DNA of 64,000 nt from Mactromeris polynyma. Lineage: Eukaryota; Mollusca; Bivalvia; Venerida; Mactridae. Below the pieces are notes generated by a model that made no database searches, was not told the DNA's origin, and worked only from the letters and a program-made list of their open reading frames with translations. Shown piece by piece: positions 1 to 64,000 of the stretch (within the stretch, counting starts at the first letter, position 1; every line of letters begins with the position of its first letter). The DNA lies in contig JASFXZ010000004.1 of NCBI GenBank assembly GCA_032209605.1, positions 37,110,401 to 37,174,400 on the forward strand, in the 5' to 3' direction. The position numbers and the translations under genes were made by a program.

Positions 1-2200
1 AAAAATTACGCTGTTAAATACATTTTGTAAATTGGACCCGTCCCGCCAGTCGATACGTAGTGCTTTGTACTAAATTACACTGTTACATTAATTATGAAAA
101 AGAAAATTAATATTCGTATGAAATGTCATTACCTGTTCCTTTAGACTTCTATGCAAATCTGTCACTTTATACAGTGTTCAGATTGTTTCCTGCCCATTTT
201 GGCCTATTAAGGCCAGTTGTCTTGACTTGTCCTGTGATCTTTTCCATCCATTAATTCCCACCTCCCCTTCCCTTACTATCCACTTTGATTCTCCTAGTTA
301 TTCATTGTGGTCTGCTGGGCCATTCCTTGCGCCTCAGTTCCTCAATATGTGTACCGTTTGACCTCCTTTAGTACCTTATGTTTTGTGGATTGTTGTTTTT
401 TCCGGAGATCTGCGTGGGGAGGCATTGTCTTATGTATGTGGCTTTCCCTGTAGTTACGTATTCTCTCTCTTTTTTCAACATTGGTCTTTGCGAAAAATGT
501 TCGATCAAGGCCATTTATACAAAAATCAGTCGTCATAACAAGTTGGAGTAAACATAGTAGTACATGTGGTAGGAACATGTCGATTTTGATTAATCGGTCT
601 ATCAGGTTCGGTCCGCAGCTACGTCCCATCAACAACCAATATAAGTCAGTTGGAGAGTTTTTGTATTGTATCTTATGATAAATTTCTCTACAAGGGTACG
701 AAAAAACCGACGAAGCTTCGTGTGTTAAAATGATAGCCGATGAAACGACGTACGAGGTTTGATCCAGAATTACGTGGATTTCTTTAATAAATGAAACATA
801 TTTCTACATAGAACATTTATATTTCATATACAGTACATTTAACATATCATATACAAATTTAGAAAGTTTCACAGCAATACATACACACTTAGCTGAATTG
901 CAGTGAATAAGAAACATATGGGTGAAAGCGACCGGCGCAGTCCAACTTCTTCCATGGCGTTGCCTTAACAAACGTCACATTTTTTCAAAGCATTTTCGCC
1001 GAATCATTAACACACTTTTCGTGACGTTTAATCCACTTGGAATGAACGTCCGAGTACCACTCTCTAGTGAATGTGGAGATAACATTGTGCGCATGTACTT
1101 GCAGTTCATGGAGGGAATTAAACCGATGTTGTTTTTTTAATTCACATAGATTGTGAAATTAATTATTTCAACTAGGATTAATCACTGTCGACCACTGCTT
1201 TCTTGGTTAATTACTGGTGACTCGCACCTATTTCAGGATTAGAAACGTTCGGGATGGGACCAATATATATTGTTCGGGGTTTGGCTTGGACCAATGCGGA
1301 ATTCTAACCTACAACCTTCGGATCAGGAGTCAGGAAATATATCCCTCGTCCACTTTGTCCGCCAAAATTCATACCATCTGGTCACAACTTGAATGTAAAA
1401 AATAATTCATATATATTCAAATTATTGTAGGCTGCATATCGCAGATCATATATATATATATACCACCAACTCATACTTAGACTTAAATTAGTTTATGATG
1501 TTTTTATCTTAACAGGTCTATTCAGTACATATCTGCCTGTGTAGATATACATATTTCTAATATCATCAGAGACTTTCGTATCAAAAAGATTACAAATGGT
1601 CGAATAACACATGAACTCAATCCGTACAATCTACTTGACTTGACATTTTGATCATAATCTAGATTTTGTTATCAGCTTTCATGATTTGATTACAAAGTAT
1701 TGTAATGCATGTACAGTAAGATATCACTTAAATGCTAAATTGTTATGTTTTGTAAGTAACATATATATATAATAGCCATGATTTGCACTATTGCAGAAAT
1801 TAATGACTTTGTATACTGATCATTACGGCAGTAATACAGCAACAAACTATCGAAGTGGCATGCCTTTATATTTTATACATGCTATATGATTTTATATATG
1901 ATATTTAAACATGATAATCATACAAGAGAGACAACTCTAGAATCTTTCATTTGTTACTAGTTTAAAGAGTTAACCAATACAATAACATCTCCCCTTTTCA
2001 GTGATTAAAACAACGTTTAATTATCACTTAATTTGTAAACAAAATGTTTTCACATATGGCACTTGTTATGTTTAGTAAATACATTATTGTCTACGAATAG
2101 AATATCAGGCTAAATATTATCAGAACAAACTAACATAAATCTCAACCAAATAACTCCAAGTAATGGGAAATGTCAATGCAATCACTGTTGTAGTCTGAAT
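1..2200. repeat. Segmental-duplication block W, copy in unit 0
   Basis: Read by eye, this stretch matches 30930-32750 almost base for base and 50400-51650 more loosely. The copy in unit 2 lacks the part corresponding to about 1345-1760. The block carries the TATA/exon-1 module of the second peptide-gene subtype on the minus strand (TATAAAT near 524), but here that module is split by a roughly 330-bp insertion. No intact gene is visible in it; short ORFs are not supported by codon pattern or homology. Confidence 0.75.
146..477 (+). mobile_element. Dispersed element R1 inserted in block W
   Basis: The site in unit 3 (around 50497) reads straight from CCTTTAG into the sequence next to TTGGTCTTCGCG, whereas here and at 31061-31393 about 330 bp are interposed. 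The same element recurs near 5935, 13120, 33655, 35945 and, reversed, 22980. Its signatures are GCCATTCCTTGCGCCTC and GGGGAGGCATTGTCTTATG. No coding capacity, terminal repeats or target duplication were resolved, so its class is unknown. Confidence 0.6.
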
Positions 2201-5200
2201 ACAGTGGTCAATTCCATCCATTCAATCCCTTTCTTTCTTGTTGTCCCTTGCAGTTATCCGTGGTTGTTTCTGACTGTTAGCTAGACAATACCTTACTTAC
2301 CCATTCCGATCGATATTTGTCCTGACACCTCGTTGATCCGAAATATTTCGTAGGTTGATGTTTCCTCGTACCGACTTCACCCTTCATTTCCAGCTTCTTT
2401 CTACAAGCGTCCGTCATTTAATGCCTTTGTATTATGCACCATTATGTCATTTAATGTCAGCGACAATTTCTATATCGATACCGTTTCAAACAATATTTAT
2501 TCTTCCTTAGTATAGAGACTGACGTTAATTTGCTTCTCCGAGCATTGAATAAAATATTTTACTTTTTGTTTAGTTATTTAATTACTTTTTGAGGCGCTTT
2601 AGCGTCTCTTTGCTATCATCGTATCAACCGGAAGTTTATTCAAAGTACCGCCAATCATATTCATTCGTCTCAAGAAAATATTACATGTACATTCCTTTGA
2701 TTTATTATAGATTCAATGAGCATAGTGACTGATTTGTCAGAGATATATCAATTGTAGAAGGGAATCTTGAGATAAACGGGTTATCTGGATTATTTGAGTC
2801 AGTTTTGGTTTACCCGAATAATCGCGTATTAATTTCTAATATGATCAATTAAAGTACTGAAAGTACTTTTGGTAGGTGATTTTTTTACAAATTTCGACAT
2901 AGACTCAAAGTAACCGCAATTGAAACAAATAAATTCAACATAGATTGATGCATTAATGATGAAACAATCAGTAATAACCACAACATGTAGAACCTGCTAT
3001 AAAACATATGAATAAAAGGTCCTTTTTCTCTTTTGCGAAAATCCTATTTGTCCGTTTATGAGCCGTTTCCCTGTGGTTTTCTGCATGCGTTAATATTGCG
3101 GAATCGTGAGATTCACTTTTGGCAAGATGACCATTTTAAGTGTATACATACAAGATAATTATGGTACGTGTTTTTTTCTATATTCCAACATTCAATAATC
3201 ATTTGCAAGAAGTTTCTTATTGTAAAAATGTGGTTAAGATGCATCGAAAATGTCTCAAAATTCTATGTTATTTTACTGAATCTCGCATCACCAATTTTGT
3301 TTGCAAATTTCTTTATCCGTCCATCGAGTGACGCTCAGTATTCTCATATCGAAGTTCTCGAATATTATTTCAGCAACTTTACTTTGATCATTTAAGTGAA
3401 AGTTATTATTAATTATTATTATCAAAGTGCCATTTTAAACGAGTAACACCGATTGATTATGACCCAAATTTTTGTTCGATTGTACCAACTTCGGAAAGTC
3501 ACAATTTTCGGATAATTTATGACAATGTTTCAAATTTGTCTATTTTAGCGGTTTAAATCCAGTGAAGAAGATAAAGGGATAATTGATGAATTTCATCCAC
3601 AATCAAGTAAACCACTAACTGCCCCAAATTGAATTATACTAGACTCCTATGATTTTTGGACTGATATTTCTTCCCAGGGACGCAAATCCAAATCCAAGTG
3701 AGAACCCTGACTCCTATGTTGATGTCGCATACCAAGATGACTGGTATACCGGTATACCCTGTCCAGTATTTCTGCCTCAGATATATATGACAGTTGTAAA
3801 CGTCGCCTTTTCGAGAGACTAGAACATACAACATGTGACCATGCGGAAAAGACGTTAAAAGAATACAGAAAGCATAGATCTGTGATAAAATGTGACTTGA
3901 TTCGAGATGTTGTATACATTCAGAGAGGCAATGGTTATACTGGATTGTCGGAAGATAAAAAACATTTGAATTTGTATATGAGTATTTTTGAGAAGAAATA
4001 TTACTGTATTTGTACTTGTTATTCATTGCTTTTCTATAAATGTGTACCAAAATAACTACAATGGAATGAACGAAATAAAATTACAATATTAGATCTTTAT
4101 ATTGGTTTTTGATATCAAGAAAGTTGGAAGTAAAATGTTATGTCAGTCTGAGTTAATGAGGGAAAGTATTGATTAATATTTTACTACCTGTGTTGCTAGA
4201 CACTCAATGAAAACAAAAAGTATGCAAGACACTGTACGTCAATTAAACATAGTATTATATACTATATATACGGCTTGAACAAGTTTATACACTGCATGAA
4301 TGGGAGTCTTGATGCTGAAACAATTAACAACGTAAACTTTGCGTTGTTACATAAAATTGTCATTCTTAGTATTATTTGTTAATCCCATCTAGCCCTCACA
4401 AGTTATGTATGCATAATTACAAATGTATTTCAATATGAAAGTCCAGACTCCTATATTGAAAGTCATATAGTGATATACTACAGCTATATTCAAACGTATT
4501 GTTATTTTACAATTGTAAAGTAACTATATTTTTTTAAAGTTGAAGACTGAATCCTTTCGTTGAGATTTATTACTGCACTATATTCCATCTGGAATGGGTC
4601 AGGTTACTTGAGCTCATCATGTTAATACCTATGGAGTTACATAACAACCAGACTGTTACGCTACTTTGTTTCACTTCATACCCTTTATAATATCGACAGT
4701 TTACATTGTCAAAACTTTTAAAGGTGTCATTATGGGACAACTTTTTGGTCTATGAATTTCCTAGCGCATTAATATCTCTTATTTTTTTCTTGAAAGTACT
4801 GAATATTTCTCAATTATATACCAAAAACCCAGATGTCCATATTAAACTGAATATCGAAAACAGTTTAGAAGGTTTTCGAGTCTAATTCCTTTATAGAATT
4901 TTCTGGAACTATATATCGATCAAGCATGAGTGTGTGATGGGGTTAATTCCAAGAAGAGAGCGGATGGATGGCATAGGAAGATGATTATTGAAAATAATCA
5001 CCTTCAAATATTATAGAAAACGTGCCCTGGAAGCGCCTCTCAGGACCTTCAGTCCTTTGATTATATAATACCATTATCGAAGGTGAATAATGGTTATTAA
5101 TTTGTATGTATCAGGTGCTGCCGACTTAGTCAGATTGTGTGCAGATCCATACTCATTTTGTTTATTTTAATTCTACAAAGGTATAAAGTTGTCCAATTTG

Positions 5201-5400
5201 AAACATACGAATATGGGTCGTTACGGTTTAAAATCAACCACGAAAAATGAGTCAAACTCTGGCTAGTTATTACGTAATAGCCCGAATTGTGATTTTGCAT
5301 GATGTCCAAGTGGAACACAAGTTCAAGTTACCAATTGTTTCCTCTACATTCTGTCACACATGTATAGGGATGAATATATCACAGTATATTTATAACAGAG
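2200..5400. other. AT-rich stretch without recognised genes
   Basis: No homology, splice-bounded exon or clear repeat was recognised. There is an imperfect hairpin-like GAGGCGCTTTAGCGTCTC near 2591. The longest ORF (minus, 3634-4050) has no recognisable composition or family and looks like chance. Confidence 0.5.
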
Positions 5401-5404
5401 AATA

Positions 5405-5870
5405 TGCCACGATTATCGGAACGTCAGCGTATTGACGCCTTAATGATGCTGGTCAGAGGTGACTCAGTCACTTCAGTTTAACGGGCACTTAATTGCCATA
5501 GAAACACTATAATCACGTTACGTGATATGTTTAAGCAAACGGGTACTGTAACCGACCGTCCCCGACCCGGCAGGCCGCGCGTGACTGGACCGTCACATTG
5601 AGTTAACGCACATGAGACGTCGGTACCAAATCGCTTCTGCTACAGAGTTATAAGACGGAATTGCAGTCATACCAGATATGAATACATCATTAACATCATT
5701 TTGCATCAAATTACTATTAATCTACGCAAGAAAACATCCATTTGGCTATTTTGTATTGATGATTTTGACCCCTACTGCATGTAGACGCGTCGTTCATTTT
5801 AACGAAATTCTAAACAGGAAAATAAACACATTGGTTAGAAGGGCAATTTAAAAAACTAAAAAACGGTACC
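5405..5870 (+). pseudogene. Tc1-type transposase, N-terminal remnant
   Basis: The reading starts with an ATG at 5405 and the translation MPRLSERQRIDALMML resembles the helix-turn-helix start of Tc1/IS630-family transposases. About 130 bases on comes DRPRPGRPRVT, the basic RPGRPR linker typical of this family, then a degraded RHIELTHMRRR-like segment and KHPFGYF-like residues. Stop codons and small deletions break the frame, and the catalytic DDE region is absent. A parallel remnant at 12628-13030 shares most of the decay, so it was probably already broken before the blocks duplicated. Confidence 0.7.
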
Positions 5871-5934
5871 ACACACGATAATATTCCATCATTGGATTTT
5901 CAGAAAATCAAAAATTTAAAAGTGCATACTTTCT

Positions 5935-6125
5935 TTTTGAGTTTATATAGTTATTCATTATGGTCGGCCAGGCCATTCCTTGCGCCTCCGTTCCGTTACG
6001 TATGTACCCTTGAGCCTCATCAAGTGCCTTATGTTTATTGGATTGTTATTTTCCCGGAGGTCTGTGTGGGGAGGCTATGTCTTATGTATATGGCGTTCCC
6101 TGTAGTAACCTCTCTCTCTTACTAT
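5935..6125 (+). repeat. Partial R1 element
   Basis: Carries the R1 signatures GGCCATTCCTTGCGCCTCCG and GGGGAGGCTATGTCTTATG. It lacks the left half seen at 146-300. It directly follows the Tc1 remnant, an association shared with unit 1 at 13120. Confidence 0.6.
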
Positions 6126-6709
6126 AGACATATGATTTATTTTGAGTCATCTTCGCTGACAGTCAATGCACTTATAACACAGGATAATATTTGACCTCCG
6201 GTAAACGGTTATAATCATATATCAAATCATTGTCCAGTGTCATTTGTTATCTTGTGTTTATTCGAACACTTGAAGAATTGGTTGGAATAGTGACATTTAT
6301 AGGACATACTTTTTATCAGAACGTTTCGAAGTCATCAGTATATATCTTTACCCAACTGTTTGATTTCTATGCGTACTGGTTAATACTATTAACATATTGT
6401 ATGTCAAATGTTCCTACGCCACGATGTTATTAATTAAGATGCGCCAAATAATAACACCACTTTTAGATAATACTCCTATTTACATTCAATGATTATCAAC
6501 GATTCAAAAGTGCTTATGCTTGGAATGTACAAATCCTTAAGTATTGGTACGTTTCACAATTGAAACTTTGTACATTTAAACAATGCAACATTGCACATCA
6601 AGGTTGACCTGTCCTGTTATATCCGTCGTTATTTTATGGTTTTCAACAGCTTTATTTCATAGCTTAGCTTAACTTTTATAAATGTTGGTCTATATCCCTG
6701 ACATGTCTG

Positions 6710-6815
6710 GCGCTCAGTTTATCTCACTCATGGGCTCCCAACCAATACAAATTGTTCTTCCGCAAGCAACTGGCAACTTCCCTGCGTGAAGCAGAGGTGA
6801 AGGACACATGATTAC
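6710..6815 (-). repeat. SINE body fragment
   Basis: The reverse complement reads CACCTCTGCTTCACGCAGGG followed by AAGTTGCCAGTTGCTTGCGG, matching the body of the SINE at 59605-59878. Equivalent fragments sit at 13975-14085 and 34630-34750, so the insertion predates the Y-block duplication. Confidence 0.55.
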
Positions 6816-7519
6816 AGGTAAATATATTCAATCAATCTTAAAGGTATATATATTTGTAATTTAAAAAGGAAACCTACAGTGTAGCTATTACGATTATTGT
6901 CCTTCATTAATAATATACACAAGGTCGAGTTTATTTACCTGTCCGCTTATCAGTTGAACAAATATCCCTGTGATGAAAGGCAATTAAATTCAAAATCATT
7001 TATCCTCATATTTACGATTTACAATACCGAATACACAACATAACACTGAAAACTAACATTTACAAAACGTCATAGGCTGTGCCCAATACATATTAAAGTG
7101 TAGGTAAGTAAGATAATCAAGATCATTTAGACGTTTTATCGACTTTTACGAAGAGGGATACACAAACTGAGATATAAAAGGAGTATGTTACTTCCATGGC
7201 GTGGTGGATAAGCACATTATTTTTAACGCGGACAATTCGGGGTCAAATCTTTGAACTCAAAAACTTTTAATGACCTCTTTTTGCGCGAAAATAGCATATT
7301 GTCCTTGAAAATGGTATGGGTGTGTCACAAAAGCTTATTTTAAAAAATCATTTAGACGGCCTAATATATGTAAAAGCGAGGCTCGTTTCATTCAACCTCA
7401 TTTTAAAGTAAAAAGAATTGTATGCGTATAGAAGCAAAACAAAAGTCAAAACGAGCCTAATTTTGCTGAAAAACACATGTTTTCATCCAAAAAATGAAGG
7501 AATAAAATATATGAAACAG

Positions 7520-7592
7520 AAACATGAGGGAATCGAACCCGAAACTCTAAATCAAGGGACGGTAAGTTATACCACAGCTACAGACACACTAA
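7520..7592 (-). repeat. tRNA-like (SINE-head) sequence
   Basis: On the minus strand GTGTCTGTAGCTGTGGTATA resembles an A-box/D-arm and GGGTTCGATTCCC a B-box/T-arm. Stems do not pair cleanly, so this is a tRNA relic rather than a tRNA gene. The same relic is at 14913-14985 in unit 1. Confidence 0.4.
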
Positions 7593-8089
7593 CACAGGTT
7601 GTATAACTTTATTGACTAATTTTTCTATAATAATGTAACATTCATGCGCTTGCATGACGCGCATTCTAATAATCTAACAGACTGCTAATTAGCTTAGGTA
7701 ACTATTAGTGTGCCATCACATGTTTGCTCTACTATACATATTTGTATTTGTGAAGTATATGTATCTGATGAAATTCGTATCAAAAGAAAAATCCATATCG
7801 AACAATCAACATCTTCTACTGTTGGACTTAAACGTAAATTCTAATATGACTATGTTTCGCACTAGTTCCGCAGTTTTTGTTATAAAATAGAAAATTGCTT
7901 TTTTATCATTATGAATTTAGACTTCCTTTGATGTGTCAAAATTTTGTACTCCAGTCCAAATTCGCTAATCTTTTGTAGGTCTTTTACCAAGTATTATGTC
8001 CGTTTTATATTATTGTATTTAGATTCTTCGACAATAAATCTCATTTTGAGAAATTAAAATAAACAAGAAAAGCCAAGTTTCAAATGTTT

Positions 8090-9201
8090 TTTATTCTATA
8101 CACTTACAAATACAGAGATCAATCAGAAAAGATCAGGTCGTGACCTTCTCGTCATATGTTGATAGAAATAAAATATAATAAAATTAAACAGAATAAAGTC
8201 AAGTGCGTTCAGCAAAACAAAAGAATATCCATCACTCAGTCTGCTTCATGGTTCGCCTGACAGAAGACGACAGCTTTGAATTACAGAAGTTTATAAAGAA
8301 GCACCATTACACTTGATGTCAACGTTATCATATAGCCACTTCCGGTGAACGTTGCCGCTGTGTTTCCGGTATTTTAGTAAATTAAACATTTAATATGACA
8401 TACAATATCCATATATGACGTGCGCAGTTTCCGTTTATCAACAATTATCAAAGACATGTAATTGTTAATCAAAACGGATCTGATTATTGCTTTAAATGAA
8501 AAATAAAAGCAGCTGCATCAGACCATTTAAAAAACAAATACTATCCATTAAGAGATTAATATATACCCATTGTATAAGAAACACAATACACATAAATGTA
8601 GAAAATATTAAATAACGGTTCTGTTTTTTTTTAATGTCTGACGTTGCCGCTTAAAATGCCGACTTTAATGAAGTTTCCGGATAAAATGTCGACTTTTATT
8701 TAATTTTGGAAAGCATTTTCTAATTCTATATCTATTTACTTGATCTTGTAGACATGCTTCAAAGATCGAAACATGTTTGTAATTCTTAACACTAATATAT
8801 ATTTAATGAATAACAATAAACAAATCAATGAATACAGAACAGATGAAATGTACTTTAAAGCCATCATACAAGCCTAAAGTGTGCGGTTTGTCATTTTCAT
8901 AAAAGGTTAGAAAGTCTCTATTAAAGCATATATGCAAATTACAGATTAATCTTTATAGTTTTCTTTTTCTTTTTGTGCACTAAGATATTACAAAATATCT
9001 ATGATTTGTTATTTTATATTATCCAACAAATCTGTTTAATTTTATATTTAAAGAAATGGGTATTATTCATATGCGTTTAAACAAACGTAACCTACCTCCA
9101 CCACCTGGAGCGGGTGTTGTACCACCGGGGGCGGCTGTTGTAGGTGGAGCGGCTGTTGTAGGTGGAGAGGCTGTTGTAGGTGGAGCGGCTGTTGTAGGTG
9201 G
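8090..9201 (-). pseudogene. Truncated third copy of the small mucin-like GPI peptide gene (copy C)
   Basis: This is the unit 0 counterpart of genes A and B. The repeat exon survives at about 9201-9096 and codes PPTTAA-type units plus a Gly-rich end before the donor GGAG|GTAGG. The last exon survives at about 8368-8281 with the frame intact (FTGSGYMITLTSSVMVLLYK and stop). Two defects stand out: about 20 bp holding the repeat-exon acceptor are deleted, and the last-exon acceptor TGCAG has become TACCG. The signal-peptide exon and promoter are missing, because the homologous block ends near 9480. An AATAAA signal remains at 8095-8090. It is most likely non-functional. Confidence 0.65.
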
Positions 9202-9477
9202 TCCAAGAATGTACTCGTATACATGTTAAATCATCTGATATAACATGTTATCTAACATAAATATGGACCTTCTTCCGTGACTAAATTAATGTTAAGACAG
9301 GTATCTTGATCGTTATGTACATATATACACAAACGTGGAAAATCTGTCCATGACACTTATCAATAAAGAAAGTACATGAATATTCTACTGTAACTGTCGT
9401 CCACGCATTAAGATATATATTAAACCTTCTCTGACTGTTTCTGGTAAAATTAAATGTTCCTGCTGATAGCATACTTT

Positions 9478-9660
9478 GTTTTTATCGGGTGTGACATCAT
9501 TTTTAACTTTCCTCTGTGCAAGGAGATGATAAAGCCTAGGTGGAAGGCAAATGAACATGACCAAATGTCACGGAAGGACAATACCTGCCCAGGCCAGGAA
9601 TCAAACCTGGATTTCCGATTAACAGCCTAACGGTCTACCGGAACCTACTGAGTTATTCGA
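9478..9660 (-). mobile_element. tRNA-derived SINE
   Basis: Minus-strand ATAACTCAGTAGGTTCCGGT and CCAGGTTTGATTCCTGG give good A- and B-box-like regions with a paired T-arm. A non-tRNA body follows (GGTCATGTTCATTTGCCTTC, then CCACCTAGGCTTTATC). It sits where homology between the unit 0 and unit 1 Y blocks stops. Confidence 0.55.
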
Positions 9661-10500
9661 AAGAACTTCATCATTTCATGGCAGTGCTGTAGGAATTTTG
9701 CAATGTGAGTGTATTGTACCAACATAACAGATTGAATTCTAGTGATACATATATCATACTTCTCTTTAAAATATTACAATGCTAAAATTTCAACTTTTTG
9801 ATCACCACCAAAACTGCTTTGGAAAATAATATTAAAATGTTCAAAAATGTTCTCAATGAAATAAAAATATTTGATAAACTATTAAAATGTTTTATTTCAA
9901 TAACTATTGCATATCTGTTTTACTTTTTTATTGGTTTAGTTGCTATGGTAACCATAACAAAAGTCAAGGGTTATCTATGGGTTATACTATCTCCTTGATG
10001 TGACAAATTCACCCCCTTCACTAGAAACATTGATATACTGTGTAATTACCCCTCCCATTTAAAACATGCTGTGAATCGAATGTTTACGCAATAAAGCCAA
10101 TAAACATCGTGATTGTTTACGAAATGGATTACACTTACGCCCAAAGTTGAAAAAATACCAATTGATTCATGGTGAGAGGTAAAGATTGTAAGTATATGCT
10201 GTAATTTTGCTATTTTTACCTGGGATTTTTAATGTTTTTTTTTAGAAAAAACGCATAAAACATTAAGTGTTTTGATAAATGTGCATATTTTTATATTTTT
10301 AGTCTCCAGATGATATTCAATTAACATTAATGAAGAAAAAACCCATAAACCTACTATGTTTAACCATTACACAGACAATTGGTGTTTTTTTCAAATATTT
10401 GGCCCATCTTGGCGGCCATCTTGGATCTCTCAAAACGTACCATGATGTTACGTGTCTACCCAAATTTTTTTGAAACTTCAAACATTCATCTTTACATTGA
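9660..10500. other. Stretch without recognised features
   Basis: AT-rich sequence between the truncated Y block and the next X block. I see no coding homology or clear repeat structure here. Confidence 0.4.
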
Positions 10501-11011
10501 TATAAAACTTATCAGTGGACCTTTTTTCCACACGGGACGTCCTCAGGGACTGGTGTAAATTAGGACATCATTTATTTATTATTTCCATTCTTCATTAAAT
10601 ATAGGTCATCAGCCACAGTGTTGAGAAATTACTTATAACACATTGTATGGCGGAAAACCCTTTCAACTGTCATTTGTCGAGTTCATAATATCAAGCGCAG
10701 TTGTCTTTCCTTGCTAAGTACAAACACGGATACAGTAAAAGAGAGATAATAAGTTATACTAAGGAAGATAATCGCTGCATGAAGGTTAACCAATCTTTAA
10801 CGCAGTGGTCTAGACAGTAGCTTATTCGTCCGTAGTCCGTTGGTCATGTTTGGCATTTTAATGGGTTTTAAACTATAAACCCTCCATCTTTCTTGGTTGA
10901 CGACGATTTTTGTAACAAAGCGACACTGGAAGCCTGCACTAGGTAAACGACTGCTTTCATTGAAAATTCTAAACAAAGAAGAATACACGATGATGTGTGT
11001 ACACATATATG

Positions 11012-11192
11012 TACAGTTAAACCTCATTTAAAGACCACCTCAATAATAAGACCACCGCTAAATTAAGAACAAAATTTTCAAATCAAGGATCTCTAGTTTG
11101 CGCTTTACTCAAGCTCAATATTTTAGACCACCTAAAAAAAGACCAAATTTCGAGGGTCCCTAGGGTGGTCTTATTATTGAAGTTTTACTGTA
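11012..11192. mobile_element. MITE with AGACCACC-type inverted ends
   Basis: The left end TACAGTTAAACCTCATTTAA, extending to AGACCACC, mirrors the right end, whose reverse complement reads TACAGTAAAACTTCAATAAT and then AAGACCACC. The family recurs at 47316-47444, 30068-30142 (short) and 60686-60858. The ends resemble Tc1/mariner/pogo-type MITEs; no coding capacity. Confidence 0.65.
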
Positions 11193-12487
11193 TTTTAAAT
11201 AGGGCAACATGAACACTGGCCCGCGTCAAGTATCAAACCACTGTGAAGTCTCAAAGTTACGTACATATGTTGTTACTAAATTTCAGAGTCATTAGTTTAC
11301 TTCAAATGGAATTGTTAATTTTCATTAAATTTTATTCCACACACACAAACAATCTTCCAACGCTGTCAGGATATGTAAGACTAGTCCAATGCTTACAAAT
11401 GAGTGAGTGCCATCACGTGGCCTGTGGAGCTTATCATTGATATATTTAGTGGTTTGTTTGACAGACATAAATTGAACATGTACATCTTATATTCTAAACT
11501 TTCCCTTTGATTTCTATCTGCGTAAAAGGTTACATACCGAGCGCTTTGATAAATTGGGAAGGATACATAGAAGATTTTAATCCTACTTGCTTATACAATG
11601 GCAGTTTTCAAATTTAAACGACAGCAATACACTTATGTTGATATATTCTGATATCGTTTGTCTCCTTGTATAAACAAACCGTCTCGTAATCTTTGGCATG
11701 ATTTATTTCATTCCGAACGGAAGTTCATACTATTTTGGGCGAATAGTGCAGTTATTAACTGCAAAACAACAGCTGTATAGACTTCCGATACAATTGCACA
11801 AGCGTCAAAATTCCGCCATATTCTCGGTTCATTGCATAGTCTCGGTAGATTTTAGAGCATGTGTGATATTCTATTGAGTTTCGTGACAACCCTTAATTAT
11901 ATTAGTATGGCACGTCGCAAGTTTTTATATTGTACGTGGAATCTGACATGTGTAATTTAATTTCAGGATTGAATATCTGGTTAGAACCACAACATTTCCA
12001 TTGGCCGGTGGAAAAGTGTCAAAAGTGTCACTGGTAAGACTCGAACACAAAGCAGCCATTTCAAGTTAAACTAAATTGGTCCCTCTATATTCTATAATAA
12101 AACTTTTTTCACATTTTGTGCGAGTCCGGAAAGCGAAAGTTAGATATGTAAAAGACTTTTCCACCAGGAAACAACAAATAACACACCACAATAAGCCACA
12201 GCTTGTTTGGTTTGGGTATGTGCAGTTTGTGTGTTATACATGTTTAAAGAAATAATCTTACAATCAGATCGATGTTTTGCAAACATTTATGGCCACCGCA
12301 AAAATTCGGAACTCAAGAGCTAGGATATAAACAATTAAAATCTAACCGATATTCAATAGTTTCGTTTATTTATCAAGATTCAGAGAAAAGTCAGATTTCC
12401 TCGTCATAATTTGAAGGCAACATAATTAAAATTAATAATTGTAAGCAATCACATTAATTATCACATTATATATTCATAAAGTTATGT

Positions 12488-12570
12488 TCAAAACGAATAC
12501 AGGATGGCCATGACGCTCGCAATCAAAATGGAGGAACTTCCGGTATCTACCTCAACAGCGGCATTTTTAC
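12488..12570 (-). pseudogene. Orphan last exon of a second-subtype GPI-peptide gene (copy E)
   Basis: On the minus strand an acceptor-like TTAAAAG precedes a phase-1 exon coding KNAAVEVDTGSSSILIASVM and then AILYSF and a stop. This matches copy D in unit 3 and shares TGS and the ASVM core with genes A and B. The upstream direction runs straight into a Tc1 remnant at 12628, and no promoter, signal-peptide exon or repeat exon is visible, so this is an orphan exon. Tail and 3' flank resemble those of gene A, including ATGACGAG followed by an AATAAA at 12370-12365. Confidence 0.5.
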
Positions 12571-12627
12571 CTTTTAAAAAATAAAATACAAAAACATACA
12601 ATACTAAAATCGAACTACGATAAAAAT

Positions 12628-13030
12628 GCCACGATAATCAGAACGTCAGCGTATTGACACCTTGCCACAGAAACAATATAATCACGTTACGTGATAGGTT
12701 TATGCAAACGGGACTGTTGCCGACCATCCCCGATCCGGCAGGCTACGCGTGACTGTCCTCGTCACATTGAGTTAACGCACATGAGACGTCGGTACCAAAT
12801 CGCCTCTGCTACAGAGTTATTAGACGGAACTGCGGTCATACCAGATATTAATACAACATTAACATCATGTTGCATCATATTACAGTTAATCTACGCAAGA
12901 AAACATCCCTTTGGCTATTTGTGTATTTTTTTTATTTTGAACCCTACTGCATGTAGACACGTCGTACGTTTTATCGAAATTCAAACCAATAAAATAAACA
13001 CATTGGTTAGAAAGCCAATTGAATAAACTA
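12628..13030 (+). pseudogene. Tc1-type transposase remnant, unit 1
   Basis: Parallel to the remnant at 5405. It begins with ATGCCACGATAATCAGAACG, lacks about 60 bases after the first codons, retains an RHIELTHMRRRYQIAS-like segment and a KHPFGYLC-like segment, and has no DDE region. An open frame at 12691-13026 spans part of it but starts inside the broken gene. Confidence 0.7.
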
Positions 13031-13119
13031 AAAAACAATACCGCACATGAAAATATTCCATCATTGGGTTTCAGAAACCAAAAATTGCATACTTTTTTTT
13101 GCGTTTGAGTATATATAGT

Positions 13120-13195
13120 TACTCCTTATGGTCGGCCAGGCCATTTCTTGCGCCTCCGTTTCGTTACGTATGTACCCTTGAGTCTCCGTTTTACT
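13120..13195 (+). repeat. Truncated R1 element
   Basis: Only the GGTCGGCCAGGCCATTTCTTGCGCC part and a little more of R1 is present; it is joined directly to downstream Y-block sequence. Confidence 0.5.
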
Positions 13196-13457
13196 GATAT
13201 AATTATATATCAAATCATTGTCCAGTGTCATTTGTTATATTGTGTTTGTTCGAACACTTGAAAAATTGGTTTGAATAGTGAAATTTATAGGACATTTTTT
13301 TTATCAGAACGTTCCGAAGTCATCAACATATATATTTACCCATTTGTTTGATTTCTATGCGTACTGGTTGATACTATAAACATATTGTATGTCAAATGTT
13401 GCTTCGCCACGATGTTATTAATTAAGATGCGCCAAATAATAACTCCATTTTTAGATA

Positions 13458-13745
13458 CGAGGGTCATGCAATGGGCTTCCGTAGTTTTATCCCAGGTATT
13501 TTTTAAAAAGCTTCATTGCACTTGAATGGTGTGTCCATTATCTAACGATGTCCGTTTAATTTGTGCAAATTGCTTTTCAAATGACCGAGTTATTTCAAAT
13601 TGAAATACATGCAGTCATATACACTGACCAATTTACTTTTCGGTAAAGGGGGAATACTTTGAAGGTTTGTAATAAAAACAATTTTGATAAAACGTAGCAC
13701 TTAAGAAATCCGAACCCAATGACAGAACTTTTTACATGACCCTCG
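13458..13745. mobile_element. Mariner-like MITE specific to unit 1
   Basis: The ends CGAGGGTCATG and CATGACCCTCG are inverted and flanked by TA on both sides. The matching site in unit 2 (near 34388) reads GATAGCAGACCG without the insert, so the element and its TA duplication can be seen by empty-site comparison; unit 0 also lacks it. The interior (about 270 bp) has no transposase. Confidence 0.8.
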
Positions 13746-13974
13746 TAGCACTCCGATTTACATTCTATGATTATCAACGATTCAAAAGTGCTTATGCTTG
13801 GAATGTAGTGGTACGTCTCGCTCACAATTGAAACTTTGTGCATTTATACAATGCAGCATTGCACATCAAGGTTGATCTGTCCTATTATATCCTTTGTTAT
13901 TTTATGGTTTTTCAACTACTTTATTTCATAGCTGAGCTTAACTTTTATTTATGTTGGTAGCTATATCCCTGACA

Positions 13975-14085
13975 TGTCTGGTGCTCATTTTATCTCACTC
14001 ATGGGTTCCCAACAAACACTTGCTGTTCTTCCGCAAGCAACTGGCAAATTCCCTGCGTGAATCAGAGGTGAAGGACACATGATTA
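13975..14085 (-). repeat. SINE body fragment, unit 1 copy
   Basis: Unit 1 counterpart of 6710-6815, recognised from the reverse complement CACCTCTGATTCACGCAGGG and AATTTGCCAGTTGCTTGCGG. Confidence 0.5.
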
Positions 14086-14912
14086 CAGGTAAATATATTC
14101 AATCAATAAAGGTATATATATATGTAATTAAAAAGGAAACCTACAGTGTAGCTATTACGATTATTGTCATTCATAAATAATATACACAAGGTCGAGATTA
14201 TTTACATGTCCGCTTATCAGTTGAACAAATTTCCCTTTGATGAAAGGCAACTAAATTCAAAATCATTTATCCCCCAATTTACGATTTACAATACCGAAAA
14301 CATAACATAACACTAAATAATTTACTGAATTTGGTATTGTCAATAACAACAAAGGGTCACTTATGTAGTGTATAAATAGTGCTTCAAAATGTGCAGGTGT
14401 TTAAGCTTTCTGCAATAGATGTCGTACATGTATAGTAGGGTCAAAATCTGATGGCACCATAACATTTACAAAACGTCATAGGCTGTGTCAATCCATATTA
14501 AGTTGTAGGTAAGTAGGATAATCATGATCATTTAGGCGTTTTGTCGACTTTTACGAAGAGGAATACAAAATCTGAGATATGAAAGGAGTATGTTACTTCC
14601 ATGGCGTGGTGGATAAGCACATTATTTTTAACGCGGACAATCCAATACTTTTAATGACCTCTTTTTGCGCGAAAATACCATATTGTCCATGAAAATGGTA
14701 AGGGTGTATCACCAAAAGCTTATTTTCAAAAAAAAACATTTTGACGGCCGAATATATGTAAAAGCGAGGCTCGTTTCATTCAACCTCATTTTAAAGTAAA
14801 AAGAATTGTATGCGTATAGAAGCAAATCAAAAGTCAAAATGAGCCTAATATAACTGAAAAGCACATGTTTTCATCCAAAAATGGAATGAATAAAACATAT
14901 GAAAATGAAACA

Positions 14913-14985
14913 TGAGGGACTCGAACCCGTAATTCTAAATCAAAGATCGGTAAGTTATACGACAGCTACAGACACACTAACACAG
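14913..14985 (-). repeat. tRNA-like relic, unit 1 copy
   Basis: Same relic as at 7520, with GGGTTCGAGTCCC as the B-box-like part. Confidence 0.4.
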
Positions 14986-15384
14986 GTTGTATAATTTTAT
15001 CGACTCATTTTTCTATAATAATGTAACATTCATGCGTTTGCATGACGCGCATTCTAATAATCTAACAGTCTGCTAATTAGCTTAGGTAACTTTTATTGTG
15101 CCATCACATGTTTCCCTACTATACATATTTGTATTTGTGAAGTATATGTATCTGATAAAATTCGTATCAAAAGAAATATCCTTATCGAAAAATCAACATC
15201 TTCTACCTTTGGACTTCCTTTGATGTGTCAAAACTTTTGTACTCCAGTCCAGATTTACTAATCTTTTGTATGTCTTTTACCAAGTATTATTTCCGTTTTA
15301 TATTATTGATTTCGACTCTTCGACAATGAATCTCTATTTGAGAAATTAAAATAAACAAGAAATGCCAAGTTTCAAATAGGTTTT

Positions 15385-15390
15385 TTTATT
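15385..15390 (-). terminator. Poly(A) signal of gene A
   Basis: AATAAA on the minus strand, about 180 bases past the gene A stop codon. Gene B (36211-36206) and copy C (8095-8090) have the signal at nearly the same distance. Confidence 0.6.
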
Positions 15391-15569
15391 AAAAACACTC
15401 ACAAATACAGAGATCAATCAGAAAAGATCAGGTCATGATCTTCTCGTCATATTTTGATAGAAATAAAATTAAATTAAACAGAATAAAGTCAAGTGCGTTC
15501 AGCAAAACAAAAGAATATCCGTCCAATAGTCTGCTTCATGGTTTGCCTGACAGAGACGACAGCTTTGAA

Positions 15570-17108
15570 TTACAGAAGTTTATAAAGAAGCACCATAACA
15601 CTTGCTGTCAACGTTATCATATAGCCACTTCCGGTGAACGTTGCCGCTGTGTTTTCTGCATTATAGTAAATTAAACATATAATATAACATAAAATATCCA
15701 TATATTACGTGCGCAGTTTCCGTTTATCAACAATTATCAAAGACATGTAATTGTTAATCGAAACGGATCTGATTATTGCTTTAAATGAAAAATAAAAGCA
15801 GCTGTATCAGACCATTCAAAAAACAAATACTATCCATTAGGAGATTAATATATACCCATTCTATAAGAAACACAATACACATAATTGTAGAAAATATTAA
15901 ATAACTATTCTGTTCTTTTTTTAATGTCTGACGTTTCCGCTTAAAATGCCGGCTTTTATTTAATTTTGGAAATTTTGGAAAGCAACATTTTCTTATTCTA
16001 TATAATATATTTACTTGATCTTGTAGACATGCTTCAAAGATTTTCATAAAAGGTTAGAAAGTCTATATTAAAGCATATTTGCAAATTGCAGATTAATCTA
16101 TATAGTTTTTTTTCTTTTTGTGCACTAAGATGTAACAAAATATATATGATTTGTTATTTAATAGTATCCAACAAATCTGTTTAATTTCATATTTAAAGAA
16201 ATGGGTACAATTCTTACACGTTGAAACAAGCGTCACCTACCTCCACCAACGGGAGCGGCTGTTGTAGCTGGAGCGGCTGTTGTAGCTGGAGCGGCTGTTG
16301 TAGCTGGAGCGGCTGTTGTAGCTGGAGCGGCTGTTGTTGTACATGCTTGTACTGTGAAAAGTCCAAGAATGTACTCGTATACATATTAAATCATCTGATA
16401 TATCGCGTTATCTAACATTAATATGGACGCTCTTCCGTGACTAAAATAATGTTAAGACAGGTATCTTGATCGTTATGTATATATATACACAAATGTGGAA
16501 AATCTGTCGATGACCCTTATCAATAAATAAAGTACATGAACATTCTACAGTAACTGTCGTCCACGCTTAAACGCAAGGAATTCAATACAAAAATTATAAT
16601 CACTGGTAACAAGGTGGCGTGACCTAGAACTAAAACGTGTATACTGTAAATCTCTAGCACAACTTTTCTACATAAGTAGTGAGATAAATTAACGTGAAAA
16701 GATGCAGAGAAGGAAAACCCAGATTCCCATATGAAAACATCCCTATACAGACCCAAACCAAAGGAAAGAATGGTACACATACACGGAGTTGACACAACAA
16801 TACGATCAAGCGGACTAGATGGTCAACGCTGAGATGGGTCACAAAATTAAGACGGAAAGGATCAGAGGACATGGACAATCACCAAAACTACAAAAAAAAG
16901 GAATTAAAAAACAAGACTATGGAACGGTAAATGATTAAACGACAAAACAACAAGATAATTGATAAAATGACCTACTGCATTGGAAATATCACTATAACTG
17001 TGGAAAATTCGGTTTTTGTGACAACGTATATAAAACAAACTCACCATGTACCACTACTAACATCACCATAAAACAAAGTCCAAGCTGCATCATTGTTGTA
17101 GTATTCAT
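15570..17108 (-). CDS. Small secreted mucin-like peptide with GPI-type tail (gene A)
   Basis: Three coding exons on the minus strand give 86 residues: 17108-17045, 16351-16241 and 15655-15570. All borders are canonical (TTTCAG|, |GTGAGT; TTCACAG|, |GTAGGT; TGCAG|) and both introns are phase 1. Residues 1-21 (MNTTTMMQLGLCFMVMLVVV, H) plus VQA form a signal peptide with an AXA-like cleavage site after residue 24. Residues 26-55 are five six-residue units of the ATTAAP type. After a short Gly segment comes FTGSG followed by 17 mostly apolar residues ending YKLL, which looks like a GPI-attachment signal with small residues G67-S68-G69. No cysteine pairs, no known domain. A non-coding exon 1 ends at 18011. 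The mature chain would be about 40 residues, rich in O-glycosylation acceptors. Paralogue: gene B. I recognise no named family; a plain membrane anchor is the alternative to GPI. Confidence 0.75.
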
Positions 17109-18010
17109 GATTGTTACTGAAATGAAAATATTGAAATGAAACGAAAGCATATACTTTGATGCTTCATCTCTCTAACATACTGGTACACAAGCTACTGACA
17201 ACTTCTCCACATTAATCAGAGGTGAAGGACTAATCGTCAGTTAAATATATTGAGGAAAACTTTGTTATGCTCGAGTTTCGACCTAAAATTACTTGATGAA
17301 TATTTAAGATCAGTTACGTATTTATAAGAATATGTCTACATAACATTCAAACATTTGTTGAACATTTGAACAACTATTATTTATTCATGCATCGTTTATC
17401 AGAAAGTGTTGGCTTGTTTAATATTTCATCAATATGACTAAAATAATTTAAGATATTTACACCTAAATATTTAGTACGTGCATTTGAATACAATATTTGA
17501 AAATGCGGCTTAATAACTATTTAAATTTACTTTCTTTTTCATTTATTTAATCAATTTGCTACAAATTCGGGTTGAAGAAACTGTGAATTATAAAAAGATC
17601 TAAATTTAATTCCTTGACCATAAAATATGTAATCCATACAATACTTTCCGAAAATAGTTAATCAAAATAATTCATACAAATACCAATTTCAATTTCAAAA
17701 CAAAACGTGTCAAAATGAAAGAAAAAGGTTCTGACGAGTATAAACAAATGCTTAAAATAGTAGTGACAATAGCCATATCAATAACTTGGTCCTCGCCAAT
17801 ATACAATAAACTTTAAAACATACAATTAAGCTATTATTCAAATGCATCGTTACAAAACATTGATAATTTCCCAACGAAACCATACATTTACCATTACCCT
17901 CCTTGTCCATTAAGATATTCTAAATACTGTGTTTAAATAAATTTCCTGATGTTACCTAACTTAATTATGAGCTGTCATTAACGTGAATTATTTTTACCAA
18001 AAAACCTTAC

Positions 18011-18071
18011 CTTTTAGATCCACACCCAATACAAGACACTGTCTCAAATGCTCATTGCGTGTTCTTTTATA
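18011..18071 (-). promoter_or_regulatory. TATA box and 5' untranslated exon 1 of gene A
   Basis: TATAAAAG runs from 18071 down to 18064. A G|GTAAGG splice donor lies after 18011, so TATA to donor is 61 bases; transcription would start near 18040. The short exon has one ATG close to the probable start, quickly stopped. The gene B module (39670-39610) has the same layout and length. Confidence 0.65.
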
Positions 18072-18099
18072 CCAGTAAATGTCACCATGGTATTAAGAA

Positions 18100-19320
18100 C
18101 ACAACAAAAATAAACAATCACACGTGATCTTTGCATGCAACGATGGGCATTGATGAACATCACTCCTCCAAATCGATACTCATAATTTCCCCTTTTTTAT
18201 CTTTCAAGTATAGATCTGCGTGATTTGTTTAATATTAAACATCTGTGGAGTGACCTTTTTCTATTCCTAACATAAAATTATATCCACTGATTAGGTCTTA
18301 AGGTCTTAAGGTCTTAAGGTTACTCATTATTTAGCACTTCAAATACAATACATTGATTTATGGTCGATTTCCTCTTGTATACTACCAGTATAGTGGAAGC
18401 AAGTGCAATATAAGTTGGCCCCCTTATGTGCTCATCGGCTTGAAAAAGTCTAGAAAAAAATCGAATGCTTTTCAGCCTACATCAGACAATACATTTTCCT
18501 CATCGAATAAAGAATTTTCATTCAAACTAAAACACACATTGGTTTTCTTTGTATTTGAATACGTTCGCATTACCGCGACGAAACATGATACCTGCAAGTA
18601 TTCTGTATTTCAACTTTACCGAGTCATAAGGAAAATTAAATAATTCAAAACATTGAGTAATAAGAAACCATCATAATTGTGATCTTTCATACAAGCAAGT
18701 TTTGCAATGTGATATGCAAAATACACTGTGTAAAATGTTGGTTGGTATTTTAATTCATGTATCGCTCGAATCTACCATAAAATCACGAATTATGATAATT
18801 TATCATCGGTTTCTGTATTTTTAAAGGTAAATATATTGAAGGTCTTTTTAAATTTGCTTAGTCATAAACATGATAAAAATGCCTATATACAGTTAGTACA
18901 CATGTTCCCAAAACCACAAATACAGAAGTTTCTATCACGACGTACATGCCGTGTTAGCGCTTGCATATAGGAAATATCTGTTTTGCAATTCCGGAAAACT
19001 TCTAAGAAAAGTTATAATGCGGTATTTTTGAGTATGTCTGTATGAATGCATTAACGTGCCTTTTTCAATATTATTTCCTAATGTGTTTTGATAAAAAAGA
19101 AGACTATCTACCTTTAACCGTTTAATTGATATATAAACGTTGCAAGAAAATACCAATTGAAACAAATTGCATGAATTCACAACTACATCCAGTAATGAAT
19201 GTTAATTATCATCATAAACTTTTATTTACAAATGTTCGTTATAGAAATTCGAGAATATTCCGATCCTTTAGAATTAGCACCGCTAATTATGGGTATGTCG
19301 CGACATTACCGTCCATAAAA
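18100..19320. other. Upstream flank of gene A
   Basis: The first part (to about 18240) matches 39700-39870 and the next part (18240-18500) matches 42845-43070, showing that block Z was rearranged in one unit. An 8-base tandem run (AGGTCTTA, about three and a half copies) is at 18294-18320; the unit 2 counterpart has only one copy. No gene recognised. Confidence 0.45.
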
Positions 19321-19335
19321 CCTGACAAGCCATAC

Positions 19336-19742
19336 GGTATACGGACAAAATCCCCTTAGCTCATTTTGCACAACGCGGACAAATCCCCTTCGTGAATTTG
19401 TCAAGGTGAACAAAATTTCCTTCATGAATCATACAACTAGGACAAAATCCCCTTTATGAATTTTACAAGTAGTACATAACACCCTCTGATATTTTTTCCA
19501 AAGTTGAAAAATAATTCAAAATAATTACAATTTTATACAGTTGTTTTTTCAAAATCCAAGCTACAAGAAGCTAATTTACATAATAACAAAGGCAAAGATG
19601 AAATAATTAAGGGATGTTATGTCCACTGTTGAAAACAAATATCAGAGGGTGTTTTGTCATACTTGTAAAATTTATGAAGTGGATTTTGTCCACCTTGTAC
19701 AAAATGAGCGAAGGGGATTTTGACCTGGGGGGATTTTGTCCT
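19336..19742. mobile_element. Mutator-like foldback element with 11-bp target duplication
   Basis: ACAAGCCATAC stands at 19325-19335 and again at 19743-19753. Between them the two ends are long inverted repeats: GGACAAAATCCCC near the left end mirrors GGGGATTTTGTCC at the right, and ACACCCTCTGATAT mirrors ATATCAGAGGGTGT further in. About 407 bp, no transposase. Long inverted ends and an 11-base duplication fit Mutator-like non-autonomous elements. Confidence 0.7.
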
Positions 19743-20309
19743 ACAAGCCATACACGTGGTAGGTGTATTTTCAAAATACTATACGTGAAAACTTTTTTAT
19801 AGAGGCAAATAATTAAATAATATTCTTGTGTAAAAAAATTGAATTGTGATTTCTGTGCAATTTTTTCTGCGCTCACAGCCAATTATTTTATATCAGAGAT
19901 GATAAACACATTTATTGTATTTCAGGGAGTATGCATAAACCTGTTTGTAGTATATACTTTAGTTAACAGTTAATACAGTTTATAAGTGTGCTCCCTGATC
20001 ATGTTCATTTTGGACATTAAAAAGAGTCAACTTCTGCCAAATCAACATGAATGTTTTAATATCTACACTATTTCACAGAGTTTATGACGAAATGGCTTCT
20101 ATTTCACTTGTGACAAGGGTTTTTACTGAAGGCTGACTGGGAGTAGGTACAGGAGGGGCTCTCTCCTGGAAATTTGTTAAAATGATGGTACTTGTATGAT
20201 TTGGTCGTTCTGTATTTTTAAGATAATACAAGAGCAATTCTCATGAATTAGTCCTAAAAACTAAGACCCCGAAATGCACCAGAAGCCACAATTTCATATA
20301 TATATTGTA

Positions 20310-20460
20310 AACATTTTACGGGGGACCCCGGACCCCTCTAAAACAAGGGGGATAAACCCCTCCCGTACCTACCCCCACTCGGCGCTGCGCACCCTCAAGT
20401 ACGGGGCATTATCATCATGTTTGGCCCCCAGTCGGGAATTTCTGGATCCGGGCCCGTTTG
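20310..20460 (-). mobile_element. Transposon end adjoining minisatellite
   Basis: The stretch from GGGGGACCCCGGACCCCTC to TCTGGATCCGGGCC matches 44580-44712. Read from the other side it starts GGCCCGGATCCAGAAATTCC, like a transposon terminus. In both places it is joined directly to the GATGGTGAGATGAAC minisatellite, which runs here to about 20560. Confidence 0.45.
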
Positions 20461-20569
20461 AGATGGTGAGGTGAAGAGGGTGGGGAATGAAGATGGTGCT
20501 CGTGATGGTGAGATGAACAGGGCAGGGGATAGAGAAAGTGTATGTGATGGTGAGATGACATACCCAACT

Positions 20570-22360
20570 TTCGTGTCACTGCGGTCCGACCAACTTCCTA
20601 TTGCATTATAGAAGGAAAATATCTTTAAACCGCGATAAATCAAAATATGTTAAAGGTATCTTACGTGTGCAAACAAATGTTAGAGATCAAACCTTGCACT
20701 TCATGAAGGTGTAACTATTATGTGTCTGTGATTTCTACATCACTGTCCTTTTATTGGGTTTTTAAGATCCTCTGTTTTACATTGAAATAAGAAGGGGCTA
20801 AAACAATATCTCTGAATTTAAATACTTTCCAATAGAGGTAGATACTGTGTGCAGAGATATATTAGAGTTCAAAATATATTCTTTCGAACTCACTTTTTAG
20901 ATATAATTTCGAATACACAATATATCTCGGTGTACGCGTGATCGGTATCCAACCGTGCGCGCGCAGCATGACATCTGATTGAAGAGTGATCAAGCCGGAT
21001 GCAGCGATTATACAAGCTGTTAATCAACAAGTAGTGCTCTTTATAGGGAAGAATTTGTGGGAAATCTGAACTTTTGTAGAATAGCCTTATTAAAATATTG
21101 GTGTGGTTAATTATAGATTGACTATTTAATATGTAAAGGTGTGAAATTTAAAACAGTATAACTCGATTACAATAAATATATTTTTATAATGATATTGTTT
21201 TCCACCCATAATGGACATTTTACCAAAGGCAAATGAAACTTGTATCGATTCAATCTGTACTATATTGCGGATAAAAATTGCATAATTTTTTACCGTTCTA
21301 ATAAAAAGTTATGACCTTTTTTCTTTGTAAACTTCTTTCCTGAAAACGTTAGCCGTACAAAAATGACCAGTAAATGGAAAATTAACATTACACTTCTCAT
21401 TTTGTAATATTTCTTGTTTAGGAAAGCATCTTTGTACTAATCAGATATGTAGATAAAAGAAATGTAAGAAACAGCTACAAGAAATTCAAAGAAAATGTTG
21501 TTGTTTTTTACATTTATGCATATAGCATTTCAGAAATGGGCAAATTACCTTTCAAAATTAAAATATTGTTAATAGCAGATGACCTAAAACAAATTGATGA
21601 ATCAATGGGGCATCAAATTGTCTGTAATAATACTTATTTAACATGAATTGTAGAGTCAAGCATTTAACTCTGAATGACTGTTTCCTGGACAGTTTTACTA
21701 AAGAGTTAGAAGTTTTATTAAATAAGTTTTACAAAATAACGGTCTTAGTAGTAGTTTATGCCTTGTATTTATACTCCCTCAAACATTTTTTGTCAAGGGG
21801 AATACTAGAATCACCCTGTTCGTAGGTCGGTCGATTGGTTGGTCTGTCCAATATATAATATAAGTTGTTTGTGTGGCTAACTACTTCATCAGTTTTCAAG
21901 GGATTGCAATGAAATTGGTAAACCAAGTACCATGATAAATGATTTGTAGATATTCAAGACATAATTGTGCAGTGCATCCATCAACATGTTTAGATTATGT
22001 TTCTTGGAACTGAAGTCGCCTTTTAGAGCATATGTAATAACACTACAGTTCACGTTGCAAACTATGTTAGATCTCAATGTGTTGCATTGAAACTTGGCAT
22101 AAAATCATCATGAAGGTACTGTTTACTTCTTCCCCATCCATCATTATGACCATCAATACCAATTATGTGTGTTCAACTCCAACATTATTCAATTTACTGA
22201 CCTAACGAACTGTTCTAAATATGCTATTGCGATCGGTTAATATATGTGACATCCGTGTTCTGCAGTGAGCCCCTTAGCGAGCCCCTTGCTGTCAGCACTT
22301 TCAGTGCGTGTGACGGCAATTCTTCCAAATCCATCTTGAACTATCTGCTACGTTACAACT
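20570..22360. other. AT-rich stretch, partly duplicated
   Basis: No gene recognised. The part 21220-21630 is homologous to 37320-37740, which lies inside the second coding intron of gene B; it is absent from the corresponding intron of gene A, evidence of rearrangement between units. Confidence 0.45.
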
Positions 22361-22367
22361 AACAGAC

Positions 22368-22545
22368 CAGCATAACGTGCAAACCTTGAACTGGCAAACT
22401 GAAGTAAACAAGTCGGGAAATAAAAAACAGCCCAGTATAAATTGCAAACCTTGAACTGGCAAGCTGAAGTAAACAAGTCGGGAAATAACAAACAGCCCAG
22501 CATAAAGTGCAAACCTTGAACAGGCAAACTGAAGTAAACAAGACG
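22368..22545. repeat. Three-copy 65-bp tandem repeat
   Basis: CAAACCTTGAACTGGCAAAC begins at 22380 and, with small changes, at 22445 and 22510. The minus-strand ORFs over it (80 and 121 codons) simply reflect the repeat and overlap in two frames. Confidence 0.75.
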
Positions 22546-22974
22546 TTTTCTATAACAAAATTTAAACAGCCCAATTCTAAAGCAGCGCAATCAATACTCT
22601 TGTTGTAAATTTCTTTATGCAATTCGCCTAACAAAACAAGGACAAGGAAGACTTTCATAAACATCAAAATTAATAATAAATTAAGGGTATTGACATGTGC
22701 ATGCACTGAAATAAAATATCTCAAATAACAAAGTCGCGTATGTGCACGTTTAGGAGCAGATTAAGCACGTTAGAAAAGTGCACGCAGCAAATCCCATTGC
22801 GAAATGTCATGAATTCATGTTAATTCGGGTTTGACTGTCTGAGTTAATTGGTTTTTATGTTCATAATGCTAATTTGTACTGTTATTTGAAATAATTTGTA
22901 CGATGCGGTATGTATTTTATGTTATGTCAGAATGTGTTATGTTTATTTGCAAATGTGTTTTGAAGGCCATATTG

Positions 22975-23065
22975 TAAATAAAAGAAAAGAGAGAGAATAA
23001 GTAGAAACAGGGAAAGCCACATACATAAGGCAGTGCCTCCCCACGCTGACCTCCGGGAAAACAAT
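22975..23065 (-). repeat. R1 fragment, reversed
   Basis: Reverse complement contains GGGGAGGCACTGCCTTATGT and GTGGCTTTCCCTG, the R1 right half. Confidence 0.55.
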
Positions 23066-23099
23066 CCATAAAACATCTGTATTGTTTTAATCAAATAAA

Positions 23100-24000
23100 A
23101 AACGTAATATCTCGGCAATTTGTTTATGTTGCACAACAAATCTTAACATTCATATTGCAATAAATTTGCATGCTTGTTATTGCGCCAACCGTCTTTTTTC
23201 AAGATATATTTTGTAAATGCTTCATCTTCTGTTGTTTTGAAGACATCTTGACATTGAAAGTTTGTTTTAAAGTGTCGTCATTTATTCTGTTAGCAACGTT
23301 ACGCAATATCGATGCATTATTACAGCAGAAACATTCTTGGTCATATCGAATTATATCAATTAAGCTGTATAGTTGGTGTTCATTATTTTACACATTGGTT
23401 TATTGACGATGTATCTCAACCTTATTCGCCATTTTATATGGCGGTCAGTTGACGTAACAAATATTACTAACCAGTACTAACTTGTTCTCCTACAAGCTAC
23501 TGAAAACTTTTCCACAACAAACAGAAGTGGGTGCATTGCCGAACATTATTCCTCCAATCGAAACTCATACTTTTCTACAGTTTTTAACTATCACTTATCT
23601 GCGTGATTTGTTCAATATAAAACAAATTCCTCAAATAGATATAAAGCGAGAAATTGGCAAACATAGCTATTTAACATTTGATAATGCGAATGAGTTGTAC
23701 TATGTTCCATTGATATTGTGTCGGTACCTTCTTCTAATCGATTGGTTAAGAGTGTCTATGTTAACTCTACTAGTAACATATTCTTTAAAAAATATGACTA
23801 AGGTTTGACTAAGACCATGCACGATTGTCAACTCATAGTGATTTATAATTGTTTGAGAAAATATCTTGAAATAACATATGAAATGGAGACTATGTTTGTA
23901 AAAAAAAGTGTTTGTTATTACATTGTGCATACCCGGCTTTATATGCCTTTAAGCTGGCTTATCTCATGGGATTTTCCCCCTTGAAGATGACCCGAAAGAG
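23100..24000. repeat. Block Z flank shared with unit 2
   Basis: From about 23490 this matches 39780-40260 (for example GTTGAGAAAATATCTTGAAATAAC-type sequence and the CCCGGCTTTATATGCCTTTA region). A TTGCGCCAACCGTCTTTTTT motif near 23181 recurs at 52640 and 55170. No gene recognised. Confidence 0.5.
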
Positions 24001-24570
24001 TGGAGACAGTGGGAAATTGACTAAAAGGAGAAACAGATAGTGAATGAGATAACAAATGACAGAGAGCGGAGAGAGATAGTAAATGAGATTGAGAGACAGA
24101 GAGGGGAGACAGACAGTGTGGGACATGGAGAGATAAACAGAGGGGATGTAGATGGTGATTTACATATAGAGATATACAGAGAGGGGAGACATATAGTGAG
24201 TTAGATCAAGGGGTAGACATAGAGGGGGGATCAGACAGATGATGAGTAAGATTGAGACGTGAACGGAGAGAAAGACAGATAGTGAGTGATATGGATAGAT
24301 GAACAAAGAGGGGAAACATATAGTGAAAGGAGATTTAAATGTGGACACCAAGAGGGGAGACAGATTGAGAGTCACATTATGAAATAAACTGAGAGGGAGA
24401 CAGATAGTGAGTCACCTGAAGAGATGAGCTGAACACGGAGGGGTAGAGAGAGTATGTGGGATGGTGAGATGAACAGGGGGAAGGGGTAGAGATAGTGTAC
24501 GAGATTGTGCGATGAACAGGAAAGGGGTAGAGATAGAATTTGAGATGGTGAGATGGAGAGCTAGTGAAAA
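24000..24570. repeat. Degenerate GA-rich minisatellite
   Basis: Irregular copies of GGACAGAGAGGGGAGACAGA and GATAGTGAGT-like units, colinear with the more regular arrays at 40240-41300 in unit 2 but much shorter. Confidence 0.7.
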
Positions 24571-24789
24571 TAGATGTGTGATTTAGATGAGGAGCAGGAC
24601 ATGAATTAGTAATGTTTATGATACACGTAATTCAAATAGTGTTAGAAATTAGACTCTTGTTATTAACATATCTTATTAACATTCCTTTGAAAACCATCAT
24701 CGGTTGGCAGTATTTTACCTTAACGTCTATGTAATCCTAAATAAAAAGTCACGATGAGAGAATAGTCCATCACTATGGTGGCATATTAC

Positions 24790-25950
24790 TGCCACCAGTT
24801 AGCATGATAGCGTTCGCGAATTAATTCGTGTTAACCACTTAATTATTACGATAATTATCTAGCTATCTAGTTAATATTCGTGATACATTTTCGGTAAGAT
24901 AAATAGCATACAACTAGAAACAGGCCTGAAAGTGCCCAGAACTGCCACCTCTTACCTTTTTATGATGTATCACACTAGATTTAAGTGGTAACACGAATCT
25001 TATCTAGTTGTCCACTTATTATGTTACTTAGTAACTCAAATTCGCGAATTTCACTTAAGATTCGTGTTACCACTTATTTATAAATGCGTTTTTGACTTCT
25101 ACATGTAAGTGGTAACACGAATCTTATCTAGTTGACGACTTATTATGTTACTTAGTAACTCAAATTCGCGAATTTCACTTAAGATTCGTGTTACCACTTG
25201 TTCATTTTTGGCTTCTAGATGTAAGTGGTAACACGAATCTTATCTAGTTGTCCACTTATTATGTTACTTAGTAACTCAAATTCGCGAATTTCACTTAAGA
25301 TTCGTGTTACCACTAATTCATTTTTGGCTTCTAGATGTAAGTGGTAACACGAATCTTATCTAGTTGACGACTTATTATGTTACTTAGTAACTCAAATTCG
25401 CGAATTTCACTTAAGATTCGTGTTACCACTTATTCATTTTTGGCTTCTAGATGTAAGTGGTAACACGAATCTTATCTAGTTGTCCACTTATTATGTTACT
25501 TAGTAACTCAAATTCGCGAATTTCACTTAAGATTCGTGTTACCACTTATTTATAAATACATGTTTGGCTTCTAGATTTAAGTGGTAGCACGAATCTTATC
25601 TAGTTGACCACTTATTATGTTACTTAGTAACTCAAATTCGCGAATTTCACTTAAGATTCGTGTTACCACTTGTTCATTTTTGGCTTCTAGATGTAAGTGG
25701 TAACACGAATCTTATCTAGTTGACCACTTATTATGTTACTTAGTAACTCAAATTCGCGAATTTCACTTAAGATTCGTGTTACCACTTATTCATTTATGGC
25801 TTCTAGATGTAAGTGGTAACACGAATCTTATCTAGTTGACCACTTATTATGTTACTTAATAACTCAAATTCGCGAATTTCACTTAAGATTCGTGTTACCA
25901 CTTATTTATAAATACATTTGTGGCTTCTAGATTTAAGTGGTAAGTCGTGT
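24790..25950. repeat. Tandem array of a 116/124-bp hairpin repeat
   Basis: Eight full units begin at 24983, 25107, 25223, 25339, 25455, 25579, 25695 and 25811, and a partial ninth at 25935. In each unit the arm AAGTGGTAACACGAATCTTA is followed after about 53 bases by its exact reverse complement. The loop holds two smaller palindromes, GTTACTTAGTAAC and AATTCGCGAATT. Units with an extra TATAAATA-like stretch in the linker are 124 long. Decayed related sequence lies at 24790-24980. No coding content. It resembles the tandem cores reported for some non-autonomous elements of bivalves, but I cannot identify flanking ends. Confidence 0.9.
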
Positions 25951-27430
25951 AACATTACAAAAGGAAAAATGTAAATCTCCAGTACATGAATAATTTAACG
26001 CGCATACAACTAAATTACGTCGTTTTTATTAAATTTAAGGTATTTGTATTAGCTATCTGAATAACATCTAAGTAGTTATTTTTCAAATTCTAATATATCT
26101 TTCAGGAACATGATATGCCTTATAACAATTAGTGACAAAAATATGCATCATATGTGCACGCAACGATCAAAGATTTGCAATCGCATTGCTTAATTTTCAA
26201 ATACATGTAATACCGACCAACTGATCAGACGATATAATATACCTTTAAGATATTTTCATTTATTGCGATTTGAAGATATTTACCTTCTATAATTCTATAG
26301 TTGGTCGGACCAGAGTGACGCAACAATAGGGTATGGGTGCACGATTGTAACTAACGTTATATGTTTGTTTGTACCGCAGGGTTAAAGGGAAATACCCATA
26401 TTTATACTAATCCGGTGTGTCTAGGTCGCATAAGAAATAAACATGTCCGATTAGCATGCATGCAATTCTCCTATAAAAACTTTAAAAAATGGAGATATCA
26501 AACGGAAACATAAACCTGAGAACAATATATACATGTATATATTAGTCCCAGGTTAAACGTTGAAACTATATTAGCCATACCGGATACATAATCTATGTGA
26601 CTGCTTGTCATAATTTTTGTCTCTTCAAATTGCCAACTTTCTGGTCAGTAGTGATTGCTAAATGCAGTAACAGACATATTGTGAATGTTCTTATAATGTT
26701 ATTATAATCACAAACATATAAACCAGGGTTAGGGTTATCACTGATGCACAAGATATACCGACTTGTATAGTCTGCACAAAATAACTAATGGAAAAAATAC
26801 TGGTAACATGATATAGAAATACAGTAGTTAATATGATAATGTCACTAGATCTACACAGGGCTAGCAAATACACAATGCATCTATCTGCAGCCCCAGACAT
26901 TCAGCGCTAACAGCGCTTTGATTAAACATGGCCCCACATTTGAGTGGCATGGTCACCCGCCATAAAATCAGTCCACCCCTTTTTGTTTAACTAGTGTACG
27001 ATTATTCGGATAAATAAAACCAGACAAACCACACCTGGAGGTAGTTCGGTCAGTTTGATTAACCAGTTTAAGATTTGTTATCAACAAATACCGAAATTTG
27101 TTTTAGATGAAAACCAGTTGGTTAAAACAAATAAAAGGTTTGACAAACCAGTTTTGGTTTCAAACCAGTTTGGTACAAGCAAATTCGCCCTAAGTAAAAG
27201 AAATAGTGAAAGCCTTGAATGAATTGATAGACGTGAAGACATTTTCATTTAGCTTCTTATTTAAACTTGAATAAAACCGTATTTACTGTTGTTAGATTGG
27301 TGTTTCGACAAGCATCTAACTAACATTTAATCGAACTGGAAGCATTTATTTGAATTGATTATTCATTTTTGTATAGAACAAACAAAGACTCATTATGATT
27401 TTAACTTCGCTTTGGTATGTCAAAGGACAT
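25950..27430. other. Stretch without recognised features
   Basis: AT-rich. Around 27005-27180 several AAACCAGTT/AACTGGTT-type words occur in both orientations but without a clear element boundary. No exon or homology recognised. Confidence 0.4.
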
Positions 27431-27437
27431 TGTAAGT

Positions 27438-28183
27438 AATGCCTCAGTCATACCGCTCGCACAATCGATCGCAACCAGTCGCAACCAGTCGTGAGATGGA
27501 TCGCTCGATCAGCTCAAGATCGTGCGTCAGCATCAGTAGTTACCTAGCTCTCAAGGTGTAAACTTTGCAATAATATTCAGCACTTTATAATTCGTAATGC
27601 CACCCAAGAAGGGAAAGGGCCGTGGGAAAGCCAGAATCTGATGTCAGGACGATTTTGGCTGTGATTCACCCGGATTCATTCTGTCTTCTGGTGTCGTATT
27701 GGAGAGTTACCTGAACCCCAGAAGCCACTCCAATTATACTGGTCTGCAATCTAAAGACTGGTGGTACCACCAATCGTAAGGTCGTGCAACCAGTCGGGAC
27801 AAGTCGTTAAAAGTCGTGACACGGTCGCACTACCGATCGAGAGGTCGTACGATAGGTCGCAACCAATAGTCAGGTGGCAGGACCAGTAGCCACGATTAAT
27901 TGTGCGACTATCAGAGACACGATTCTGCACGGCTGGTGGTTTGTCCATGCACGACTGGTAGTACGACCATGGAAGACCTGTCTGCGACCTCTTACGATTT
28001 GGAATCGCAGTTAAGAAGTTTTGAACATGACCATCGACCTTGCTGCGACTGATTTTGCTCTGGCGAACACCACGACCTCTACGACCAGTCGTGCGCTCTT
28101 TGTACGATTTGCCCACGATTCCATATGTTTTCGATCGCAGCTAGGTCGTTATTTGGTCGCAGGACCGGTCTGACTGGGGTTTA
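27438..28183. mobile_element. Harbinger-like non-autonomous DNA transposon
   Basis: The ends (left TGCCTCAGTCATACCGCTCG, right reverse complement AACCCCAGTCAGACCGGTCC) are imperfect inverted repeats, and TAA stands directly outside both, the usual Harbinger target duplication. Many GTCGTG, GGTCGC and CGACCAG words fill the subterminal zones in both orientations, as expected of transposase-binding sites. A plus-strand ATG at 27598 codes MPPKKGKGRGKARI then stops, a basic start that may be a relic of an encoded protein. The 121-codon minus ORF at 27751-28116 is made of the same subterminal words and is not a credible gene. Confidence 0.6.
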
Positions 28184-28374
28184 ACGAAAATACCATTATA
28201 ATAACAGATTTATTCGCTCGTGTGTGTTTAATTTAACTTTAATGCCCGATTATTGCTCGTTGTGTAACTCTGACTTCAGTTAACCCAATTTAATATACGA
28301 GAGTTTTCTCTTAAGTTCCTGTTCCTGTTTCTTTTATTATATATTATTAAATGTCTTAACGTGTACATCCTCCG

Positions 28375-28440
28375 TCGATAAGTGGTTAGCGCACAGAACT
28401 CCTGTGTAGCAGGTGGGGATTTGAATCCCCAGTAATGTTA
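28375..28440 (+). repeat. tRNA-like sequence
   Basis: ATAAGTGGTTAGCGC looks like a D-arm and TGGGGATTTGAATCCCCA is a perfect T-arm. The anticodon arm is not convincing and no acceptor stem pairs, so a tRNA relic or SINE head is likelier than a tRNA gene. Confidence 0.45.
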
Positions 28441-28954
28441 TGTTTTCATAATGTTTGTATGGCTATGGAATGCAACTGGGCACGAAAACCAAGAAATACA
28501 GTTTTCTCAAAAATTATATGTATTGTGTTATATTATTTCTCATCTGGAATTGAATTAGCGATACAAGCAGAGCAACCATGCTCTTGGCTCGAAAGCCAAA
28601 GAAATTATCTACAAAGTATCTGAAAGATTCTTAACTAACAAACATGGTGGGACATATTTGTCCAACACTGCAGAGGTGGCAGGTGTAAGCAGGAGCACAG
28701 TGCAGTGCTTCGGATCAGACGGGAGAAGATGGAGACGGTGTTTGAAATGTTTTGTATGTCAATGTGCATTTATTACTGTATTGCAACTATATCGCAAAAG
28801 GTTGTACAATGTAACTACATAGTGCATGGTGCATTATGAAAATAATGATATGAAATTATAGAACGGTTTGAAAAAAAAGAAACGAAGAAAATGAATATTG
28901 TATATAACAATATCAAAAATTAGAATTATAAAAACATGTTCACATGAAGAGCTC

Positions 28955-29030
28955 TATACGGGGCTCGGACACTGGACATATAGATTTGTAAATAAACCAT
29001 TGTGCTATCGACTGAGCTACACATTGCATC
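28955..29030 (-). repeat. tRNA-like sequence
   Basis: Minus strand TGTAGCTCAGTCGATAGCAC gives a good A-box; GTGTCCGAGCCCC is a damaged B-box. Probably a SINE head or tRNA pseudogene. Confidence 0.4.
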
Positions 29031-29189
29031 TATATTTACCTATTGTATGAAAGCAATTTAAAGAACATCAGATAATCACGTGTATTTCCGTAATATTCAA
29101 TACGACGAGAACCGAAGAGACAAAGATAAAATTAGATAATCAGTCAACTGTGAAATTATGCTAATAGAGGTCAGGAGGATCAGGTTAAT

Positions 29190-30142
29190 TTGTCCGAGTG
29201 ATAAGTACGTTGAAACAATTGTTTAAACAATCAGGACGTAATTTATTAAACATTCTGTTACTGGATATAGGTCATCAACGAGAGTGTTTAGAAATGAATT
29301 CAAACAAAGTGTATGGCGGAAATCGCTTTCCATTTGTCATTTGTCGAGTTCATAATCTCATGTGCAGTTGTCTTCCTTTACTACGTACAAATATATATAC
29401 AGTACCACTTAGGAAGATAATCCCTGCATGAAGTCTATCCGATCTCCAACGCAGTGGTCTTAGACAGTAGCTTGTTCGTCGGTAGTGTTGGCATTTTAAA
29501 GGGTTTTAAACTATAATGTCATTGGAGACCCTCCATCTGTTGTGGTTAACACCCGCGTCATTGGAAGCCATGATTAGGTAAACGACTGGTTTCATTGAAG
29601 GTGGTTCGTATTTCGAATTTCGAAATGTTATTTTAGTGAAGAAAAAACATTATATGGCGAGTATGTATGTTCAGTTGACAAATATTAATTAGACAAATAA
29701 TTTGTAACTATGGCAGTTTAATACATATTATTGTATTGCTTTAAGTTTACTCCATCTTTTATAATTAAAAATAAAACACATTGTTTCAGGTTCAGACATT
29801 ACAAGTTTATGGAAAAGGTTGAGATCTTGGATTATTATGAGACCAATGGCGGTGGTGCCAGACATGAAAAATGAAAACTCCTCTGTAAATGATCTCCTGT
29901 GGAAGAACTGAACATACTGATGTGGGAATTCAATGTTTCTTATTTGGAATAAAAATGTATTAACGTTACCATGCAGGTTGCTTTTCTTATTCAGTAAATA
30001 TACAAAAATGTATAATGTGTGCTACATGTATTAATGTTCAATGTCACAACCAGTCTGCTTGGCTTCACTATTAAACCGACTCGCTAATAAGACCACTTTA
30101 TGTCGGACCCATGGGTGGTCTTAATAGCGGAACTTTACTGTA
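29190..30142. repeat. Block X, truncated copy in unit 2, with short MITE
   Basis: Matches 46440-47000 and 10500-10960 (for example the GTCATTTGTCGAGTTCATAA and CTAACGCAGTGGTCT-like words). It is cut short before the part that carries the last exon in units 1 and 3. A roughly 75-bp MITE at 30068-30142 has ends resembling the 11012 family. Confidence 0.6.
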
Positions 30143-32750
30143 TATGTTCCTGTCATTTGATAAAATCATGGAGGAAATCTCAGTCATTGACGAAACACGA
30201 TACAAATATTGTTTTTTTTATTCATTGTGAAACTTAATTAAATAATCAAAATATAAATTTCACTCTGAACCGGTATTGTAGTTATTTGTTTTATAAGTAA
30301 TGAACGGATATATTAAAATGTTATGTATACTATTATCTACAATACTTCTTACAAGAAATGACAGATACAATGATAACAAAAATTCCACAGTGAATCGTTA
30401 GTATGAAAAAATTCAAATAAAATTCTGAAGAGATATATTGAATACTATTAACGATTCTTCAATGAATTTTGCGTGAATATTTCATTAACTTGTTTTGTCG
30501 ACATATTATTCTGCTATTCAATGCAGAATATTTTGTGTATTTTGTATAATATTTTGTATATTGTTAAAAGTTTATTATCTATTTGGATATATAATTTAAT
30601 AAGAATATGTTTTGTAGTCATTTGAATAGATGTACAATAAAAACATAACTTCAAATTTAATAAATTAATTCGCTGTTAATAAAGAAGCCACTCATGCAAT
30701 GAAATTGCATTTCTTTTATGTAAATTATAAAAATTTAAGGAGAAATATTCGAAATAATAATTATATAATTATAGTGTAATCAAAATAGATTTTTCACTCT
30801 GAATCAATATATATTATTGAATTTCAGTTTTACAGTTACAAATGGAATTCATACTGCGCTATCTATAACATGTCACTCATAACACAATGTCACACAACAA
30901 GTAAATATAATATATTATAAAATTTACGCTGTTAAATACATTTTGTAAATTGGACCCGTCCCGCCAGTCGATACGTAGTGCTTTGTACTAAATTACACTG
31001 TTACATTAATTATGAAAAAGAAAATTAATATTCGTATGAAATGTCATTACCTGTTCCTTTAGACTTCTATGCAAATCTGTCACTTTATACAGTGTTCAGA
31101 TTGTTTCCTGCCCATTTTTGGTCTATTAAGGCCAGTTGTCTTGACTTGTCCTGTGATCTTTTCCATCCATTAATTCCCACCTCCCCATCCCTTACTATCC
31201 ACTTTGATTCTCCTAGTTATTCCTTGTGGTCTGCTAGGCCATTCCTTGCGCCTCAGTTCCTTAATATGTGTACCGTTTGACCTCCTTTAGTACCTTATGT
31301 TTTGTGGATTGTTGTTTTTTCCGGAGATCTGCGTGGGGAGGCATTGTCTTATGTATGTGGCTTTCCCTGTAGTTACGTATTCTCTCTCCTTTTTCAACAT
31401 TGGTCTTCGCGAAAAATGTTCGATCAAGGCCATTTATACAAAAATCAGTCGTCATAACAACGTGGAGTAAACATAGTAGTACATGTGGTAGGATCATGTC
31501 GATTTTGATTAATCGGTCTATCAGGTTCTGTCCGCAGCTACGTCCCATCAACAACCAATATATGTCAGTTGGAGAGTTTTTGTATTGTATCTTATGATAA
31601 ATTTCTCTACAAGGGTACGATAAAACCGACGGAAGCTTCGTGTGTTAAAATAAATGATAGCCGATGAAACGACGTACGAGGGTTGATCCAGAATTACGTG
31701 GATTTGTTTAATAAATGAAACATATTTCTACATAGAACATTTATATTTCATATACAGTATATTTAACATATCATATACAAATTTAGAAAGTTTCACAGCA
31801 ATACATACACACTTAGCTGAACTACAGTGAATAAAAAACATATGGGTGAACGCGACCGGCGCAGTCCAACTACTTCCATGACGTTGCCTTAACAAACGTC
31901 AAATTTTTTCAAAGCATTTTCCCCGAATCATTAACACACTTTTCGTGACGTTTAATCCACTTGGAATGAACGTCCGAGTACTACTCTCTAGTGAATGTGG
32001 AGATAACATTGTTCGCATATACTTGCAGTTCATGGAGGGAATTAAACCGATGTCGTTTTTTTAATTCACACAGATTGTGAAATTAATTATTTCAACTAGT
32101 ATTAATCACTGTCGACCATTGCTTTCTTGGTTAATTACTGATGACTCGCCCCTATTTCAGGATTTATTACGTTCGGACTGGGACCAATATATCTATATTG
32201 TTCGGGGTTCGGCTTGGACCAATGCGGAATTCGAACCTACTACCTTCGGATTAGGAGTCAGAAAAGTTTTTGTAAATAACATTCATATAAAATAACCAGG
32301 ATTTGCACTACTGTAGAATTAATAACTTTGTGTACTTATCATTATGGTAGTAATACAGCAACTAACTATCGAACTGGCATGCATTTATATTTTATTCATG
32401 ATATATGATTTTATATATGATATTTAAACATGATGATAATAAAAGAGAGACAACTCTAGAAACTTGTATTTGTTATTAGTTTAAAGAGTTAACCATTACT
32501 AGAGCAACTACCTTTTTTCAGTGATTAAAAGAAAGATTAATTGTTCCTAAATTTATAAACAAAATGTTTCCACACATCTGGCACTTGTAATGATAAAAGA
32601 ATACATTGCTCTCAATGAATACAATATCAGGCTAAATATTATCAGAACAAACTAGCATATTTAGCTTACGAATGTAACATTTTAGATGTACGAACACGAG
32701 TTTAATTTACTCTCAATCAAATAGATCTAATTAATTGGAAATGTCAACGC
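30140..32750. repeat. Block W, unit 2
   Basis: 30140-30930 matches 49600-50400; 30930-32750 matches 1-2160. The minus-strand TATA/exon-1 module (TATA near 31442, donor near 31050) is split by an R1 insertion at about 31061-31393, as in unit 0. Confidence 0.75.
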
Positions 32751-32976
32751 ATTCACTGTTGTTGACACTCTAGTCTGAATTTGTGAGTAAAATAAACATA
32801 GATGTATGGTATATACACAATTTTCCATGTGATTTCAGCTGATTGCTCAACTTATAAATGTTGAAACATTCGCATTTCGCTGTCCATTTTCAAGTTCATA
32901 TGAACTTTAGATCCTTGTATAAATGTTACATATATTGTATAAGTTTAGGTTTCCTTTCCCGTCCAAATCTTGTACT

Positions 32977-33312
32977 TTATGGAGTTTGATTTAGTTGCTT
33001 TGAAGTATGTGCTGATACATGTGGTTTAATTGGACTGCCGGGTTTATCAGTGTTATCATAATCACTAGCACAGTCAGACAGCTGATTCGAAGTAGGTGGT
33101 GTCGCAGGTACATTGTATGATTCATTAAATATACTTTGCTGTGATGATGGAATTTCCAGGGACATATAACAAGGATGAGGTGATTGTGTTTCACCTACTA
33201 GCGGGGAATTTTCATATGTTTTTAGCGAATGACACCAATTTCTAACATATTTTCCTCCATCAGTTTGCTTAATGACCTCAGCAAACTTCCATTTTTTTCT
33301 TTCAATGGACCA
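32977..33312 (-). pseudogene. C-terminal fragment of an LTR-retrotransposon polyprotein
   Basis: An open frame with biased, protein-like composition ends at 32977. Its start (WKFAEVIKQTDGGKYVRNW) resembles the end of Ty3/gypsy-type integrases, where a Trp/Val segment precedes a basic RNR-like motif, and the tail is Ser/Pro/Thr-rich. A reading-frame break lies just upstream of 33312. No LTRs, protease or reverse transcriptase were found nearby. It could also be an unrelated degraded exon. Confidence 0.4.
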
Positions 33313-33654
33313 TTAAATATCAAGGTTGTATGTTCCTTGAAATTCTACAACTGTCGGAAGTTCAGTCGATTACTGGAGTTAAATGTTAATCAATTCACCA
33401 ATTCAAGTCAATGAAATTAATATTCCGTTGAATTTGGTACAATATATTAGATACAAATACACCAATTAATTCCATCTCATTAGAAAGATCTGACCCCAAT
33501 ATATACGTATAAATTGGTCCCAGGTAAGATCTTGTCTTCATGGGCTCAATTTCATTTTTTAATCCGTATTTTACTCGATAAACAGACCAATTCCCAAATT
33601 TCTAAGGCTTATTGTTATCATTTCTGTTTGTGTTTTAAATGTATGTTATATTTC

Positions 33655-33975
33655 CCTTTCCCCTGTGAAACTCTTTCACTTTATATAGTGTTTATTGTTT
33701 TCTGCCCAGTTTCGGTATATTGTTGCCAGCTGTCTTGACTTGACCTGTGATCTTTTCCATCCATAAATTGCCCCCATCTGTTTCTCCTAGTAATTCCTTA
33801 TGGTCGGCCAGGCAATTCATTGCGCCTCTGTTCCCTTACGTGTGTACCATTGAACCTCCTCAAATGCCTTATGTTTCATGAATTGTTGTTTTCCTGGATA
33901 TCTGTGTGGAGAGACACTGTCTTATGTATGTGGCGTTCTTTGTAGCAACTCATTCTCTTTTATTTTCTTTAGTTG
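33655..33975 (+). mobile_element. Full-length R1 element
   Basis: Covers both halves of R1, from CTCTTTCACTTTATATAGTG through TTTTCCATCCATAAATTG to CACTGTCTTATGTATGTGGC. Independent of the copies at 146 and 31061. Confidence 0.6.
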
Positions 33976-34629
33976 AGTTTGTGCGTGGCAGTCTGTGCAG
34001 ATTTACCACTGACAAGACATTAATTCGTTGTGTGATATTATGCCATACTATAGACATATGATTCATTCGAGTCATCTTCGCTGACAGTGAAAAACAATGT
34101 ACTTATAACACAGCATGATATTTGAAATCCTTTTTACTAATATAACATTGTTCAATGAAATTTGTTATCTTGTGTTTATTCGAACACTTGAAGAATTGGT
34201 TGGAGAAGTGAAATTTATAGGACATACTTTTTATCAGAACGTTTCGAATTCATCAATATATATATTTACCCTATTGTTTGATGATTTCTAGGTGTACGGG
34301 TTAATACTATTAACATATTGTATGACAAATGTTGCTTCGCCACATTGCAATTAATTAAGATGCGCCAAATAATATCTCCACTTTGAGATAGCAGACCGAT
34401 TTACATTCAAGGCTTATCAATGATTCAAAGGCGCTAGTGCTTGGAATGTACAAATATGTAAGTAGTGTTACGCCTCACAATTGAAACTTTGTACATTTAT
34501 ACAATGCAACATTGATACGAAATTGCACTATGGTTGACCAGTTCTACCATATCCTTTGTTATTTTGATGTTTTTCAACTGCTTTATTTTATCGCTGTGCT
34601 TAACTTTTATATATATTGGAAACTATATG

Positions 34630-34750
34630 CCTGACATGTCTTTCGCTCATTTATCTCACTCATGGGTTTCCAATCAATATTAATTGTTCTTCCGCAAGCA
34701 CCTGGCAACTTCCCTGCGTGAATCAGAAGTGAAGGACACATGATTTCATA
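34630..34750 (-). repeat. SINE body fragment, unit 2 copy
   Basis: Unit 2 counterpart of 6710-6815 (CACTTCTGATTCACGCAGGG on the minus strand). Confidence 0.5.
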
Positions 34751-35944
34751 TCAATGTATTCAATCAATCTTATAGGGATATATATATGTATTTTAAATAG
34801 GAAACCTACAGTGTAGCTTTTACGAATATTTTCCTTCATTAACAAGATATACATGGTCGAGTTTATTTACATGTCCGCTTATCAGTTGAACAAAAGTCCC
34901 TGTTAAGAAAGGCAATTGACGATTGACAATACAGAATACACAACATAACACTGAATAATTTACTGAATTTGGTATTGCAAATTAATAACAATGGGTCAGT
35001 TTCGAAATGTGCAGGTGTTAATACTCTCGGCAGTAGATTTCGCACTTGTATAGTAGGGCCAAAATCTGAAGGCACAATAACATTTACAAAACACCATAGG
35101 CTGTGTCAATCCATATTAAATTGAAGGTCAGTAGGATAATCATGATCATTGAGGCGTTTTGTCGACTTTGAAAAAGAGGGATACAACATCTGAGATATCA
35201 AAGGAGTATGTTACTTCCATGGCGTATTGGATAATCACATTATTTTTAACGCGGACAAAACGGGTTCAAATCTTTGAACTCCAATACTGTTAATTACCTT
35301 TTTTGCGGGAAAATAGCATATTGTCCATGAAAATGGTATGGGTGTACCACCAAAACCTTGTTTTAAAAAAATATTTAGACGGTCGAATATATATTTAAAA
35401 GCGAGGCTCGTTTCATTCAATCTCATTTTAAATTAAAATAATTGAATGCTTATAGAAGCAAAACAGAAGACAAAATGAGACTAATTTAGCTGAAAAACAC
35501 ATTTTTTTCATCCAAAAAAAGAAGGAATAAGTCATATGAAAAAGAAACATGAGTTATACCACAGCTACAGATACATTAACACAGGTTGCATAATTGCATT
35601 GACTCATTTTTCTTATGACAATGTAAATTTATTCGCTTGCATGACGCGGATTCTAATAATCTAACAGTCTGCTAATTAGCATATTTTTGTACTATTAGAT
35701 GTTGACCCTGCTATACATATTTGTATAAAGTATTTTTATCTAATCAAATACGTATCAAAAGAAAAATCCATATCAATCATTCAACCTCTTCTACTTTTGG
35801 ACTTAAACGGAAATTCTAATTTGATTATGTTTCGCACTATTTCCGCATTATTCGTTATGTAATAGAAAAAAAACATGTCGATCAATGTGAATGCAGACTA
35901 CCTTTATTGTGTCAAAACTTGTGTACTCCAGTCCAAAATCACTA

Positions 35945-36090
35945 ATCATTCGAGTTATTCTTTCCTTGCGCCTCTGTTTCCTTACGCATGAACCCTTGAC
36001 CCTCCTCAAGTGTCCTATGCTTTATGGATTGTTGTTTATACTGCTTATGTATGTGGCGTTCACTGTAGCAACTTATTATCTCTCTTATAC
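35945..36090 (+). repeat. R1 fragment
   Basis: Contains TTCCTTGCGCCTCTGTTTCC and TGCTTATGTATGTGGCGTTC. It interrupts Y-block sequence that is continuous in units 0 and 1, so it arrived after duplication. Confidence 0.5.
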
Positions 36091-36205
36091 CAAGTATTAT
36101 TTCAGTTTAATATAATTGCATTTCCATTCTTCGACAATGAAATCTCTCTGAGAAAACAAAAGAGAAATTAAAATATACAAACAAAGCCAAGTTTTAAATG
36201 TTTGT

Positions 36206-36211
36206 TTTATT
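36206..36211 (-). terminator. Poly(A) signal of gene B
   Basis: AATAAA on the minus strand, about 185 bases past the gene B stop codon, matching the spacing in gene A. Confidence 0.6.
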
Positions 36212-36393
36212 TAAAACACACACAAGGGAGATCAATCAGAAAAGATCAGGTCATGACCTTTTCGTCATATTTTGATAGAAGTAAAACGGAATAAAATAAA
36301 ACAGAATAAAGTCAAGTGCGTTCAGCAAAACAAAAGAATATCCATCCCTTAGTCTGCTTCATGGTTCGCCTGACAGAAGACGACAACTTTGAA

Positions 36394-38690
36394 TTACAGG
36401 AGTTGATAAAGAAGCGCCATGACGCTTGCTGTCAACGTTATGTAGCCACTTCCGGTGAATGTTACCGCTGTGCCTCCTGAGTAATATTAAATTGAACATT
36501 TGATATACCATACAATATCCATATATGACATTCGCAATTTCCTCTTGTCAACAAATATCAGACATGATAGAAGCCAAAATCACTAGTAGCGTTTTTCGAA
36601 TCGGATTTGATTATTGCTTTAAATGAATAATAAAAGCAGCTGTATCAGACCACTTAAAAAACACATCCACGAGGAGATGAATATGTATATGAAAAGATTA
36701 AGTAACTATTCTGTTTTTAAATATATATACAGATCAAATGCAAGATATTTAAAGCTATCATACACTTAAATACAAGTCTAAAGTATGCGGTTTGTCATTT
36801 GCATAAAATGTAAGAGAATCTAGATTAAAGCTGATTTTGAAATTACAGATTAATTTGTACATTTTCTCTTTTTTCTTTTTGTGCACTTTAGAGATAATTA
36901 TACTTTTATGAACTTTTGATTTAATATTATCCAACCGATCAGATTAAATTTCAAATTTAAGAAATGGGTACAATTCTTACATATTGAAACAAACGTCACC
37001 TACCTCCACCTCCGGGAGCGGATGCTGTACCACCTGTAGCGGATGTTGTACCACCTGTAGCGGATGTTGTACCACCTGTAGCGGATGTTGTACTACTTGT
37101 AGCGGCTTGTACTGTGAAAAGTGCAAGAATGTACTCGTATACATGTTAAATTATCTGATATATCTTGTTATCTAACAGAAATATGGATGCTCTTCCGTTA
37201 CTAAAATAACGTTAAGACAGATATTTTGGTCGGTATGCACATAAAACTATCCATGACACTTATCAATAAAGAACGTATTTGAAGATTCCATGGTAACTGC
37301 CGTCCAACCAAAAACACAACAAATTGAAACTTGTATTGATTCAATATGTACTATAATGCGAATAAAAATTGAAAATTACAAACAAAATTACAGTTCTAAA
37401 AAAAGTATGTCCATTTTTATATGTAAACTTCCTTCATGAAGAACGTTAGCCGAACAAAAATTACTAGTAAATGGAAAATTAACATTTCGATTCACTTCTC
37501 ATTTTGTAATATTTCTTGTTAAGGAAAGCATCTTTATATTATAAAATCAGATACGTAGAATAAAGTAATGTAAGAAACAGCTACAAGAAAATCAAAGAAT
37601 ATGTTTTTTTTACATTTATGCATATAGCATTTAAGAAATGGGCAAATTTCGTTTCAAAATTAAAATAGTGTTAATAGCAGATGACCTAAACTAAATTGAT
37701 GAATCAATGGGGCATCAAAGTGTCTAAAACAATTTATAAACATTATCTAACACAGAATATATCAAACTTTCAGAGACTTTTACCGTCCCGTAACAGCGCA
37801 ATTTCATTTTGAACAGAGTGCACATTTCTCTGAGACAAAGTAACACTTCTAAGTGGTTTTGTTTGCTTTTTCACAAAAGTGTAAGTTTTTTCTGGAAAAT
37901 TTAACTTAGTGTTGTTGAAAAGCATAATAATATTGACTGTCCAACAAAATCATGGTAATGTTTGGTCTCTTAATAATTTAATTATTTATTTTTAATAAAT
38001 TGTCACTGAATTGCCTCTCTTCATGAAATATTTCAGGTTTTTTAATTATTGCAATTATTTGTTTTTAGAAGTTAAGGCAATTTCGGATAGGATTATATAA
38101 TTTGAAAAAATTATAAAAGTAATATTTTAATATTAGATTTTGTAACAAGTTTTATAATTTGCTTATTGAGTCATACCGTACAGTGGAAAGACGTATATTC
38201 ATTTATGGGTGAAATACCTTATACAAAAGTTATAATTACAAGATGGTGTGACCTAGAACTAAAACTACTGTAAAGCTCATGCACGACTGTCTACATAAAG
38301 TTGTTAGATAAATTAACGTTAAAAGATGCAGGGCAGGGAAAACCAGAATACCATATGAAAACATCCCCATACAGACCCAGACAAAAGGAAATAATGAGAC
38401 ACATACATGGAGATGAAACTAAACGCTGGAAGACGGGAAGGATCAGGACATTGACAATAAACAAAAGTACAAAATAAAGGAATTCAAAAACATGACTATG
38501 GAACGATAAATGATTACACGACAAAACAACAAGAGAATTAATACAATGACCTACAGCATTGGAATAAATTGTATTATTACTGTGGAAAATTAGGTTTTTG
38601 TGACAACGTGTATAAAACAAACTTACCATGTACCACTACTAACATCACCATGAAACAAAATCCAAGCTGCATCATTGTTGTAGTATTCAT
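36394..38690 (-). CDS. Small secreted mucin-like peptide with GPI-type tail (gene B)
   Basis: Three coding exons give 84 residues: 38690-38627, 37111-37004 and 36476-36394, with donors |GTAAGT and |GTAGGT, acceptors TTTCAG|, TTCACAG| and CTCAG|, and phase-1 introns as in gene A. The signal peptide differs from A at one residue (L11F). The repeat exon has changed unit: 21-base repeats coding TTSATGG instead of 18-base ATTAAP. The tail (FTGSGYITLTASVMALLYQL, L, stop) lacks one Met relative to A by an in-frame three-base loss. In the aligned last exon five changes are silent third-base changes and the replacements are few (A/V, V/A, K/Q plus two at the variable start), which suggests protein-level constraint. 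The intron before the repeat exon carries an extra segment homologous to 21220-21630. Function unknown. Confidence 0.75.
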
Positions 38691-39609
38691 GATTGTAGCT
38701 GAAATGAAAAGATTGCAATGAAACGAAATCATATACATTGATGCTTCATCTCTCTAACATAATAGTACACAAGCTGCACAAGCTACTGACAACTTCTCCA
38801 CATTAATCAGAGGTGAAGAACTAATCTTCAGTCAAATATATTGAGGAAAACTTTGTATTGCTCGAGTTTCGATCTAAAATTACTTGATGAATATTTAAGA
38901 TAAGTTACGTATTTATAAGAATATGTCTACATAACACTCAAACATTTGTTGAACATAACTATTATTTATTTCATGCATCGTTTATCATAAAGTGTTGGAT
39001 TGTTCAATATTTCATTAATATGACTAAAATAATTTAAGATATTTACACATTAATATTTAGTACGTGCATTTAAATACAATATTTTAAAATGAAGCCTAAT
39101 GATTATTTAGCTTTTTTTCCATTGTCATTTATTTATTCCAACTGCTTACAAATTCGGGTTGAAGAAACTGTGAATTATGACAATATCTAAATTTAATTCC
39201 TTAACCATGAAACAAGTAATCCATACTATACTTTCTGAAAATAATTCATACAAATACCAATTTCAATACAAAAAGTGTCAAAATATAAGAAAAAGGTTCT
39301 GACGAGTATAAACAAATGTTTAAAATAGTAGTGACAATAGCCATATTAACGACTATTATTTAAATGCATAGTCACAAAACATTGATATTTTCCCAACGAA
39401 CTAGCATTGACTATTTAGATAAATGAAAATAAACAAAATTAAACAACACTGTTATACAATTACCGAGAGAAAATCCATAGAGTTACCATTTCCCTGCTTG
39501 TCCATTAATATATTTGAAATATTGTGTTTAAATAAATTTCCTGATGCTACTTTTCCTAATTATGAGTTGTCACAAAACGTGAATTATTTTTGCCAAAGAA
39601 AACCCTTAC

Positions 39610-39670
39610 CTTTTCGATCCACAACCAATACAAGACACTGTTTCAAATTCTCAGTGCGTGATCTTTTATA
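39610..39670 (-). promoter_or_regulatory. TATA box and 5' untranslated exon 1 of gene B
   Basis: TATAAAAG runs from 39670 to 39663; the donor G|GTAAGG follows 39610, giving the same 61-base spacing as gene A. The exon has no ATG here, supporting a purely untranslated first exon. Confidence 0.65.
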
Positions 39671-40239
39671 GCAGTAAATGTCACCATGGCATTGCGATAA
39701 CAATAAAAATAAACAATTGCAAGTGTTTTTTGTCACGTGATCTTTGCATGCACGTTGCAACTGTTCGAATCATCGCAGACAACGACGGCCAATGCCGAAC
39801 ATCACTCCTCCAAATCGATACTCACAATTTTCCCTTTTTTATCTTTCAAGTAAAGATCTGCGCAATATTAAACAAAATCTTCGGAACGATATCAAAGTGA
39901 GAAATTGACAAAATAACTACATTTGTGTATTTAAGATTTAATAAAGCGAATGATTTGTAGTATGTTTCATTGATATGTGTATGTAGCTTCTTTTACTCGA
40001 TCAGTTTAGAGTGCCTATGTTAAACCTACTAGTCACATATTTTTAAATCAATGACTAGGGTTTGGAATGTTAGAAAATGCACGATTTAACTCATTGTGAT
40101 TTATAACTTGTTGAGAAAATATCTTGAAATAACGTATGAAATGTAGACTATCTTTGATACAATAAATTGTGTGCTATTACATTATACATACCCGGCTTAA
40201 GATGCCTTTAAACTGGCTTATCTCAGTGGATTGCCCGTC

Positions 40240-41338
40240 ACCCTTGAAGATGACCCGAAAGAGTGGGGACAGTGGGAGATGGACGAACAGTTGAAACATA
40301 TAGTAAATGAGACTAACAATTGGACAGAGAGGGGAGATATTGTGACAGTGAGGTGCACAGGGAGAGAAAACAGATATTGAATGAGATTGAGAGATGGACA
40401 GAGAGGGGGAGAGATGATGATTGATATATAGAGATGGACGCAGAGGGGATACAGATATTAGATTAAGAGGTCGACACAGTGGGGCAGACAGATGATGAAT
40501 AAGATTGAGAGATGGACAGATGGACAGGGAAAAGACAGATAGTGAGTGACATAGATGAATGTACAAAGATAGGAGATAGGCAGTGTATGGGATTGATAGA
40601 TGGACAACGAGGAGTAACAGAAAGTGAAAATAGATTGAAAGATGGACACCGAGAGGGAAATAGATAATGAGTCACATGGTGAAATGGGCAGAGAGGGGAG
40701 ACAGATTGTAAATGACCTGAAAGAATGAACAGAGAGCGAGAGATATAGTGAGTGACCTGCATAACTTGACAGAGAGCGAGGGAGATAGTGAGTGACCTGA
40801 AGAAATGGACAGAGAGGAAGAGAGATAGTGAGTGACATGAAGAAATGGACAGAGAGAGATAGTGAATGACCTGAAGAAATGGACAGAGAGGGAGAGAGAT
40901 AGTGAGTGACATGAAGAAAAGAAAAGAGAGGAAGAGAGATAGTGAGTGACATGAAGAAATGGACAGAGAGGGAGTGAGATAGTGAATGACCTGAAGAAAT
41001 GGACAGAGAGGAAGAGAGATAGTGAGTGACATGAAGAAATGGACAGAGACGGAGAGATATGAGAGATAGTGGATGACCTGAAAAATGGACTGAAAGGGAG
41101 TGAGATAGTAAGTGACATGAAGAAAAGGACAGAGAGGGAGAGAGATAGTGAATGACCTGAAGAAATGGACAGAGATGGAGACATATAGTGAGTGAACTGA
41201 AGAGATTGACAGAGAGGGGAGACAGATATAGTGAGTGACCTGAAGGAATGGACAAAGATGTGTGACAAACAGCGACTGGTATTGCGAGATGGACAACATA
41301 TAGTGAAAAGAGGTGAACAGGGTGCGGATAGAGATAGT
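40240..41338. repeat. GA-rich minisatellite, about 40-bp unit
   Basis: Regular in 40680-41200 with a unit like GACAGAGAGGGAGAGAGATA plus GTGAGTGACATGAAGAAATG, more irregular to the left. Minus-strand ORFs of 278, 229 and 410 codons lie across it in different frames; they are by-products of a stop-poor repeat. Confidence 0.85.
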
Positions 41339-42840
41339 CTATGAGATGGGGAGATGAACATGGAGGGATAGGGATAGTGTTTGCGATGGTGAGATGAACA
41401 GGGCGCGGATAGAGATAGTCTATGAGATGGGGAGATGAACAGGGCGCGGATAGAGATAGTGTTTGAGATGGTGAAATGAACGGGGTGGAGGATAGAGATA
41501 GTCTATGAGATGGGGAGATGAACAGGGCGGGGATATAGATAGTGTATGAGATGGTGAGATGAACGGGGTGGAGGATAGAGATAGTGTTTGAGATGGTGAG
41601 ATGAACAAGGCGCGAATAGAGATAGTCTATGAGATGGTGAGATGAACAAGGCGCGGATAGAGATAGTCTATGAGATGGTGAGATGAACAAGGCGCGGTTA
41701 GAGATAGTCTATGAGATTGGGAGATGAACATAGAGGGATAGAGATAGTGTTTGAGATGGTGAGATGAACAGGGCGTGTATAAAGATAGTGATTGAGATGA
41801 TGAGATGAACGGGGTGGATGATAGATATAGTGTATGAGATGGTGAGATGAACAGGGCGGGGATAGAGATATTGTATGAGATGGTGAGATGAGCAGGGCGG
41901 TGATAAAGATAATGTATGAGATGGTGAGGTAACAAGGCGCGGATAGAGATTGTGTATCAGGTGGTGAGATGAACAGGGCGGGGATAGAGATAGTGTATGA
42001 GATGGTGAGATGAACAGGGTGAGGATAGAGATAGTGTATGATATGGTGAGATGAACAGGGCGCGGATAGAGATTGTGTATCAGATGGTGAGATGAACAGG
42101 GCGGGGATAGAGATAGTGTTTGAGATGGTGACATGAACGGGGCGGGGGATAGAGATAGTGTTTGAGATGGTGACATGAACGGGGCGGGGGATAGAGATAG
42201 TGTATGAGATGGTGAGATGAACAGGGTGAGGATAGAGATAGTGTATGATATGGTGAGATGAACAGGGCGGAGATAGAGATAGTGTTTGAGATGGTGAGAT
42301 GAACAGGGCGGGGATATAGATAGTGTATGAGATGGTGACATGAACGGGGCGGGGGATAGAGATAGTGATTGAGACGGTGAGATGAACAGGGCGGGGATAG
42401 AGATAGTGTATGAGATGGTGAGATGAACAGGGTGAGGATAGAGAGTGTGTATGATATGGTGAGATGAACGGGGCGGGAGATAGAGATAGTGTTTGAGATG
42501 GTGTGATGAACAGGGCGGGGGATAGAGATAGTGTTTGAGATGGTGAGATGAACAGGGCGGGGGATAGATATAGTGTATTTGATGGTGAGATGAACGGGGC
42601 GGGGGATAGAGATAGTGCTTGAGATGGTGAGATGAACAGGGCGGGGATAGAGATAGTGTATGAGATGGTGAGATGAACAGGGCGGGGCATAGACATAGTG
42701 TATGAGATGGTGAGATGAACAGGGTGGGGGATAAAGATAGTGTATTTGATGGAGAGATGAACGGGGCGGGGGATAGAGATAGTGCTTGAGATGGTGAGAT
42801 GAACAGGGCGGGGGATAGATATAGTGCTTGAGATGGTGAG
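41339..42840. repeat. GATAGAGATAGTG minisatellite, 41/42-bp unit
   Basis: About 36 copies of a unit like GATAGAGATAGTGTTTGAGA plus TGGTGAGATGAACAGGGCGG(GG). Unit length varies by one base, so translation frames rotate from unit to unit; the minus strand is nevertheless open over 300-400 codons in more than one frame. Related arrays are at 20461-20560, 24420-24560 and 44713-45090. Confidence 0.9.
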
Positions 42841-42844
42841 TCGG

Positions 42845-43080
42845 CTGTGGAGTGACCTTTTTTATACCTAATATAAAAATATTTCCACTGATTAGGTTTT
42901 AAGGTTACTATTCTTTGAGCACTTAAAATGCAATACATTAATTTATGGTCGATTTCCTCGTGTATACTACCAGTACAATGGAAGGAAGTGAAATAAATGT
43001 TGGCCCCCTGTTGTGCTCATTGGCTTTGAGACCGTCAAGAAGAATCATATGCTTTTCACTCTACATCACCCAGACGCTTT
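42845..43080. repeat. Block Z piece homologous to 18240-18500
   Basis: TGGAGTGACCTTTTTTATAC and the GATTTCCTCGTGTATACTAC region match the flank upstream of gene A. In unit 2 it is separated from the gene B promoter by the minisatellites. Confidence 0.55.
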
Positions 43081-43082
43081 CA

Positions 43083-43142
43083 ATTTCCTTATCATGTATA
43101 TATATATATATAAATATATATATATATACATGATAAGGAAAA
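43083..43142. repeat. Near-perfect 58-bp palindrome
   Basis: TTTCCTTATCATG, an alternating TA run of about 14 bases, a four-base centre, then the mirror TA run and CATGATAAGGAAA. Such a sequence can extrude as a cruciform. The matching site in unit 1 (near 18495) is not palindromic. Confidence 0.9.
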
Positions 43143-43149
43143 TTATTCA

Positions 43150-44010
43150 TATATGTATATATTTCCTACTTCCGTATTTGCACATTTTCCTTATAAGTTG
43201 TTCAAAAAACAATGTTTATATTAAATCTACTGTAAATGATCACTTGACATTAGAAGAATGTGCATACACTTCACGGATAAATCCCATGTGATGATGGTAA
43301 CTAAAATAATGCTAACAAAAGTTTATTCTCTAACTAAATTGACGTGCTTATGATATGTAAATGTTTTGTTATCAGATGCATGTATTACAAAAGAAATAGA
43401 TCTAATAAAATATAAAACTATTTCCATGCTAGTCACTTTGCCACCGGAAACCCATATGTCGAGCGTACATTTCCCGGGTATCTAACCTGTAGTAGCATGC
43501 TTTTCGTATTAAATGTAACTCGATCAACTTTCACGCATGCAAAAGAGGTGGCTCGAACCGTGACCTGCTGTTCTGAAGGCCGATGCTCTACCACGACAGT
43601 TATTGTCGTTGGTAATTATGTTATATTGGAGAAGATCAACACATTTAATTATTTCAGGGAGCTGACCTTAACCTGCTTTTAGTTTAAGTATGTAGGCTGT
43701 TAACAGTTAATACAGTTTATAAGTGTGATCCCTGATCATGGTCGTTTTGGACATTAAGATATAGTCAACTTCTGCCAAAACAGAGTTTATGACGAAATGG
43801 CTTCTTATTCACTTGTGACAATGTTTTTTTTGCTTAAGGCTGACTTGGGTAGGTACAGGAGGGGCTGTCCTCTGGAAACTTGTTAAAATGGTGGTATTTG
43901 TATGAATTGGTGGTTCTGTATTTTTAACAAGATAATACTAGTGCAATTCTCATGAACGAGTCCTTAAAATTTAGACCCCGAAATGCACCAAAAGCCACCA
44001 TTTCATACCT
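43150..44010. other. Partly duplicated sequence with a tRNA-like relic
   Basis: At 43540-43605 the minus strand has GTGGTAGAGCATCGG and CACGGTTCGAGCC, A- and B-box-like, without a full cloverleaf. 43690-44010 matches 19930-20310 (TACAGTTTATAAGTGTG, GACGAAATGGCTTCT). No gene recognised. Confidence 0.45.
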
Positions 44011-44017
44011 ATATTGT

Positions 44018-44430
44018 ATAAGTTTACAGATTTAGCGCCAAAACAAACACTTGAACTGTTTGATAAATTAATCACACCAATACTAAATTACTCATCCGAA
44101 GTATGGGGGTTCTATTAGGCGACCGAAATCGAAAAAACGCACTTACATTTCTGTAACATTTCTGTAAACGTCTATGGGAGTTAAACTAACGACTCAAAAT
44201 GACGTTGTGTATGGAGAACTAGGCAGGTATGATATGGGAGCTACTAGAATGTACAATATTATTAAATGCTGGCTACAAATATGCTTTGCCCCAGATAGAA
44301 AACATTAAACAATGTTATATTTTACTCAAAAGTGATTTTGAACTAAGCCCGTGTAAGGTTAATTGGGCCTCACGAGTTAAGTCTCTTTTGTCTAAGCTTG
44401 TTTTTTATGATGCTTGGTTGACTATTTAGA
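44018..44430 (+). pseudogene. LINE reverse-transcriptase C-terminal remnant
   Basis: The first frame reads ELFDKLITPILNYSSEVWGF, typical of the region after the fingers/palm in CR1/RTE-like LINE polyproteins, then stops. After a frame change comes NDVVYGELGRYDM, and after another WASRVKSLLSKLVFYDAWL, again typical of the LINE C-terminus. At least two stops and two frame changes make it dead. It is absent from the matching place in unit 1, so it arrived in unit 2 after duplication. Confidence 0.7.
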
Positions 44431-44579
44431 AAACAAATAAACAAAAACATACATGTAATTTATATCTCGATATAATGAAGTTTCTAAAATTCACAAACCC
44501 AAATTACATATTTTCTCGCCATTTGTCGATATGCAAATAAATATCTATCTATCTGTATTGTAAAAAATAGCCGGTGAAG

Positions 44580-45090
44580 ATCTCCGGACCCCACTTAAGG
44601 GAGGGGGATACATCCTCCCGTACCTACCCCCACTGAGCCTCAAGTGCGATCGATGGCATCTGTCCTCATGTTCGCCCCCCACCCCCATTCTGGAATTTCT
44701 GGATCCGGGCCTGCGGGGATAGAGATAGTGTATGAGATGGTGAGATGAACAGGGCGGGGATAGAGATAGTCTATAAGATGGGGAGATGAACAGGGCGCGG
44801 ATAGAGATAGTGTTTGAGATGGTGAGATGAACGAGGTGGAGGATAGAGATAGTCTATGAGATGGGGAGATGAGCAGGGCGGGGATAGAGATAGTGTATGA
44901 GATGTTGAAATGAACAGGGCGGGGATAGAGATAGTGTTTGAGATGATGAGAGGAACTGACAGGGATAGAGATAGTGTTTGAGATAGTGATAGGAACAGGG
45001 ATGAGATAGAGATAGTGTTTGAGATGGTAAGGGGAACTAAGAGGGTATCAAAATAGTGTATGAGATGGTGAGATGAAGAGTGAGTGAATA
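44580..45090. repeat. Transposon end plus minisatellite
   Basis: 44580-44712 repeats the transposon end of 20310-20460 (TCTGGATCCGGGCC). It is joined at 44713 to about nine copies of the GATAGAGATAGTG unit, which decay towards 45090. Confidence 0.6.
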
Positions 45091-46440
45091 GAGAAGAGTT
45101 AATTTGATGAGGATCAGGACAGAAATTAGTGATGTTTATGATACACGTAATTCCAATACTAATGCTCACCCTTCGAAAATCATCATCGGTTGGCAGTAAT
45201 TTACTAAAACGCCTAGGTAATCGTGAATAGTCCATAAAATATGTAATCAAGGACGAAAAGGCGAATAAATTGTTGAGACATGCACGAGAATTTGCATGGT
45301 TTGATAAGTGGACTGCATTATTGTACAGATAAAACGTCTGTTCCTGCCTGGGTTTAAAACGTTTGTACCGTTGGTGAAATTCTTCAAGTGGTTAAATCCA
45401 TGCAGTGGCATGCACATACACGGCTTTATTGCCTAGTCATTCTAAAAATGTCCTGTAATTTGACATTTACCTAAGAGCAAACATATCACAGCTAGAATGT
45501 TTTAAGTGGTGTCGATAACAATGTTTTTAAGTTATCAATGTAAAAACACATGTTTTCGGTGAATGCGTAATTAATTTCATGACAAATGAAATGCATGTTT
45601 TTGCATTAATACCTCAATTATAGACGGCAAATTAAAGAAAATGTAAGTCTATAAAACGACATAACTTATGTATTAGGCAATAACGCGGATGGTATGGTAC
45701 TTGTATTTTTTTTTCAAGTTATGACGTAAATATTATGTCAGCATTTTCCCATTGTGTTTGTTCTATACGAAAGTGAATAATCCAAATAAATGCTTCGAGT
45801 ACGATTAACGTTAGATTGGTGCATGTCGAAGCAGTTAGGTCGTAAAACAGTAAATACGATAAGTTTTATTTTAGTTAAACATGTTTTCCTAACGATATTT
45901 AATCCGGCAAAAAGAGCACACTCACCATTTTATATCTTAAAAATTGTCTCTACATTAAGACAAAAATCTGAAACAATTGAATGTAATTTTGACAGGTTTT
46001 ATGTTGCCTGATTCGATAGTTCGATTTAAGTGGGCATAAATGCTGTAGCTTACTGCAATCAAAAACACCACAAAAGATTTATCCAGTCGATTTTAGAAAC
46101 TAGCAGGTTAACACTTCTGTTTTATGTTTTTTTTAACTCTAGATTGTGACTTGATCTCTCTTTTATATAGAAAATATGTAAAGTAAATATTTCACGGTAA
46201 TTTTTTATAAGACGAAGAAAGTGGAACGAAAAATGAATAGTGTTCTTTGAAACCAGGCTAAAGCTTTCAAGTTTGTACACATATACTCAACCTAAGCTCT
46301 TTCGGTTAAGTACTCGACTGCCGATCGGGGTCGATGAGCTGAATGAGATTAGTAAGCGGTCCAATACATTTATGGAAGCAACAACTATCTAAATGACAGA
46401 CAGCCGTATCACCACAACTATGAATTCATCGTTGTTTGCC
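45090..46440. other. Stretch without recognised genes
   Basis: The first 130 bases match 24590-24760 (GATACACGTAATTC, ATCATCGGTTGGCAGTA). The rest is AT-rich with no recognised exon; a weak tRNA-like word (TTTCGGTTAAGTACTCGAC) is near 46297. Confidence 0.4.
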
Positions 46441-47315
46441 ACTTAAGTATTTACGTTGAAACAATGGTTTATACAATTAGGACGTCATTTATTTATTACA
46501 TTTATTACCATTCTTCATTGGATATAGGTCATCAGCCAGAGTATTGAGAAATTACTTATAACAAATTGTATGAGGGAAATCCCTTTCCATTGCCATTTGT
46601 CGAGTTCACAATCTCAAGTGCAGTTTTCTAGATACAGTAAAAGAGAGACAATAAGTTGCTATACTAAGGAAGATAATCGCTGCATGAAGGTTAACCAATC
46701 TCTAACGCAGTGGTCTAGGCAGTAGCTTATTCGTCCGTAGTCCGTCGGTCATTTTTGGCATTTTCATGGGTTTTAAACTATGAAGTAATTGGCGACCCTC
46801 CATATTTCGTGGTTGACGAAGATTCCAGTAACACCCGCGTCATTGGAAGCCAGGACTAGGTAAACGACTGCTTTCATTGAAGGTGGATCGTACTTAGAAT
46901 TTCGAAATGTTATTTGAGTGAAATTACATTTTATGACAAGTACGTTTGTTGAGATGACAAATAATAATTAAAGTAGTTAACATAATGAATCAACAAGTTC
47001 ACTTTTTCAATCCTAGTGGGAGAAGTTTTTGCCTACAAGTACAATTATGGAAGGGGTTTCTGAAATATTCCCAGGATGGGTTTTGTCCTCCTTAGCAAAT
47101 ATCTATGGAAGGGGGCCTTACATTCATTGCTGTCCAATACTTACATATAACGTCTTGTATATATATACGTTACCTCATCCCATACAACACAGGTTTAGAA
47201 CGAATGACTTGGGATGATATCATTCATACAATACACGGTGAAGCTCTAACAAAATTCTTATTTGGTTTATACAGTGTAGAAGTAGAATATACGATGATGT
47301 TTGTACACATATATG

Positions 47316-47444
47316 TACAGTTAAACCTCAATAATAAGACCACCTCAAAATTAAAAACAAAATGTTCACATCAATGGTCACTGTTTTGCTCTTTACTCAA
47401 GCTCAATATTTAAGACCACCTCTTATTATTGAAGTTTTACAGTA
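47316..47444. mobile_element. MITE with AGACCACC-type inverted ends
   Basis: TACAGTTAAACCTCAATAAT at the left mirrors the right end ATTATTGAAGTTTTACAGTA almost exactly. About 50 bases shorter inside than its unit 1 copy. Confidence 0.7.
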
Positions 47445-48594
47445 TTTTATATAGGGCAACATGAACACAAAGTGACGTAAAAAAGTTGATACTAAATTTC
47501 TGAGTCATTAGCTTACTTCAAATTTAATTATTTATTTTCATCAAATTTTATCCTACACACCCAAACAAAGTTTTAACTATGTCAGGATTTGTAAGACTAG
47601 TCCAATGCTTAAAACTGAGGGAGTGCCATCACGTGACATGTGGGGCTTATCATTGATATATTTAGTGGTTTGTTTGACAGACGGAAATTGAACATGTACA
47701 TCTTATATTATAAACTTTCCCCTTGATTTCTATCTGCGTAATATGTTACATACAGAGCGCTTTGATAAATTAGGAAGGATACATTAAAGATTTTAATCAT
47801 GCTTGCTTATACAATGGCAGTTTTCAAATTTAAATGACAGCAATATACCTATGTTGTTATATTCTGATATCGTGTGTATATACAAACCGTCTCGTAATAT
47901 GTGGCGTGATTTATTTCATTCCGAACGAAAGTTCATACTATTTTGGGCGAATAGTGCAGATATTACCTGCAAAACAACTGCTGTATAGACTTCCGATACA
48001 ATGGCACCAGCGTCAAAATTCCGCCATATTCTTGGTTCATTTCATAGTCTCGCAAGATTTTAGAGCAAGTGTGATATTCTATTTAGTTTTTTGACAAGCC
48101 TTTAATTATATTCATGTGGCATGTCGCAAGTTTTTATATTGTACGAGGAAGCTGACATGTGTTATTTAATTGCAGGATGGAATATCTGGTTAGAACCACA
48201 TTTCCACTGGCCGGTGATAAAGTGTCAATACAACAACGCTTTAACACAATAATATGTCACTGGTAAGACTCGAACACAAAGCAGCGATTTCAATTTGAAC
48301 TAAATGGGTCCCTTTATATTCTATAGTAAATTTTTTTTCGGATTTTGTGCGAGTCCGGAAAGTGAAAGTTAGATACGAAAAAAACTTTGCCACCGGGAAA
48401 CAACAAATATCACACCACAATAAGCCACAGCTTGTTTGGTTTGGGTATGTGCAGTATGAGTGTTATACATGTTTAAAGAAATAATCATACAATCAGATCG
48501 ATGTTTTGCAAACATTTAAGGCCACCGCAAAAAAATCGGAACTCAAGAGCGAGGATACTGACAATTATAATCTAGCAGATGTTCAATATTTTCG

Positions 48595-48600
48595 TTTATT
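48595..48600 (-). terminator. Poly(A) signal of copy D
   Basis: AATAAA on the minus strand about 107 bases past the copy D stop codon; conserved in copy E at 12370-12365. Confidence 0.45.
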
Positions 48601-48706
48601 TATCTAGATACAGAGAAAAGTCAGACTTGCCTCGTCATAATTTGATAACAACATAATTAAAATTTATAATTGTAAACAATCACATTTAATAGTCGTAAAG
48701 TTATGT

Positions 48707-48786
48707 TCAAAACGAAACCAGGATGGCCATGACGCTCGCAATCAGAATGGAGGCACTTCCGGTATACACCACAGCGGCATTCTTAC
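48707..48786 (-). CDS. Last exon of a second-subtype GPI-peptide gene (copy D, partial)
   Basis: A strong acceptor (CCATTTTTTTTCAG|) precedes a phase-1 exon coding KNAAVVYTGSASILIASVMA, ILVSF and a stop. It aligns with gene A and B tails through TGS, hydrophobic residues and ASVM, and the phase is the same. The TATA/exon-1 module at 50545-50485 lies in the right place and orientation 1.7 kb upstream. I could not find the signal-peptide or repeat exon between them, so the gene may be broken, or those exons may be too diverged to see by eye. Confidence 0.5.
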
Positions 48787-48799
48787 CTGAAAAAAAATG

Positions 48800-49600
48800 G
48801 ATACATAAACATACATTACTGAAATCGAACTAGGTGAATATGAAAACAAAATGATTATTTTCACATATCTAAAACGCTGAACAAAAACATTTTTCATGCA
48901 AATATTTTGGTCGCGGTCTTTGAATTAAACGTAGAATGTATGATAATTCCGAAGCAATATGTTGTGTAAATTAGCTGTACAGACGTAATTTATCCATGTT
49001 TTACATTGTTAAATCAGCGTTTCTGTCACCAACCCAATCAAAACGAGTTAGAAAACAATGCTAAAATCCGGAATTAAAAATAAATAAACATCCTAAAATC
49101 TCGAAAAAGAACAATTTCTAGTAGTTTATTGTTACAAATATAACTAAACTGTTGGGAAACTTATGATAATTTCAGTAAGATTTTTTTTGAAATATCGGTA
49201 ATAGTGCAATTGCTTGGACGCGTGTGGAAAGTTAGCATTATACATCTATATATAACAATTAATCATAGCTGTCTGGAAAAACACATAACTGGTGTCTTTT
49301 GAGGAGGTATTGTAGTGATCTCTAAAGGACTCTCGAGCCCACAACCTCAACAATGACTGACTATTTACTTCAATACCACACATATATATAATTATGTTCT
49401 TTTTAATTCTAGACATTTATGATTGTTTGTCCTTCGTCATTAAATGTGTATATTGTTAAATGAAAAACACTGTAATATATGTGTAATGTTCTTATTATGA
49501 ACCCAAATTTGAACTGGGGGATCTTAAAATCGACAAAGGATTATTATTTGTGTCAGCTTTATCATTCAACGAACATCTCACATCGTGATATAAACTGAAT
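48800..49600. other. Sequence unique to unit 3
   Basis: Lies between the last exon of copy D and block W. No exon with signal-peptide or Thr-rich coding was found on the minus strand. AT-rich. Confidence 0.4.
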
Positions 49601-50484
49601 TCAATTATCCTGTTATTTAATAAAATCATGGACGCAATCTCAGTCATTGATGAAATACGGTATAAATGTTGTTGTTTTTTTAAAATCCATTGGGAATCTT
49701 AATTAAATAAACAAAATATAAATTTCACTCTGAACCGATAGACCCTATTATAGGGATTTTTTTAATTTTAAAGTTACGAACGGATATATTAAAATGTAAT
49801 GTATAATATTATCCACTATACTTCTTACAAGAAATGACAGACAGGTGCAATGATAAAAATAATTCTACAGCGAATCGTTAGTATGAAACATTCAATAAAA
49901 TTATGAGATTAACGGAATACTTTGAACGATTCTGCGATGAATTGTGCGTGAATATTTCATTTTAATCTTTAATCTTCAATGCAGAATATTTTGTGTAGTT
50001 TGTATAATATTTTTTATATTATTAAAAGTTTATTATCTATTTGGATATATTATGTAATTATATTCAAGAATATATTTTGTAGATATTTGAATAGATCGAT
50101 GTACAATAAATACAACTTTAAATTTAAGTATTAATTCGCTGTTAATCAAGAAGCCACGAATGCAATGAAATTACACTTCTCTTTCGTAGATTAAGAAAAA
50201 TGAAGTAGAAATATTCGTAATTATATGTAATGTAATTAAAATTGAATTTACGCTCTTAATCCATATATTTTATTGAATTTCAGTTTGAAAGTTACAAATG
50301 GATTTCATACTGAGCTATCTAATAACTGTCACTCATAACACAAAGTCGCAAGACAAATAAATAGAATAAATATATATAAATTTTATAAAATTTACTCTGT
50401 TAAATTCAGTCATGTGCATTGTAATAAAATTACTCTATTTGTTACGTAAATTATAAAAAAAAATATTGTATGAAATGGCATTAC

Positions 50485-50545
50485 CTGTTCCTTTAGAATT
50501 CAGCATTGGTCTTCGCGAAAAATGTTCGATTCATGGCCATTTATA
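50485..50545 (-). promoter_or_regulatory. TATA box and exon-1 module of copy D
   Basis: TATAAAT at 50545-50539 and a CAG|GTAATG donor after 50485 give a 61-base spacing, identical to genes A and B although the sequence between differs. The position upstream of the copy D last exon suits a first exon. Confidence 0.4.
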
Positions 50546-51116
50546 CAAAAATATGTCGTCATAACAACTTGGAAACACAGTAATAGTAGAATCATCTCGA
50601 TTTTGATTAATCGGTCTATCGGGAATCTCTCCGCATGTACGTCCCTTCAAACACCAATATCTGTCAGTTTTAGAGTTTTTTGTAATGTCTCTTTTGATAA
50701 ATTTCTCGACAAGGGTTCAAAAATCCCGACGGGAGGTTCGTATGTTAAAATGATAGCCGATGACACTACGGATTAAAAATTTGTGGTTTGTAGTAGGCCG
50801 AAACGTGTGAACTGATTTTTGTTTTGATTTTTTAAAATTCATATCGATTGTAAAAACAATATTTTCAACTAGTATTAACCACTGTCGACCACTGCTTCAT
50901 TGGTTACTTACTAGTGACTCGAACTTATTTCAGGATTTGTGACGTTCAGGCTGGGACCAATATATAGATATTGTTCGGGGTTCGGCTTGGACCAATGCGG
51001 AATTCGAACATACTACCTTCGGATCAGGAATCAGGAAATCTATCCCTCGACCATTATATCTGCCAAAATTCATACTGTTTGGTCACAACTTGAATGTAAC
51101 AAATGATTTATATAGA

Positions 51117-51266
51117 CAGTCGAACCTCGTTTATTCGGCAACCTTCTATCCGAATACTCGGTATCATCCGAAATATATATCAGGTCCCGATGTGTCTTCT
51201 TATGCACGTCAAATTGAAATGGGCTATATGAAACACGATGAATTCGAATTAACGAGATCTGACTGT
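51117..51266. mobile_element. 150-bp MITE, absent from unit 0
   Basis: The left end CAGTCGAACCTCGTTTATTC mirrors the right end, whose reverse complement is CAGTCAGATCTCGTTAATTC. TATA flanks both sides closely. The matching site in unit 0 (near 1405) has no insert. The 64-codon ORF across it is incidental. Confidence 0.7.
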
Positions 51267-51699
51267 ATATTCATATTATTGTAGGCTTCAGATCACGGAT
51301 CTCATATATATATACCACCAACTGATACTTAGACCTACTTTATTTTTATGATGTTTTATCTAAACAGGTCTATTCAGTACATATCTGCATGTGTAGCTGT
51401 ATAAATAATTCTGATGTCATCAGATACTTATATCCTATCAATAAGATTACAGATAACCGAATGCCATATGTACTCAATGCGTAGAATCTGGGGACCCAGG
51501 TAGAATCTACTTGACTTGACAATTTGATCACGATCTAGATTTTCTTATCTGCATTCGTGATTTGATTGTAAGGTATAGCAATACATGTACAGTAAAACAT
51601 CACTTAAATATCAATTAAAATTAATACAATCTCATTAGTAAGATTGGAGACCAGTATATATTGGTCCCAGGTAAGATCTTATCTTGAATGGCCGATTTT

Positions 51700-53300
51700 C
51701 ATTTTTTCGGCAAAATCCACTGAATTTCGGTAAAATTGCCGAAAACCATTTTCTTTTACCGAGACCCACGTCTAATACAACATCTGCACTATATATTGCT
51801 AATGCCTTGTTATAATACTAAATATTAGAAATATTTAAATGTACACGTAAATTCAAAAAAATCTTAGAAATATTGCATATTAAGAAACATATAGACGATA
51901 TATAACATCTCCAGTGGATTTCGGTAAGGTAATGTACCGTTTGTTATGACCTACAAACATTTACTTATTGTCATGTATTTTGTCTTCCGAAGCAAGCAAT
52001 GAACACGTTGTTTGGAATTATGTTATGTTTGCAAAGAAAACATTTTGACAAAGACCTAACTACTGGTATTTACGAATTACCAGTATATTTTAGGTCTTTG
52101 ATTTTGATCATGATAGAGTCGTTACAGCAACTTTTTCTCTCTCTTGTATAATTGTAAACTGACAATAATGTATGAAAACAAGATGGACATGATTAATTGC
52201 TTTAACCACTGCGTCTGAAAGTAGATCTATAGTATAGTTCAAGATTTATCTGCTGAATAATGATGTTAGTCAATCCCTCGGGAAATTGCACGGCGTTGGA
52301 ATTAAGAACATGCTAGATTTTATGTACCAGTCACGAACATTTGTATTGTTTTAATCAGACAAATCGATATGAAACATGTTTAGTAACATTAATGTGTGAT
52401 TTTACGACTGATACAATATGTACTGATGAACTTTATTGAAACAGACTATACTGTATGACTAATCTCACTACGGAGTTATTTTTATCCTATCTCTTACGAA
52501 GTCATCTCCCCTTATATGTATTGGGGTCACTATATAGTGAAGCATAATCGAGTGACCACCAATCGTAACATGTCGGCCTTTTTTATGTTACACAACACAT
52601 TTTAACATTCAGATTTCAGCTATACTAGCTGTGCTTGCTTCAAATTGCGTCGACCATCTTTTTTCGGCGCAGCCGTTCTAACAAGGGTTTGCTATTTGCA
52701 CACCAGCGTTGTGTAAACCAATCTTACGTTAGCCAATATACATAATTCTCTCCAACAGACTGTGACAACGTATTTCTTTTTCCAAAGCAAAGTAATAACA
52801 CAATAATCGCAATGGTGTTATGTTTGCAACGAAAACATTTTGATCATGATAGAGGCGTTATTCTTATCATTGTAAACATGACAATGTTGTATGAAAACCA
52901 GATGAACATATATTGTTTGCCTTAACAACTGCGTCTGAAAGTAGATCTATTGTATATTTCAACATTTATCTAGTGATCGAGTAGTGTTGTTAGTCAATCC
53001 CTCGGGAAATATTGCCCGGCGTTAGAATAAAGAAGACATTCTAGGTTGTATGTACCAGTCACGGACATTTATATTGTTTAAATCTGACATATCCATATGT
53101 GACAGGTTAATTAACATGAATGTGTGATTTCGCTACTGATACAATTAGTACTGGTGAACTATATTGAAATAGGCTATACTGTCTATGAATGACTCAGCAC
53201 ACTACGGAGTTATTTTTATCCCATCTCCTACGCATTTATCTCCCCATGCAGGTATCGGAGTTATAATCGAGTGACCAGCCATCGTTACATCTCGGCAATT
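51700..53300. repeat. Direct duplication of about 0.6 kb
   Basis: 52140-52580 matches 52860-53300, sharing CTGCGTCTGAAAGTAGATCT, GTTAGTCAATCCCTCGGGAA and CTACGGAGTTATTTTTATCC. Offsets are roughly 720 bases. No gene recognised; the sequence before 52000 is unique. Confidence 0.65.
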
Positions 53301-53882
53301 TTATATAATAATAATAATTAATTCTTTATTTACAGAAGGTAACATATTAAGATTAACAATAAATTTGTACATCATAGGCTTATTTACAATATGACCTCCT
53401 ATTAGCAAGTTAAACAACCAAAACACACGCACAAACCAACAAGCATTCACACACGCTCACTCACAAACAATAAATTGTAGTCCTACATTAACACCAGGAT
53501 GTCTGACAATATTTACATTTTACATATCGACAGACACTCAAATAAAATATTTCAAATTAAAAAAAAATGACTTTAAAAGCATTATACAATAGCACAGTAA
53601 ATGTCAATTGAAGGAATACAAGTTGTATATATGAAATAACGTGTATGATTAATTCTAATATAGATAGACAGTTTATTAAAGAAAAACGGCATAATGCACA
53701 TGGTTCCACTCGAACAAGTACATACATACACTTATCAACATACATATATACATAAATATTCACATACATGAAACAATTTCAATTCTGATATTATAATGCT
53801 AGAATATTACATAACACAACCATGAGTAAAACATAGAACATAATATCGACACTTAATAATTCTTATAACGTGTAACTCAACA

Positions 53883-54712
53883 GGATACTGGTAAGTTCGG
53901 TAAATAGCAAGTTCGGTAAATTGATATTAACGTTCGTGTCTTTCAGAGGTTTCGGTAAAAAGATTTTTGTTTACATTGAACAATGACATAGGCTTAATAA
54001 TAGGATAGTACCATGTGAAACATCTGAATATTTGCTAATTGACATGTTAATTAGCACTTCGTACTCATTGCATACCACAACATTCGGTAACTGGACAACT
54101 CGTACCTACCCAAGTCAACTCGTACCGAATTTGGTCATCTCGTACCCTTTCGTTGGTCAACTCGTACCCTTTCTTTGGTCAACTCGTACCTACCCAAGTC
54201 AACTCGTACCCTTTCAGGGCCGTAAATTACATGGAGGCATGTAGGCAGTTGCCTCCTATTGCGGGCTGAAAAAAAATTCATTTTTTGTCTAAAAAGGGTC
54301 CAAAAATTTTTTCGCCTCGCTCCGTTCGGGAGGCAATTTACGGCCCTGCCTTTCATTGGTCAACTCGTACCTACCCAAGTCAACCCGTACCTATACCCAA
54401 GTCAATTCGTACCTACCCAAGTCAACCGTACCTACCCAAGTCAACTCGTACCTCTCATTTGTTATTACTTTTTTTATTATTTTAAGCTGTAAACTAATGC
54501 ATATGTCATATTTTTTTCTGTCTGTATTCAGCTTTAATTATACAAAAACATGCTAGTTTGTTTGATGATAGTTTGATTTATTTTATTTCTAGCATTAACT
54601 TAATTGCTAGTGCGTTAATAACACTATTGTATTATTTTACCGAAACATCCGCACCAATCATACTACAAAATCAATTTACCGAACTAGCAATTTACCGAAA
54701 CCTCCATAAATC
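53883..54712. mobile_element. 830-bp inverted-repeat element with 8-bp target duplication
   Basis: ACTCAACA stands at 53875-53882 and 54713-54720. The ends mirror each other through AGTTCGGTAAATTGAT and repeated TTCGGTAAA words (three per end). The interior is a minisatellite of about 20 bp (CAACTCGTACCTACCCAAGT) at 54090-54215 and 54355-54460. Eight-base duplications fit hAT-like elements. The short ORFs here are read-through of the minisatellite. Confidence 0.75.
54216..54349. mobile_element. Nested MITE inside the minisatellite
   Basis: AGGGCCGTAAATTACATGGA at the left mirrors GGCAATTTACGGCCCTG at the right. CCTTTC occurs just outside both ends, where an unbroken unit has it once, indicating a target duplication. 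No coding capacity. Confidence 0.7.
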
Positions 54713-54959
54713 ACTCAACAAAGGTGATTGCACCAAATAGGCCTAGTGTTTGTATTTGCTTTTAAAAGCACTTACAGTTTTAACTGAGCGGATGTCAATA
54801 GGAATATCATTCCAGATATGTGCACTGTAGTATGAGAAAGAATATGTGTAATAGTTTGTCTTATGCTGCGAACTAACCAAGATGAAGATGACCTGAGTAT
54901 GTAATTTGCATTTTGTGAAAATGTTGATGAACAAGAGAGATAATCCGGGGCTAGATATT

Positions 54960-55620
54960 ATGCAGAAATTTGAAAACTAAAGCGGCGGTGTGGTATTTGC
55001 ATCTATCTTGGAAAGGCATCCATTTCAATTACATAAATAAATCTTTAGATGTCGTTCTTGACGGTTTATTTAGTATTATTCTTGCAGCACGCTTCTGGAA
55101 CTTTGTTATTTTACTATCCGTGATTGTGTTAAACAAATCTAATACTTCAGTTTGCGAAAATTTGCTTGCTTCAGATTGCGCCGACCATCTTTTTTAAAGA
55201 TATTTCTTGTTTAAATTATTGTTTAAAGATATTTCTTGTTTAAAGATATTTCTTGATTTCTTATAATTATTATTATACTCGATAAACAGAACAACACCCA
55301 ACTTTCTTAGGCCGACATTCTTCTGAACCAAAGATGGTTTTGTTATTGACGTTTCACAATATGTACAGAATGCACAAGCTTTTTTAACCGAGTGAACTAT
55401 ATTTTAGGGGTCCGATCTTTTACAAATATATTAAAAATGTTATACAGTGTCGTTTGGTTCGTTTCAATACCCAAAGAAGCAAATAAGCAATTTATATTGA
55501 GCACACAATTTATGCGGAAGAAATTTATTTAGACTGGTTCAATAAATACTAAATAAAGTGCATTGTTTAGCGTTTAGAATGATATCTTGAAACACAGTCT
55601 ATCAAAGTGAAACTGGTCCT
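54960..55620. other. Region upstream of PLEKHM2
   Basis: Contains the shared TTGCGCCGACCATCTTTTTT word (55170) and a short AAAGATATTTCTTGTTT repeat (55197-55250). The PLEKHM2 promoter is probably in or near the right part, but no TATA box is evident at a suitable place. Confidence 0.4.
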
Positions 55621-55630
55621 GTGACTGAGG

Positions 55631-55690
55631 ATGAATAACGTTATGTCGTCTGATAAATCAAGGAAATACTCGAGAAAGAGGCGACAATGA
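55631..55690 (+). promoter_or_regulatory. Upstream ORF overlapping the PLEKHM2 start
   Basis: An ATG at 55631 opens a 19-codon frame (MNNVMSSDKSRKYSRKRRQ) whose TGA overlaps the first candidate PLEKHM2 ATG as ATGA at 55687-55690. It would lie in the leader if transcription begins upstream of it, and could tune translation or favour a later start. Confidence 0.45.
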
Positions 55691-58600
55691 ATTACGTTTA
55701 TGGTCGGAGTATGGTTGTAATGGATTCTGCAAACGATCGAATGCGTCTCAAGGATAAAATCGTGGCAAATGTTGCAAAAGCAGTCAAAAGTGTAAGTGTT
55801 AAAGTGACCCGGGTTCGGATTTGTAGTGTTTTTATTTGAAATGACGTCGTGTTGAATATAGCTTATAAGCCTACTATATTATCATCACATTCTGTTTATG
55901 TAGTAATGTACTTGAAACTTTTACTAATCGGATTGATTCATGTTGAAAATGTGTCTATGGAGATTTGAAGTTGAACTTGACCAAATGAAACAAAATTAGT
56001 TTGGTGTTTTTGCAACACCCTTCCGCGATGTATGAATAGAATGTATGCTTGTTTTGCCAATATCATGGGGAAAAGTGCACCCATTGAGGGCCTCGAACCG
56101 ACAGTCCCCTAAACACTTATGGCGCTCTACGGTCTACCAATTGAGCCAACCAGGCTGTCCAACAACTACATTCCTCCACCTTCCAGCATTGGAGCTCATA
56201 CCAGCATAAAAGTATAGGCAGTGGCTACAATTATGTGTCCGTAATCTTGGAATTATGGAAGTGCGCTCAATGTGGGGCCTGAACCCATGACCCCCTAAAC
56301 ACTAATATAAGGCGCTCTAATGGCAGTTGTCTGATTGGAACCCCCTTTAAAAGCCTTCTACTTCTAGATAGATTGGTTGTAATTGTTATTTATTGATTGT
56401 AATAATGTGGTGGCATGCGGTCAGACAACACTCGGTTAGCCCAGTCAGTAGAGCATGTTGCTGGGGTTGAGGGGATCATGGGTTTTGTTCAGGTTGTTGT
56501 GCTGTCTGGACAGTTTTTTATATCTTCTGCTTTTAAGTAGGATCTTAGGCTGTCATCATAATAATTGTTTTCATTTAACCACCTACGAGTCTTATTTATC
56601 TGAAATATAACGAGAATAATGTCAAGCAATGTTATTTTGAATACCAAAAGATAAAAGGCGACAACCAAATACTTTTGAAAATGGCAGAGGTCTCTTTACT
56701 TTGTAAAGGGAGACAACTGTATATGAAATTGCCAGTGCAGACTGTTAACAGGCTGGTGCCTTTACACAGATCTAGATGTATATGTTAGCAGCAGCAATAA
56801 ATTATGACTGGTATTAACTTACTTGAAAAAGTTCTAAATATGCCCTTCTTTTACGATAACAAATGTATGCAACCTAAACATTGTTTTTATGTACAATTTA
56901 CAGATCCAAGAGCTTCAGATGTTGTCAGGATCAAAGACAGTTATACTTGGTAATTATGACTGGCAGTGCCATAGACTGTGTGAACATCTTGATCACACTT
57001 TACTACATGGGTAAGTATGAAACAATAATATAGTTGTGTATAAAAAAAGTAAACTTTAAGAAGCCGTGTGTTTTATAAAGTTTGAGGAATGGTCATTCGT
57101 CAGCTTTTTAGCAAGTCTGTTAGGTTTGCTCAGTAGCTAGAGTGTTCATCTGTCTATCTAGAGATATATGGGTAGTACAGTGAGCAAGTTGTGTGTTCTC
57201 TCTGACAATTCAATTGAAGAAAATAAATCCGAAAGTCTTTATCCTCCACTTTTATTCATTTAAAAACTTGTATTAGCTTATTGAAACCTGGGTTTGTACT
57301 GGTTTGCAAACCAGAAATATGGATTTTGTCAACTGTCCACCACATATGACAGCAACGCTTTTGAAAATTGATGTAAGAGTTTCAAATCAATCAATCGGTC
57401 TATAAAGTTCAGTGACTTTAATTTTTATTTAGACTTCCCTTAAATTGTTTATTATTCATAAGATTTTCTTTGACTCAGGTTACGACATGTCACACCGGGA
57501 TACTGGAAGATTGTGTCCGAATTCACACACAAAGATTGCACCAAAGAGATAAAGAGAATGAGAAATGTGACAACAGATCTTGGTAGAGGTAAACAAAGAC
57601 AAGTTCTATGTTAATTATTTTTTAAGGAGAGGCAGGGTTTTCCCTAGAATTTTTTGGCTGGGGGTCCTTGGACTCTCGTGTTTGACAAATTGGGGGTCCT
57701 TAGTAAATATTAAGGGACCCAGATATATGCAGTTTATACTTGACAAAGGTTTATTTTAGGGGTCCCAGGAATGCACATTAAGTGGAAAATGGGAGTCCAT
57801 AGAAAGAAAAGGGAGTCAGGGACTCAATATTTCTGCATCAGGGAAATCCCTAGAGAGGCCTAGCGGTTGATGGAGGGAGCGCCTGACTCCTGGTCTGAAG
57901 GTCATGGTTTGCATCCCACCTTGGGAACCAGGGACTTCACAATTCCTCAATAAGGCACAAGCTGTTGGTTAGTTATCTAGGAAGCAGTCATCGAGAATGA
58001 TTTATATAAGTTGTAGTAACTTGTTTCACAATCAATGTATTATAAATAAGTTAAAACCGCAAGATGCATTTCTGCCTTATAAAAGTACTTATTTTCCACA
58101 TGATTATTAAGGGGTACTTTTATTTTTAAGACATTAAATACATAACTGGTGTCATTTGTTTTATGCCATACTGAGTCGTAAATATTACTTAAATATAATG
58201 GATTATACATGTTTGCTTTAGGATATGTGCATATATCATTTAAATGTGAGATTACTGGGTTTATTTTGGGAAGATGACCCATACCCATCAAATTGGGAAT
58301 TTTAACATGTAAATCTTAGAAATTAGGAAAAATGTCCGGAAATTACATATTAAAATAATATTAAAGGATGTAGTGATTAATTAATCAACAATTGCTATAT
58401 ATATAAACTGCCTGTGAGAATTTATTTGCCCCAAATTTGCCATAAAAAAGGGCTGAATCAAGTGTGATTTTGTCCCATTCTATGTTTTTAGGTAGAGCTT
58501 GGCTGTTTATGGCGCTGAATGAATGTTTACTGGAAAGTTACCTCAGATGCTATCAACAGAACGATAATCTTGTGGAAGACTTTTATGTTAGGGATGCACT

Positions 58601-61600
58601 TGTACGAGATCAAGATGTAAGGACATTTTTTGTATTTTCTCTTTATTCAAGTCTAGAATGTTTCAGACTTGTCCTCAATATTGGCTTTATAGCCTGTTGT
58701 TACTGGTCTAGATTTGTAAAAAATCAAGGAGAAAATCCATGGGTGATTGATGGTAACCTACCGACAAATCCTTTTCAAATTGGTCACTTCTTATATTGTC
58801 ATATCTTTCAAAATAAGTGCAGTGCAATAGAAACTAACAAATTTGTTTTACTTCATTCTACCCATACCTCATTTTCTGAAATGAAAAAGTCACACATGAT
58901 TTTAGAAACACATAGATCTTTTAAAAGATTTCTGTTGAAATTAATGAAATACAGACATGTAGGGTGACCAATTAGAAAAATATTTCCGTGTATTTATTGG
59001 CCACCATTGTACTGCTCAGCTGCCCCCATACCTGCACCCAAAGTTTTCAGGCCTACCTTCTTTGTGAATTGTTGATTGTTTTATTATTTTCTTTACTATC
59101 AGAATTATGATTTTCTTTAATATCAGAATCCGAGCAAAACTACTCTTAGTCGTTACAATCAAAGATCATTTTCTCTTGAACTCTTTCTGAAGATGTTAAG
59201 TTATAATTCAATTGTGATGAAATATGGCATTATAGGAAGAATTGCAGGTGCCAGGAAATAATTGTTGTCATGTTTTCTTGTTGACTAATTCCCTACATGA
59301 ATTGTATAGTTTTAAGTGTCCTTAAGTTTTATGTATGAGAAGTCGTAGCTTTTCAGACTATGCTTTTAAATGTTTTATAGAGAAGTTTTTTAATTGATCT
59401 CAAATTAGTGTGCTTGTTTTTTACTGTTCTTCTTAATAACTTAAGAGTAAGATTTATGTACATGTCTATATATAACATTATTCTGTCTGATTTCAGAAAT
59501 TCGATATTTTGCTGACCATTATATCTGGCCTTGAGAGTATGGAATTTCACCTTGAATGCGTAAGTTTCCATGTATGATGTGTACCTGTTTATTTTTCATT
59601 CTTCTCCTAGCCTACCTGGTTAGCTCAGTGGTAAGAGTACTAGGCTGTTAGCCGGATGTCTGGGTTAGATAGGTTATGTCTTTCATTGACATTCGGCTGC
59701 AGTTATTTGTCCTCCACCTCTGATGTATGTGGGGGAAGTTGTCAGCTGATTGTGGATGGGCAATTTGTACAGGTTGATCATTTATTTCTGGAAAATTGGT
59801 TAGGTCGACTGATCGCTGTATATAACTGAATATTGCTGAAATACAGAGTTGACCCTATTAAAACAAACAAACTGCTCCAAAAAATCTATCTTGGTAGAAG
59901 TTTAGATAGTCCATTGGTATTGTTTCAGATTGCTTTCTGAGCCTTTTCATTGAAATATACCCATCAGTTATCAAGAAAACTATAATCTAACTACAAAAAT
60001 CGAACCTTTGACTTCTTTATCTTAATGATCTTATTTTATCCATAATTTTAATGTAAACATCTTCAGGGGTTCCACTAGGGGCTGAATCTCAAGGGTCATA
60101 AATGATAATTTTTGGCGGGACTTTTCCCACATTATAGCCAAAATTTAGAGAAAAATTTACCCTTCAGCCAGAATCCCAAGGGTCAAAATGAGACCTTTTG
60201 GAAAATCCAGGGGTCAAATGTTGCACTCTATGGTCAAATTGGAACTCCTTATCTTACTTTGGTACTTGACCTCATAGAATGTGTGTACCTTGATGATGGT
60301 TGGGCTGATATAGTTGTAATTGCCTGAAAAGATAATAAAACTTCATTGACTTTGTCATCCCCAGTTGCTTATCGTCAAGGACATTTGTTCAATTTTCAGT
60401 TAATAAATTTTTTTTAAGAAAATTCTATAATAATCGAAGCATTCATTTATTCATTGCAGTGGTCTTAATGAAGGAAATGTTTTAATTTATTTTATTACTT
60501 TTTATTTAACTGCTGTGTGTTTATTTAGGACATGCCATACCTAGACTTGTGTGTCTACCCTCCAAAAAGTAAACAGATGACCAATGTGGAGTCCACAGTA
60601 GACTTTGACAGCTTATCAGTTTGTAGCATGGAGAGTCTTCATATACCTTCCAAACCTTTACCACAGGTATGTGCTTTATTGTGAACAGTGAAAACTTGAT
60701 AATGAGACCCCCCTTGGTTGGTGAGGTCAGTCTTTGTTGTAATGTTGACTGAATATCGAGTTAAGTATGGAAGAAAGATTTAAAACTGGTTCAAGAAAAT
60801 ATGGTTTTCTTACAAGGTGGTCTTATTTTCAAGGTGGTCTTTAAGTGTGGTTTCACTGTATTCATGTCATCAGTGTAATGCATTAAGATAAACATATTGA
60901 AGCTGCCTGTATCTTGTTCGAGTTTGTGCTGAGTTATGTAAGCTCCCTTGTGTTTGAAACATTCAATGTTTATTTGAATCACTCTTCAGTCTGTTTTATT
61001 GGAAAAAATAGTCGACAGGGCCCAGGGATATCAGTCACTTAGTTTATCAAAGGTTTTTGCTAGTTGTTGTAGTTTTATACTTGTATTTGCTGTTTAATTG
61101 TTTCAAAATGCAGGGGTGTCACTAATTCTTGAAGTAGAAGGGGAAATCACCAAAAGTAGACAGTGTCTCTGGGGTACTCCCTTTAATTTATGATCATTTA
61201 TACAAGAAAAGTAGATTGTAGCTGGGTGATGATGCTTAAGTTACTTGATAATTTCGCCAGCTCCCTGCTCATATTGACACCCCTGAAAATGGACATTTGG
61301 ATTAATCTTGTGTTAATTTATTGCTAGACCAAAAGAAAGAAAGAATAACTCTTGTGTTTCAGCTGCCAAGTTACAGATAATGCTCTGGAACTTTAAAATG
61401 CTGAACATTTCTCTGTATTAATGTTAACTGCAGAGGCTGGAAGCTCCTAGACTCCCATCAATATTATCTTACGTTCAAGTTCTCAAGAAATATGTATGTT
61501 CCCTGTACTTATTTAATGAAAAGTACTTGGTATACTTCTGATATCATTGGTTCCTCCACCTCTGATTCACGTTGGGAAGTTGTTAGTAATGTTCATAATA

Positions 61601-64000
61601 AAAAAGTGGCTGGAAACCTATTAAATCTACTATTAATCATACTGTTGAAATATTGTTAAAGTAGCTTTAAGCTCAATATCACTCACTCTCTTGTTTTCTT
61701 GTACAGACAAAGCTTTCAAGGAAAATTACAGTAAGAGAGCATGTTAATTGTTTAACAGTCTTGTATGTGTGTGATTTTTATCCCAGTAAAATAGCTTAGT
61801 ACGTTATATTTTTTACACATTTCAGCTCACCTGAGCACAATCTGCTCATAGTTAACTGTTAGGATAGTTTGACATCTGCTTTCATCCATCATCCACAGAT
61901 GGTTTGTTTACCTAGCATCCATATGCTGAAGCAATCTTAAGCAACTTGTTCACAATATATATAGCCAGAAGATTTAACCAAGTTATAAATATAAAAGGCC
62001 CAATCGGATCATTAAGTCAACAGTTCTGGCCTTCATAACCAATGGCAGCCATAGTTTGAATGTATATTCTTGTTAAACCTCTGAAGTTGAATAATGGGAC
62101 TGATGTGGCCAATTTGCTGTTGGTAACATCCCTGTGCTGTAGCAAAAATTCTATATATCGTCAAATATCCATTGTTAAGACATCAATTTCACCAGTGTTT
62201 TTAAATGTGTTAGCTTACAATATCTGTAGCAGTTAAGGTCTTGGTGGTGTCAGAATATTAATTGCTGAGTTATGTGCCCTTGATATTGCGATAATTGTGT
62301 TGCAACATATACTGGGTTTGGTATGTGGCAGCTGAAAGAAAGAGTTTTAGTTGCCATGGGAACATCTCTTGTCCTACTAATGTGTTGTGACTCAGGTGAG
62401 CAAAATATGGCCATCATGGTCCTTCTGTTACCTATATTTTGTTGTTTTTACATGTTCTGAAATTCAATTGTGCTTTCGGATGATACTGAGGGCTTCTAGT
62501 TTTCCAATATCCATCAATATATCAAATTTGTAAAATGTGTTAGTATGTTTGCTGTGGGAGTATTTTCCGTTGCATTGCTGAGAGTGCAGAGGCAAAGTGG
62601 TCAAGCATCGATAATGATAAATATCAATTGTTAACTTATTTGAGAGTCAATATTTAGCAAATAATTTATGTATTCTGACATAAATCAGTCTACTGAGTGC
62701 AGATCTGCTTGTTTTGTGGTAGTGTTTCCGCAAGGCCCTTTAGGCATGGCGCCGCGCCATGCCTCAATTACCTCACGCCCTGCTGCCCTTTTATCTTTGC
62801 ATTTACGCCATGTGTCAAAAAGTGCCCTTTTCACAGTCTGACTGCATGCCCTTTATCTAAATTACGTAATCTAATAAATTTGACACTACAGTTATCCGAT
62901 AATTGAGAGTCAATATTTAGCAAATAATTTATGTATTCTGACATAAATCAGTCTACTGAGTGCAGATCTGCTTGTTTTGTGGTAGTGTTTCCGCAAGGCC
63001 CTTTAGGCATGGCGCCGCGCCATGCCTCAATTACCTCACGCCCTGCTGCCCTTTTATCTTTGCATTTACGCCATGTGTCAAAAAGTGCCCTTTTCACAGT
63101 CTGACTGCATGCCCTTTATCTAAATTACGTAATCTAATAAATTTGACACTACAGTTATCCGATAATTGGTCAGCGTATCGCTTGTACCCACTGTTATGCA
63201 TCAGCAGTCAGGCACTTCCGTTTTCAAACGAATTCAATACATGTATGCAATGAAATCCGGGTACCAATGGGAACCATTACTTTGTCCCAGTTTTAACATT
63301 GAAGCGCAGCTGACCGCACTGAGACCAGGAAACAGTTAACAAATAGTTCATGCGTCGTGTTTTTTGACAACTTTCAGAACAATTAAGTGAAAGCGATAAG
63401 CACCTTTGCGGGATGAATTCATTTGAAGGTCGTGTCAGGCAGCATTTAAAAGACTCCGGGATTTGATCTGGACCAATAAAAGTTAAACCTGAAAATTTCT
63501 TACTTTGATCTGTCATTTATATCCATCACGCGTATATCTAATGTATCAAATAATCAAAATGACACTATAAAAGCAATGTTCACACAATAAAATCATTAAC
63601 TGTTCCTATAGAATGTCCACTATTGGTATTTAACTCGGTGAACTGAGGCAAATGACAAAGGTCACATAGGCACTATCTGTGACGTAATACTGCGCTCTCT
63701 GTGACGTAATACCGTCAGGCAGATCCAAGGGGTTAGTTTGGAAGACATTTTAGGCTAGTGAGTGGAAGTTTTCGACACTTCGGCTAAATTTAAGGTTAGA
63801 ACACAGCTAGTTGGAACCATACTTATTTTAATAGATGCATATATAAGACTTGAAAAATAAGTGATTTTTAGTGATTTTTTTTACCTTTATTAAATGCCCC
63901 CTCCTCTCAAAATGTGTATTAGGGAATATTAGGTATAAAGAAATGGTTAGAATATTAACTGGTCATCGACTAGCAAAAGCTGCCCCTACTGTATGAGAGT
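55687..64000 (+). CDS. PLEKHM2: PLEKHM2 (SKIP) orthologue, N-terminal part with RUN domain
   Basis: Six coding exons join in frame to 216 codons: 55687-55791, 56904-57010, 57479-57588, 58492-58616, 59497-59559 and 60529-60666; all introns are GT..AG. The product has RLCEHLDHTLLHG, PGYWKIVSEFTHKD, TTDLGRGRAWLFMALNE, LLESYLR, SGLESMEFHLE and PYLDL in that order, the RUN-domain pattern of PLEKHM2, to which it is closer than to PLEKHM1. After the RUN domain (about residues 45-180) a Ser-rich linker begins. In animals PLEKHM2 binds the lysosomal GTPase ARL8 through the RUN domain and recruits kinesin-1 to move lysosomes outward. The kinesin-binding WD motifs and PH domains must lie beyond the window. 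Start choice is uncertain: Met12 (55720) gives a length closer to the human start and better context than Met1. Confidence 0.9.
56081..56160 (-). repeat. tRNA-derived SINE head in PLEKHM2 intron 1
   Basis: Minus strand: TGGCTCAATTGGTAGACCG (A-box) and GTCGGTTCGAGGCCC (B-box), 80 bases from GGACAGCC. A worn copy is at about 56262-56330, and a plus-strand relic (TTAGCCCAGTCAGTAGAGCA) at 56428-56500. Confidence 0.5.
57858..57930 (+). repeat. tRNA-like relic in PLEKHM2 intron 3
   Basis: GGCCTAGCGGTTGATGG and ATGGTTTGCATCCC are A- and B-box-like; stems are degraded. Confidence 0.4.
59605..59878 (+). mobile_element. Full tRNA-derived SINE in PLEKHM2 intron 5
   Basis: Head TGGTTAGCTCAGTGGTAAGA; body with CTCCACCTCTGATGTATGTG and GGGGAAGTTGTCAGCTGATT; tail TTGACCCTATTAAAACAAAC. 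This body occurs reversed in the Y blocks (6710, 13975, 34630), in the introns of A and B (17185-17235, 38770-38825), and at 61552-61660. It resembles common bivalve SINEs. Confidence 0.65.
60686..60858. mobile_element. MITE in PLEKHM2, after exon 6
   Basis: CAGTGAAAACTTGATAATGA at the left mirrors the right end, whose reverse complement is CAGTGAAACCACACTTAAAG. Begins only about 20 bases after the exon 6 donor. Same broad family as 11012-11192. Confidence 0.65.
61434..61493 (+). CDS. PLEKHM2: Possible 60-base cassette exon of PLEKHM2
   Basis: A branch-point-like TTAAC and acceptor CTGCAG| precede 20 open codons (RLEAPRLPSILSYVQVLKKY), then donor |GTATGT. The exon is phase 0 at both ends, so it could be included or skipped without breaking the frame. 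I have no homology for it. Confidence 0.35.
61552..61660 (+). repeat. SINE body fragment
   Basis: CCTCCACCTCTGATTCACGT and TGGGAAGTTGTTAGTAATGT match the SINE at 59605. Confidence 0.5.
61707..61730 (+). CDS. PLEKHM2: Possible 24-base microexon of PLEKHM2
   Basis: A pyrimidine-rich acceptor (TTGTTTTCTTGTACAG|) and a donor |GTAAGA enclose eight codons (TKLSRKIT), phase 0 at both ends. Such basic microexons are often tissue-specific, but this is inference from splice signals alone. Confidence 0.4.
61825..62440. mobile_element. Dispersed element with GCTCACCTGAG ends
   Basis: Begins CAGCTCACCTGAGCACA and ends near GTGACTCAGGTGAGCAAAAT, an inverted pair. The words TATAGCCAGAAGATTTAACC and GCTGTAGCAAAAATTC are internal. 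Resembles repeats common in bivalve introns. No coding capacity. Confidence 0.45.
62640..63168 (+). repeat. Perfect 263-bp tandem duplication
   Basis: 62640-62905 is repeated base for base at 62903-63168. The short ORFs (69 and 97 codons) are the same sequence read twice. The absence of differences implies a very recent event or an assembly artefact. Confidence 0.9.
63170..64000. other. Intron sequence to the right edge
   Basis: No exon recognised. A small repeat, CTGTGACGTAATAC, occurs twice near 63677-63710; it contains a TGACGTAA word like a CRE half-site. Confidence 0.4.

Follow-up and report, generated by a model that had tools for sequence, protein, structure and literature searches.

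The minus strand of the window, by which we mean the whole 64-kb stretch of DNA analysed here, holds the following parts of a probable spliced gene (gene A):

18064..18071, minus strand: TATA box, TATAAAAG, conserved at 39670-39663 in copy C (see below)
18011..18045, minus strand: 5' untranslated exon 1, its 5' end placed from the position of the TATA box; the donor GTAAGG at 18010 is conserved in copy C
18010-17117, minus strand: intron 1 (894 nt), in the 5'UTR, with donor GTAAGG and end TTTCATTTCAG
17045..17116, minus strand: exon 2, a short 5'UTR and the signal-peptide coding sequence (ATG at 17108), with a phase-1 donor
17044-16352, minus strand: intron 2 (693 nt), GTGAGT...TTTTCACAG
16241..16351, minus strand: exon 3, the TTAAPA repeat exon, with a repeat unit of 18 nt and lying between two phase-1 introns
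16240-15656, minus strand: intron 3 (585 nt), GTAGGT...AATGCAG
15570..15655, minus strand: coding part of exon 4, an anchor-like hydrophobic tail and the stop codon TAA
15385..15569, minus strand: 3'UTR with AATAAA at 15390-15385; 169/183 aligned bases (92.3%) are the same in copy C

The initial annotation had read a TATA box, 5' exon, signal peptide, Thr/Ala/Pro repeat, tail, stop codon and AATAAA in this order on the minus strand, and each of these elements was found where it had been placed. Translation of the window's own exons also reproduced the 86-residue spliced product, MNTTTMMQLGLCFMVMLVVVHVQACTTTAAPATTAAPATTAAPATTAAPATTAAPVGGENTAATFTGSGYMITLTASVMVLLYKLL. All three introns have GT...AG ends, as read directly and by script. 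Phase 1, which had been claimed for the introns throughout, applies to the two coding-sequence introns, because intron 1 is located in the 5'UTR. The predicted signal peptide, MNTTTMMQLGLCFMVMLVVVHVQA, carries V at -3 and A at -1, and a Cys follows directly after VQA; its n-region has no basic residue, and its hydrophobic core was picked up by the scan described below. S, T, P, A and G make up 33 of the 36 residues of the repeat exon, and this 36-residue core, which holds 11 Thr and 5 Pro, contains 4.8 copies of the 18-nt unit with 100% matches. The tail contains a Lys near its end (YKLL). The coding exons comprise 21 to 37 codons, and with a largest coding exon of this size the earlier description of the gene as hidden is fair as regards scans for long ORFs. 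Spliced gene finders aided by RNA-seq should detect it.

The same annotation proposed a family, and indeed the 64 kb contain A and C as intact copies, B as a decayed one, and D and E as diverged tail exons:

36206..39670, minus strand: intact paralogue C, in which every signal and phase of A is kept
39670-39663, minus strand: TATA box of copy C
38698-38627, minus strand: exon 2 of copy C with the signal peptide (ATG at 38690)
37111-37004, minus strand: exon 3 of copy C with TTSATGG repeats
36476-36394, minus strand: coding part of exon 4 of copy C
36211-36206, minus strand: AATAAA of copy C
8087..9411, minus strand: decayed copy B, with a repeat remnant (9201-9096) without an acceptor and a 28-residue tail (8367-8281) whose acceptor AG is lost, as judged by eye against A
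48707..48786, minus strand: diverged tail exon D, GKNAAVVYTGSASILIASVMAILVSF, with a phase-1 acceptor
12488..12570, minus strand: diverged tail exon E, GKNAAVEVDTGSSSILIASVMAILYSF, a relative of D

The product of copy C, MNTTTMMQLGFCFMVMLVVVHVQAATSSTTSATGGTTSATGGTTSATGGTASAPGGGGGTAVTFTGSGYITLTASVMALLYQLL, has 84 residues. Its repeat exon consists of S/T/P/A/G in 34 of 35 positions, with 4.2 copies of a 21-nt unit (95% matches), and its mature stretch holds 11 Thr and 6 Ser. Among the matches listed by tblastn within the window there are five related tails, all on the minus strand. Those of D and E score weakly against the A tail (E of 0.06 and 0.16 in tblastn), a link that is helped by a short match in the 3'UTR (E about 0.001). 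No signal exon of copy B was found in the 64-kb window, nor were upstream exons of D and E when these were looked for there. The homology that the D and E loci share starts at 12617, just upstream of the tail exon, and therefore E may be a tail exon standing alone, and perhaps D as well. A, B and C sit inside direct duplications that run on downstream of each gene (self-comparison, matches of at least 250 bases).

Other repeated sequences occur in the window, whose G+C content is 34.5%. Another reading frame that recurs in the window and includes a signal-like stretch (MILPHVLLCLLHVVMTTDFCING) is present on the minus strand at 342-803 and 31261-31644, within a 1.35-kb duplication (1-1337 versus 30919-32265, 96% identity), and as a relic at 50499-50770; this copy near 50.6 kb is frame-shifted by eye. 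It was considered as the signal exon of D and rejected, as no phase-1 donor was seen by eye and a stop follows. Large purine-rich tandem arrays of 40-41 bp with up to about 37 copies occupy 40642-42840, about 1 kb upstream of gene C, and 44713-45077; the stop-free frames of up to 435 aa in these arrays look like by-products of the repeat. A 116-bp tandem array with about 7 copies lies at 24975-25943, and two 263-bp tandem copies at 62640-63168 (100% identical by the repeat finder, 99.6% by self-comparison) possibly represent a recent duplication or an assembly artefact. Finally, a frame at 58446-58967 on the plus strand encodes a RUN domain (Pfam PF02759, 40.4 bits versus a cut-off of 22, E 4e-10) and probably belongs, as one exon, to an ordinary animal gene. 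This frame, the spliced genes and the G+C content are all compatible with an animal source.

The pattern of gene A is not due to chance. Both strands of the 64 kb were scanned, using no homology, for exons combining an acceptor, an ATG, a hydrophobic core and a phase-1 donor (alternative ATGs within an exon counting as one), and only the signal exons of A (17108) and C (38690) were retrieved. A corresponding scan, again using no homology, asked for phase-1 exons of at least 18 codons in which S/T/P/A/G reach at least 75%; it found three places: the repeat exons of A and C and the remnant in B. In 40 dinucleotide shuffles the mean number of signal exons was 0.2, with two or more in 1/40 compared to two in the real window. 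For repeat exons the mean was 0.0, with two or more in 0/40 compared to four in the real window, a count made in coarser 100-base bins than the three places listed. The thresholds of both scans were chosen after gene A had been seen; these numbers thus describe rarity and are no blind test, and the confirmation comes from copy C.

Comparison of A and C allowed us to ask which parts of the gene have been retained. Identical positions amount to 68/72 in exon 2, 753/869 aligned columns in intron 1, 524/619 in intron 2 (the stretch 38199-37351 of C being left out of the alignment), 374/503 in intron 3 and 71/82 in the coding part of exon 4. Exon 3 falls below every intron with 66/108. It differs between the two genes in its repeat unit, while its ends are alike (TACAAGC... 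and ...GGTGGAG/GTAGGTGACG). Without correction for several tests, exon 2 is more similar than introns 1 and 2 together (1277/1488; p=0.035), and both the coding part of exon 4 (p=0.017) and the 3'UTR (p=6.6e-8) exceed intron 3. Recent duplication accounts for part of this exon identity, because introns 1 and 2 reach 85-87% identity as well, and intron 1 contains the top-scoring single window of 60 columns (98%) along with many of the 25 best ones. The coding sequence has only two indels, each of 3 nt, in exon 3 and exon 4, respectively; those in the introns range from 1 to 44 nt. In exons 2 and 4, 6 synonymous differences in 31.7 sites compare with 7 nonsynonymous ones in 109.3 (p=0.07; omitting exon 3, the final codon and one codon without a counterpart), and for the D and E tails the values are 4 in 20 and 4 in 58 (p=0.19; one unmatched codon omitted), so that neither synonymous excess is significant alone and the two pooled give p=0.013. 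A and B differ by 1 synonymous and 2 nonsynonymous changes, which says nothing on selection. We regard these counts as moderate evidence for protein-level constraint on the signal and the tail, a pattern from which the repeat exon departs.

The initial annotation had further put the upper limit for ORFs at about 37 codons. This holds for the coding exons, but intron 2 of gene A contains a stop-to-stop frame of 100 aa (16520-16822, minus strand), and intron 2 of C has one of 114 aa. The two frames share a 40-residue stretch in which 26/40 residues and 99/120 bases are alike. A coding role of this frame was discarded, since 3 synonymous differences in 26.0 sites versus 18 nonsynonymous ones in 94.0 give no sign of it, and so was a retained-intron reading, in which by eye a stop would follow within about 18 codons past exon 2 in both A and C.

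Some features of the region would be consistent with decay, in the sense that A and C are now non-functional duplicates of a former gene or a duplicated relic. Both acceptors and the 5' half are gone from B, upstream exons could not be found for D and E, and the region as a whole is a set of segmental duplications. A and C, however, keep every splice site, the frame and the phase despite about 13-26% intron divergence, and we consider it highly improbable that they are decaying remnants. The 3'UTRs of A, B and C each contain an ATGACGA box and a 10-bp hairpin (15421-15450, about 8126-8155 and 36239-36268, respectively, all on the minus strand). The stem differences among these three copies are A/G changes that keep the pairing through G-U, and z values against single-base shuffles are -2.6, -1.7 and -1.9. 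D and E have the same ATGACGA box followed by a weak hairpin (z of 0.4 and -1.0). The box together with the hairpin may be a regulatory element.

Aligning the tails of A, C, D and E shows that TGS and ASVM are invariant, as is an A at the putative omega+2 position, with N or G two residues before it. When we applied a simple GPI rule of our own, the limits of which were set after the tails had been seen, to the 302 phase-1 terminal frames of the window, three passed, and all of them are family tails (C, D and E); in copy C the chosen triplet lies two residues past the aligned one. A and B were tested individually and did not pass. A just misses the rule, because it has three hydrophobic spacer residues where two are allowed (checked by hand). 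These results favour the GPI reading and do not settle it. Most likely, the family carries a removable C-terminal anchor signal of the GPI type. The main rival is that the same spliced gene retains its tail as a short transmembrane segment, which would yield a single-pass membrane mucin stub. The hydrophobic character of the tail, the Lys of A and the failure of A under the simple rule would all fit such a protein, yet the hydrophobic stretch reaches the last residue and leaves no cytoplasmic tail, its about 15-17 residues are short for a membrane span, and D and E combine an omega-like NAA triplet with uncharged last 15 residues. We therefore regard a transmembrane stub as unlikely. Alternatively, the tail might be removed by proteolysis to release a diffusible peptide with an antimicrobial, antifreeze-like or matrix glycopeptide function, as the short Thr/Ala/Pro-rich repeats resemble those of secreted glycopeptides. 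From TFTGSGY on (21 codons), however, the tail exons of A and C differ by 5 synonymous versus 2 nonsynonymous changes, yet their repeat composition is not conserved, and a secreted peptide appears very unlikely to us. The more specific idea of an antifreeze glycopeptide was dropped, because the repeats differ between the copies.

Searches for relatives outside the window were made with the whole product and with a repeat-masked alignment of four rows. Among the best 7988 candidates by shared words, the whole product gave 67 protein matches with E up to 10 (best 7.5e-3), which were rejected as low-complexity on the basis of their labels rather than of individual alignments. The masked alignment had 2132 candidates in the protein search, none with an E of 10 or less. 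In viral contigs at least 600 stretches matched a pattern and two loci passed tblastn, but these cover residues 23-56 and 24-56 only, that is, the repeat, and were set aside as chance similarity (L001 and L002, respectively). The single tail pattern of the masked alignment retrieved 17 viral stretches and 6 from prokaryote genomes, none of which was confirmed. Six matches to solved structures (best E 0.59) were likewise rejected, and Rfam gave no match at the gathering cut-off. The best Pfam match, DUF6476 (E 0.002, 18.5 bits versus a cut-off of 24), spans residues 4-53 and thus the signal and the repeats. The missing outside relatives mean little, because the collections searched appear to contain little animal sequence. 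A limited literature search retrieved no paper on mucin-like GPI-anchored peptides of Mytilus and no description of the A/C family. This is probably a real small gene family of a known kind for which no sequence relative was found in the collections searched.

Very short, heavily glycosylated and GPI-anchored peptides made from small precursors, like those proposed here, include mammalian CD52 and CD24. These are not known to have Thr/Ala/Pro tandem repeats, unlike A. The small surface mucins of Trypanosoma cruzi, a multigene family, likewise consist of a signal, a Thr-rich repeat core and a GPI signal; their genes belong to a protist and are not known to contain introns, in which they differ from the spliced A and C. 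By analogy, the family might work like the apomucins of Echinococcus and like CD52 and CD24. The cyst-wall apomucins of E. granulosus and E. multilocularis are reported to form a small family, the members of which have a signal peptide and a core dominated by Thr and share a predicted GPI signal at the C-terminus (PMC3510090). In a putative-orthologue pair from the two species, signal and C-terminus are more than 95% identical and the rest about 63% (PMC3510090). A signal and tail that are kept around a diverged core resemble, by description, the situation in the paralogues A and C, and the Cys after VQA in A may be compared to an unpaired Cys that two of the apomucins carry in their N-terminal extension (PMC3510090). 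In contrast, no tandem repeats but basic core residues are reported for the top three expressed apomucins, whereas the repeats here are near-perfect and the core measures about 36 aa (PMC3510090). The SmPoMuc family of Schistosoma mansoni is reported to be a clustered multigene family with a 22-aa signal peptide followed by variable tandem repeats (PMC2576457). It resembles the family in its clustering, in the order of signal and variable repeats, in small exons of about 60 bp and in the presence of truncated copies, but differs in having 15 exons, many of them after the repeats, and in that every repeat unit forms a separate exon of 27 bp within a 1-kb genomic repeat (PMC2576457).

In summary of the mechanism, we consider it probable that the locus is a tandemly duplicated family of animal type for very short mucin-like peptides, GPI-anchored by a predicted tail signal. 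The four exons would be spliced to an mRNA of about 0.5 kb, as their sequence signals suggest, and the precursor of 86 (A) or 84 (C) aa would enter the secretory pathway through its signal peptide. The latter would be cut after VQA, the V codon of which is completed by splicing, and the mature stretch of about 36 residues would receive O-glycans on Thr (A) or on Thr and Ser (C). The hydrophobic tail would be exchanged for a GPI anchor, the likeliest site being close to the aligned N/G-T/A-A triplet, and the end product would be a short sugar-bearing stub at the cell surface. Copies would diversify through replacement of the repeat unit (TTAAPA in A, TTSATGG in C), with the signal and tail exons being retained.

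If expressed, these genes, with a largest coding exon of 37 codons and a low-complexity core, would belong to a class that is easily lost to annotation and homology searches. The A/C pair, in which the mucin core appears to have been exchanged and the signal and anchor held, is recent enough (introns 74-87% identical) to trace the steps, and the repeat-swap reading would gain weight given a second species and transcripts. A more far-reaching interpretation, which we offer as a tentative and rather doubtful one, is that of an animal surface-coat family specific to one lineage. Its signal and anchor exons would be fixed cassettes, whereas the exposed repeat exon would be exchanged as a whole from one paralogue to its neighbour (from the six-residue TTAAPA to the seven-residue TTSATGG), and tandem duplication and decay would keep the copy number in flux. 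If this were true, the family would provide a diversifying glycocalyx, directed against pathogens or serving self-recognition.
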